This document shows positions 1 through 64,000 of a stretch of 64,000 bases of DNA, piece by piece; positions within the stretch are counted from its first letter, which is position 1, and each line of letters begins with the position of its first letter. This DNA is from Hyperoplus lanceolatus. Lineage: Eukaryota > Chordata > Actinopteri > Uranoscopiformes > Ammodytidae. Below the pieces are notes generated by a model. That model was not told the origin of the DNA and did no database searches. It saw only the letters and a list, made by a program, of their open reading frames with translations. Where the stretch lies: NCBI GenBank assembly GCA_026929865.2, contig CM049407.1:32889501-32953500 (forward strand), in the 5' to 3' direction. The translations under genes and the position numbers were made by a program.

Positions 1-3000
1 TTCACTGAAGGCTGATGATAAAATTTGCTTAATATTTCAATGCAAATACTATATACAACTACTGTAGCATGCTGTGTTCTGCTTGGCAAGCCATGTAATA
101 CTCTTGAAAGCCATTTGGAACAGAAGTTACAGCACATTTGTACAAAGTTGAAATTTAGCCTTATTTCAATGAGAGCTGCAGAAAGAAGCAATAAAACTTC
201 ACTGAAGGCTGATGATAAAATTTGCTTAATATTTCAATGCAAATACTATATACAACTACTGTAGCATGCTGTGTTCTGCTTGGCAAGCCATGTAATACTC
301 TTGAAAGCCATTTGGAACAAAAGTTACAGCACATTTGAACAAAGTTGAAATTTAGCCTTATTTCAATGAGAGCTGCAGAAAGAAGCAATAAAACTTCACT
401 GAAGGCTGATGATAAAATTTGCTTAATATTTCAATGCAAATACTATATATAACTACTGTAGCATGCTGTGTTCTGCTTGGCAAGCCATGAAATACTCTTG
501 AAAGCCCTTTGGAACAAAAGTTACAGCACATTTGAACAAAGTTGAAATTTAGCCTTATTTCGGTGAGAGCTGCAGAAAGAAGCAATAAAATTTCAATGAA
601 AGCTGATGATAAAATTTGCTTAATATTTCAATGCAAATACTATATACAACTACTGTAGCATGCTGTGTTCTGCTTGGCAAGCCATGTAATACTCTTGAAA
701 GCCATTTGGAACAGAAGTTACAGCACATTTGAACAAAGTTGAAATTTAGCCTTATTTCAATGAGAGCTGCAGAAAGAAGCAATAAAACTTCATTGAAGGC
801 TAATGATAAAATTTGCTTAATATTTCAATGCAAATACTATATATAACTACTGTAGCATGCTGTGTTCTGCTTGGCAAGCCATGAAATACTCTTGAAAGGC
901 CTCTGGAACAAAAGTTTCAGCACATTTGAACAAAGTTGATATTTAGCCTTATTTCAATGAGAGCTGCAGAAAGAAGCAATAAAACTTCACTGAAGGCTGA
1001 TGATAAAATTTGCTTAATATTTCAATGCAAATACTATATACAACTACTGTAGCATGCTGTGTTCTGCTTGGCAAGCCATGTAATACTCTTGAAAGCCATT
1101 TGGAACAGAAGTTACAGCACATTTGAACAAAGTTGAAATTTAGCCTTATTTCAATGAGAGCTGCAGAAAGAAGCAATAAAACTTCACTGAAGGCTGATGA
1201 TAAAATTTGCTTAATATTTCAATGCAAATACTATATATAACTACTGTAGCATGCTGTGTTCTGCTTGGCAAGTTATGAAATACTCTTGAAAGCCCTTTGG
1301 AACAAAAGTTACAGCACATTTGAACAAAGTTGAAATTTAGCCTTATTTCGGTGAGAGCTGCAGAAAGAAGCAATAAAATTTCAATGAAAGCTGATGATAA
1401 AATTTGCTTAATATTTCAATGCAAATACTATATACAACTACTGTAGCATGCTGTGTTCTGCTTGGCAAGCCATGTAATACTCTTGAAAGCCATTTGGAAC
1501 AGAAGTTAGAGCACATTTGAACAAAGTTGAAATTTAGCCTTATTTCAATGAGAGCTGCAGAAAGAAGCAATAAAACTTCATTGAAGGCTGATGATAAAAT
1601 TTGCTTAATATTTCAATGCAAATACTATATATAACTACTGTAGCATGCTGTGTTCTGCTTGGCAAGCCATGAAATACTCTTGAAAGCCCCTTTGGAACAA
1701 AAGTTACAGCACATTGGAACAAAAGTTGAAATTTAGCCCTATTTCGGTGAGAGCTGCAGAAAGAAGCAATAAAATTTCAATGAAAGCTGATGATAAAATT
1801 TGCTTAATATTTCAATGCAAATACTATATATAACAACTGTAGCATGCTGTGTTCTGCTTGGCAAGCCATGAAATACTCTTGAAAGCCCTTTGGAACAAAA
1901 GTTACAGCACATTTGAACAAAGTTGAAATTTAGCCTTTTTTCGGTGAGAGCTGCAGAAAGAAGCAATAAAATTTCAATGAAAGCTGATGATAAAATTTGC
2001 TTAATATTTCAATGCAAATACTATATACCAACTACTGTAGCATGCTGTGTTCTGCTTGGCAAGCCATGTAATACTCTTGAAAGCCATTTGGAACAGAAGT
2101 TACAGCACATTTGAACAAAGTTGAAATTTAGCCTTATTTCAATGAGAGCTGCAGAAGAAGCAATAAAACTTCACTGAAGGCTGATGATAAAATTTTAGCC
2201 CACATTTCAATGCAAATACTATATATAACTACTGTAGCATGCTGTGTTCTGCTTGGGAAGCTATGAAATACTCTCTTGAAAGCCCTTTGGAACAAAAGTT
2301 ACAGCACATTTGAACAAAAGTTGAAATTTAAGCCTTATTTCAATGAGAGCTGAAGAAAGAAGCAATAAAACTTCATTGAAGGCTGATGATAAAATTTGCT
2401 TAATCATTTCCAATGCAAATACTATATATAACTACTGTGGTATGCTGTGTTCCTGCTTGGCAAGCCATGAAATACTCTTGAAAGCCCTTTGGAACAAAAG
2501 TTACAGCACATTTTGAACAAAGTTGAAATTTAGCCTTATTTCAGTGAGAGCTGCAGAAAGAAGCAATAAAACTTCACTGAAGGCTGGTGATAAAATTTGC
2601 TTAATATTTCAATGCAAATACTATATATAACTACTGTAGCATGCTGTGTCTCCTGCTTGGCGAAGCCATGAAATACTCTTGAAAGCCCTTTGGAACAAAA
2701 GTTACAGCACATTTGAACAAAGTTGAAATTTAGCCTTATTTCAGTGTGAGCTGCAGAAAGGAAGCAATAAAATTTCAATGAAAGCTGATGATAAAATTTG
2801 CTTAATATTTCAATGCAAATAACTATATACAACTACTGTAGCATGCTGTGTTCTGCTTGGCAAGCCATGTAATACTTCTTGAAAGCCATTTGGAACAGAA
2901 GTTACAGCACATTTGAACAAAGTTAGAAATTTAGCCTTTATTTCAATGAGAGCTGCAGAAAGAAGCAATAAAACTTCATTGAAGGCTGATGATAAAATTT

Positions 3001-4326
3001 GCTTAATATTTCAATGCAAATACTATATATAACTACTGTAGCATGCTGTGTTCTGCTTGGCAAGCCATGAAATACTCTTGAAAGCCCTTTGGAACAAAAG
3101 TTACAGCACATTTGAACAAAGTTGAAATTTAGCCTTATTTCAGTGAGAGGTGCAGAAAGAAGCAATAAAATTTCAATAAAAGCTGATGATAAAATTTAAC
3201 TATCTTTAATGGAAATACTCTCTGTAACTCCTATAGCATTATATGTTCTGCTTGGCAAGCCATCAAAGACTCTTGAAAGCCCTTTGGAACAAAAGTTACG
3301 GCACATTTGTACAAAGTTGAAATTTAGCCCTTATTTCAGTGAGAGCTGCAGAAAGAAGCAATAAAACTTCAATGAAAGCTGATGATAAAATTTGCTTAAT
3401 ATTTCAATGCAAATAATATACAACACTGTAGCATGCTGTGGTCTGCTTGGCAAGCCATGATGTACTGCTTGAAAGCCATTTGGAACAGAAGTTACAGCAC
3501 ATTTGAACAAAGTTGAAATGTAGCCTTATTTCAGTGAGAGCTGCAGAAAGAAGCAATAAAACTTCACTGAAGGCTGATGATAAAATTTGCTTAATATTTC
3601 AATGCAAATACTATATATATACAACTACTGTAGCATGCTGTGTTCTGGCAGCCAAAGCCATGTAATACTCTTGAAAGCCATTTGGAACAAGAGAGACAGC
3701 ACATTTGAACAAAGTTGAAATTTAGCCTTATTTCAATGAGAGCTGCAGAAAGAAGCAATAAAACTTCACTGAAGGCTGATGATAAAATTTGCTTAATATT
3801 TCAATGCAAATACTATATATAACTACTGTAGCATGCTGTGTTCACCCTGGCAAGCCATGAAATACTCTTGAAAGCCCTTTGGAACAAAAGTTACAGCACA
3901 TTTGAACAAGTTGAGAATTTGGCCTTATTTCGGTGAGAGCTGCAGAAAGAAGCAATAAAATTTCAATAAAAGCTGATGATAAAAATTTGCTTAATATTTC
4001 AATGCAAATACTATATACAACTACTGTAGCATGCTGTGTTCTGCTTGGCAAAGCCATGTAATACTCTTGAAAGCCATTTGGAACAAGAGAAACCTGTACA
4101 TTTGAACAAAGTTGAAATTTAGCCTTATTTCAATGAGAGCTGCAGAAAGAAGCAATAAAACTTCATTGAAGGCTGATGATAAAATTTGCTTAATATTTCA
4201 ATGCAAATACTATATATAACTACTGTAGCATGCTGTGTTCATGCTTGGCAAGCCATGAAATACTCTTAAAAGCCCTTTGGAACAAAAGTTACAGCACATT
4301 TGAACAAAGTTGAAATTTAGCCTTAT
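1..4326. repeat. Tandem satellite array, 197-bp unit, about 22 copies
   Basis: A 197-bp unit repeats head to tail from the window edge to about 4,326. The marker GAGAGCTGCAGAAAGAAG recurs near 171, 368, 565, 762, 959, 1156, 1353, 1550, 1747 and onward. Early units are nearly identical. From about 2,150 rightward units carry more single-base insertions and substitutions. Two main unit types differ at the CAATGAGAG/CGGTGAGAG and ACTTCACTGAAGG/ATTTCAATGAAAG positions. Each unit leaves a 75-codon open frame on the minus strand, running into the next unit; I treat this as a by-product of the repeat. The left end is outside the window. Confidence 0.97.
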
Positions 4327-6517
4327 TTTTTTAATTTAACCTCACTCCCAATTTTCTTCCTAGTAAAAAACATTATCTTTGTCTTTTCCACAGAAAATTT
4401 GAAACCCCATTTATATGACCACTCTTCTACCCTTGTTATAGCCCTCTGCAATCTCTGCACTATGAAGCTCACATTCCTTCCACTTTTCCATATTGCCCCA
4501 TCATCTGCAAAAAGTGAAACTCCCATCTCATTCACTATCTCTTCATATACGTCATTTATCATTAAAGAGAATAATAGAGGACTTATAATACTCCCTTGAG
4601 GTGTTCCATTTTCAATACCAAATTTCCCTGAGAATTGATTCCCCACTCGTATCTGTATTACCCTCCCACATAAAAAGTCCTTAATCCATTTATACATTCA
4701 ACCTTTAATACCCAATTTACCAAGCTTTACTAATAGTCCTTCTCCCCACATCATGTCATACGCTTTCTCAATATCGAAAAACACCGCCACTACACTTTCT
4801 CTGTTTATTTGTGCCTTCCTTATATCATGTTCTAAACATACTGCTGGATCCATTGTATTTCTACCCTTCCTAAAACCACTCTGGTACTTACATAAATATC
4901 CTTTGCTTTCTACATAATACGTTAACCTTTCATTAACCATTTTTTCCATTACTTTACACATGTTGGATGTTAGAGCAATGGGTCTATAATTCTCTGGATT
5001 TGTCAAGTCCTTTCCTGGTTTCCCTATTGGAATTACAACTGCCTCCTTCCAGTTTAGTGGTAGTTTCCCACCCTCCCATACTTTATTAAATAATTTCAAA
5101 ATAATCTCTTTAGCTGATTCGCTTAAATGCTTTAACATTATATAACATACTTGATCTTTACCTGGCGCTGACAACTTGGTTTTATTAAGAGCTCGGTTCA
5201 ATTCTATCTTTGTAAATGGTTTATTAAGTAAATCATTAATATCTTCCTCCTGTTCTAATAACTCTTCATTCTCTGCAATTGTATTTTCCCTAACTGTCCT
5301 TCCTTTTTCACTAATATTATCTGAACTGTGAATTTTAACAAAAGATTTTGCTAACATTTGTGCTTTCTCTTCATCTTTCACTGCTGTTATTTCCCCATTA
5401 GATCAGATTGGATACCCATACTCTCTTTTAATGCCATTCATTTTCCTAATCATTCCCCACACTTTACCTATTTTGGTCTCCCTTCCCACCGAGTTACAAA
5501 ATGACCTCCAATATTCCCTTTTTGCATTTTTAATTACTCTTCTTACCCTTGCTTGCATCTTTTTGTACTCAATAAGATTCTGAAAACTGTGATTTTGTTT
5601 CAACATTTTAAACGCTTTATTTCGAGTCTTAATTACTTTATCACCCTCCCTTGTCCACCATGGAACACTTCTCTTGTTGTGCTTACCTCCTTTCTTCTTA
5701 ATGGATTCCTTTGCTGCCTCTACAATAGAGTCACAAACAGAACGATTAAACTTATCTATATCTTCATCCCCTGCTATTTTACCCATACTTTTATCACTAA
5801 CCATTTTAAATTTCCCCCAATTAGCTCCACTAAACGACCATCTCTGCACCCCCACTGTGCTATTGTCCTCTATACTCACTCCTACTTTTATTACTACCGG
5901 ATAATGGTCACTTCCTACCGTCGTTTTTTTAATTACTTCCCACTCACATACACCTGCCAATGAATCTGACACAAGTGACTGGTCAATGGCTGATTCCGAA
6001 CCCGTCCTGATGTTAAATCTTGTCCCACTTCCATCATTAAGACACACAAGGTTATAACTCTCCATTAACTCTTCTATCACCAGCCCATTATCATCATTAT
6101 ACTCATCCCACAATGTGCTATGCGCATTAAAATCTCCACAACATATAACTTTCCCTCCTAAATACCCAACAAGTTCATTCATACCCTCTATTGAAAGTTT
6201 TTTACATGGATTATAATAGTTAACAATTTTAACCTTACCTTCTTTTGTCCACACTTCAACTACTAAGAATTCTAAATCTTTGCCTTTCCCCAACAGCCTA
6301 TACTGTAAACCTTGCTTTACAAATATCACACACCCCCCTCCACTACCCTCCAGGTAGTGGACGTATACTCACATACTCTTTAATAACAAAATCTAAGTTT
6401 GATTTAAGCCATGTTTCTTGAATGCAAATCACTTCTGGTTTGTTCTTCCAATCCCTTAAAAATCCTTTAAACTCCTGCCCATTCGCTATTAAGCTTCTCG
6501 CATTCCATTGCAAGACA
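4327..6517 (-). pseudogene. LINE ORF2: APE endonuclease plus reverse transcriptase
   Basis: The frame starts by overlapping the ORF1 stop, with the endonuclease N-terminus LTVLQWNARSL followed by ICIQETWLK near 6,420. A frameshift lies near 6,340-6,350. From 6,329 one frame runs to the satellite junction, broken only by in-frame TGA codons at 5,403-5,405 and 4,698-4,700. Visible motifs are GDFNAH (metal and DNA site) and GSDHYP (endonuclease end), RT motif A FFDIEKAYD, motif B NGTPQGSIISPLLF, and motif C FADD. The protein would nick target DNA and copy the element RNA by target-primed reverse transcription. The thumb region and beyond are lost at the satellite boundary. Few breaks suggest a fairly young copy. 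Confidence 0.87.
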
Positions 6518-6518
6518 G

Positions 6519-7725
6519 TCAAGTTGTCTTGTCGTCACCCGACCCTCCCTGCCTTCCCTCTGCCTCAAGCTTCGTACTGATACCCTTCCATGACACATCT
6601 CTTAGTCCCAAAAACTTCTCGGCTCCCTTCACAATGATTTTAATTTTTTCGGTTTTTTGTTTGACCTGATCCGTGCAGTTGATTACATATGCAATAAAAA
6701 CAATAACCTGTTCAGCTGTCAGTTGTTCTGTTTGATTTTTAGCTGCTTGCCTTTCCTCTCCTCTTGCCCCCTGCTGCCGCTCTCTTCCATTCCTCTCATC
6801 TCTTTCCCTTTGTCCCTGCACCTTCCTTACTGCCTCAGAATAGCTTATGTTACTTGTTGTTTTTACCTGCTGGATCTCCACCGCCCTCTTCCTTACTTCA
6901 CATCCCCCATATGTTACCCTGTGCCGCCCTCCGCAATTGCAACATTTGTCCTGATTACTGTCTTTGCACTCCTCATATCGGTGGTCTCCTCCACAATTTG
7001 GGCATTTCTGTTTCCCTTTACACACGGCTGCTATATGTCCATACCGCTGGCATCTATAACAACGGAGCGGTGGAGGGACATATGCCCTTACAGGAAAGCT
7101 CATGCATCCAATTCTTATTTTGTCTGGGATTGCAGCACCCTGAAATTCCAGGAGCACAGACAAACTCTCCTCCCTCCTCCCATCCACTGTCCTCATCAGC
7201 CTCTTAGCTCCACTCACCATGCCACCGATAATTCCACGTTTTAGTTTATCCAGATCTTCCTCCACTGGTATACCTGTTATGACTCCCTTCGTCACACTAT
7301 TCTCACCAATAATCCTTCTCTCCATGACAGTTTTCCTGCAGAAACTTTTGATTTTTAAAGCCTTATTTTTCTGCTCCTCTGTCCTACAAATTATTAGCAG
7401 GTCTCCCCCTCTCAATATTTTCGCATTTTCCACCTCCCCTATCCTCTCTTTTAGCTCCCTTGATACTGCTATCGGGCTTAGATTTACCTCCTCGTCTTCC
7501 TTTCTGAATTTGAACTTTAAATTCCTCCCTCACAACCTTCTTCCTTACCACTCTGTCGTCTTCTGAACTGTCCCCTTCCAAATCCCTTTTACTACTTTGG
7601 CTTAGCTCGGCTCGGCTTGTACCTCCCTGTCCTAACTTCCTTGCTGCTCTAGACCCTGGAGTCCAGTCAGAAAACTCCATTTCATCCTGCTCTTCCTCGT
7701 CCTCACCTCCTACCTGGGTTGCCAT
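6519..7725 (-). pseudogene. LINE ORF1: gag-like protein with three CCHC zinc knuckles
   Basis: Starts at MATQVGGEDEEEQDEMEFSD (7,725) and ends with TGA at 6,519-6,521, about 400 codons in all, with one frameshift around 7,410-7,430 between the acidic/basic N-terminal part and the rest. Three knuckles are clear between about 7,080 and 6,910: CX2CX4HX4C (CYRCQRYGHIAAVC), CX2CX3HX4C (CPNCGGDHRYEEC) and CX2CX3HX6C (CCNCGGRHRVTYGGC). ORF1 proteins of this superfamily coat the element RNA. The ORF1 stop overlaps the start of the ORF2 frame by a few bases, suggesting coupled translation. Confidence 0.85.
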
Positions 7726-7854
7726 TCACACCAGTCACAAACCAGTTTATGCCAACCGCCAATCCAAATTATCCAAACTCGCTACCTAATTCCACTTCAA
7801 AACAATTTATTTAAAGTGAAAACCTGTGTCGACAGCCACTAGCAACCCTGGGAC

Positions 7855-7907
7855 CTTCTTCTTCTTCTTCTTCTTCTTCTTCTTCTTCTTCTTCTTCTTC
7901 TTCTTCT
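7855..7907. repeat. (TTC)n microsatellite at the LINE 5' end
   Basis: About 17 perfect TTC units. On the LINE strand this is (GAA)n immediately upstream of the 5'UTR. Its expansion produces artificial poly-Lys and poly-Phe open frames. Confidence 0.95.
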
Positions 7908-8085
7908 CCTGTCGTGGTATAGCGCAGCGCCGTGCTCGTGTTGCTGCCTCCTGTTGGAGTTCACTAAACCTCCTCCTGTTAGTGAATGTCTTCACTTTAG
8001 GAGACATTTTCTTATCACATTTAGGAACATTTTTGTAATCTGTTTTTATCTGGAAAGTTTCAAATTAGAAATGAAAGATGATTTA
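7908..8085. other. Unassigned stretch between the I-like LINE and Rex3 copy 1
   Basis: About 180 bp with an imperfect inverted pair GAGTTCACTAAACCTCCTCC / CTCCTGTTAGTGAATGTC (7,959-7,997). It may be an extension of the LINE 5' region or a small independent repeat. No gene seen. Confidence 0.4.
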
Positions 8086-8123
8086 AATGTGATTGATAGG
8101 CCCGAAGGGCTGCAGCTTCTGCC

Positions 8124-9909
8124 GTGTCAGAGGCAAAGCAGCGGGTGTGGGAGAAGTTTGGAGAAACCATGGAGAAGGACTTTCGGTCGGCACCAAAGTG
8201 TTTCTGGAAGACCGTCCGGCACCTCAGGAGGGGGAAGCGGGGAACCATCCAAGCTGTGTACAGTAAGGATGGGACGCTGTTGACCTCAACTGAGGAGGTA
8301 GTCGGTCGGTGGAAAGAGCACTTTGAGGAACTCCTGAACTGACTAACACGCCCTCTATGTTGGAGGCAGAGCTGAGGCTGATGGGATCATCGTCAATTTC
8401 CCTGGTGGAAGTCACTGAGGTAGTCAAACAACTCCACAGTGGCAAAGCCCTGGGGGTTGATGAGATCCGTCCAGAAATGCTGAAAGCAATGGGTGGGAAG
8501 GGTTGTCCTGATGACACGCCTTCAACATTGCGTGAGGTCAGTACAGTGCCGAAGGAGGGCAGACCGGGTGGTGGTTCCTATTTTTAAAAAGGGGGCCAGA
8601 GAGTGTGTGCCAACTACAGGGGTATCACACTTCTCAGCCTCCCTGGTAAAGTCTACTCCAAGGTGCTGGAAAGGAGGGTTCGCCGATAGTCAAACCTCAG
8701 ATTGAAGAGGAACAATGCGGATTCCGTCCTGGCCGTGGAACAACGGACCAGCTCTTCACTCTCGCAAGGATCCTAGAGGGAGCTTGGGAGTTTGCTCATC
8801 CAGTCTACATGTGTTTTGTAGATCTGGAGAAGGCTTATGACCGGGTTCCCCAGGAGATACTGTGGGGGGTGCTGCGGGAGTATGGGGTGTGAGGGGGTCT
8901 TTCTTCTCAGGGCCATCCAATCTCTGTACGCTCAAAGCGAGAGCTGTGTACGGGTTCTCGGTAGTAAGTCAGACTCGTTTCCGGTGGGGGTTGGCCTCCG
9001 CCAGGGCTGCGCTTTGTCACCAATCCTGTTTGTGATATTTATAGACAGGATATCAAGGCGTAGTCGTGGTGGGGAGGGGTTGCAGTTTGGTGGTCTGAAG
9101 ATCTCATCTCTGCTGTTTGCGGATGATGTGGTTCTGATGGCATCATCGGCCTGTGACCTTCAGCTCTCATTGGATCGGTTTGCAGCCGAGTGTGAAGCGG
9201 TTGGGATGAGGATCAGCACTCCTAAATCGGAGGCCATGGTGCTCAGCAGGAAACCGATGGATTGTCTATTACAGGTAGGGAATGAGTCCTTACCCCAAGT
9301 GAAGGAGTTCAAGTACTCGGGTCTTGTTTATGAGTGAGGGAACAATGGAGCGTGATATTGGCCGTAGAATCGGAGCAGCAGGGGCGGTTTTGCACTCGCT
9401 TTACCGCACTGTTGTGACGAAAGAGAGCTGGAGTCGTAAGGCAAAGCTTTCGATCTACCGGGCGATCTTTGTTCCTACCCTCACCTATGGTCATGAAGGG
9501 TAATGACCGAAAGAACGAGATCGCGGGTACAAGCGGCCGAAATGGGCTTTCTCAGGAGGGTGGCTGGCGTCTCCCTTAGGAGATAGTGAGAAGCTCAGTC
9601 ATTCGTGAGGAACTCGGGGCAGAGCCGCTACTCCTTGCGTTGGAAAGGAGCCAGTTGGAGGTGGTTCGGGCATCTGCAAGGATGCCCCAGGGCGCCCTCC
9701 CTAGGGAGGTGTTCCAGGAGCGGCCCAGCTGGAAGGAGGCCTCGGGGAAGACCTCTAGGACTAGGTGGAGAGATTATATTTCCACGCTGGCCTGGGAACG
9801 CCGGGATCCCCCAGTCAGAGCTGGTAGAGGTGGCCCGGGAAAGAGAAGTTTGGGGTTCCCTGCCCAAGCTGCTGCTGCCTCCGCGACCAGATTTCGGATG
9901 AGCGGTTGA
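8124..9909 (+). pseudogene. Rex3 reverse transcriptase remnant
   Basis: Pieces of the protein are readable in several frames. 8,124-8,342 has AKQRVWEKFGETMEKDFRSA. 8,357-8,587 has LHSGKALGVDEIRPEMLKA, the RT entry. 8,837-9,337 carries VGLRQGCALSPILFVIF (motif B) and LLFADDVVLMAS (motif C). 9,586-9,909 holds the C-terminal tail around WRDYISTLAWERR. At least four frame changes separate these pieces, so the copy cannot make a full protein. The endonuclease domain lies upstream of the truncation point and is absent. Confidence 0.87.
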
Positions 9910-9941
9910 AGATGATGATGATGATGATGATGATGATGATA
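9907..9941. repeat. (GAT)n tail of Rex3 copy 1
   Basis: Eleven or so GAT units after GCGGTTGAA. Simple-repeat 3' tails instead of poly(A) are typical of the RTE clade. Confidence 0.93.
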
Positions 9942-10390
9942 GGAGCAGATCCATTCTGAAAGACGCTGCACACCCTGCTCACCACCTGTTCAATCTGCTA
10001 CAGGTCAATGACAGCACGCACCACCAGACTAACTAACACCGTCTTCCCCTGGGCCATACATACACTGAACAAACAATAACCCTGTGCAATACATAACCTC
10101 TGGACATTCCTCATTATGCTTACCTGCCTAGACCTGCTGATATTTACACATATGTGGGCGGGAGGGTTGTGTGTTGTCTGGGAGGGAGGGGAAGGTGTCG
10201 GACACTTAAATGTGCCTTAAGTGGAAGGCAGGGGGAGGGGTTTTTGTTATATATGTATTAATATTTTGTACTTGTGTTCTTATGTAGCCTATTATTGTTT
10301 TTAAAAAAGCACTGAACAAGATCTGCATCTCTTCATTTCGTTGTTAATACAGTGTATTTAACCCAATGACAAATAAAGCTTCTATTCTAT
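9942..10390 (+). mobile_element. 3' end of an L2/Rex1-type LINE
   Basis: In one frame KDAAHPAHHLFNLLQ and in another RTTRLTNTVFPWAIHTLN can be read between 9,957 and 10,065. Both are the C-terminal tail of L2/CR1/Rex1-like ORF2 proteins. An AATAAA lies near 10,372 before a TTATT-rich end. Rex3 copy 1 ends exactly at its left side, so Rex3 may have inserted here. Confidence 0.65.
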
Positions 10391-10899
10391 TATTAATAAT
10401 GTGGCGATAGTAAATAAATAATAGATAAATACATTGAAACAACACTCACCATCTTCCTCCTGTCTGTCGCTTCCAATCTGAGGGCTCTCCTCAATTTAAT
10501 TACTCACGACAGAACAAAATATATCAGTTTGGGTTGAGAAATGACAGAGGTTATATGGAATGGTGGACACATCTGACATCATTTATTTCATTGAAATGCT
10601 GTTTAGTGGTGATGTAAACTGTGAACATTTCAAATTAGATTTCACAACATGCAAAAATACAGTATATCTGAAAAAGGATGCTAACACATTTAAAGGAGAT
10701 ATAAGTGATATTTTAATACATGTTAAATCACTCTTTATTTATTAATGTAATTTTCCCTTCAGTAGTCAGTCTGGGTGTACAGTGCATTTCCCAGTTTTCT
10801 CCGGAGAATCTACAATTGTCCAATCAGCGAACAGAGCGAGTGGCTGAGAAACGATGACGTCGGCCGCGTCTCCAGTTTCAGTTGAATGCTGCGTCTTTA
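10391..10899. other. No gene or named element recognised
   Basis: AT-rich to 10,745, then a GC-richer stretch with CAATCAGCGA and GATGACGTCGGCCG near 10,820-10,870 that resembles the CpG-containing ends of fish miniature elements. A 61-codon open frame at 10,560-10,745 has no recognisable motif. Confidence 0.5.
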
Positions 10900-11128
10900 T
10901 ATGCTAGAAAATAATCCCACTTGTACGATATTATAGCCAACCACATAATATTACATTACTCTTATATACTCAACTAATAATCAAATACAATTATAACGAG
11001 ACCTAAATGTTCTCATTTCAGTACAGAGCAGGGAGTGGAGAAAGGAGGAAAATCTCAGGCCTTAGAAGAAAGTTTGGTGGATGGTACAGACCTGACTCAT
11101 CCCAATTATTATAGATAAGAAGTAAATA
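10900..11128 (+). repeat. Dispersed repeat, block A (shared with 60.5-60.73 kb)
   Basis: Matches the reverse complement of about 60,505-60,735. Shared words include GAGCAGGGAGTGGAGA, GACCTGACTCATC and TAGATAAGAAGTAA. In the copy at 60 kb this block directly follows block B. Here the two blocks are separated by 4.4 kb. Confidence 0.8.
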
Positions 11129-11798
11129 GCCAAGGTTATGTTGGGAATTCATAAGGGGTAGATTTGGTCAAAGTCAAGAATATTATCAATTTCAAGGAAA
11201 TTATAATATTAAGAAAAATTGTTAATTAATGATCAATTAAATTAGTCCAGCTAATCAAAATTATTTATTAATACCCACGGGAGCACCACCCTTTGAAAAA
11301 AGGGAACTTTGAATCAAATCAGAAAAACAGTCTCATAATGTTAAAGGGATTTATCTTGAGAATGTCGTTGGTTACCATGTACATTTAAGATAATGAAGGA
11401 GTGAATATTCGAGCATAGACCTTATTTACCAGCAATTAGTGAAATACAAGACACAAATATCACAGACACTGCTTCTTAAAATCAAAATGTAGGGGTTTAT
11501 TTACTTAGGTAAGTTGATTAAAACGATACACATAAGTCAATAACCATAAACTAATCTAATTTAAGAAAGCAGACATAACACAAGCAATAATAAGAACAGT
11601 TTAGAATCAAACCCACAGGCTATAGTACATGTGTATGTACTACTGTTTGTGTGTGAGCGTCAAAAAAAAAGGGGGGGTGGACACCGCCCAAAGCCGAAAA
11701 TGGCGGACAGCTTGTGACGTTTTCGTCACGTGAAGGGGGTCACCGATGGCGACGCAATCACGTGGCGGAGACGTCCTAACTGTGACCATAGACATTAT

Positions 11799-12649
11799 GG
11801 GCCTATCCGAAAAGTCCAATCTCCTAACCTATAAGCCTCCTTTCCTATACCTTAACCCCTAAACGTCATCGGGGTTAAGGAGAGATGAAAGGTGCTTCCT
11901 ATCGAACATAGGAAAGGACAGTGCTGTTTCAAATGAATTCGACTCCACTTTTCCTAACCGACGTCATTGCGCGACGGCGAGTATTGCTGACGTGAGTCAC
12001 TAGCGTGAAACTTCACTATTCTCCGAAAATGGACTACAACAAGCGCTCGTTTGATCCATGCGTTCTTTTCATATGGATTTTAATCAGGTTGTCGCCAACA
12101 GAGTGAGAATCACTCCCATATATCCCAATTCACATGTGGAATAAAAAGAGGCTACACTTGTGTTGATGTTGAAATGAACTGCCCCCAGTAACTTCATTAA
12201 ATGTGAAGTTGGTATTTTATTTTCTTATGGTGTAAATTATGTGCTACGAAAATAACTATTATGATGTTGGTCTTTTATGAGTTCTTTATTATCTTTAGCC
12301 TGTGTGGGGAGGATTTTGTTTGAAATGAGTTAAATCTTCCTCTCTTCCTCTCCTCTTCTGTTTTACCTCTCGTTCGCATTCGTAGAGTTGGTAAACTTCG
12401 GCGGTGGCCTGTTGCTTTAAATCTTGCCGCTGTAAAGGATTATGGGATATAGATATCTCCTTTCCTTTGTCAAAGGTTGGTCAGGTAACCTATGCTATAT
12501 GGGTTAAAGGATGAATCGAGGCTCCTTCCTATGCCTTTCCTAAGCATTTTGGTTATTCGGATCACCTATCTGCCGAGCACTCTGGGTCATCTCGATAGGA
12601 AAGGAAATTTCCTATGCAAAAAAAAAAAAAAAAGTTTTCGGATAGCCCC
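11799..12649. mobile_element. Miniature TIR element, about 850 bp
   Basis: Ends are GGGCCTATCCGAAAA on the left and TTTTCGGATAGCCCC on the right, inverted with one mismatch. Flanks show TAT at 11,796-11,798 and 12,651-12,653. It interrupts the left arm of the long inverted repeat: removing it restores pairing with the right arm. No transposase. A poly(A) run of 15 lies at 12,618-12,632. Confidence 0.65.
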
Positions 12650-12664
12650 GTATGGATAGACGCC

Positions 12665-14290
12665 GCGTTGGCCGCTTTCTGCCTATTGGCGCTGACGAAA
12701 TGCGGGCGCCATCTTGACCGGTCACACGTTCCACTCAGTGCAGTCTGTTTGACAGGTGCAATGAACTGCCAGCGCATGTAATTAATCTAATCTCATTAAA
12801 TACCAAACTGATTTTCACGCGGTTTTCTTTGCTGCAAAGATCATACATGTCGCTATGATACAGGGCACATGTTTCGACGTTTTTTAATATTCATAGTGGA
12901 CTTAACAGTCATAGAATATTCTGATATGATATAAGTAACCAGACGTCCGAGATCAGAACGAGGAACATCCCGAAAAGGGAAGCAGAAACAGATAGGGGCA
13001 GTAAAGTCAGCTATTTTAATGTTAACAATAGGCCTATATAATAGGCTATATATAAACATATTTATTCATTTACAGTGACGAGCATACATAATAAAGACAA
13101 TCACAGGGAAAACATAAACACAGAGAATAAAATATATTAATTTAAATAAAGTAGCTCATACAAAATACAAAACAAGAGCAAAAATAAAATACTAAATGAA
13201 CAATGAATTCAGCTAAAACAGTTACAGTCAGATGTAAAATTCAGAAATCATAGATTCAAATAAACCAAGAGTAGGAAGAGCAGTCATTTTTGCTCTGCAG
13301 AGCATTCCATGAATTAGGGGCACTACATGAAAAGGCAGTTATTCCTAAACTGGAGTTAGCTCGGGGCAATTTAGGAGGAGTAGTCGAGCATGGTACATAT
13401 GAAGGGTGGATGTTTCCCATGAAGGCATTAAATAGCCAATAAAAACCAGTGTATATAATATTTCATTAAAAGAGAAGGACAACATGAGTGTTCATGTAAA
13501 ATATGTTTTATTTCTCTAATTTAAAACACAAGCTTGTTAGGCAATTGCCTCTTAAAAGAGGACAGGATTTTTAAAAGCAAAGTCTTCTTGTTGTCCAATG
13601 TTCTATACTAGGTGGGGAATACTCAAGTTCAGTCTAGTCTCGAGTTGGTTCCTCAGACACAGACAGAAATCAATGCGTCTTGCAGCGGTACATTTAAAAA
13701 CACATTCAATACAAAAACCACAGCAATCAAAAGTATTAAATTAAGGAAAATCAAAAACAACAGCAAACAATAATACTCAAATGCATAAAATAAAGTTAAC
13801 CATCCTTACAATCGCATTTTACCCGAAGAGAAATTCAAGCGAGGCGAGTTTGGCAATGTGGTGCAGCCTTAATTTGTGAAAGACAGACACAACCAATGAC
13901 AACAAGTCGGAATGGTGGCTGTCGATGCCAAACTGTCTCCTCAATATGTTCCCTGGCAGAAACACATCCTCCGCCCAATCTCCTCCTCCCGGACGAAGTG
14001 TGTGACTCGACGTCTGGGTTGTATCATATCAGAATCTTCTATGACTGTTAAGCCCACTATGAATATTAAAACACGTCGAAAACTTGTGCCCTATCTTAGC
14101 TACATGTATGATCTTTGCAGCAAAAGAAAACCATGTGAAAATCAGTTTGGTATTTAATGAGATATGATTAATTACATGCGCTGACAGTTCATTCCACCTG
14201 CCAAACAGACTACACTGAGTGGAACGTAGGACCGGGTCCAAGATGGCGCCTGCATTTTCGCTCAACGCCCCAATGCGAAGGCTCATCCTT
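12665..14290. repeat. Long inverted repeat, arms about 300 bp, about 1-kb centre
   Basis: Left arm 12,665-12,965 and right arm 13,990-14,290 are diverged reverse complements. Shared words include GGCGCCATCTTG / CAAGATGGCGCC, ATGTAATTAATC / GATTAATTACAT and GATCATACATGT / ACATGTATGATC. The left arm continues outward at 11,780-11,798 (CCATAGACATTAT) across the inserted TIR element. Such long terminal inverted repeats suggest a non-autonomous DNA transposon. The centre (12,970-13,985) is AT-rich with no transposase reading frame. Confidence 0.75.
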
Positions 14291-14365
14291 TATAATGTCT
14301 ATGACTGTGACGTGTGACGTTAAAGTCACGTGAAGGGGGTCAGCGCTCGCGACCCACTCAATTTA

Positions 14366-15130
14366 ACTTTGGAAACCACAGAAGTCAACGCTCATATGCT
14401 TAACAATCGCGACGCAAATGTAAGAATATGTGTTGGTGTGCGGATGTACAGAGTTTGAATAAAGAGAGAGAAAGAAAGAGGAGATCAAGTAAAAGCTCGC
14501 CACAGAAAGTGCACAGTTAGTTGTTCACCTTGATTTATAGCCTACAGTCATTCAATCTGTGAGTGGTCTCACAAGACTGATGCTGCTTGGGAGATATCAG
14601 AGGGGAACAGCTGTTCTGGCACGTAGCGACAATCACAACAATCAAACATTTCCCGGAAAGCGGGAGGAAAACTATAGAGAGCAGTTAGGCAATTATTATG
14701 AAAATAATGCTGTCAGAATCACATTTAACAAGGGAAAACGACTCGTCAGTCGGTACCTTAACCTATGCCAATGTAGCCTATACCTAAATAGATATCTATA
14801 GCCTATTTTATAGCCCAGACAAAGCCTACTGTGAACCGTCTCCGACGGTGATGAGAAGCGATGTATAGGATAGGATCCTATGGTCCACACGGCAGGTTTA
14901 GAGGAGGGTCCTGCTTGTTATGCCGGTGAAGGAACGATCTTGCTTCTGGGGGAAAGACTGGGTCTGCTGGTGGTCAGCTGGGCTGCTCCGGTAGTGGCGT
15001 GCGTCTTTGCGGAGGCGGCAAGGCAGTTTACTGTCTGTTGCGTTCAGGGACGCTGGGCTTCTCCGGCTGGTAGGGAGGAAGGCACGGCTGAGTTTCAGCA
15101 GCCGCGGTAGGATGAAGTTTCCTGGGTAAA
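14366..15130. other. No gene recognised
   Basis: Contains an AG-rich patch at 14,460-14,490 and a moderately GC-rich stretch 14,880-15,120. The open frames here (14,559-14,801, 14,880-15,110) show no motif I recognise. Confidence 0.45.
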
Positions 15131-15545
15131 ACTTCCTTCGGATCCGGGAAGGTGAAGACTGCAGGCAAGCAGTCTGTGAGCTCAGTTTAAAGTTTGCAAA
15201 CACCCGCTTTGTGGATGGCTCCACTGCGAAAGGGCGGTGATTTTGGGGTGCTTACTGGTTTTATCATAGCATGGTCACATGATTGACTGGAATATCTCAG
15301 CCAATGGGGGTACAAAACCTTATCAGGAGTGATCAAACTAGGGCTGGGTCCCCTCGTTTTATGACCCCTTGTTCTTGGGGGTTTTGCCTCCCAAAAACTC
15401 AAATCCAGGCTTTATTTTACCCATGTAGGCCTCAAGAGTTCCTTATCAGGCTTTGAAAAGGGGGACAAGGCCTCAATTTTCCTCATAGGTTTCTATTGTA
15501 GGCTACTTTTTAGCATCTGTAGGCACAACAGTGCCAGGGGAGCAT

Positions 15546-15858
15546 AGTTTCACTTTTCACTAAAAGACGACGAGGTCAGGATTGGTCAGAGAAAACGCAT
15601 GGCACCAGATCAACCAATCAATAAACATTGTCAAGATATGATAAAAGACTCTGCTGTAGAGAGAGAACTTCACTTTTTTCACTTTCACTTTTTTTGTCCT
15701 GTCAAAATTGCTTGCATCACCTGTTCTGTGATATAACTTCATTAAAACATCGCTCTTGAGAACTTTGAAACTTTTTCCTGTCATATTTTTTCTTCCATAT
15801 ATCCGAATAAACGAACACGGTTTTTTATTGTTATTAATACTCGGAAGAAGGAGATTTC
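15546..15858 (+). repeat. Dispersed repeat, block B (shared with 60.20-60.47 kb)
   Basis: Reverse complement of about 60,196-60,475. Shared words include GACTCTGCTGTAGAGA-type, TTTGTCCTGTCAAAA-type, TCACCTGTTCTGTGAT-type and CTTTTTCCTGTCAT. Similarity ends near AATACTCGG. Just beyond, at 15,840-16,070, are GATTTCCGACTTGG and CGGAAATTTCCGAG, a motif pair common in fish miniature elements. Confidence 0.8.
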
Positions 15859-17324
15859 CGACTTGGTAGTTCCGGAGTTCCGACCTGTCTGTGTTCCAGT
15901 GCAATTGTCACAAAGTATGGACGCCTTCTCGTCCAAATAACTAAACGTTAGGCTCTAACAAGTTACTGTTGCCAGGTACCGGTAGATTCATAGACTACAA
16001 TATGTAGTGAAGTCGGAAATTTCCGAGTTCCCTGACCAACTGGAACGCAGCGTCAAAAGCCGGCTCATGACACACGTGACGACCAAACGTGATGCGATTG
16101 GTTGGCTAATCCAGAGTGGCACTGGGCAGATCCAATAGTTTTAAACTTCAACAGACACCCGCCTCCAAGTGAGTGAACGTTTGCCAATTACAGCACAGAC
16201 ATTCTGTACAAATGAAATGAAGTACGATGGTCTGGTTGGACCAGGCTACAAACATCACATAATCAAGTCAAACTTTTAGAGAGGAGTTTGCTCATTGAGC
16301 TCTCTTTCAGCTAATAGCTATCACAATCAAATACAACTAAACATGAAGCAATTTGACGTGTTTCTGTATATTTAATCACAGAGAGCTCTCCACGATGACT
16401 AGCACCTCTCCAGTCACCTCCTTCTGTTAAATAATATGTGCAAATTACTCTTAATCACCCTCATTTAGGTCATCTTCAAATTGAGCCTCACGACATGCCA
16501 TGTGACATCGTGACACGGCAATTATGTGTTATTTGGTAAAGAGAAGGTATAATGGCTTGGTCTTTCTTTGTGGGGAACATCTCTCTTTTGCATCTTGTGT
16601 TCTTTGCTGTCTAATACACTGTGTTCCTCTCTTTAAACCCAAAATGGGGCGACTTTTGTTTAGGAGACAAATTGACTATAATCCGAAAAACACTAGTTCG
16701 GGGACATTTGACTCAAAAGAAAAAAGATTTTGGTAGTCGCACAAAAAGCAAACAGTTTTCCTATTGTTCCACAAGATGTCTCCCTTGATCTCTGTGAAGC
16801 AGCTTCAATATTCAGTGGGAATATTGTGAATGTTCTTAAATTGTGTTCCCCTATTAACACCTCCCTCCTCTTTCCTCATCTCTGGCCTTTTTTTTAATTC
16901 TTCCTGGACTGCTCAGTATGAGTCACAACCAGGTAATTAGCCCTAACATCCAACAATATTCATGAGGTGATTCATATTGCACACGCATACACTCACTCAC
17001 TCAGGTATATATAGGGTAAGGGTTCTTCCTATGTATATCTCGAGGGGACTGATTTGTCTGATTCAAGTGGTCCTCCCTTGTGACCGTCTTAAAGCCTCTG
17101 GAAACCTGGTGTAAAATAGTAAAAATCAATATGATATTAAAGTTGGTGTCTCAAAAAGCCTTAACAAAAACCTGATGTTCAAAGATACGATGCGACTCTG
17201 TAATAATTCCACAAGAGCCTTCATTATTCATAGATAAAACATTTAACAATACATTTATAAGAACTGCCCTTAACTCAATCTGCTTCACTTCCCTTCTTAA
17301 GAGAAAACATAGGGGAGAGTAGGG
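15859..17324. other. No gene recognised; short repeat-like motifs only
   Basis: CpG-containing miniature-element-like sequence until about 16,110, then ordinary AT-rich DNA. A small open frame at 16,524-16,736 has no recognisable motif. TATATATAG-like and TC-rich words near 17,008-17,040 look incidental. Confidence 0.45.
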
Positions 17325-17480
17325 TGAGATGTGCCACTTTTTACTCAAAGTGACTTTAAAGTGAGGCCTTGACAGTAAAATCTCCAACTCAAATATGTAC
17401 ATATATTTCAGGGTGTTGTGCATCCCCGGCAACAATAAATTTGGATCTGAGAGAATACCATGGGGTAAATTGTGCCATTG
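17325..17480 (+). repeat. End of a repeat beginning AGGGGAGAGTAGGGTGAGA
   Basis: The start resembles the GGGGAGA-type ends at 46,627 and 47,468 but the interior differs. A possible partner motif (ACACAAATCACCCCAACCCC) lies at 18,112-18,131. If they belong together, the L2-like fragment at 17.7 kb sits inside this element. Confidence 0.35.
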
Positions 17481-17719
17481 ATATATATCTCATAAACTGT
17501 AATGCAAGACAAATCCATTAGACAATCAATGAGATTTAATGTTTATTTAAAGTAAATATATTGAAGGACAATTTCTTTAAAACAAGGCCTAGCAGATCTT
17601 AAAGGTTTTACCTGCAAAGCTCACACTGACAAAGTCACCATCATCATCTTTCTGGCCATCTGAACTCTCATCAGTGGTCTTGTTAAGTGGAATGGAGATG
17701 TCAGTCTCTTCTGAGCTAC

Positions 17720-18090
17720 CGTAGACAATCACTTTCTTTTAGTGACCAGCGTGCTAGCTCATGCCAATGGCACAACTCTCAGAAATTTACTTTGCACTAG
17801 CTGCTCCGCCCTTGTAGAACCAACTGCCACCATATGTGTGATTCCCCCTCCATTTCTGCCTTTAGATCAAGGCTCAAAACCCATCTGTACACCCTGGCTT
17901 TTTCTCCCCATTAACCTCTGCACTACTATCTTTGTTTATATGTGGATGTCTGGGCTTTATGTCTTTTATTTTTATTATTGTTATTTTACCTTCATTGTTT
18001 ACCTACTGAATGCACCATGTACAGCACTTGGACAGTGCAAACTGTTATAAATGTGCTTTTATAAATACATTTTACTTATTTATTTACTTA
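17720..18090 (+). mobile_element. 3' end of an L2-like LINE
   Basis: Near 17,812-17,905 a frame reads NQLPPYVCDSPSISAFRSRL then KTHLYTLAF, the C-terminal signature of L2 ORF2, preceded by TAG where Trp is usual. It is followed by a 3'UTR with TGTACAGCACTTGGACAGTG and a TTTATTTA-type tail, as in fish L2 elements. Only the last few hundred bases are present. Confidence 0.7.
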
Positions 18091-18511
18091 TAACTCACCT
18101 AGGCCCTTTGACACAAATCACCCCAACCCCAGAATTTTGAATAATTAGCATGATGCAGCAGTTTAGGGCTGACATCGTGTTAACTGTATAGACTCAAAGT
18201 GTAGCATACTAAAGCACTAAAACATGTGTCAAATGTTTTCAAACTTGTCTATAATTGTTCAGACACAATAATCAAAAAACCTTGATCATGGAAATTTTAC
18301 TTTGAAAGGCAAAACACAGTTTTTTTTAGCTTAAATGTGCTTATATCTTATTCCTTGTGTCTCCTTCTTTACATGATGACTCAAATGCATGGCTCTTCTA
18401 AATATATTGTCGTGATTTCCAATTTCTTCCAAGATCTGACATCATGATTAGTGCACAGGGGTGCCTTAGACTGTCCACAATAAAAGGCCACCCTGAAATG
18501 TGCAGTTTTGT
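18091..18511. other. No gene; possible truncated repeat beside Rex3
   Basis: Mostly AT-rich unique-looking DNA. 18,470-18,511 (CACAATAAAAGGCCACCCTG) resembles a common fish repeat cut off where the Rex3 tail begins; this is from memory only. Confidence 0.35.
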
Positions 18512-21500
18512 CATCATCATCATCATCATCATCAACCGCTATCCGAAATCGGTCAAGGGGCAGCAGCTTGAGCAGGGAACCCCAAACTTCTCTTTCCCGG
18601 GCCACATCAACCAGCTCTGACTGGGGATCCCGAGGCGTTCCCAGGCCAGTGTGGAGATATAATCTCTCCACCTAGTCCTGGGTCTTCCCCGAGGCCTCTT
18701 CCAGCTGGACGCTCCTGAACACCTCCCTAGGAGGCGTTCTGGGGGCATCCTTACCAGATGCCCCGAACCACCTCAACTGGCCCTTTCAACGTAAAGGAGT
18801 AGCGGCTCTGCCCCGAGTTCCTCACGAATGACTGAGCTTCTCACCCTATCTCTAAGGGAGACGTCAGCCACTCTCCTGAGAAAGCCCATTTCGGCCGCTT
18901 GTACCTGCGTGATCTCGTTCTTTCGGTCAAGGCCCAGCCTTCATGACCATAGGTGAGGGTAGGAACAAAGATCGCCCGGTAGATCGAAAGCTTTGCCTTA
19001 CGACTCAGCTCTCTTTTCGTCACAACAGTGCGGTAGAGCGAGTGCAGAACCGCCCCTGCTGCTCCGATTCTACGGCCAATCTCACGCTCCATTGTTCCCT
19101 CACTCGCAAACAAGACCCCGAGGTACTTAAACTCCTTCACTTGGGGTAAGGACTCATTCCCTACCTGTAGTAGACAATCCATCGGTTTCCTGCTGAGCAC
19201 CATGGCCTCAGATTTAGAGGTACTGATCCTCATCCCAACCGCTTCACACTCGGCTGAAAACCGATCCAATGAGAGCTGAAGGTCACAGGCCGATGATGCC
19301 ATCAGAAACCACATCATCCGCAAACAGCAGAGATGAGATCTTCAGCCCACCAAACTGCAACCCTCCCCACCACGACTACGCCCTTTGATATCCTGTCCAT
19401 GAATATCACAAACAGGGATTGGTGATAAAGCGCAGCCCTTGGCGGAGGCCAACCCCCACCGGGAAACAGGTCTGACCTACTACCGAGAACCTGTACACAG
19501 CTCTCGCTTTGAGTGTACAGAGATTGGATGGCCCTCAGAAGAGACACACCCTCACCCCATACTCGTACAGCACCTCCCACAGTATCTCCTGGGTAACCTG
19601 GTCATATGCCTTCTCCAGATTCTACAAACACATATAGACCGGATGAGATACTCCCAAGCCCCCTCTCCTGAGTGAAGAGCTGGTCCGTTGTTCCACGACC
19701 AGGACGGAATCCACATTGTTCCTCTTCTACCTGGAGGTCTGACTATCGGCCGAACCCTCCTTTCCAGCACCTTGGAGTAGACTTTTCCGGGAAGGCTGAG
19801 AAGTGTGATACCCCGGTAGTTGGAACACACTCTCTGGTCCCCCTTTTTGAAAATAGGAACCACCACCCCGGTCTGCCACTCCTTCGGCACTGTACCCGAC
19901 TTCCACGCAATGTTGAAGAGGCGTGTCATCCAAGACAGCCCCTCCACCCCCATTGCTTTCAGCATTTCTGGACGGATCTCATCAACCCCTGGGGCTTTGC
20001 CACTGTGGAGTTGTTTGACTACCTCAGTGACTTCCACCAGGGAAATTGACGATGATCCCCCATCAGCCTCCAGCTCTGCCTCCAACATAGAGGGCGTGTT
20101 AGTCGGATTCAGAGTTCCTCAGTGCTCTTTCCACTGACTGACTACCTCCTCAGTTGAGGTCAACAGCGTCCCATCCTGACTGTACACAGCTTGGATGGTT
20201 CCCCGCTTCCCCCTCCTGAGGTGCCGGACGGTCTTCCAGAAACACTTTGGTGCCGACCGAAAGTCCTTCTCCATGGTTTCTCCGAACTTCTCCCACACCC
20301 GCTGCTTTGCCTCCGTCACGGCAGAGGCTGCAGCCCTTCGGCCTGTCGGTACCTTGCAACTGCCTCAGGAGTCCCCCGAGATAACATATCCCGGAAGTAC
20401 TCCTTCTTCAGTCGGACGGCTTCCTGACCACCGAGGTCCACCACGGCGTTCGAGGGTTACCGCCCCTGAGGCACCTAAGACCTTGAGACCACAGCTGTCT
20501 GCCGCGGCTTCAGCAATGGAAGTTTTGAACATCGACCACTCGGGTTCACGCCCCCAACCTCCACAGGGATGCTAGAAAAGCTCTGCAGGAGGTGCGACTA
20601 AAGATCTCTTGAACAGGGGCCTCCGCCAGACGTTCCCAGTTCACCCGCACTACCCGTTTGGGCTTACCAGGTCTGTCCAGAGTCTTCCCCACCCTTTGAC
20701 CCAACTCACAACCAGATGGTGATCAGTTGACAGCTCCGCCTCTCTTCACCCGAGTGTCCGAAACATGCGGCCTCAGATCAGATGATACGATCACGAACCG
20801 ATCATCGACCTTCGGCCTAGGGTGCTCTGGTACCATGTACACTTATGAGCATCCTTATGTTCGAACATGGTGTTCGTTATAGACAAACCATGACCAGCAC
20901 AGAAGTCTAACAACAAACGACCACTCGGGTTCAGATCGGGGAGGCCGTTCCTCCCAATCACGCCTTTCCAGGTGTCTCCATCATTGCCCACGTGCGCGTT
21001 AAAGTCTCCCAGCAGAACTATGGAGTCCCCTACCGGAGCCCCATGCAGGACTCCGTTCAGGGTCTCCAAGAAGGCCGAATACTCCGAACTGCTGTTCGGT
21101 GCGTACGCACAAACAGTCAGAGTCTTCCCCCCACAACCCGGAGGCGTAGGGAGGCGACCCTCTCGTCCACCGCAACCGAACGTAGTAGCCCAGCCGGGGG
21201 CTCGTGAGTATCCCCACACCGGCCCGGCGCCTCACACCTTGGGCAACTCCAGAGAAGAATAGAGTCCAACCCTGTCCAGAAGTACGGTTCCAGAGCCAAG
21301 ACTGTGCGTGGAGGTAAGCCCCACCAGACCCACCTGGTAGCGCCCACTCCTCCCGCACTCCGCAGCTCCTTCCCCCACAGCTGCAGGTGACGCTCCACGT
21401 CCCCAAAGCCAGCCTCTGCCGCCCGGGTCTGGTCCGTTGTAGGTCCCTGCCTCTTCACTGCCACCCTAGGCAGCGCACCCGACCCCAGCGGTTCCTCCAC

Positions 21501-21645
21501 AGTGGTGGGCCCATCGGTCATAGAGGGGCTGCGCCACGAGCTTCTTCGGCTGTGGCTCCTGGCCGGGCCCCGTGGCAGACCCGGCCACCAGACGCTCGCA
21601 GGCGGGCCCCCCTTTCTGAGTCACCCAGGTGTCACAGGTGACTTT
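18512..21645 (-). mobile_element. Rex3 (RTE clade) LINE, nearly full-length copy 2
   Basis: On the minus strand it runs from about 21,645 through endonuclease and reverse transcriptase to a (GAT)n tail at 18,512-18,534. The RT half is closely similar to copy 1. About 3.1 kb is near the full length of Rex3. The right edge abuts a fragment of a TTAA-type miniature element. I found no clear target duplication. Confidence 0.87.
18560..21420 (-). pseudogene. Rex3 ORF: endonuclease and reverse transcriptase, broken
   Basis: Endonuclease pieces: [20 protein letters not shown] near 21,270-21,210, then [18 protein letters not shown] near 21,010-20,960 and [14 protein letters not shown] near 20,860. 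RT pieces: LHSGKAPGVDEIRPEMLKAM near 20,010, WQTGVVVPIFKKGDQRVCSN near 19,850, SCVQVLGSRSD near 19,480, SSACDLQLSLDRFSAECEA near 19,290 and LSIYRAIFVPTLTYGHEGWA near 18,960. The C-terminal piece RWRDYISTLAWERLG is near 18,660. Several frameshifts separate them, so the element is dead, though all domains are present. Confidence 0.86.
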
Positions 21646-21649
21646 GTTG

Positions 21650-21771
21650 GTATAAAGATCTCGACCTGCGCATGCGCGATGGAACATCCAGTGCTGTGCT
21701 TCATATAGCGGTCAGTAGGAACGAAATAGAACAAGAAATTAAGACCAGAAAAGTAGTATAATAGGTCCTCT
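21650..21771. mobile_element. Fragment of a TTAA-flanked miniature element
   Basis: Its right end AGTAGTATAATAGGTCCTCT, followed by TTAA at 21,772-21,775, is the reverse complement of the left end of the element at 47,994. It is cut on the left by Rex3 copy 2. Confidence 0.7.
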
Positions 21772-21860
21772 TTAAGTCTGGTACCCACATGCATAAATTA
21801 TTGCACTTCATAGCCTACATATGTTTGCCCACCCATTTATACGAGAGAGCTGCACCATAA

Positions 21861-22472
21861 CGGCCTCCACACATCCTACCTCTACTGCGCGTCTACACCG
21901 CGTCTCGTAAACTTTTTGTCACTGACCGTGTAATCAACCTAGAGCGAGCACACATCCAACCTCAAGGCGCACTGCTGATGCACGTCGGGTACGTCTGCCG
22001 CGGCAGCTCCCCTTTACCTCCAGGAGGCTTGCCTATTTTTTCTGGGAGCCGCGCGTCCTCTCTCGTCTCTCTCTGCTTTAACTGTTCGAGAAATACTGTG
22101 CTGCGAGTCATATTGACTTCATACCGGCAGCTTTCGCTGTAGTTTCACCATTTCCTGGTGTGTCCCTTTCAAAAATAAGACTCAACAAGCGGGAAAAAAA
22201 AAAAGGCAATGGGGCGCACAGTTGCTGTCCAGACTCAATATTAGACTCAATATAAATCATATGCATCATAAATGACACAAAATAACTTCATTTTAATGGG
22301 AATTTTCTATGAAAACTCTATGTAGAAAGATAGGGCTTTTAGAAGCAGCGCTGCAGCAGCTGCTGCTGAGGCACGTTCCATGTGTGTCCGAGAGAAAAGT
22401 CCGAGAGAGCGCTAACCCAGTAAGGTAAGGCGACGCGCTCTAGAGGTAGACGCAGGATGTGTGTGGAGGCCG
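21861..22472. mobile_element. Miniature TIR element with TAA target duplication, 612 bp
   Basis: Left end CGGCCTCCACACATCCTACC and right end, read in reverse, CGGCCTCCACACACATCCTG are inverted repeats. They continue with TCTACTGCGCGTC / TCTACC...GCGCGTC. TAA flanks both sides (21,858-21,860 and 22,473-22,475). A 3-bp TAA duplication fits the PIF/Harbinger superfamily. No transposase. Confidence 0.75.
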
Positions 22473-22640
22473 TAAGTTCTGGAAAATGACTTGGTAAGTG
22501 ACGGATGGTACCGTAGTAAGTTCTATGAAATGACTTGGTAAGTTAATGGTATTTGCACTTACTTACTAGGTAAGTAATGGAAAGTTACACAGTAAGTTTC
22601 ACATAATCACTTGTTAAGTGATAGACTAATTACTTAAAGC
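22473..22640 (+). repeat. Degenerate short tandem repeat with recurrent GTAAGT
   Basis: Two ~45-bp copies of GTAAGTTCT...GAAATGACTTGGTAAGT stand in tandem, followed by looser copies. GTAAGT occurs six times in about 125 bp. Confidence 0.75.
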
Positions 22641-23973
22641 GGCTACGAGTAACTTTTAAATATCTTTTAAACAGCCTAATTTTTCCTCTGATAATCATGA
22701 ATTAACTTTAACAGCAAACGAGACCATCAGTGCAAAGAAAGCCGTTTTTATATTGTTTTTAATAAATGCATTTAGTCTGGTCGCACACCCAGTCCGATTT
22801 TCGGCTTCGCGCATGCAGGTTCTATGGTCACATATTCGTATTGGTCGCAGATTTCAGGGTAGCGCAGCAAAGCAATTCTGAGTAGCCTATCCCTCCAAGG
22901 TGAGGGAAGGGGAGCCGGGAGCTTTGTTTGAGACAGTTATTTGTCGTCAAAATGACTGACAACGGGGCTGAACCATCAAAGAAAAAAAGAAAATTCAATA
23001 AAGAAAAAGCTAAAAGGGAGAGTGTTAGATGGGAGGGAGGAGGGCGAAGCCAAGCAACGTGTACACAATTTAACAGGAGCTAACTAGTCATGCAAAGTTT
23101 ACATCTTCCTAAGTGAATGAACGGTACCAAAACAAAGTTTACTTTGCTTCATCATCATCAGATGAACATTATTCATCTGAGATAGTCAATATTTAGAACA
23201 ACATAAACATCGCTACCTCATCGCTTATCCATACTGCCGCCTCTCATTCATTCGCTTTCTGTGGGGACATTGGGGGTTTCAGCTCGTGAGAGAGGTTAGG
23301 TGATACCGCATCAACTCATTGCAATCAGGTGTGTGTGGCACTGACTGGCATTAGCTGATGCAGTGTCACTAACCACTCTCACGGTGTCGAAAAGAGTCTG
23401 TGCCACACCTTCAACACACAAGACATGCACTATACTGCGTCCTAAACATTTGACACTCGCACGGCCGGCACGCGCTAAAAATAGCTTTAAGGTGCGAACA
23501 AACCATCCGCGTTGGGTGCGGTGGCCACGCGCCTAACGCACCTGATCTAGCGCTTGGTCATTTTGTGTCAAAAAATGGTTCAACGCGCCCAACGCCACGC
23601 AATAGTCTCCCTCCCCCCCCCCCGATATGTTTATTCCCCTAATCAACCATGGCTGCGAATCCAGACCTGACCCGACACAACAGCCGTTCATGTCCGCACA
23701 AAAACAACAACAACACAAAGACAAATAAACAGCAACTGAACGGAACAAATAGCCTTAAAACAGCATTGCAGATTCACGCCATTCGGAAATGAACACAAAC
23801 AGGGAGCACCATACCAAACACATTTACAGCAGCATTGTGCGCAGGGCAGTAGAAAATAAAGGCAAGTAGCCTACATTACCCTACCTGGCTGTGACGGGAC
23901 AGTGGCTGGCGTGATGTGGTACTGAAATTGAAACTACTGATCACCTGCTTTTCATTGGCTGTGTCTTGTTTAA
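22641..23973. other. No supported gene; one small basic open frame
   Basis: A 44-codon frame at 22,952-23,086 begins MTDNGAEPSKKKRKFNKEKA, with a nuclear-localisation-like KKKRK run. It could be the first exon of a transposon-derived gene, but nothing after it supports that. 23,490-23,620 is rich in GCG-containing palindromic words (GGTGCGGTGGCCACGCGCC) like a miniature-element end. Confidence 0.3.
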
Positions 23974-24521
23974 GGGGCCGCATCCTTCTAAGGACGCGGT
24001 CTATGAAGGCCATAGCCTGTGAAGGCCGATTCGAAGGCCGGAAACGAGCGTAGTTAAACGAGACGGTCTCCCGCAGGTCTCCCGAAGTTTACGAGCATTT
24101 CCGGGTTTGCGTAACAAGCCGGTACCTTGCGTGACGACTCGCCGCTCCTGTGCTGCCTAGCAACCCTGATTGCTGCCAACGGAAGCCTTGTCAACGGAGG
24201 AATATAGAAAAAGAAGTTGCCTACCAGACGAAAAGAAAAAAAGTACAAGAAAAAAGAAAGGAAGATAAAAGTTAAGAAGATGGAGCAACACGTTGCTGTT
24301 TTGTTATTTTTTATTTTATTTTATGCCATCTCTGAAAAAACGCAAAGAATCTTGGGATATGTTGGGACGCGAAGGATATATCTGTTGGACCCTTCAAAAC
24401 CGTGAAACGAAGGCTGCATTTCTCGGCCGCATATGAAGGAGCCTTCCAAATGGAACAAGCCTTTGTGCGCCGCTATGATGCAATCAGTCTTCACATGCAG
24501 CCTTCGTAGGCTGCGGCCGCT
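23974..24521. mobile_element. Miniature-element-like sequence with GC-rich inverted ends
   Basis: Left end GGGGCCGCATCCTTCTAAGG and reversed right end GCGGCCGCAGCCTACGAAGG match at 16 of 20 positions. Further pairs of GAAGGC/GCCTTC motifs occur inside both ends. No clear target duplication and no transposase. Confidence 0.55.
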
Positions 24522-26099
24522 CGATTGAGATACACCCATTGTGTATATTCTGAAGCCTTTTGGGAGGATTTGCAGTCCTGCCAAAATCCAACTACACACT
24601 CCTCTCACAGGACAAAACAAAGTGTTTGATGTAAGGACATTCATGATAACTAGATTTTGAACAATGTGATACGCCTGGCAAAATGTTTCATCTATGCCTA
24701 CTTTGCTGAAAGAGAAACATGCAAGATCTCCCCTGGAACTAATGAATCGATGAATGTGTTTGAGGACCCCTAGCTAGCAGAACGGAGATTCCCTAGGCCT
24801 GTAATAGGTCTGTTTATTTATTTATTTATTTTTTCTATTTGACTCAGGAAAAAGGTCTCTTTTTTGTTTTACAATCTATGTTATCCTTTTTATTCATTAT
24901 GCTTTGTAGGCTATGCAAGAACATAGGGGTTATTTACATGTTTTCTATGCCATGATATAGCAAATTAATAAATGTTCAATGAAAAAGAAGAAGCTTCAAT
25001 TGGTGATTCTGAGCCAAAATCCACTGCCATTTTTTGAAGGGAATAGGAGTGAATTGTTAATTGTTTTGATCATTTGATCCACACTTCGAAAGCAGAAGAT
25101 GGCGGTAAAGCGCCAATAAGCTGGATGCCAACCGCCGTAAAACACAAAAGAAGAAGAATCCACTGCGCACCGGAAGTTGCGTCACGTCGACATAGCATCC
25201 GAGTGAAGTAAACAACATGCGATTTTAGGTCCACATCCATGATATGAGTAGCAAGAGGCAGGTGATATGATGAAATACATATTCAAAACTATGTCCAAAT
25301 TGTATACCCACTGCATGCATACTACATCATTTGCATGATCACCTGTAGTAAGCCCCTATGTATAATAGTAAACAGAAAATAGTGTGCGATTTGGAGGAAC
25401 TCAGGGTGACACTTGACTGGAACCACAGCGTGAGCGAAGAAATCCACTGACCTTTTTTACTGGCGCACTGTGCTGGCTAGCTTTTCAAGTCAGGTTGCAG
25501 CTGACAACAAAACCAAGGGTAAAAGATGTTTTTTTTTCTCGTTAAGAATATTACAGTTATACTGAGTTACATTGGGTGGGGGGCATATGGCTATCTATTG
25601 TTCGAGCAGCACAGAGCGAAGCCGAAAGCAGCTTGTTTGTGTAATGGACAACTGGCTGCTGTCTTCTCCATCCGTCAACTTTAATGCATATTTATTTCAC
25701 TAACTATAAGACACTTGAATTTGGAATTTGCTTGTGGGGGGTGAATTTAGTGTTTTAATACAACGATGCAAGATTCCAATAATCAAGTATTTAAAAAATC
25801 ACTTGTATTTCAATGTGCATTGAGTAATAGGCTAAAGAAATAGATGGAACAGCTGCAGGTGCTTCAGTGTGAGACAGCCTGACACAAGATGATACACTGT
25901 GTGTGTGTGTGTGTGTGTGCGTGTGTGTGTGTGTGTGGACAGCAGCACTCCAGGTCCTGGGGGGGATCTAGTCAGGTAGCTGCAGTCCTGCCAGGTGTCA
26001 GAGTGAACTGAGGATCAGGGTAGCAGAGCATTTACAGATGTTTAAGAGATGTGTTTTATTAGTAGACCCCTAGTCTAAACCCGGAAATAAACCTATTCA
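24522..26099. other. No gene; (GT)n at 25,897-25,938
   Basis: AT-rich. A TTTATTTATTTATTTA run lies near 24,810. A repeat-like stretch at 25,085-25,160 reads GATGGCGGTAAAGCGCC followed by GAAGAAGAA. The GT microsatellite is interrupted once by GC. Otherwise nothing recognised. Confidence 0.5.
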
Positions 26100-29000
26100 A
26101 AACATCGTCCCCTTCGCATTAATTTATCGGTTTATTTTATAAACATGATGCCAAACCTGCTGCAGATCAGTTACCTTTGGTCCCAGCATTAAATAATTAG
26201 CCTAGTTGTCTTCTGCTGGGTGAAGAATGCTCATTTGACGGAGTTAACCAGCGATCTCATCAACTCCATTCATAAGAAACTATAGTACCCGAATTTTACA
26301 CGGTGCGCCACAAAGTTGTGACGAAAAACACTGTGCTAGTAGGATATTAATATTTTCACATAGGCAAATATTGAATCATATGTACAATGCACGTCAAATG
26401 AGCAAATTGCATGAATATGTTGGCGCTGGTCAAAGAACTAGGTCCCAGTGCCTTCAGGCATAGTTTTTTGATTTAACTTTACTTTCTATTTTCCATTTTT
26501 GACTGATATGTCTTAATGAGATGATGCAAAACAAGAATATTTCCACTTGTGGTAATCTTGTAATCTGAAATCTGATTAACAAGGAATAATTTCAGATGTG
26601 TATGTTATAGAAGAAGAAGATCAATGATGTGCACTGAAGCCTGTGGTATATGTCAGGTACATTTAAAAAAGGTCTAGTAAGCCTGTGAGCAGTTAATATC
26701 AGTCCATGTAGTTTTGTAAAATCATAAGTATGGGAAGCATGACATTTCAGATCCAGCACAAACAACTGGCAACGTTTGCATGATCTATTATTACCCTTTT
26801 CACAGTGTCTCAAAACTAAAAAGTTCAAAATATGCAATACAAGCTCTGTAGAGACAGCATCACAAAGAAAAGACAACAACAATGCTAAAACCAGATTATT
26901 AAAGAACACAAGCAGTGCAGAAATAGTGTCAGTAAAAGAACAGTAGGCATCCAACTCAGTGAACTTCCACAGACTGCAATTTTAGAAACGCAAGAACCCT
27001 ACATCCACTCCAAGAAAAATTATAAATGCCTGAATTAAACCCATGTTATTAGACTCCAGCCTTATGCTTTCACCTCTCTGCACCTACCTCTACCTAACGC
27101 CACCAGATTCCTGCACATCATTTCCGTCCAGCACCACTGTTTACGCTCTCCTGTTCACTCACACAGACTAATAAATAGGTTTCCAACAGCAAAATAACAG
27201 ATACAGGCCTACATGAACCACATTGTCACTGTCACAAACAGAAGCTACTCCCCAAACGAGCCTCAAACAAAATACACACTCAATGCGCACTACTGTCGCA
27301 AACAAACAGAAAGAATCACCACCACACGCCTTAAATGTCCATAAGTGTCACCATATCTGGCTTATTGCTTCCAAAACCCTAAACCACATTAAAATCTACA
27401 AATGTGTAAATAGCATCCTTTAAGAAAAGACTGCACACCCTTGATCATTTGTTTTCTACACTTACCTCTCGCAAAGCCAGACCAAACTAAATATCATGAA
27501 TATCTATCATTCAATCTTCATACTGAATTTGAGACTCATGTACGATCTACATTGGTTCTAAGCAATGACTGTGGTTCCGAGTAGTGAATAACACATTGTA
27601 GTGATGATAGAAAAACGTCTGAAATACTATGTATTCTGTAACAAGTGTCTACATAACCAGCCTATCACACTTAAATAATGCAGCCACAGCCAACTTCACA
27701 TGAATTAAGACACAAATAGTTTTCATCTCCAAACCTGATTGCACTACTGGTGCTGAATGGAAGAATAATCCCAGACCCTTCTCAATCCAATATAGCGATA
27801 TATGTCCAACTTTTAAAACTACGAGAACATCTTAGAAGTCAACCACACACAGCCTATCAACTTATTTACTTGCGTTATTTTCATACAATTAATAATAATA
27901 ATTTCAAGTGGACAGCTTCCTAAAGGTCAATTTAGATAATCAAATAAATAAATCAGAATATTTTGTCTATGTCGCATTCATTTGTCGGTTTATTTTTAAA
28001 ACATCATGATGTTTATTTCAGTCATATAACCAAGTAATATAACACATTATAGGACGTATTCAGTACAAAATTATAATTACAAGAAAAGTATCCATGGTGC
28101 TGATGTGTTGTCACAAATTAACTGACTCACAATTTGCCCCAAAGCCAACAACTGACTCAGCCCTTGTGCTGTTACGCATATGTGTGAATCCATCCACACT
28201 GTTCCACTAACAAGCTGTAGGGCTTGGAAGCTCCAAATATTGGCAGACTGAGAGTGGTAGCTCACATACTGCTATAAAACAGCCAATTGCCCAGTTGTCT
28301 GAATTCAGAATTGGCCTGCATTTGCCCCCAACCAAAAAAGAACAAATGCCTCATAGCACATCAGTCAGGAGGCGAACCAGCAACCTCAGATTCATCTCAA
28401 TACTCAATGTGTCAGAATCTTTTCAGTACTGCCACCAATTTACAGAACAAGGTCTGTGCTAGTTTGTTATTATCTCCATTAAAAAAAAAAATAAATAATT
28501 TAAAAAAAAAAAAACTTATGTAAAAAGAGCGGACTACAAACCATATCCACTAACTATGTCAAACTACGAAAGAAGAATAGCAAAATGCTGATGTTTTCCT
28601 ACATTGACAAGAGGCATGTGATATCGCATCTCATATTAGGCTCCGAGTATTGAAAGCACATTAGTGATGATATGAAAACAGTATGAAACACGGTAGTAGA
28701 GTTCATTCACAAGTTAAACTGATATCCCAGTAAACCCCAGCAAACACACACCTCCACGCTTCAATGGTAACACACAAACAGTTTACCACAAAACAATATT
28801 TCACTAAAAGCATGACAAATAATCACCTAATCCCTTCTGAAGTATGCCTAGGCCTAAATCTGAATAATAGCTGCTAAATGTACAATTTAAAACTGACAAG
28901 GCATCGACAGTCAGCTTAGCTAGCCTACTTGCTCCATATCCTCCCAAGCCTGTCACCACCAGGTCACCACCAGATAATCCAACACATGAGTAGGTCTCTA

Positions 29001-29420
29001 TGTCGCATTCATTTGTCGGTTTATTTTAAAACATCATGTTTTCAGTCACATAGCCTACCCATAGTATGCCATTCGCACAGGATGTATTCAGTAGCCTACT
29101 AAAAGAAAATGAAAATTCCAGCTAAATGTTACTAGTTTTCTGAATTTACTGTCTCCATTTTCAAACCAGATTAGCACACCACGGTTCCAGTAATGGTATA
29201 TTACAAAACAGGTGTGATGCATATTAAAGAGATCGGTGGTATTTGCTGATGTAGCAGATTTAAACAATTTACCAATAGACGTTACTCCACAGCCAACAGC
29301 TGGCTCCAAGCTTCGTGCTGGTTACGCACACTGTGACACACCTCACTCCTACATTGTATTCCACTCAAAGGCTGTGGGAGGTAAACCGATATTAATCAAA
29401 ATCGATTCTTACGCCAACAT
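26100..29420 (+). repeat. Decayed tandem duplication, period about 1.03-1.07 kb
   Basis: The phrase GTCGCATTCATTTGTCGGTT occurs at 27,970 and 29,001, with a weaker relative (CGCATTAATTTATCGGTTTA) at 26,117. Accompanying pairs are TTCCGAGTAGTGAATAACAC (27,575) with CTCCGAGTATTGAAAGCAC (28,641), and CCAACAACTGACTCAGCCC (28,145) with CCAACAGCTGGCTCCAAGC (29,293). Order is kept and offsets are 1,031-1,150 bp. No coding content. Confidence 0.65.
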
Positions 29421-30504
29421 GAACATATAAACATTGGACGTGTACGGGGTTTTGATCAGCATCGAATGAAGGCCACGCAGCCTGCTACCCTGACTACCCA
29501 TATTCTGACACACGCTGGTCTTCCTTGCAGTTCCTAGATGTGGGGTGATTACATTCAGTAGTTAATTTTATGTTTTGTAAAACAACTTTGGGTGTCAAGT
29601 GGTGTTGGTGGTTTCAATGAAAGCCAACGGACACAACAGAGTATGCACGCTGGCCATAATTTTTTTGAGCAGTTTCAGCCCATGGCACCCAAATGCCTCT
29701 CTTACTCAGGTAAATGAACACTGCATGAAGGTACACCGGTTGTCACATGTGCCTTCATGCTTGCTACTGAGCTTGTTATCACTGTCAAATTATTAATACA
29801 TACAGTGTCCTCCAAACCAGGGCCTCCAACACGGGCAGGTTTTCAGTAGCCCACTGGGCCTGTAGTTTGACCGACTAAAGGCAAGAAAAAGATGATCCGT
29901 AGTCCCATGATAACGGCAGCAGATATCTATGTTGCGTACGTAACTGCAGATTGAGTGAAATGCTAAGAAAGAAAGAAAAAAGCCAGCTGTGTGATCAATG
30001 TGATCGGCGCTGTGTGTAATATGGAACAGTTAGGCAAAGAGCTAAAATAACTGGGCTAGCTGTAGGCTGAGTTGATGTAGTAACTCTGGTTGTATTACTT
30101 GTATTATGTAGTAACATTTATTCATTTATATTTTGGGCGGCTCCACCATCCCACCCAGGTCAGGATAATAGCTCATTTCAGTTACCGCAAACAATGATGA
30201 GACAAAGGTCACCAAAAGTGGAGTCAGTCATTTCAGAAGATATAAAATGTCCAAAGAATCATATTCTATTAAGTTCCTCAAGATGATTATGAGTTGGTTT
30301 TAGATTCCAGAAAACTAAAAGAATATCAAGCAGCACTGAAAAAAATGTCTGCTGAATTTGTCTTGACATACCAATGTGAAGCTCCTTTTTCTGACAAGAG
30401 TGTCAGGTTTAAAACTGAAACTGAACAAAGATTATTTGATGAACATTCAAACACTGTATTAGGAGAACCTGAGTGCATAGGCCTACACCCATAATACAGA
30501 TAGA
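29421..30504. other. No confirmed gene; one possible exon-like frame
   Basis: A frame open from about 30,273 to 30,494 reads KLKEYQAALKKMSAEFV and later FKTETEQRLFDEHSNTVLGE, with a TTCTATTAAG acceptor-like start. The composition looks protein-like but I do not recognise the family and see no donor. Otherwise unremarkable AT-rich DNA. Confidence 0.25.
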
Positions 30505-31170
30505 AACAAAGGAAAATGTACTCTTTAGCTTGAGGAGAATTGCTCATCACCAAACATCTGTCAATAGCCATTCCTACATCACATTGAAGCTTAAGGTGCT
30601 GGTTTGAAATGTGTGTCTCTTTTTTTCCAACTTATTGTAATGAAGAAGTAATTTACCATCAAAGACATTCTGGGATATAGGAACCCATCATAATGGGTTA
30701 AGTCACACACTATGGGGTTGTTTTAGCTACAATGTTATTTTAATGGGAAAACCTAAAAGAAGGCAATGAGAACCAAATTCTGAAAGTTTAATTGCATTGT
30801 CAAGTTGACAAATAGGTCACATAACTTACTGTAGCCTTGGCAGCTGGTCTAGTTTGGGATGCACTGGGTTGTTTTGATTTTGCTGTCTCTTTCTTTGCTT
30901 GCTAGCTGGCTTTTCCTTAAGCCATTTTTCCAGGTGTCAGTGAGGATACAGCTTGACAATTTCTTTGTTATTAGAACTTTTTCCATTGAGCCTGAGATAA
31001 TATGACAACCAACTTCCTAAAAGCTGAATACCAACCTAACTTGAATTTGCTAACAAATAACAACCATCTGATAACCAATGCTTTTGCCAACAGCAATCTA
31101 AACCATAGCTTACCTTCACACTTTCTGAGGGTAACAGAAGGTTAATATAAACCCATTGTGTAAAAGCTAA
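30505..31170 (+). repeat. Dispersed repeat family, copy 1 (shared with 46.6 and 63.8 kb)
   Basis: Matches the reverse complement of 46,700-47,420 over most of its length. Shared stretches include GAATTGCTCA, TTGGGATGCACTGGGTTGTT, GTGTCAGTGAGGATACAGC and AAACCCATTGTGTAAAAGC. It has lost the GGGGAGA ends seen in copy 2. Confidence 0.78.
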
Positions 31171-32142
31171 AGCATGATTGAGAATGTGTGGAGCTGAATG
31201 ATAAGAAAAACACAAACATCCTCCCCAAATTCTGAATGCTAAGCTGTCTTCCTCTTACAGTTCAGCACTTCATCCAATTCTGGGACCTTTGATATATCAA
31301 CATTTTGAGTTAGCACAGCCATGGTGGCGAGAGAATTTATTGAGATCCAATCTGTGGTATAATGCATCAGTTTCTCCCTTATACTGTGGTGGACTCCATG
31401 GTAGCCAGTCATCTCACTAACTTTAAAAAAGACAAATATCCTAAGTCCCATGTACAATAAGATGCCTATGGGCAAGGGGTGGTGACAGTCTTTGGTCCTT
31501 GATGTGAATTTTCAGTGATGTGAAAAAATGAAATGGATTTTATGTGAAATAATTTTTGATAAGCATTGGGTATTGCAATTTCACACGTCAGAAGCTTAGT
31601 TCAGTTTATGTGCTATGTGAAATACAACATGTGCCGTGCAGCTCTTCTACAGAGAGTATAGTTTCACTTTAGTGCCCACCAAACATGCTGGCCCATTGAA
31701 ATTCTGCTGGGTACTTCTGGCTTAAAGACTAAAGTGATTGCACCTCACAGTCCCGGCTCTGAGAAGCATCTTTGGCCATGACTGTGGCGGGACAGGGACA
31801 CCAAAGAATAGGGCCAGATGGTGCGGAGAGGCAGCACTTTGAGTCTGCCCATGTTCGTTATTCAGTCCCCAACAGTTAAACAGTGTAATAACCCTTTTGC
31901 TAAACAGTTATTTAACTTAGTGTCAAATTGTTGTTTTGGAACAAACAGTCACCTATGTGATTCGGGATCCTGCAGAGAGTATTTGAGAGGGGTGGGGCTC
32001 TGATGGCCAGCACAGTGTGTGTGTGTGTGGGCGGGGGAGCAGTGGAACTGAACAGAAAAGAGAGAATTACACAGTGATTTGATTGACTGATGGTGATTAG
32101 ACCACAAAGCCTTTGTCTTGATTATATACACAAATCCCTGGA

Positions 32143-32204
<62 letters not shown>

Positions 32205-33324
32205 CAAATTCAAACAATATTGGTGGTTGAAAGTTTGTAACAGCATAATGCTGCTGTGCCAAAGTATCAGATAATAATTCAATAAATCAGAAACATAAGG
32301 AACATTATATTACTTCTTATATACTGTGTGTGTGTGCCCGAATCATTCACTGGCCCTCAGGTTGTAAGATTGTTAGTTACCCACATGATGTCCTGGCCTC
32401 CTTCTCTGAGAGTTTTGATGAGAGGTCAGTCAGCTCTTGAAATCTGGTACTACAGAGCTGAACTTGTTCAAATACAATTTTTCTTGTATCAATTTAATTT
32501 TGGAGAACATCATATAAAAACTGTCCCACCTACCCAGTCGAATAGTGAATCATGTTTTTCTGTTTTCTTGGTTGCCTTGGTTAGGATCTGTCTCTGCTTT
32601 CTATCTCTGACAGTAGAGAGATATTCTGCTAATTCATAATTTATTTTAAGGGCCAGATAACATTCCAACTAATTTATTTCTTTTGAGTTGTTTCTTCCCA
32701 GTGGTCCATAGTTTTTTTACATTGTGCTATAATTTGCTTTACTCTGGTGGCTCAACATGTTTTTTCCTTATTGCCCACGGTTATGTGGATCTGAGTTTTT
32801 CTGGAACCCAGGGAATCTTTTTTCCTAGAGTTTTAGTCACAATTGGTATAGAGTATATAAGCTCTTTAGATTTGCTATTTTTCTTTAGTTAATGATAGAG
32901 TCAATATTATTGCTCTATACAATAGAAGAGTTAGGCAAAACATATTGAATGTGAAGCCTACAACTGAAAGTATAAGGAAAGGAGTGTGCCAGGGCCAAAG
33001 TCCAGTAGTTTGATGAATGGTTTTATTCTTGAATTTGGGCAGTTTAATGAATAGTTCACCTGCAGAAGTCATGATCAAACATAGGGAAAATAAGAGAAGT
33101 GGTAGGCAGTTTTTATCACTTTCTCCATATCCAGTAGGGATGTGAATGTTTTCCATTCGGAGTCTGGTTCTTAAAAATAGAAATCCGAAAATCAGTGTTG
33201 CCTATTTTCTAGTGGATGTCACCATGCTGGTCATTAATGATGCAACAGGAGTGCAAGCCAACAAAGAAGCAACACTACATAAGAAAAATATGCAGCATAA
33301 GTTGTAAACGCTCTGCCTAAGACT
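31171..33324. other. No gene; (CT)n microsatellite at 32,146-32,205
   Basis: The CT run is bordered by CAAATCCCTGGAGTTT, which recurs in reverse beside the GA run at 47,644-47,695. The two loci therefore share a repeat that contains the microsatellite. A short GT run lies at 32,016-32,028. Open frames at 31,239-31,475 and 32,328-32,639 carry no motif I recognise. Confidence 0.5.
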
Positions 33325-33507
33325 ATGATGTTAAATCACCTTAGAAACACAATGCCTAGTGCGAGCCACAAAAGCCACCGTGAGATTTTGCAGAGATATT
33401 TGAAAAGGGAAGAACTGCAGCTGACTAGCCAAAATACAAATCACAGTGATAGCTCCTGCATGTCATTGGGGAAGGCTTCGCGATCTGATGAAGGTTCTGA
33501 GCCTTAA
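33325..33507 (+). pseudogene. Possible BED-finger/hAT transposase remnant
   Basis: The 60-codon frame contains MLNHLRNTMPSASHKSHREI. This resembles the end of a BED zinc finger (usually ...NHLRNKHP), with the second His replaced. The upstream Cys pair is not readable in frame. It could be a chance match. Confidence 0.3.
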
Positions 33508-33933
33508 ACACAGAGCCATGTCGGCAAAACTCCAAAATCCCCTGTTAGTTTTGCCAAGGTTTAATAGTTTACATAGTAATTACAATCAACAGCGACGCAT
33601 TCACAGCGGTTAAATAAAAAGTCTGTTAATTAGTTATTGTAAGTGCCAGATAGATTGAATATTAGCAGCAGCTAAAGGAAAGTTTAAGGTCATTTTTGGC
33701 CTTCTGCACCTCAACCTCTGCTGCTGTGGAATGGAAAGAGCAAGGCAGCCGATTGGATTTGTTGACTGTACTTAATAGTTTCTGTCAGATCCCTAATATT
33801 GAGTTTGGCCTCTTGGTATTGTCCTGCCATGAGCGGACCGGAGGGTAGGCCTAAAGCCTCTGCCAATTATAGAGTGCGCTCATGAGCAGCTCACTTATGA
33901 AAAGAACAGTTGTTAAATTGATTTTGAAATAAA

Positions 33934-34621
33934 AGCCATTGAATTTTAAGCACTGAATATTTATGCATTGAAATAATGTATCTGAATTTTTTGCTGCATT
34001 GAAATAATGTATTTGAATTAATTTTCACCTTTATTTTACAATGTTCTCAAATTCAAAATCAAATATTCAACGTTAAAATTCAATTTGCCAAATTCAACTG
34101 CAAAATCCCATGTATGAAATTGAGTAAAACTTTGGGGACCCAAGGAAGAGTTACCGATCATAGATGCTAGATTGCGTCTGAACAAAGAGAGCCAGTGGGA
34201 ATATATAAGGGAAGAATATAATATGACATATGCGTTATGTTTTGTAATGCACCCAGCACTCTCTACTTGCTACGCTTGACATGGCTAAAACCTGATTTGC
34301 TTTCCTGCATCAGTCAGGGTACCCAAGGCAACGAGCTAATATTCACTTGTTTTTCATGAATGCGATCTAATATCTGCATCGATTGCTCTTCTGGGTCCCC
34401 AACGTTTTACTCTGAATTTCATATGGATTTGCAGTTGAATTTGGCACGTTGGAATTTTAATGGAATATTTGATTTTGAATTTGAGAACATTGTATAATAA
34501 AGGTGTGAAAATTAAAGCGCTAGTACCTAATTAGTTAAACTAGGAGGCAAAAATTGATGCATTATTTCAATGGTAAAAAATTGATATATTAAGAATAAGA
34601 AAATATTCAGTTAAAATTATA
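33934..34621. mobile_element. Palindromic miniature element, arms about 200 bp
   Basis: 33,934-34,160 and 34,375-34,621 are reverse complements. Pairs include CAATGTTCTCAAATTCAAAA / TTTTGAATTTGAGAACATTG, GCCAAATTCAACTGCAAA / TTTGCAGTTGAATTTGGC and GGGGACCCA / TGGGTCCCC. The loop is about 215 bp. The arms are AT-rich and diverged by about 15-20%. No transposase. Confidence 0.8.
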
Positions 34622-35069
34622 ACACTAAACATTAAATCCGATGACACTTTTAGCTTCCATGGATCAGCTTGCATAAAACGCCACCTATAGAATATGTCCA
34701 CTTAATTTTTATTAAAAAAATATAATATTATGATATATGGAGCCTAGGAAGTAATACTGCTTATTACGACTCAGCTGGCTTTGTTGAACAACTCATGTCA
34801 TGCAACATATGCATATATATTCCATCTGTCTCTGATTTCACTTTCTATAATAAATGTGAGTCATCAGAGTGTACTGAGAGAGGGGGCACAGCCTCAGCAC
34901 CAATCACATGGACTCTTTTCTGGGCTCATCTCTTGGGTTTGGAGGGCCTTAGAGTGGAGGGTGTCTCTGGGGCTGGATTTCAGGGTATAAAGAGAGTTCT
35001 CTTTGAATGTATGACGTATGGGAATCTGCCTAATTCTGCTCTACATGCATTTGTTGTGTTTCAGCATTT
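34622..35069. other. No gene recognised
   Basis: Contains a 110-codon frame overlapping the left end of the next element; its composition is not convincing and no splice context supports it. Confidence 0.4.
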
Positions 35070-35568
35070 AAAGGCCAGGACACACCAGTCCACTACCCTA
35101 AATATTTGCCATCTCAGGAGCTCCTGAGTCTTCTCCCGTCGCGTCGAAAAAGTGCAAGAATGGCTACCAAACAATGTTGCCTTTCCACACGCTCTGCTGC
35201 AAAGTGATGCACAATCAAACAGAAAGAATCTGTATTGTGGTCCAAAAAGAATTTTCCAGAAACATTGACTGTCTTGTACTATAAACTTAGATAGAAATAC
35301 GTATTTATATTTATGGACCATAAAGATCACCATTTTTAGCAGAGAGTGTCGAGCATGGTGCCGTGCAGTCAATAAGACACATTAAATGATTTAGTACTGG
35401 GCTGACCAAACAACATGATTAAAACGATGGCAAACTGTTGTTAGCTGTTTGTGCTACCCGCTCACTGGTCATTGATCACAGCCCACAACTCAAATACCCA
35501 ACTGAAAGACTGTCCTGCCACTATTGGAATATAAACCCTTCAACGGCGACACGGGCCGGTGTGTCCTG

Positions 35569-38329
35569 GGGCCTCATTTATAAACGTTGCGTATGCTCAG
35601 AAGAGGGCGACGCCAATTTCTAAGCAAATATTGGATTGCAAAAAACCAAACTTGACGGGAGATTAAAGGCTCTCTCCATGCAAACTCTGACCCATGCGCA
35701 GACGCATTGCAGTGAGAAAGGAGGCCACCAGGCTCTGCCAGAAGGCCAGGAAGAAGTGCGAGAACGAATGTTTTGTGTAAATGAACTAGATAGGCCTATT
35801 ATGTTTAAGTAGGTCTATCATGTTGAGTGTGGTAATGAATCCCACATGAGGGCATAGGGAGATCTGACTTATCATCAGTACTGGTTATTCAGAAGAGATT
35901 CCAATGAGCAGCAGAGGATTTACAGGTATAGTGGCTGAGGCCGAGTGGCACTGTCGTTGCTAGTTAGAGAACCCATGGAGACTCAGTGTGGGGTGTATCA
36001 TGTGTTCTTAATATCTGCAAATAGACATATCGTTTATCACAACAAGTCAAGCACATGTCCTTACAGGGATCTGACCTCAACTTAGATCATTACTACAACT
36101 TTGAGGAATAGAGGCTATTCAAATTACACATTCTCCATTTAGAACAATTCAATTCTACCAAAACAAGATGTAACCAAACATATTTGAATAGCCTAACAGA
36201 AACCTCCAACAAAAACACAGAAACACTCTTTTATGAGGAAGTAGAATACAATGCAGATGAAAGCATTACTGTAGTAACCATGTTAGTTGGGACCAACAAA
36301 GCAAAGAGTCACAAACACAACTTAATATAAAGAGAATAGGGTGTGCGAGAGCTCCTCTGCAGCCGAAACTGGAGTTTATTTTAAGCTCATATTTATAGCT
36401 ATGGTCAATAGTAAATAAAATCAATCCACCTTAGCACAGAGGATGGCTCCTCCATTTCAAACTTGGCAGACTCCGCCAGACGGGCCAGCCGCCCAGGAAA
36501 GTCCATAGTGCTGGCGTAAGGTATCTCCGCTTATCAGCCAAAGTATTTGATGAATGCACTTGCACAAAGCAACTGAAGCTTGAGTTCTTGATGGTATTGG
36601 TCTCAATCTTTTTCCTCAGCGTATATAGCATAGAGCGACTTAACAAGCTTGAACTAGTCCAGCCTTTTTTCCCAAAGTCTTAGTCAATAAACGTGTACTA
36701 AGGTTCTTTGTTAATAACAGTGGAACTACTGGATACCGTCGTACCGGAGCCTCTGTGTTAGTCCTCTAGGACCGATGCCACGCCGTGACTTGTGAACTGA
36801 CAGAGCACTTCCATCCCCAGCTCATTTATTCCGAGCAGTTCCTCAAGTTATTTGGAGGACTGAATGAAGAACCTTTCAACTTGGACGCTCATCCGGGATT
36901 CTACTTTGTCTGGCTTCCTCACAGCTTCATCAGATATTGCTCAAGTGCTAGGTAGATCTGCTCCTGTTATATCTGTTCGTGATTTAAAATGGCATTAACT
37001 CTGCAGCTTGACAAGACAAAGTAAGAATTTGACTATCACTATGATCAGTTTATTCAGAAGAGATTCACCAGACAGAGTGATTCCCACAGTGGTAGCAGTT
37101 TTGCTGAGGCCGCAGTGGCACTGTCGCTGCTAGCAAGGAGAACCCACATATCTGTGGTGTGTCACATTAATATCAGTAAATAGACATATCGTTTCATCAC
37201 ACAAGTCAAGCACATGTCCCACAGGATCTGACCTAATCCCTCAGATTCCACTATCACACCTCATGAATGGATGGTCTAAATCTACAACATAGGAGTTCCT
37301 TTGGCAAAACGGATGGAGCCATTCTTACAACTAATGAACAAATGCCTCCACGGATTATTCCATGGAGGACACTAACAAAAACAAAACAGTCAGGATCTAT
37401 AGCCTACAAACGGAGATAGCTATAAGGAGTGCAATGAAACAAAATAGCGTTTCGAATGCTTCCTCAAAGTCTAGAATAACCTATCGTGCATGTTGTGGAA
37501 TTAATTTGATAATAATAGTAATAGTGTGAATGAAAATATTACTTTTACACTGACGTTGGTTTTATTGCCTGGTCAGGCATAGGATGAACCTTTGTACACT
37601 AAACATGGGTTTCCATTGCATCATATGGGCTACTGTGATTTTTTTCACGCTTTTTAGTCCGTTTTATCTATGTGTTTTTCTTTGAGTTTAAGCACGCCGC
37701 AATTGTGTTTTGAAAGGACTGTGAAGAGTTTTTTATTATTGAACCCTGCCCGCCACCCGCCACTGCCTCGGGATGAACTGGTCTGTAGACTAAGTGGGGG
37801 TCTCAGTGTCCCCGCTCGTGCACAAACACTGTTGAATGAGATATGTACTTGTTTAAGGCCCACTTATGTCGGTTCGTTTCTTTTTATTTCGGCCACAGCT
37901 GCTCACAGAGATCGCCTCAGGCTGCACTCTGACGCCTTTACGCCTACACTGCCACCAAACTATATTTTCCCCTGGTCGCCACTTCTCCAACGGGTACTTA
38001 GGGTGACTGCAGTGATCCACACCGTGTGGAGTCTATTTTCCATTTCCTTTCAGTCGGCGATTGCTACTACCGCCTTCATGCACTCAGTAAATTATATTAA
38101 TTTGGGCGTGTCGATGACTATGTATGGGTAAATATGGGCGGTACGTGAAGCTCCGCGGTTCATGCTACATTTAGAGCGTGATTGTGATTTATAGTGCAGC
38201 AGGTGCAGGGACGGAGTGCGCACTGTTTTATAAATCCGAATATTTTTGTTCCTCGCACGCATACCTTCCACATTTCTTCCGTACGCTGCTTCCACGTGAA
38301 TCCCACGCAAAGCTTTATAAATGAGGCCC
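35569..38329. mobile_element. TIR element with GGGCCTCATTTATAAA ends, 2.76 kb
   Basis: Ends GGGCCTCATTTATAAACG and, on the right, CTTTATAAATGAGGCCC are inverted repeats. CTG flanks both sides (35,566-35,568 and 38,330-38,332). Subterminal motifs CGTTGCGTATG and CCCACGCAAAG also pair. No recognisable transposase; a 153-codon frame at 37,670-38,131 has no known motif. Superfamily not assigned. Confidence 0.75.
35870..37260 (+). repeat. Diverged direct repeat, about 220 bp, 1.17 kb apart
   Basis: 35,880-36,095 and 37,045-37,255 share TTCAGAAGAGATTC, GAGTGGCACTGTCG / CAGTGGCACTGTCG, AAATAGACATATCGTTT and CAAGTCAAGCACATGTCC in the same order. They could be an internal duplication or the ends of a small inserted retroelement; no coding parts were found. 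Confidence 0.7.
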
Positions 38330-38342
38330 CTGGTCTTTAAAT

Positions 38343-38989
38343 GTATCTGCAGAATTCTGCATGTAGAGATCACATGGAGATTGTCCAAATGGTATATTCT
38401 ATGACTGAGGATCTCATTTTTGCCAGCTCCATTGCAGCTTTAGAATGAAGTTGATGATGACTATCAAATATTTTAAGCCACAGATTCTATTTGAATTTGG
38501 AAATTATAAATATTTCTCTTTAATTGTAAATAGAGCTCTTCGAGCTTTTTCTTTTGGCATTCACTGCTATGTTGAAACTCTCTGATGCTGTTATGGTTAT
38601 AAACAAGGTAGGTATAACCTCATAATGTGTTCAATGACATGATTACTGATAGTAAATTGATGTTTGTTCTCATGACACCTGTAGTAATAGATCATGATGT
38701 TGTTTTTTTATGTTTACTGCTGAAATCAGTCTAAGAAAAATTGTTCTACTGTTGCTGTAGTCCTTGTCTAGCAGGGGGAGAAGGTCACCAGCGAAAACAA
38801 GGACTCCCCACCTCTTATCGAGAGGAGAGGTTATGAGCAGCACATTGATCTAACTCAACAGCCAGTTCATTTATATATTAAATAGCTGACTTGATTGCAC
38901 TGACGCTTTTTGATATTTCTTCTTTACAGCATCAAACAGCCAAACACATCACTGTTAAGTGTGTTGAAATGAAGAACGAAAGTGAAATG
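38343..38989. other. No gene recognised
   Basis: AT-rich. A small inverted pair TCCTTGTCTAGCAGG / ACAAGGACTCCCC lies near 38,761-38,812. Confidence 0.4.
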
Positions 38990-41900
38990 TATTAAAATAG
39001 TGGGAAATTATGGTCTAAAGTAACCATAAAATGGGTCATCAGTAGTAAGTAAGAAGTAGGGAAGGGAATATGGTGGAATAAATAAAGAAGTAAAATATTT
39101 TTAAAAAGTTAATACAAAGGAGAGGGATGTAGGAAGCAATAAGAAGGTCTTGTAATAAATGTAAAGAAGTTATCTCAAACGAAGCAGCCGGAAGTTTACC
39201 GTATGGTAGAGAGAAAGTTCCAGTCGCTTCTGTAAGACCGCACATCGTCGATATCCGGTACTCACAGAAGTTGTTAGAAACGTTATATCACAGTAGTAAA
39301 ACACCATTATGTCAGGTAAACGTTGAATCAGTTTTAAGTTGTAAACATAGATATCATGAACGAATAAACAATAGTATGACGATCCAGGCGTTGATTTTCT
39401 TATATACAGTATGAACCCGTATAGTGATCAAGTAAATGAATCAATTACAGTCAAAGAATATCAAACCAAAGAATGTATATCGCAAAAGATGAGAACCAGA
39501 TGTTAGGGTTGACAGAGCAAATCATTTTTCATCCGCAGCACACACAAATGTTCCCATGAGGTAAATGTTGAACGGACAGGGGTCGTTTTATAAAAAGTAA
39601 TGTAATAGGTGGGGAACATTTAAAGAAAATCCATACTTATGACGTAATTAGAAAGTGATAACCGTATGGATAAAAATAATCAACAAATGTATTAATCCTG
39701 TTAAAGGTTTAAAGCCTTACGTAAATATCGGTCTAACTGGAATTAACGCACGAAACAGTGTATCGTAAACGAAAGTAAACAGTGATGTCGTACCAAAGGG
39801 GACTGTAAACTGGCGTTAATTGAATAAAAAGAGCCTTTGTCTTCCGGTGAATGTTGCTTAGTAGTCATAACGTGGAAATGAGGCGTTAGCGGCACGTATG
39901 TATATATAAGGTAGTGCAACACAAGTAGTACGCATAATATGATGTGTGAAGAAGTTGTATTCAATGACCAAATCATAACGGCATAAACTAGTATAACAAA
40001 GCCAGAAATCGCGGTAAACAAAGGCAGATTCTTTGCATTATCAAACATCATCACCTTTTGCTGGTATAACCCGTCGAGGTAATAAACGCTTAGTAATTAA
40101 AATAGCCAACAGTAACAGCGTAAAGTAATCGTATGTGCATCGAACGCTCTATATACTAATGGAATATTAAAATGTAATAGTAATAAGCTTTTTAAACAAA
40201 GCTTTCCGAATGATAATGAGATTTACAACAAAGACTTCCATCTGGGGAATTGAATGTAAACTGAAGTTCGGTAAAGATCGACATCATATAGAGTAAGTTC
40301 GTAAAGTTGGGTCAGGAATAAATGTAACATAGAAGACGCAAAACGAAATTGAATTCCCGCACGACACACGAAGTTGCAATGAAAGAATCATGACGCTTTG
40401 ATCGACTTCAGATCTTTGAAAATGATTATCACTTAAATGAACAGCTTCTGAATGGCATCATCATCTTGTAAGATCAGGAAGATATACAAAATGGTACAAT
40501 AAGTTGAAAGTTACATATACATCAAATCTTCGTAATCATGGATCTGAGGCGATGAAATAATGAGCTCGATCTTAAACGAATGTTAGGCAATAGATCCACG
40601 CATTATCCGAAGCCTTAAAACAATGCTTATCTGTAATGTAGTTCATAGGAAAGTATTCTCTATTACAAAAAACATCCAGAACGTAGGAGAAAGCAGAAAC
40701 CCAAAGATTGGGAAGGGAAATCGTAAAAGTACTTTCCTACCGATCAGTACAGAATATTTGTATTATACAGAGAAGTAGCCATTAAAATAACGAAGTAACG
40801 CTTAAGCTTTGCATAACAAAGTCCGCTTTATATCATAAATAGAGAAAGCGTTATTGGGTAATAAATCAGTTAATAACGTTACAGAGCGCCAAGTGGAATT
40901 AAGTAAATGTAATAACAAATCAGAAGCCTTATGAAAAGTTCTACGCGTTAGGTGGAATGTAGAAGATTTCCCACAAGTTTATATAAATAGTAGAAAATGA
41001 TAAATTAAACGAATTAAATTTTTAACAAAACGAACAAACAAGATAAAAATGAATCGCAGCACTTTGCAGTTCGTGTTTGATATAGCATGTCGTGGGAAGA
41101 CTGTAGAAGAAATTGTATTAGCTTTCTTCATGAAGGTTCCCGAAATAAAGCTCCAGTTTGAATATGAGAAACAATCGACCTGAGTCCAGTCGATCACTGA
41201 AATGAGAGTCGCAGAAATCGATGCACTGGCTGTAACAGGTAATATCGAATGCAACAACACATATCTGCAATAAGATTCCTCGATGAAATCAGAAGATAAA
41301 GAACGAAATGAAAATAACCATGCTTTTTCGATTCGAAAAGAAAGATCTGTAACGATGGAAAATACTTCATGAAATATAAATAAAAGAAAGATTGAATGTA
41401 GTGATCTGAATGATATCGAGACCAATGAGTTTCAATATAGTATGGTTGAGTTCATCAAAGAAAGCTCATAGATACAATTCCTTAAATAATCAGTGAGAAA
41501 CAATGTTATATAAACCCCACATAAACCATAATAATATAGTAAATCAAATAAAGCACGTTAATTTTTCAAACAATCGGTTGAGCCTCGTTAACGGGTTACG
41601 TAAAGAAGTTAACACAAAGGTGGATCACGAAGTTTAAGAGAAACGTACAACTTCAAAATGGGAAGAACTAGAAGTTATATCAAAGTTACAAAACCAGGAT
41701 GCTGAAAACACATAAAGAAAGAAAACACGCCCAGTTAGAATGTCGTAAACGTGAGCAAAGACCTGTAATAACGTTGAACTAAGTCGGAACGAAACCATGA
41801 TAACTGAACAAGAGAGGGCTGTACTGCCAGCCGCTAGAGAAGAAAGATTTCAGTAATCAAGAACAAGGCGATTTCAACTGCAGAGGGACAAGGGTAGCAT

Positions 41901-42360
41901 TTTGACGATGTTTGATGAACATGGATGGGTGCTGTAATTTAAATAGCTTAAATCGATAATCACATGCTTGTTTCAACATCCAGCTGAGCCGCCTAATCGA
42001 CGGATTTCATCTTTGAAAATTCTTGATAACATTCACAAACACTGCAGCTTTGAGACGGCAAGAAGATAGATACAAGGTCCTGTGTTATGAAGACTTGACC
42101 AATCATAGACAGAAACGAATGGTTTTTCCTCCGGTTATACTATTTTCTTATGGAGATGAAAGAAGAAAAGGATTTTAATAGATTGAAATGAGAGAATGAA
42201 GACAGATATTGTAGGGCAATAACATCATCACATGTATATCTTCACCAGTATCAAGAAAAGCTTCTTCCTCACTTGAACATGTTGCCTAAGGAAGAACATA
42301 CCCACGGTTCATATATAAAAATGTACAGGTCTATTCACACATTCTACTTTGTATTTAAAA
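38990..42360. other. AT-rich tract with undepleted CpG, origin unknown
   Basis: By hand count, 39,181-42,000 holds about 108 CpG in 2.8 kb at roughly 35% G+C, slightly more than composition predicts. The neighbouring 44,101-44,460 has five in 360 bp. The + strand is purine-rich, full of GTAA and AACG words and dense in stops. The minus strand has two long T-rich frames (39,743-40,054 and 40,979-41,425) with hydrophobic products but no motif I know. No repeat family, TIR or host exon was recognised. Confidence 0.55.
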
Positions 42361-42399
42361 ATTTTCCCGCCATAATGTTTTTTTTTCTATATTAATGAA

Positions 42400-45300
42400 T
42401 CAGCAATACAGGTATTATGCATTTTATTTAAACAGACTACAAAAATGTAAGTGAAAGAGCAGCGTGCTTCTATGGTTGTTAATCCACATAAGGTGCAAAA
42501 ATGGAAAGCGCTTAAGTATCCAGGGTTTTTTACCCCGCCAGAGCAATATTGTTCAGCCGGGAGGTGGTAAACCAGTTTTAAATGTCACTTTTACTCTTAA
42601 TGGAATGTGGAAGTACTTCAAAATGTGTAACATCCTTCAATACCCTAATAACCCCTGATGAGCATGGTTATCGTTATGAAATATGAAGAACAGCTGAATA
42701 ATATGGTAAATGGCCAGTTGGAACAAGGCCTGAAACCATATGTTGCTAGTAGGTATTGTCCGTTTAAGAAGTCTGGATGTTGAATGCTGTTATGTTTTCT
42801 CCAAACTCATCTCAGGACTTGACCATAACAGACGCGTAGTGACGGGGTAAAACAATGTTTTAATCTTTGAGAAAAATCTAGTGCTAAGCAGTTTCAGAAT
42901 AATGCACACTCTTCGTCATCATGTGGTTACTGCAGACCATCTGGGTAGATCTTTGTCGTGGGTCACAGCACCCGTATAATGCGCTTTCATAACTTTATTA
43001 TTGAATAAGAAACAACTGAATATTTATGATGCAGAAAAAATTCTTAATTTAAGCATCATTATGAATATATAGCTTATTTTTTTAGGGGTGATTTCAATCC
43101 GAATTTATTAGAATCTAATACTGGATCATTCCTCTAATCAATCTCATTGCGCCAAATTCCGCATATAATTAATGCTTTTTTCGGGAAATGTGGTAATAAC
43201 GCCTGAACCTGAAATTTTTGTAATTCATAATCTTCTAAGTATTATTCATTTTTTTCCCCAGTACATAACTTAGCCTGTATTGATTACTTTTTGAATTGGA
43301 GGAATGAAAGCATGCTTTCAAGTAGACTGTGGATAAGAGGTAATGTTGTCTCACTACAATGGTTTTAGCAATATCTTTCCAAAGAAATCTGTCAGCCTTA
43401 GTTTTTAGTAGTAGTTATTGGGAGAACGCAGTTATATTAAGTGTAAGAGGTAATCATATTTTCAATCGTGAATATACTTTGATTAAACCACCCTGAACCC
43501 ATGTTTTATAGGAGAATATTATCTCTACACCTCCTGGGAAGCCAGGTCGAAACGCCTAAAGACCTTTCCGACCAAATTAAATAATGGATTATAAGAACTC
43601 ATGTTCTATCGCCAAAAGATTTTCAGCAAGGACATTTGACTTGGGTATAGACTGATTCATATCACTGTGCACATAGTGAAGAAGTCTCTCTGAAGTCTGA
43701 ACACGAGGTTATATGAACATTATTCCATATAACATTGCAGAAAAAGCCCCTGGCTCAACAGGTTAGACAGTCTATGACCTCTAATTATTACAAACATCCG
43801 AAAACATGATGGTCAGATCTCTAATGATGAGCAGGAAATTAATGATGAATTTAAGAGGTTTTATTCATCTCTTTATACTTGAGGTGATATATGACCCTTC
43901 TAAACTTGAACTTTTTTTCAGAACTTAAATCCACCTCAAGTTAATGTATTATTAATGGAGCAATTGGAAAAACCTTGTCTAATGAGAAATCATATTTCTT
44001 TTGAAGTAGAATGCAAAGTCTGAAATGACGGATTACGCCAGAATTTTAAAAATATACAAGTTATTTTAATCTTGTTGTCAGTTTTTGAGGAGTCCTTTAA
44101 TGGCCACCTTCCACCAACCCTTTGAAGGCCTCTATTTCTGTTTTGCTTGAAAAAGAATAAGGGACCCCTGAATTGTGGAATACTGGGCCCCATTCCCACT
44201 TTCCAGTTGTGGGATTAAATGCAGACTAAGGCCTTGGCTCAAATGTCTAGAGATCAATTCTCCCTTTCTATTGCTGCACACCTGACCAAACTGCTTAATA
44301 AAATGCCTCTTTAATATTCCGAGACTTTAAACACTACACATTCAACAGACATCAAACAGCTATGCTCCGAGGCAGTTACCTTTAGACGCTGAAAAGGCGT
44401 CTGCAGAAAGTTGGAATGGGTTACTTATTTGTGTCTATTGGCTCTGGTTTTGGTCCGAACACTTCTTGGGTAACATATAACTTCAACTTCATCAGTACAC
44501 ACTAATAACACCAATTCCCAATTATTTCCATTACAAACCCGGACAAGGCAGGATGCCCATTTCCTAGTTCCTTTATTCATGTATATTTATTAGAGCCTCC
44601 GTAATAAATGCATGCTCTTCCAGATCCAGAATAGGGGTAAGGAACATAAACTTCACAGTTGATGATCTGTTACTATATATAACTGATCCAGAAGTATTCT
44701 AAACTGTATTGTTATTTTTTTGAGAATAAATGTAAGGGCCTTAAATAGGGACAAATGTCTAAAAAAGGAGCTCTTTTTCCTGTCAACTCCGGCCACAAGT
44801 CCATCTCTTAATTCCTGTCCTTTTTAAGGTGACATCTGACAACTTCATCAAACAGTGTTGTTACGTCATTTTTCTGGACCTTTGAACACACTTGCTCCCC
44901 TTCTTGAGTGCCACTAGCCATACTTTGAATAGTCTGTATTCTCTCTCTTTAGTAGAAAGAATGGACTCACTGTAAATGAACACACAGTTCCAAATTCTCT
45001 AATTTTTCAAATCAGAAATAATCTTATCAACAAATCTTTCTTTCACAATCTGGGTCCAAGATTATATCTGACTTTATTTAAATATAAGGTGCCACCCAGA
45101 TCCGTAGGGAATTTTTGCAGAGGCCAAGATCAATGGGCGGTATGGCATTACCACATTTCCAATTATACTATTAAGTGTTTCAAACCTAAGAGCTATGTAT
45201 TGGCTTAAAACCACTGATCAGACCTGCCTGGGTTCAAGATGAAGATCCACATGCTGTTTGCCATCGTCCCTCCCTGCTTTATTAATCAATGCCTGCACTG

Positions 45301-46492
45301 GGTTGTGTTTCAAGTGCCTCCCTTAGTACATCAGTCTTGCTGATATAGCTCAAGTGCAGCACTTGGTTACAAGTAGTTGGTCACTCTGAATTCAGCTGCG
45401 CTTCTAATCAATGATTTGCCTCTGCCTGCTAACAAGTTAATACTTAGTTTCGCCTACAAAAAGAAGACAGTTTAAAGATATGTACATAACAGGTGTTTTT
45501 GCTTCATTCTGGAACAGTCAAACAAACAATTGCCAGAACATTTTTAGTTATTTACAGGTTAGGGACTGGGCACGTAACAATACAGGAACATTCCCTACAA
45601 TCCCCCAGCCTCAACCTATGGATAGCCTTCCCAGCAGACCCAGAACCTAGTAATACTCAGGTATAAACTTTCTGTGAATGAAAAGCCTCTGATGGCTGAG
45701 TGGTATAGAAGACTGAATGTACAATTTCAGATGCTGGAGTGGCTCTACTGTTGCTAAGACACATTCTCATCATGTGCTGTATCACGGCTTGATCCAGTTT
45801 AAAGTGGCACACAGCGACCTTAATTTCTAAAGCCAGAATTCAAAAAATGTATCCATCATGTGATAGTTCATGCAAATAGATGTAAAAATTCACTGTCAAG
45901 ATGAAGTCAGAGGCTTGCTTTGTCGAAAACCGTTAGGCTACTGGTCCCCATTTTGATCGCCTATCCGACACAAGAATAACAGTCTGCCAATCCTTACAGT
46001 CAAGCATGCTCAATGAGGTGATCATCTTAGAGCAATAAATCAAACTGTATTGCCTTGGTCACTCTTATAAAAAAATGCCAGAAGACAATTTTAGCTTTAA
46101 TGAGCAGGGTTATTCCGTACCTCCTTTTAAACACTGGATTAGGGACACACTACAATTTCTAAAGCTTGAAAAGTTAAGATTTGCTTTAAAGGGTTCAAAG
46201 GACAATTTTAGCAATGTCTGGCAGCCTTTCATTACATATCTGCTTGACCAGCCTCTAAGAATGTACACATTTATTTTTTAATTTTATTTTTTTCACTTGT
46301 ATTTTGCTAAGGATCTCAATAACTCTAAAACTGTGCACACAATTTTTCTTTTTTCTTTTTGTTGTCATTGTTTGTTTTATTGTTATTATAACAATCATTG
46401 ATTATTGATATATTTGTGTCTGTCTGTCTTTGGGGATTAAAAAAAAACAATTTTTGCTATATTGTGAAAAATCAATAAACAAAGTGGAAGGT
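42400..46492 (+). mobile_element. L1-like LINE, heavily decayed
   Basis: Readable islands in changing frames follow the L1 order. Endonuclease end YSFFSPVHNLACIDYF is near 43,240-43,290. A pre-RT piece FKRFYSSLYT is near 43,850. The RT entry PLDAEKA then EWVTYL-like is near 44,380. The C-terminal part MGGMALPHFQLYY is near 45,133. LKLEKLRFALKGS is near 46,160. An AATAAA (46,469) and poly(A) end at 46,492 close the element. The left limit is uncertain. Confidence 0.75.
42770..46281 (+). pseudogene. L1-like ORF2 remnant
   Basis: Endonuclease, reverse transcriptase and C-terminal segments are all present, but no frame stays open for more than about 70 codons. The longest clean piece is the C-terminus 46,075-46,281, with the phrase WIRDTLQFLKLEKLRFALKG. 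RT motif C was not located with confidence. The breaks are mostly short insertions and deletions, far denser than in the I-like LINE or Rex3. This means either great age or poorly corrected sequence. Confidence 0.72.
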
Positions 46493-46626
46493 AAAAAAAA
46501 AACAAATCCAATTTTTATATTCTAGGTATGTCAGTGTGTTCGCCTGTGTTGTTTTAATGTGTTCTGTAGTGTATACTAGCCTAAATAATTTTGCTGGTAT
46601 TGATTTAGTCAAATTTATACCTTATA

Positions 46627-47468
46627 GGGGAGAACGGGTTATATGTCACCTACATAGTCTTCCTTGGAGTTAGGCTGCTGAATTTGAGGTGAGAGGACTG
46701 TTTGTGTTTTTCATGTCAAATTGAAAATATTTAGCTCCTCAGTATTTTTCTCCTAGGCTTTTACACAATGGGTTTATAACAAAACACTTGTTACCCATAA
46801 AAAGTGTGAAGGGTAAACTATAGTTTAGATTGTGGTTAGCAAGCTAATTAGTTGTCAGATGGTTGTTGGCCTTGATGCTTGCAAGAAATTCAAGTTGGGG
46901 TCGTCACATTTTTTGGGGTGTTGGTTGTCACATGTTATCCAAAGGCTGCAGCCAGAAAAGGAACCCAATAACGAAATAAATTGTCAAGCTGTATCCTCAC
47001 TGACACCCCAGAGAAGGAAAGAATAGAGCAGGAAAAGGCAGCTAGCATGCAAAAGAAAAAAGGGCAACAAAATCAAAACAACCCAGTGCATCCCAAACTA
47101 GACCAGCTGCCAAGGCTACAGTAAGTTATGTAGGCCTATTTGTCAACTTGACAATGCAATTAAACTTTCAAATGTAGTTCTGCCTTATTGCCTTCTTTTT
47201 AAGATTATTCCCATGAAGATAACATTGTGACAAACAACCCCATTGTGTGTGACAACCGACCCCTTGATGGGGTTGGTTGTCACAATGTGTAAGGGAGTCT
47301 TTGATGATTTCTTCTTTATTACAATAAGTTAGAAAAAGTGAGGGGTACACATTTCAAGCCATCACCGTAAGCTTCATTTAATGTAGGAATGACTATTGAT
47401 AGATGTTTAGGTGAGCAATTCTCACTAGATTAAAAAGTGTGCCTACTATCCCCGGTCTCCCCTACAGA
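46627..47468 (-). repeat. Dispersed repeat family, copy 2 with GGGGAGA inverted ends
   Basis: Ends are TAGGGGAGAACGGGTTATAT and, read in reverse from the right, TAGGGGAGACCGGGGATAGT. The interior matches copy 1 at 30.5 kb over about 650 bp in reverse. The right part (47,290-47,468) matches copy 3 at 63,830-64,000. The termini suggest a non-autonomous DNA transposon of about 840 bp. A 64-codon frame at 46,832-47,026 lies in it without a known motif. Confidence 0.8.
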
Positions 47469-47481
47469 CTACATAGCCTAT

Positions 47482-47526
47482 TGTGTGTGTGTGTGTGTTT
47501 GTGTGTTCGTTTGTGTGTGTGTGTGT
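47482..47526. repeat. (GT)n microsatellite, interrupted
   Basis: GT units interrupted by TTTG and TCGTTTG, next to the right end of dispersed repeat copy 2. Confidence 0.9.
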
Positions 47527-47638
47527 GGCCGTGCGCGTGCTGACCTCCGCTCTCTGTCCATGGTGCTGAAACACCGTTTCTCTACAATATGCATTGTGAA
47601 CGTGAGATGAAGGCCAATAGGTTGTACTTTAGTCCTTA

Positions 47639-47643
<5 letters not shown>

Positions 47644-47679
<36 letters not shown>
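47644..47679. repeat. (GA)n microsatellite
   Basis: About 18 GA units followed by CTCCAGGGATTGTGTA, which matches in reverse the flank of the CT run at 32,146. Confidence 0.92.
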
Positions 47680-47680
<1 letters not shown>

Positions 47681-47689
47681 CCAGGGATT

Positions 47690-47989
47690 GTGTAAATAGC
47701 CGGAATATAGGACGGTTGGTCTAATGCGCCTCCTTTTTCAATAATCGGACAAACGGCACTTCGGACCAATGCTTTCCGTTTTCGTTACATTGAACCGTCG
47801 GCATAGTGGCATGTCAATGTAATGGGAAATATTTCGGACCATTGAGAAGTCGGAACAATGAGGCGTTGGAATAACGGGCAGGCCCTGCTGATTAACGGCC
47901 GCGATATGCGGATTGTTACTGCAGATTAACGTGTCACTGTCACCTCAAATTAACCCATTGATGACTATGGCAATCTAGGATGCATGTCC
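47690..47989. other. Short stretch with recurring TCGGA(C/A)CAAT words
   Basis: Words such as TCGGACAAACGG, TCGGACCAATG, TCGGACCATTG and TCGGAACAATG recur at 47,747-47,866, suggesting a degenerate internal repeat. No gene. Confidence 0.45.
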
Positions 47990-47993
47990 TTAA

Positions 47994-48536
47994 AGATCTC
48001 CTATTATACTACTTTTCTGGTCTTAATTTCTTGTTAAAAACTGCTATAGAGCAACCTGACACGAATCACATCGCAAAAAACCATGTAGATTTTCGGGAAA
48101 CTCTTCCTCTCATCTGAGCAAGCACAGCAGTCTCGGCTTTGTGCTTCTCCGCCCACCCCCCCCCCTCCTGCAAACCCCACTCCGTTGTGATTGGTTACCT
48201 TCCTTCCGGAACACTTTCAGCAGCGCGCGGGGAGATTTGAGAGCAGGAAGGTTGGGGCATGGCTGGAGCTTGCCTGAGCAGCATTACCATACATGGAAAC
48301 ATCCGCTTTCGTGACGACAAGAATATCCGGAAATTCTGAACCGATTTGAACAAGTGATTTCTCGACCGGCTGCCCTAGTGTTTAGTGCTCTGCACAGCCA
48401 CCCCAGACGGTCAGCAGGGAATACGTCTAAATGCATGTACGTCATTATTTGATAAGCTAGTAAGGTTAAACATGACTTTAAATCTTTATAACAATATTTA
48501 TAGGTCATAAAAGTCAAAAAGTATCATAGGTCCTCT
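47994..48536. mobile_element. TTAA-flanked miniature element, 543 bp
   Basis: Left end AGATCTCCTATTATACTACT and reversed right end AGAGGACCTATGATACTTTT are inverted repeats. TTAA occurs at 47,990-47,993 and 48,537-48,540. TTAA target duplication is the rule for piggyBac-type elements. The fragment at 21,650-21,771 is the same family. Confidence 0.78.
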
Positions 48537-49959
48537 TTAATGCCTGAGGGTTTTCTGAAAAAATACTACGAATTGTCAACGTCTACCAAAACCTTAAAGG
48601 TGCTGTAAGCAGAATGGTTATTTTAGCTAACTTCCTGTCAGTTACTGCAGTTAGCAGTCCCCTCGCTCGTCCCTACGTCACCACATAAATGCACTGTGGT
48701 CTTCAAGCAGTGAGTTATCTAGCATCATCTCAGATCCATAAGTGTGATAAAACATGATTAAAAACCATCAAAACAGACATTGGGAAGGATTTTTACCTGC
48801 TCCTGCATAAACATTCACCCATCTGTCGCTCTGGCGTGCACCGGCAGTGAGACCATGAGTGAGACGGGTGTCTATTTGTAGCGTTCTCTCTTGTGATTGG
48901 ATAACATTTTTGGGATCCTCCTAGGGCTGGGCGATATGGGCTAAAATCAATATCTCGATATTTTTTTACTATATCTCGATACACGATATATATCTCGATA
49001 TATTTCAAATCTCCTCTAGAGCACATCCTAAATGCTCAATTTAATTTATTTTTTGCATAACATCACACCAGTAATATGATTTAAATAGTCCCTACAAAAT
49101 GTGTCCGCACTAACGATGCATTAGGCTACATGAAACATGTTTATATTCTTTAGTGCTTTCTATTGGAACAATTTGAAACTTGCACATGGCAAAGAGTTTG
49201 CACATTGTATTGATTATTCCACATCCTTCCACTCCCATACAATGGATCCAGCATTATTTTATTTGGAAACAGTTTTTTCCATCTTCTGTTAATCTGTAAA
49301 CTGAAAACACTAATTATGACTCATTACAACCACTTACTAATTGTTTATCACCACTAACCCCCTGAAGATAGCAGCCACACTTTAAATGCAGAACAGGTTT
49401 TGCTCCATAATAGTAGTCTATGTGTATAAAAGGCTCTGACATTTATAATGGTTACTGTCGCTTTAAGAGCAGTTGCTCTCAGTCTATAGTGTATACGTTA
49501 AGTTTCGTTTTCTGCCTGTTAATCCGAGAGAGAGACTCATGCGAGCCAGCAGGTGGCTCATCATCCCTGTTACCTGCCTTATTGTTTAATTCTCCTGTAT
49601 TGAGTTCATGAAAATAAAACTGTAAGACAATCAGAGGATTTAAATAAGTATGGCTGAGAATAATATAGTCTAAAGAAAGCAAAGTCTCATCATCATCATT
49701 CCTTGCATTCTAACAGATGCACTATTCCTGGATGCTATTCATACCTATTGATCTAGCCCTCCTGCATTATCACTAAAACACTATGTTTTATTTTATAAAA
49801 AATACTCGCAAATGTAGCCTACTTTACATAGACTTTTAGTTAATAAACGGTGTGCACCTCCCTTGGTGCTGACATGGACCTATGAGGCTGCCCGTGATAA
49901 ATGTGATGCAGTGGTTTTGTGACGTTGGACCAGAAACTCTCTGTGAAGTCGGAGTAATC

Positions 49960-50150
49960 CGCCAGGCTCTGTACAGCGGCCGCTTATGCTGTCAAGCGCC
50001 CGCCTCCCCCGTTCTTTCGCATGTGTAGCCACTAGCCTTCCTCTCATAAGGACCAGGGCAGGCTGTGGTGTACAGCGGCCGCTGCTGTCATGTGCACCCG
50101 CCTCCCCCGGTCGTTCGCCTGTGTGCTTCTTCTCATAAGCACGGACCTAC
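49960..50150 (+). repeat. GC-rich tandem duplication, about 99-bp period
   Basis: GTACAGCGGCCGC occurs at 49,971 and 50,070. Each is followed by GCTGTCAAGCGCCCGCCTC or GCTGTCATGTGCACCCGCC, then CCCCCGTTCTTTCGC or CCCCGGTCGTTCGC, then CTCATAAG. A third partial copy may continue to 50,240. Confidence 0.75.
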
Positions 50151-50357
50151 AAAAAAGGTCCAAGCTATGAACGACGGCCACCATCGCCGTCTTTCGGCCC
50201 CTCCACCCGCTCTTTCGGCTGTCATAAGAGCACAAGAGCCCTCGTCTTTTTTTCTCCCCCCTCGTTGTTATCACATGGCGATAAAAGTAAACACACACAG
50301 GGCGCACTGCAGACTACGTCACAGGTGCGCGCCCAGGAGACTCTGGTCGGGAGGGGG

Positions 50358-50877
50358 TGTGAGTACCAGATATGTTCGGCTGCCAGATATGTTCGGGTTG
50401 CATAATGATGACGCACTTCCTGTACTACGCGAGATCCACTTCTTTCTTACGAATCTATTGCAAACTGCAATCTATTATAATATTATCATTCACAATGTAA
50501 ACATTACAATAAAGATACATGTAGAAAGAAAGTACGTGTAGTTTTCGGAAAAAATAGATAAGCTATCGTTCGTAATAGCAAAGGGATTGTGGAAAATGTC
50601 ATTATTGTCCCCAAGATCACGCGGCGTTACAAGAGATCTCGCGAGAGCGTTCAATACAGCCCGAACATGAAACTTTTTTCTCTGTTTTATTTAATAAAAG
50701 GCGAATGCCAAACTTGTAAGCTTAATGTTGGTTTTGATACAGTAAATACATTTTCGCTTCAGGAAAAGGTAGAGAAAACTGTTTTTTTTTAAGTTTATTT
50801 GAATATAATTTACTGGAAGTTCGTCATCATTGTGCAACCCGAGCTTATCTGGCAGCCGAGCATATCTGGTACTCACA
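50358..50877. mobile_element. Miniature TIR element nested in the hAT, about 520 bp
   Basis: About 65 bp at each end are inverted repeats. The left starts TGTGAGTACCAGATATGTTC; the reversed right starts TGTGAGTACCAGATATGCTC. Both contain CGGCTGCCAGATA. GGGGG lies on both flanks but is too simple to call a target duplication. Interior AT-rich, no transposase. Confidence 0.8.
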
Positions 50878-51304
50878 GGGGGAGTGAGTGAGTTGCCAAT
50901 GCATGTGAGTCTGTGAGGCAGAGAGCCACAGGAAAGAGCGAGAGAAGCGAACACCAGCGAATTTGCCGGTGGCGGCGGCGGCTAAAAAAAAGCACATTAT
51001 GTGCCAATTTGTATTCAGTGGTCGCAATAGGGTCATTTTATACATCCCATGGAGAACATCTCATCGCATATATTCGATATATCGCCCAGCCCTAGATCCT
51101 CCAATAAGTTTATTGTTTACATGCAGAGCAGCTGACTGAGAGATTGGCTTTATGAAACGCGCACATTATGTAAGTGATCACTGTATGAATGAGAGCGATT
51201 TAACACTTATATTAACATAAATAAACCGCTTACTTCACCTTTAATATCTAAGCCTGTGTAGCACATAGAAACATGAAATAAAATACATTTAAAAGGTAAG
51301 GTTC

Positions 51305-51485
51305 GGGGCGCCCTTAGCTCAGTTGGTAGGGCGTCCCCCCCATGGGCCTCGGCCAGCAGCGGACCCGGGTTCGATTCCACCCCACAGTCGTTCTCTGCAT
51401 GTTACTCCCCTCTCTGCCCCATTTCAACTCTGTCTCTACACTATCAATAAAGCATAAAAAAAATACCTTAAAAAAAAAAAAAAAA
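51305..51485 (+). mobile_element. tRNA-derived SINE with 7-bp target duplication
   Basis: An A-box-like TAGCTCAGTTGG and a B box GGTTCGATTCC sit 50 bases apart in a tRNA-like head. A tail follows with AATAAAGCATAAAAA and a poly(A) run. AAGGTTC flanks both sides (51,298-51,304 and 51,486-51,492). The spacing and tail show a SINE and not a working tRNA gene. Confidence 0.88.
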
Positions 51486-51492
51486 AAGGTTC

Positions 51493-52595
<1,103 letters not shown>

Positions 52596-53251
52596 ACCAG
52601 CAGAGAAACTATGGTGACTACAGAGTGTATTTGTATGTGTTTGATTAATGGTTGTGTAGCAAAGATAATGCAAATCCTGTTAATAGTTTATTGTAAGGGA
52701 ATTTGGTGTGATTGATTTTAGGCTCCATGTTAATTTCTGTCTTATTTAATGCTGGTTTTTGCCCGCATTTTTAACCGTTTTTCGAAGCTGTTTTTAACGT
52801 TGTTCTTGGTAAATACCTACACACTTTGTATGGGAAAAGTCAAGAAGGTTGGCTGACTAACTTGTTTTGCTCATTTTACTATTCATCTGATAAAATTAAA
52901 AGTTTTTTTTGTCCTTAATTCTCTTCACCAGAATACACCAAATTGCTTCTCTTACATGTTCAAATCACAAAAAAAAATTTCTGGGGGACATGTCACCTTT
53001 TCCATGGCTTATGAGTTTGCATGCCTGAAAGGGGCAGTATAAAGAGGCGTACAGTAAAGAGGGTCAACTTAACCCTATCTGAACAATATGAAAGTTTTCT
53101 CGCCAGCATGTGTTGGCTTGCGAACATCAGATAAGTCGCTGTCTATATAGGTCATCATTATCACACATTTCATTTGTAATGATGTGTCCCAAATATTTTA
53201 TTTTACAGCTGACAGACATTGCCTGCCCTGACAGATAGAAAGCTGGTAAAC
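52596..53251. other. No gene recognised
   Basis: AT-rich sequence between the GT microsatellite and the Tc1-type element, with no open frame or repeat structure of note. Confidence 0.45.
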
Positions 53252-53484
53252 TACACCGTGTTCCAAAGTATTATGCAAATTGGATTGATTTGTCATAAGT
53301 TTTAAATTTTTTGTTTTTCAATAAAACTTATGTATGATATTGTGTCTCGGGATGCCTTGGATCACTGAAATTAATCTCATACACCTGTGATAATTAGTTT
53401 GCCATGTGAGCCCAATCAAAGGAAAAACTACTTAAGAAGGACGTTCCACATTATTAAGGAGGCCACATGTTTCAAGCAATATAG

Positions 53485-54761
53485 CAGTGGTTCTCAACCT
53501 TTTTTGAGCAAACGCCCCCCTAACCTTACCGAGATACTCTAGCGCCCTCCCCCCCAAAAAAAAAAAAATAAAAATAAAAAACACACACACACACAATTAA
53601 GAATATGTTTTGGCTACATCCTCTATCAACAATAAAACATATTTTCTGTGCTGTTTTGGTTTCTTATAAGAATTATTTAAAAAAATTCCCAATATGAGCC
53701 TGTTCTATGATATGCAGATTTAACCCACTGTCAGGTGGCTGGTTGCATAAAAAGAAAAAACACTATCAGCATTGGTTGTAATCAGGGGTGTAAAGTAGCG
53801 AATTACATTTACTCGCGTTCCTGTAATTGAGTAGTTTTTTCGTGTACTTGTAATTTTTTTAAGTGATTTTTAAAACCTATACTTTTACTTTTACTTTGAG
53901 TATGTTTATGGTGAAGTATTGTACTTCGCTACATTTTATATCACCTGCGTTACTGAGTAAAAAAATAGATAGGGAAAGGAGAGAAAAGAAAAGAAATATC
54001 GCGGGGGGCTTTTATTTTTACGGCACAATACCGGAAACTATCAGTGAATGATCGACAGGAGGAGTTAACACATTGCGACTACATGATAACAACAAACATT
54101 GCTTCCCTTTATCATTAAAACAAAATAATCCTAGTTAAACTATCATTGTACCGCACGTGAAGACCTGAAGGCTTTTAAATGTAGCAAACCTATCATCCAG
54201 CCGTGCGATCGGTCCCTCCCTCACCTGATAGTTTAGCTTTCAGTTTGACAGTGCAGAGTAGGATGGAGACGGTGCGTGTTGCCAGGGCTGCTGTAGTGAG
54301 CCTCTCGCGGTGCACAGCGTTTAGTATATCATCCCTCTCCAACATATGAGGGTTGTGTCTTTAACATGGTTCTGCTTGTGTGTTAGTTAACTCCATGCTT
54401 TGGCTGATTACTCTGTGTTTTCTCCACCTCAGAGACAATAGTTAGTTTAAGTTTGAATCTCGCTGCGCTAGCATTAGCATTAGCAATATCAGTAAACGTC
54501 ATTATACTAGTCTGTGATTGGCTGATTCCTCTGCCGCTAAGGCTTTGATTGGCTGGTTGTTCTGACTCAAAGACATCTGATTGGCTGTCTGCAGAGCCTT
54601 CTCTTTTCTAAGGCTGTGACAGTCAGCAGACCGCAGAACATTGGAGAGAATAGTTAAAAAGAGGTCGAGGGGTCAGAAAAATGAAAAGTTAAAATAGGCT
54701 GTTTATTTCAGGTAACCTATTTTTGCAGTCAAAAGATTTTTAAGAAAGTTTAAAATATATT

Positions 54762-54803
<42 letters not shown>

Positions 54804-54886
54804 TGTGTCCCAGCCTGGTCCCAGCGCCCCCCTAGGTTGTACGAACGCCCCCCAGGGGGCGGTACCGCCCTCGTTGAGAAACCCTG
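53485..54886. mobile_element. hAT-type element in the 5' part of the Tc1, exact 8-bp duplication
   Basis: Ends CAGTGGTTCTCAACC and, reversed right, CAGGGTTTCTCAACG. CAATATAG stands at 53,477-53,484 and 54,887-54,894. Inside are a second hAT-like start CAGGGGTGTAAAGTAGCG (53,784), probably an older truncated insertion, and a 35-base poly(A) run at 54,766-54,800. No transposase. Confidence 0.9.
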
Positions 54887-54928
54887 CAATATAGGAAAGA
54901 AAAAGGATCTCTCTGCTGCCGTCCAATA

Positions 54929-55909
54929 GTGCAATACCTTGGCCAAGGTATGAAAAAAATTGATATTTCACGGAAACTTAAGCGTGATCATCGTACTGTG
55001 AAGAGATTTGTGGCTGATTCAGAGCACAGACGGGTTGGTGCAGATAAAGGCATAATGAGGAAGATTTCTGCCAGACAAATTCATCGGATAAGGAGAGCAG
55101 CTACTAAAATGCCGTTACAGAGCAGCAGACAGGTATTTGAAGCCGCTGGTGCCTCTGGAGTCCCTCGAACCTCAAAGTGTAGGATCCTACAGAGGTTTGC
55201 AGCTGTGCATAAACCTATTATTCCGCCACCCCTAAACAATGCTCACAAGCAGAAATGGTTACACTGGGCTCAGAAATACATGAAGACTATTTTTCAAACA
55301 GTCTTGTTTACTGATGAGTGCCGTGCAACCCTGGATGGTCCAGATGGATGGAGTAGTGGATGGTTGGTGAATGGCCGCCATGTCCCAACAAGGCTGCGAC
55401 GTCAGCAAGGAGGTGGTGGAGTAATGTTTTGGGCCGGAATCATGGGGAGAGAGCTGTTAGGCCCCTTCAGGGTCCCTGACGGTGTGAAAATGACCTCGGC
55501 AAAGTATGTTTAGTTTCTGACTGACCACTTTCTTCCGTGGTACAAAAAGAAGGACAGTGCCTTCCGTAAGAAAATCATCTTCATGCATGACAATGCACCA
55601 TCTCATGCTGCAAAGAATACCTCTGTGTCATTGGCTGCTATGGGCATAAAAGGACAGAACCTCATGGTGTGGCCCCCATCTTCCCCTGACCTCAACCCTA
55701 TTGAGAACCTTTGGAGCATCCTCAAGCAAAAGATCTATGAGGTTGGGAGGCAGTTCACATCAAAACAGCAGCTATGGGAGGCTATTCTGGCATCCTGCAA
55801 AGATATTCAAGCAGAAACTCTCCAAAAACTCACAAGTTCAATGGATGCAAGAATTGTGAAGGTGATATCAAAGAAGGGGTCCTATGTTAAAGGTCACATA
55901 TTATGCTAA
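54929..55909 (+). pseudogene. Tc1-type transposase, DD37E spacing, one in-frame stop
   Basis: One frame from 54,929 to 55,909 is broken only by TAG at 55,511-55,513. A small upstream deletion near 54,920 removes the usual start: KKDLSAA is readable just before it in another frame. DNA-binding helices are seen in MKKIDISRKLKRDHRTVKRF (residues 8-27) and KISARQIHRIRRAA. Catalytic residues are the Asp in LFTDECRATLDG, the Asp in FMHDNAPSHAA and the Glu in NPIENLW, with 37 residues between the second Asp and the Glu. The last six codons come from the TTAA element inserted at 55,887. Such enzymes cut and paste their element at TA sites. Confidence 0.88.
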
Positions 55910-56064
55910 ATGCACTTTTTAAATGTGTTCTAACATATCCATGGGTCCACGGTGTGCCTAGAGACTGCCAAAATATAAAAAAAATAACAATCTCTCCTTT
56001 TCTCACTCTCCCCCTTTCTGAAACCCCCACCCCTCCCCCCCAATATACTCCAGTCAGAATTCTC

Positions 56065-56088
56065 GCCGACTATTACGTAATAGTCGGC
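56065..56088. repeat. Perfect 24-bp palindrome
   Basis: The half GCCGACTATTAC is followed directly by its exact reverse complement, with no loop. Confidence 0.95.
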
Positions 56089-56224
56089 ACAGCCACATCC
56101 CCATATTTTCTTTATATGTCCATGCTTCCCCCCCAGAAACGTCCACCATGCTGATGGAAAATTTTCCGAGCGACAGCCATGTTGTTTTCCCCGCTAAGCG
56201 ACAAGATGCCCTTAGTACAGCCTG

Positions 56225-56760
56225 AATGTTACATACACCAACACAGAATGCTTTTGCTCATACTCCACTAATTTATCTTAACCACAGCAGTCTATTAATG
56301 CCTCGTTTTTAATAACACAACGGATAGGAAGCTACCTGTGCTTTTTTTAGACAGTGAAACTAAAATAATAGTTTTTCATTGGTAGTTTTGCGTGACTGGT
56401 GTATAGCTATTAGCTTTGGGACAAGCAACCAGCTTTTGCTCATAACACGCTGTTTATATTCCCCACAGCAGTCTGAAAATGACTCGTTTTTAACATGACA
56501 AAGGATGGGAAGATATTCCTGTAGAAATCACACTTTGAAGCTACTGTTTTCACTGGTTTAAATCGTCTGAGTCTTATTTTTAGCGTTAGCGCCCATGTAG
56601 CTTCGGTTGTAGCACCAAGTTTTGCTCCTAATACACTAACTTAGCTTTCCCCTTGCAGTCTAATAATGACTCGTTTTTAACATGAAGGAAGGAAGATATT
56701 CATGTAGAAATCAAACTTTGAAGCTACTGTTTTCACTGGTTTTAATCATGTCAGGTCATA
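56225..56760 (+). repeat. Three internal tandem repeats, about 185 bp each
   Basis: TGACTCGTTTTTAA or the close form TGCCTCGTTTTTAA occurs at about 56,298, 56,480 and 56,667. Each is preceded by GCTTTTGCTCATA-like sequence and followed by GGA(T)GGGAAGATATTC and TTTGAAGCTACTGTTTTCAC in the last two. Confidence 0.8.
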
Positions 56761-57014
56761 TCAAATTGTTAAAAGTATGGCTTAGCTCCGGGTAAACACT
56801 GTTCGCAGTCACGCAGTGTCTCTAGTATCGGGAGAGCCCCATGGACATATAAAGAAAGCCCGGCAGAGAGGTGGGAGGGGCCAGCCAGATCGCACAAATA
56901 TAGGTCATCCTGAGACCAGAGGACAATCAGGGTATAGAGGCTTGCTACAATAAATGATCTGAACGGGTTTTTCAGCAAACATCTAAAAAAATAAGTATTA
57001 GGGACTACTTAGAC

Positions 57015-58162
57015 CAGGGGTTCTCAAACTTTCGATAGCTGAGGGCCAATTTAGGAACCCAACATTGGACCGAGGGCTGCCGAAGGAAAACAATTGAAAA
57101 AACTGAAATCATTTCAATGACCAGGTTGCGTCTTTACAGTTTAAATGTATTGGTCTGCATCCAGTAATGTGTAATTAACACATTTTAATTAATTAATTAA
57201 TTAAGGGCTAGGTTTCATTTCAACATTGGAGGGGACACATTAAAAGCGGGGGTCTGGGGTTAGTCCCCCAGAAAAAATTGAGGTTCAAACACTTAATTTG
57301 GTTCATTCTGGTTAATTTTTAATGCACTAATTTGTGTCTTCTGTATTTATTTATGGTGGACATGTTAAGGAAAAGACAACTAGCTCCCATTGATGCAAAT
57401 CTAATGGAATATAAATCAGTAAGGCACTGAGGCATTCTGTATTGCATTCAAATATTTATTCTACTTTATTGTTCAAAACTTCCAGTCATCACCTTTTGGA
57501 GTGTTTTTTTGTAGGACTCACTACTCATGATGCAGCAGCAGTGTTAACTATTATGACACTATACATTGGTAATAAACAGGGTGGGCTATCAGTAGTCAAC
57601 TAGGCAGATAGTTCTATGGCTATCAGCAGCTAGCTAACGTTAGCTTGTTAGCTAAACTTTAGGCAAAAGAGTTAGAAACCAGATAATGTTAGCATCCATC
57701 CTTAGACACTTGGCCTAATCTAATTCACCTTGAAGGTGAGAAAGTGCATTGTATTGGTCTTAACAAGCTCACTATCTAACAACTTACATTGGGACCACTA
57801 CACTGCCTGCTGCACTGCGGCAGGCTAACCAGCCGTCTGCAACGAGAGGCAGGGGCCAGCCGAACGTCGGCAAGTTTAAGATGGTACGGTCCACTGTAGG
57901 GGTGTTATTATTAATAATTGGGGAATGAATATAAACAATTAGGAGGGATATTTAAGTGTTTCGACCCCTGTACTGTTTTTACTGTTACGGGGGACGCATC
58001 CCCTCCGTGCGTTTCAATAAAAAAATTAGTAAAAAAAAATAAAAGTATAATATTCATTTTGATTAATTTTTTATTTTTTTACAATTCATAATTCAATGCG
58101 GGCCGCCAGATATGTTTCTGCGGGCCGCCATTGGCCCGCGGGCTGCACTTTGAGAACCACTG
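57015..58162. mobile_element. hAT-type element inside the TTAA element, exact 8-bp duplication
   Basis: Left CAGGGGTTCTCAAACTTT and reversed right CAGTGGTTCTCAAAGTGC. ACTTAGAC stands at 57,007-57,014 and 58,163-58,170. The interior is AT-rich with a TTAATTAATTAATTAA run at 57,187 and no transposase. The ends resemble the hAT at 53,485, so both may use the same transposase. Confidence 0.9.
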
Positions 58163-58546
58163 ACTTAGACCATATAAAATTGACAAGTGCATAATATGTG
58201 AGCTTTAACATGTAACTTGGCCTGTTAAGATGTTTTGGATTGAAATAGCTTTTGATTTCACTAAATATGACCTTCACATCCTGCAAATTCAACAAATGAC
58301 CATTTTTATTTCTTTATAACCTATAAAAATGTTTTGAAACTCTGTCGTGCATAATAATTTGGAACGGTGCATTTTGAGTTTTTTATTTTTGAAAAAAATA
58401 CCGTTATCATTTGGAGGTTTGTTCAATAATATTTTAATCATACTTTAACGGTTGATGACTTGAAAATTATACTGACCATCCCGTCATTTGCATCGACTAT
58501 TTAGGAAAATCTGAGAAAAATATGATTTGCATATTAATTTGGAATG

Positions 58547-58784
58547 TACTGTAAGGTCCTTATCCCCTTTAGCTCTACATATCATAACAGCACTCTTCTT
58601 GGCATTGTATTTTATTTGATCAAATTTAATCCCATAGAACAAATATTCAGTAACTGCTGAAAACCAGCACTACTTGGAGAAACAATAACCAGATTGTCGG
58701 CATGTTAAGATGATTAATAAGTACATTACCAATGATACAGCCTGTACTACAGCTATTTAACTGGTCAGACAGATCATTCATGTA
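58547..58784. other. Spacer, nothing recognised
   Basis: About 240 bp between the Tc1 end and a SINE; no open frame or repeat seen. Confidence 0.4.
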
Positions 58785-59017
58785 CACGGCAGTGGCGAAG
58801 TGGGCAGGGAGGTCGCCTCTGGAGTGCAGGGTCGGAGGTTCGATCCCCCGCCTACCTGCAACATGTCGAAGTGTCCTTGGGCAAGACATTGAACCCTGAA
58901 TTGCTCCCGATAGTTAGCTTGCACCCTGCGTGGTAGCTGCTGCTATCGGTGTATGAATGTGTGTGTGATTGGGTGAATGTGTACAAAACAATGTAAAGCA
59001 CTTTGAGTCTGTGAAAA
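58785..59017 (+). mobile_element. tRNA-derived SINE, V-SINE-like
   Basis: An A-box-like GGCGAAGTGGGC and the B box GGTTCGATCCCC are followed by the central domain CATGTCGAAGTGTCCTTGGG. The tail has TGAATGTG repeats and AAAGCACTTTGAGT. The central domain fits the vertebrate V-SINE type as I remember it. The tail runs into a LINE fragment in opposite orientation. Confidence 0.7.
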
Positions 59018-59560
59018 ACAAATGGCAAATAGCACTGCTACCTTTGGGCTTGCCAGTTTAAGGAACTCTGCAGTGATTTGGTCACAACCACTTGCTTTGT
59101 TGTCAACTAGCCGAGTTATTGCATTATAGACCTCATTAGCTGTGATTTGCTCTGTGTCATTTTTGACAATATTACCAACTTTGTAGGGATCACTTTTAAT
59201 GCAGTTAAATAGAGTAGAGTAATGTTGCCTCCACAACTCAGCTATGTTGTCGGCTCCAGAGACACCTTCTATGGCACATGGTAATGATGTACTGTTCCTG
59301 TTCAGAGCTCTCACTTCCTTCCAGAATCCAGAAACATCGTTACCAAGGAGCTTTTCAGCCCTATAGTCCGCTCTCAATGCTTGTGCGTGTTTGTTGACAT
59401 ACCGAATTGCATAAATACCTGGCATTAGTGAGCTTTCTGATATCCAGGACAGGCCCCTCTCTGGGCCTGCCTGCCCGGACCCATGCCCTAAAAGTGTTCT
59501 TAGCTTAAGCATAATGCTCAGCCACATGTTTATTCCACCCCGGCTTTATACTTTGTTTTT
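59018..59560 (-). mobile_element. LINE fragment: linker and start of reverse transcriptase
   Basis: On the minus strand a long clean frame from about 59,410 to 59,018 reads LLGNDVSGFWKEVRALNRNS, IEGVSGADNIAELWRQHYST, VYNAITRLVDNKASGCDQIT and AEFLKLASPKVAVL. This is the segment before and into the RT domain of a fish LINE. PGWNKH-like and GRPREGPVLDIRKL pieces lie upstream at 59,540-59,430 in shifted frames. It is cut off before the catalytic motifs. Clade not assigned. Confidence 0.75.
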
Positions 59561-59980
59561 TATCAGAATAGGTTAAGCACGTTCTACTGGCCTCATACAC
59601 AGCCTCCACAATATATACATGGTGCAGAGGTCCTCACGGTGAGAACTTCCCTTACAATTAACATCAGAACACAAGATAGCATCTTTGGGTATCAGTGATT
59701 CTTGAGATGTGGGACAAAAAAGGGTGCAATGTTGAAAACTATTTTTTTTGACATCTGACGGTGTTGACATATTTAACATTTCTTAAACAGAACAAATGTA
59801 GTTTTTCTAGTGCTAGTATGAACTACTTCAGGAAAATAAAATGATCGAAACATTTCAAATAACTTCTTCAGGAATTGTAAGTCGGTGTTTAAGTATCATG
59901 GTTGTGACGCAGGACTTTCAAGATTTGGAATATAAAATATTCTAAAACTACAACACTTATCAGAGCCTGTCTGACTCTAA
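59561..59980. other. No gene recognised
   Basis: AT-rich spacer. A 68-codon minus frame (59,573-59,779) has no motif. Confidence 0.4.
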
Positions 59981-61272
59981 GGCCCTGTTTCCACCAGGGA
60001 TTATGATGTGATTTTGGTCATCTGATCACAAGTGACCAGCTCTCAGTCTGTGTGTTCACACTTGTCTTTTCACATGTGACTTCTTTGTCTACTTGTGATC
60101 GGATGCCATTTACCCGCTCTGTATGTAAATCAACACGTACATAATTTCCGTTTGCATTGGTGTTTTTAACTGGTGGGGTTCAAACAAGTAAACATACAGG
60201 GCTTATTAAAAACTATAATATCTTGTGTTCCTTTATTCGGATATATGGAAGAAAAAAGATAAAAGATGACAGGAAAAAGTTTCAAAGTTCTCAGTTGTTG
60301 TTTAATGAAGTGAGATCACAGGACAGGTGATGCAGGCAGTTTTTGACAGGACAAAAAAAGTGAGTTCTCTGTCTACAGCAGAGTCTCTTAACATATCTTG
60401 AAAATGTCTATTGATTAGTTGATCTCGTTGTCATGCGTTTTCTTGACCAATCTCTTCCTGACGTCTTCTTCCTGAACTATGCCGAAAAAAGAATTGTGCT
60501 CCTAGCCTTGGATATTACTTCTTATCTATGATAGTTGAGATGAGTCAGGTCTGAACCATTCTCCAAACATTCTTCTAAGGCACGAGCCTTCCCTCCCTCT
60601 CCACTCCCTGCTCTGTACTGAAATGAGAACATTTAGATCACATTATAATTGTATGATTGTTAGTTGATTATATAAGAGTAAATGCAAATTAATGATGGGG
60701 GCTATAACATCATATGATATTTAAAAATTAAAATCCTAACAGGCTGTGCAGTGCCACAGTTTTAATCGCATTTGCTATTAAAATGCATTACGTGCAAAGA
60801 TAATTACAAGTCTAGGTTGACGAGGTAGGCTACTGTCTCATTTAGACAAGGAGGAGCGATGCACAACACTGCTTAGAGGGCTCTACATCTACATTAACAC
60901 TCGCCAAATGCAGGTAAATATCATAGATAGAGGACAGAAAGCTTGTCATTTGCAATACTGGCGGATGCAACTAACGTTCATGAGGCTTCTATAAAAGCTG
61001 TATGAACGCCAGTGTTGCATTTTCAACGTATTTCCGTTCATGTAGGGGGCGGCAGTTGAGTAGGAGGTCCCATGTGGACAAAAGTCACATTGCTCGTTCC
61101 ACTACCATCTGAATGTGGACACTTCGGGCACAAGCGTCGTAAACCACCTCCGAATGTGGTTTTTGTGATCCGATCTCATTGCGTCTTGAGAGTGTTTCCA
61201 CTTGTAGTTAGAGCTGTATTCATGTGATCAGATCACAAAAACCACATGTTAAAGACAAGTGGAAACGGGGTC
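59981..61272. mobile_element. TAA-flanked TIR element (PIF/Harbinger-like), 1.29 kb
   Basis: Left GGCCCTGTTTCCACC and reversed right GACCCCGTTTCCACTTG are inverted repeats. Subterminal TGTGATTTTGGTCATCTGAT and its partner TGTGGTTTTTGTGATCTGAT also pair. TAA stands at 59,978-59,980 and 61,273-61,275. No transposase. The dispersed A/B repeat sits inside. Confidence 0.78.
60196..60735 (-). repeat. Dispersed repeat with blocks B and A joined
   Basis: 60,196-60,475 matches 15,858-15,546 in reverse and 60,505-60,735 matches 11,128-10,900 in reverse, with about 30 bp between. This copy shows the undivided arrangement of the element split at 11.1-15.5 kb. Confidence 0.8.
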
Positions 61273-61275
61273 TAA

Positions 61276-61909
61276 TTGTACTCTGCAGAGGTAGAATGTG
61301 ACAAGAGGTCCTTCAGTGACAGCTGCCCCTTATTTTGGCTGATTTTATTACAATTTAATGGATTGTCTGATGGTGTCCCACCACTTTGAAACCATATGTT
61401 GAGGAAAAACAGTTTTTATTGATATGAGAGATTATTTTGTGTTGCTTTTGATGAAAAAAGCTCTTTTTAATTATTAAAGTAAATTTTTAATAGGTTTTAT
61501 TGCATATGAAAGATTGAAACCCTCTCTGTGGACACACTGTTTTGGACGTTGTGAGAAGATAAGTTTCATATATTTGACATAATAATGATCAAATAAAATT
61601 TTAGAGTGTAGACCCCTTCGTCTGCAGCTCCGCATGGACACTTCTTTACCCAGAAAACCCACCAGAATTGTTCGGAGGCTATTTTTACACGCGCGAAAAA
61701 CGCTTTATCTACAGACTCTTTTCATAAATATCAGATGCTATTTTATTAATTAAAAATAAACAGTTATGTTATTTATGTACTACTGCCTTGCTTTGCTGCT
61801 CTCATTTGCTCCGTTTTGTTAAGGGTGGAAAAGGATGCTAACGTTTGCTCTGCTGACAGACATTGTATGTAGATCTCAATAAATGTAACACAGTTGTCTG
61901 AGTTCACAT
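61276..61909. other. No gene recognised
   Basis: AT-rich DNA with a 62-codon minus frame (61,474-61,662) lacking motifs. Confidence 0.4.
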
Positions 61910-61917
61910 ACCAGGAG

Positions 61918-62871
61918 TTGGGCTGGCCCGAATTATTCGAATATCCGAGGATTCGTTTGTTAAATTAGTATTCGGAGCTCAATTCAGTATTCGGGATATT
62001 CGTTTTTCTTTTCTTTTTTTAACATTCTTTTAAATTTTTTTTTTGCAAAAGTACCTCAAACTGCAACATATTTAGTCAGAAAATAATAATTATATACACA
62101 AGTTATACAACAATTGTAAAATACACATTAGACGTTCATTTAATATATGATCAAATTATTTTAACTTTGACCTAGTTTGCCGCTGTCCTTTCAGAGCGCA
62201 ACCGGTGATATCAGCTGTAGGCTACGTGATGTTACCGGAGCGAGGCAAACTAAAAGCGGCACCAAGCGCAGTAGGGAGAGAGAGATGGAGGAAGAATAGA
62301 GTATGTGTTCCTCTTAACGCTGTACCACAACATTAGCTCAATTTTGGAAGGAAAAGTAGCCTAATGCTTGGTTTAATGCTAACGTTAGCTTACCTTAGCT
62401 GTTTGTTTACGTTCCTAATGCAGCGCTGCTATCGCCCATCATCAACAGTGACTTGCTTGCTTCATGGGAATACGCGGTCAATAATGGATATATTATGGAC
62501 ACAAAAGACTATCAATATTGGATCTTTGTATGGATTTATAAATCCCCGAAAAGATGCATGTTCCGGGATTAATTGAAAAACTCCTGTAAGGGTTTCGGTG
62601 ACAGAGAGGACAGCTGATTTGGAACGGAACAACAGCTGTTTTTCCACGGGGAAAAAGTAAGGAACTCCGACTTTATTACTGTTCGAAAGTTATTAAAGCA
62701 TCAACAAAGCAGCTTGCTGTTTTTCGGCTCACACACTCGGTTTCAGTGAGTACTTTGGGATTATTAATGTTTGTTTTGATGGTGTGTTTTTTTAGAACGA
62801 GTACTCGAATACTCGCTCGGAAAATCCAGCGAATATTCGAAGCCTGTAAAATGGTATTCGGGCCAGCCCTA
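61918..62871. mobile_element. hAT-type non-autonomous element, 954 bp
   Basis: Left TTGGGCTGGCCCGAAT and reversed right TAGGGCTGGCCCGAATACCA are inverted repeats. ACCAGGAG (61,910-61,917) and ACCAGGAC (62,872-62,879) are an 8-bp duplication with one mismatch. TATTCGAATA-like words recur near both ends. Interior frames are short and unrecognised. Confidence 0.82.
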
Positions 62872-62989
62872 ACCAGGACTGTTAAAAAAAGAAAAAAATA
62901 TATTTATAAAATACTGCTGTTGCACAAAAAAAGGCACTGGCGGAAAACACTGGGTGTGTGAATGATATTTAACAAAGATCTATAGTTTC

Positions 62990-63066
62990 AGCAGCGCTAA
63001 CATTGGAGAGGGGCCCCCTAATCATATTTCGCTTAGGGCCCCATGAAGGCTTGGGCCGGCTCTGCC
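62990..63066. other. Possible end of another hAT-like element
   Basis: GGGGCCCCCTAATCAT through GCTTGGGCCGGCTCTG resembles the GGGCCGGCYCTG termini of fish hAT elements, from memory. No partner end was found. Confidence 0.3.
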
Positions 63067-63210
63067 TGATATATCTGAAAATAGTGACCTTTTAATTTGC
63101 CTCCAAAACATAATGTCATTACATTATGGTAATGAGATATGCAGATGGTTGTTCTGGGTACAACACATATCAAATTAAGTCATTCCTACTGTTTTTATCC
63201 ACTTTTAACT

Positions 63211-63308
63211 TTAATATTTGGTATGTCCGCCTTTTGCAGCAATCACAGCAGCACATCTCTCTGGCATAAAGTCAATATGTTTCCTGAGAACTTCAACACT
63301 AATGTTAT
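63211..63308 (-). pseudogene. C-terminal tail of a Tc1-type transposase
   Basis: The minus strand reads VEVLRKHIDFMPERCAAVIA then AKGGHTKY and a stop, the usual C-terminus of Tc1-family transposases. About 32 codons remain. The reading frame is cut at 63,309, where the duplicated hAT end begins. Confidence 0.72.
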
Positions 63309-63312
63309 CAAA

Positions 63313-63525
63313 CGAGTACTCGAATACTCGCTCGGAAAATCCAACGAATATTCGAAGCCTGTAAAATGGTATTCGGGCCAGCCATAACCAGGAGGCAGTG
63401 TAAACTGCCTTAAAGTAGACTCAAAACAGTCTGTCCTAAGCCAAATAGGTGAGATTTTGAATTGACATGACTGTTAAAAAAAAAAGAAAAAAATATATTT
63501 ATAAAATTGCACAAAAAAATAAGGT
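63313..63525 (+). repeat. Duplicate of the hAT right end plus flank
   Basis: 63,313-63,386 repeats 62,798-62,871 (ACGAGTACTCGAATACTCGC through GGGCCAGCC) with one or two changes. Its flank starts ACCAGGAGGCAGTG. Later CTGTTAAAAAAAAAAGAAAA and ATATATTTATAAAAT repeat 62,878-62,915. The first copy lacks about 80 bp present here. Confidence 0.85.
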
Positions 63526-63593
63526 AAAAAATAAATGTGTCCTTTTCTTTCTGTCAGTTCATTTGAACAGTCTGCTGTTCATCTCTGTTGCAG

Positions 63594-63721
63594 TTGATGT
63601 TTGACTCTCTGTCCACGATGATGTCACATGGATTCAAGAGCAGTAAGCAGGACTTCACCTTCGGACCATGGAAAGTGACTGCTGCCAAAAACCACATCAT
63701 GAAATCCAAGGAAATTGAACG
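63594..63721 (+). CDS. tiprl: tiprl (TIP41-like) first coding exon, partial gene
   Basis: From ATG at 63,618 the exon reads [20 protein letters not shown] then [15 protein letters not shown]. It lines up with the vertebrate TIPRL N-terminus (MMIHGFQSSHRDFCFGPWKL... as I remember it). TIPRL is a cytosolic protein that binds the catalytic subunits of PP2A, PP4 and PP6 and acts in the TOR-linked phosphatase network. A donor GTGAGA follows at 63,722. A good acceptor TCTCTGTTGCAG ends at 63,593, so a 5'UTR exon probably lies upstream. The eight codons before the second Met (LMFDSLST) are also open, so a start at ATG 63,597 would add seven residues. I prefer 63,618 by family length. The rest lies beyond the window. 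Host-like codon use; no damage seen. Confidence 0.85.
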
Positions 63722-63829
63722 GTGAGATCTTCCTTCCTGCATTTCTTAGCAGGTTTTCATTGGTCTTTTAGCTATTACTGGTCTTGTGTCAAATTTTATT
63801 TCCTTTTCAAATTATATATACGTATATAT

Positions 63830-64000
63830 ATATATAAGGGTAAGTAGGCACACTTTTTACTCTAGTGAGAATTGCTCATCACCAAAACATCTTTCAATCG
63901 TCATTCCTACATTAAATTGAAGTTTAAGGTGTTGGCTTGAAATGTGTACCCCTCACTTTTTCTATCTTATTGTAATAAAGAAGAAATTAATCATCAAAGA
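63830..64000 (+). repeat. Dispersed repeat family, copy 3, in tiprl intron
   Basis: Matches 47,468-47,290 in reverse and 30,535-30,665: GAGAATTGCTCA, GTCATTCCTACATTAAAT and GAAATGTGTACCCCTCACTT. It continues past the window edge. A TATATATACGTATATATATA run precedes it at 63,813-63,835. Confidence 0.82.

Follow-up and report, generated by a model that had tools for sequence, protein, structure and literature searches.

The AT-rich tract at 39181-42000 is very probably no biological feature and is best explained as the worst-read part of a low-accuracy assembly run of ~20.8 kb. It lies in a window, by which we mean the whole 64-kb stretch of DNA analysed here (C13:32889501-32953500), on contig C13, which ends at 33.03 Mb. 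We favor an assembly error because a second copy of the locus carries the same L1-type element and matches the window at ~98%, then 75-81%, and then 99.1% identity, and because the intervening differences are clustered and deletion-rich with a transition/transversion ratio (Ti/Tv) of 0.99, the L1 in the counterpart is young, and the tract itself is faintly colinear with the counterpart.

The original prediction described about 108 CpG dinucleotides in 2.8 kb at roughly 35% G+C, near or above expectation, together with a purine-rich forward strand and an excess of GTAA and AACG words, and our counts reproduce each of these properties. Across its 2820 bases the tract holds 107 CpG at 35.5% G+C, an observed/expected ratio (o/e) of 1.22 compared to 0.56 for the whole 64-kb window; mononucleotide shuffles of the tract contain 87.6 ± 7.7 CpG, and 14 of 2000 reach 107 or more. 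The + strand is 58.6% purine with A-T and G-C skews of +0.20 and +0.11, GTAA occurs 43 times against 24.8 expected from dinucleotides and AACG 25 times against 15.4, and long A runs are rare. The highest CpG o/e of any other 2820-base window within the 64 kb is 0.89. A comparison with windows across the genome had been proposed as a check on the CpG ratio, and the ratio withstands it: at 22 loci of the same genome none of 557 such windows reaches 1.22 (maximum 0.93), including a low-G+C subset of 125 with a mean of 0.41 and a maximum of 0.82, where the 557 overlap and are N-free, those containing N (two half-N loci) being left out. The tract is less unusual at the 500-base scale, where an o/e of at least 1.0 is seen in 16 of the 479 overlapping windows of low G+C that lie outside it in the 64 kb. 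A trinucleotide model trained on the tract itself bounds the odd segment at 38965-42264 and gives the tract a score of 249.8, with at most 26.4 elsewhere in the window or in 20 sampled 10-kb loci. The idea that the sequence is printed backwards, so that CpG stands for GpC, fails since GpC shows no depletion (0.98), and a G+C content of 35.5% is too low for a CpG island. An unmethylated region, also proposed at the outset, is not needed to account for the tract.

The window is colinear from 23428 to 48118 with C13:32689100-32716045, and the colinearity takes in the same L1-type insertion as well as its flanking sequence to either side. The two copies of this duplication, separated by ~224 kb close to the C13 contig end, are near-identical at both ends; the duplication may be real, or the noisy run may have joined a false duplication of haplotypes. 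The accurate left flank (23428-25827, + strand) is 93-100% identical per 150 bases to the sequence from C13:32689100 onward, and 98.1% identical over a 2.1-kb local alignment. The low-accuracy run then extends over 25830-46644, with approximate edges, and is 75-81% identical to the second copy where it can be aligned. Within it lie a smaller hole at 26418-26759 that aligns at only 60%, an alignable noisy block at 26760-38899 (+ strand; counterpart C13:32692458-32705235) with 81% identity, 1062 mismatches, 589 deletion events, and 266 insertion events, and a right noisy block at 42264-46400 with 75% identity to its counterpart. Between the two blocks, 3223 window bases (38900-42122) face 4374 counterpart bases (C13:32705236-32709610) with no BLAST alignment, and the tract forms the core of this worst-read stretch. 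The tract does not form a unit of its own; it is part of the low-accuracy run spanning ~25.8-46.6 kb. Identity is already ~94% from ~46.2 kb, near the right edge of the run, and the accurate right flank (46645-48118, + strand) is 99.1% identical to C13:32714566-32716045. At 46644/46645, where accuracy returns, 96 counterpart bases are absent and the 5-base word GTCAC stands at both edges, which looks like a join.

The differences within the run have a read-like character. Pooled over the two alignable blocks, there are 844 deletion and 381 insertion events and a Ti/Tv of 0.99, with 0.81 and 0.78 indel events per mismatch in the respective blocks. Perfect and garbled runs alternate on a scale of 20-100 bases, and the longest identical runs reach 162 and 126 bases in the two blocks, where ~38 and ~25 are expected. 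Among the four bases A is lost least often, being deleted at 5.8% and substituted at 5.7% of positions compared to 8.7-12.2% and 8.7-12.7% for the other bases. Counterpart homopolymers of at least five bases are shorter, equal, or longer in the window in 64, 53, and 5 cases; the same count with roles swapped gives 37, 55, and 9, so that part of this shortening is ascertainment, and the remainder appears real but moderate. For a second repeat to the left of the tract, three other copies (L031, L032, and L033) agree mutually at 92-98%, while the window agrees with them at 79-84% and, judged by eye, departs from all three in clusters. An excess of deletions over insertions may hint at nanopore over other long-read technologies.

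Indel richness by itself is not specific to the patch. Two inverted copies of a LINE, which we take to be Rex-like, lie outside it at 8102-9930 and 18511-20341; they share 91% identity and differ by numerous small indels, at 0.67 indel events per mismatch, with a Ti/Tv of 2.42. The segment 22634-23488 compared to L029 gives 0.34 indel events per mismatch with a Ti/Tv of 0.84, the segment 30535-31167, inside the patch, compared to 46757-47423 gives 0.65 with a Ti/Tv of 1.38, and the accurate left flank itself has 25 indel events and 9 mismatches. Such comparisons beyond the patch imply either that small errors are more widespread in the assembly or that some of the indels are natural. A further LINE with endonuclease and reverse transcriptase domains occupies 4323-7529 on the - strand, and its ORF is presumably zinc-knuckle-like; over 4323-6368 it keeps a single frame with two in-frame stops in 2 kb and is therefore not garbled in the manner of the patch. 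The window also contains a satellite array at 1-4328 (197-base unit, 21.8 copies, 92% matches), a perfect GT repeat of 57.5 units at 52465-52579, and a transposase frame at 54878-55909 (+ strand) with one stop at 55511-55513, which we assume to be Tc1-like and whose first part matches no Pfam family.

A further measure of divergence comes from the L1-type LINE that adjoins the tract. The end of its ORF1 (41820-42122, + strand) can still be traced inside the right end of the tract and corresponds to positions ~945-1327 of L003, the L1 in the second copy of the locus (z ~12), and a garbled copy of the inter-ORF region, ORF2, and 3′ part follows at 42123-46506 (+ strand), colinear with L003. The ten longest matches outside the second locus copy stop at the equivalent of 46499-46512. 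Searching the genome with 42001-43300 returns 23 matches, including the query itself, from 12 scored candidates, and the five retrieved copies (L003-L007, on C13, C3, C6, C23, and C4) are 94-99% alike over their aligned parts. Several L1-type copies sit within ~0.6 Mb of a contig end. L003 has an intact ORF1 of 358 aa at 162-1238 that scores 20.9 bits for Transposase_22 (E 4.7e-4), under the curated 22.4, and an ORF2 at 1981-4143 that stays open over at least 721 aa and encodes an endonuclease and a reverse transcriptase domain (Pfam Exo_endo_phos, 3e-13; RVT_1, 1.2e-33). From these ORF1 and ORF2 domains we class L003 as an L1-type element. The window copy is assigned by colinearity alone, as its own frames match no Pfam family, and 42002-42205, which finds no match in Pfam or PDB, is settled as ORF1 solely through the intact copies. 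The prediction that a CpG-poor L1 directly follows the tract is thus borne out, its L1 identity through intact relatives and its CpG poverty by measurement.

The window copy shares with L003-L007 the colinear ORF1 end, ORF2, and 3′ part, but whereas those five are 94-99% alike, it reads at ~73% identity to L003; 163 deletion events and 65 insertion events separate the two, and stretches of 93 and 61 bases match perfectly amid garbled ones. Its differences from L003 amount to 0.75 indel events per mismatch, compared to 0.09-0.17 for other L1 copies in four comparisons. In one stretch, 874 columns are unanimous among five other copies and the window deviates at 245 of them; the private differences of those five copies in the same comparison number 2, 12, 57, 24, and 26. 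L003 is young, given its 95-99% identity to copies on four other chromosomes, and the duplication that carries it must be younger still, so the window copy should match it almost perfectly, in the way the flanks do. Near-identity is expected and ~25% divergence is seen, and sequence error is the simple reading.

The run could instead be a truly divergent copy, arising from an old duplication or a local mutation process, with flanks recently homogenised by gene conversion. We consider this very unlikely, although several observations are consistent with it. The run sits 0.08-0.14 Mb short of the C13 contig end, indel-rich repeat divergence is also seen beyond the patch in the Rex-like pair, and the alignable blocks preferentially lose CpG, keeping 170 of 333 and 26 of 77 compared to 392 of 575 and 84 of 168 for GpC; faster loss of CpG than of GpC would also be expected from natural decay of methylated DNA. 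However, the same L1 is present in both copies and is too young in the counterpart for 25% divergence, and neither a Ti/Tv of ~1, a 2:1 ratio of deletions to insertions, nor the alternation of perfect and garbled runs every 20-100 bases favors an old natural copy.

The colinearity extends, faintly, into the tract. When 38900-41819 and C13:32705236-32709220 are aligned globally with anchored ends, the score is 3607; with the tract shuffled 16 times this amounts to z 8.4, and with the counterpart shuffled 16 times to z 6.5, while 61 controls give z values of at most 3.3 and at most -0.3, respectively, and scores of at most 3317. Controls on the pair itself comprised the counterpart reversed, reverse-complemented, complemented, rotated, or with its halves swapped, and the tract reversed; the remaining controls were three other parts of the locus and 52 segments from 13 of 20 sampled loci, on both strands. 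The first z is the safer measure because the second is biased low in the controls (mean -5.1). Most of the signal comes from the right half of the tract (z 7.3-10.4 and 4.6-5.8); the left half gives 3.7-5.5 and 1.6-1.7, the latter, against shuffled counterpart, being weak. Free-ended tests upstream of ~41700 find no clear similarity to the counterpart (z at most 2.2). Judged from these alignments, the tract is best taken as a very poor reading of the counterpart sequence, surely in its right part and probably in its left. The original description of the tract as lacking recognisable homology therefore needs amending, as L1 ORF1 is detectable from ~41820 and the rest is faintly colinear with the second copy of the locus.

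Database searches provide no other source for the tract. A six-frame search finds no Pfam or PHROGs family, a phage search yields no significant match (seven records with short matches, E 0.02 or worse), a plasmid search yields none, and two tract ORFs find no relative among viral contigs; an ORF of 150 aa at 40979-41431 on the - strand has neither a Pfam family nor a viral-contig relative. A search of the window against Rfam and for tRNA genes returns no match. No clear 3-base periodicity or excess of open frames is present in the tract, the largest z being 2.1 on the minus strand, and a folding test over 24 windows and two strands gives a single outlier (39101-39300, minus strand, z -3.6 with 40 shuffles), the remaining 47 of 48 strand-windows being no lower than -1.84, so that there is no clear folding signal. 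The longest exact word common to 38701-39400 and 41801-42600, direct or inverted, is 10 bases, leaving no longer terminal repeat or target duplication. Internal duplication scores 338 compared to 310 ± 34 in shuffles, and the tract matches the rest of the window no better than controls, with a single 29-base match. Used as a query in its 807-Mb genome, the tract returns only itself, and no match with this tool does not prove rarity.

Of the options raised at the outset, a recent foreign insertion finds no donor match in Pfam, PHROGs, phages, plasmids, or, for the two ORFs, viral contigs, shows no word longer than 10 bases shared between its ends, and is at odds with the faint colinearity with host DNA; an unnamed class of element is likewise undercut by the lack of a second copy, of a clear coding or folding signal, and of a terminal repeat longer than 10 exact bases. 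The error-rich assembly patch is the option that the steps in accuracy, the read-like errors, and the colinear trace in the tract support. We see only a very small chance of a real foreign or novel insertion of ~2-3 kb at 38.9-41.8 kb within a badly read locus. The CpG level and word usage of the tract, which are unlike the noisy blocks on either side, the single copy found in its own genome, and the weak similarity of its left half to the counterpart would agree with such an insertion; the colinearity with the counterpart, however, is specific, disappearing on reversal or rotation of the counterpart or on exchange of its halves, and the searched libraries, the coding tests, and the sequence ends add nothing in its favor.

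The CpG level is the feature that an error patch explains least directly, as CpG is raised in the tract and lowered through the rest of the patch. The tract's counterpart itself retains CpG, with 187 in 4374 bases (o/e 0.89) and values of 0.79-1.07 in seven of eight 500-base steps, and the unaligned stretch has an o/e of 0.89 in the counterpart and 1.15 in the window. A content rises from 31.7% in the counterpart to 39% in the tract, which fits the patch-wide tendency for A to be the base least often lost or changed. Since the noisy blocks lose CpG and the garbled L1 segments have an o/e of 0.54, errors of that type would not raise CpG, and the noise of the tract must be different, in kind or degree, from that in the rest of the patch. 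Word usage in the garbled L1 segments shifts only part way toward that of the tract, and in the garbled segments to the left of the tract it hardly shifts at all. A real process restricted to this locus, which rewrote 20 kb near the chromosome end at 20-25% divergence, mainly through small deletions, after the insertion of a young L1 and the duplication, leaving a 3-kb core that is near random and has gained CpG, is highly improbable. A large, non-autonomous transposable element that keeps its CpG is scarcely credible: young elements here can hold CpG near 1 (0.85-1.04 in the L1 ORF1 region), but 807 Mb yields only the tract itself, in a search where no match does not prove rarity.

Under the assembly-error reading, the most likely course of events is that uncorrected or half-corrected noisy long reads were set into a duplicated locus, rich in repeats, close to where contig C13 ends. 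A single raw long read or a handful of them, perhaps from nanopore sequencing, may have been the source, and the short perfect runs could be spots repaired by short-read polishing. The patch could stem from a single raw read, from a consensus that failed, or from a read that bridged a false duplication. The CpG of the tract would then be in part inherited from its CpG-keeping counterpart (o/e 0.89) and in part base-calling noise. Where uncorrected noisy long reads have been used to fill or bridge a gap, the picture is like that of this patch: accuracy falls abruptly, small indels are deletion-rich, errors cluster, and the locus is rich in repeats. The DENTIST paper (PMC8848313) includes the statement that the sequence put in by gap closers is often not the true one, and the POLCA paper (PMC7347232) includes an average long-read error of 8-15%, compared to which the tract is garbled more deeply. 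These two papers and those on Polypolish (PMC8812927) and TGS-GapCloser (PMC7476103) are used here only for the occurrence of such patches and leftover errors.

A striking compositional anomaly is thereby explained away as a quality fault and not a discovery. Odd CpG content, odd words, absent homology, and a single copy allow such a patch to pass for foreign DNA. Annotating the 20-kb run as it stands would yield false pseudogenes and false repeat ages. Were the patch real, it would instead reflect an unknown and very local mutation process.
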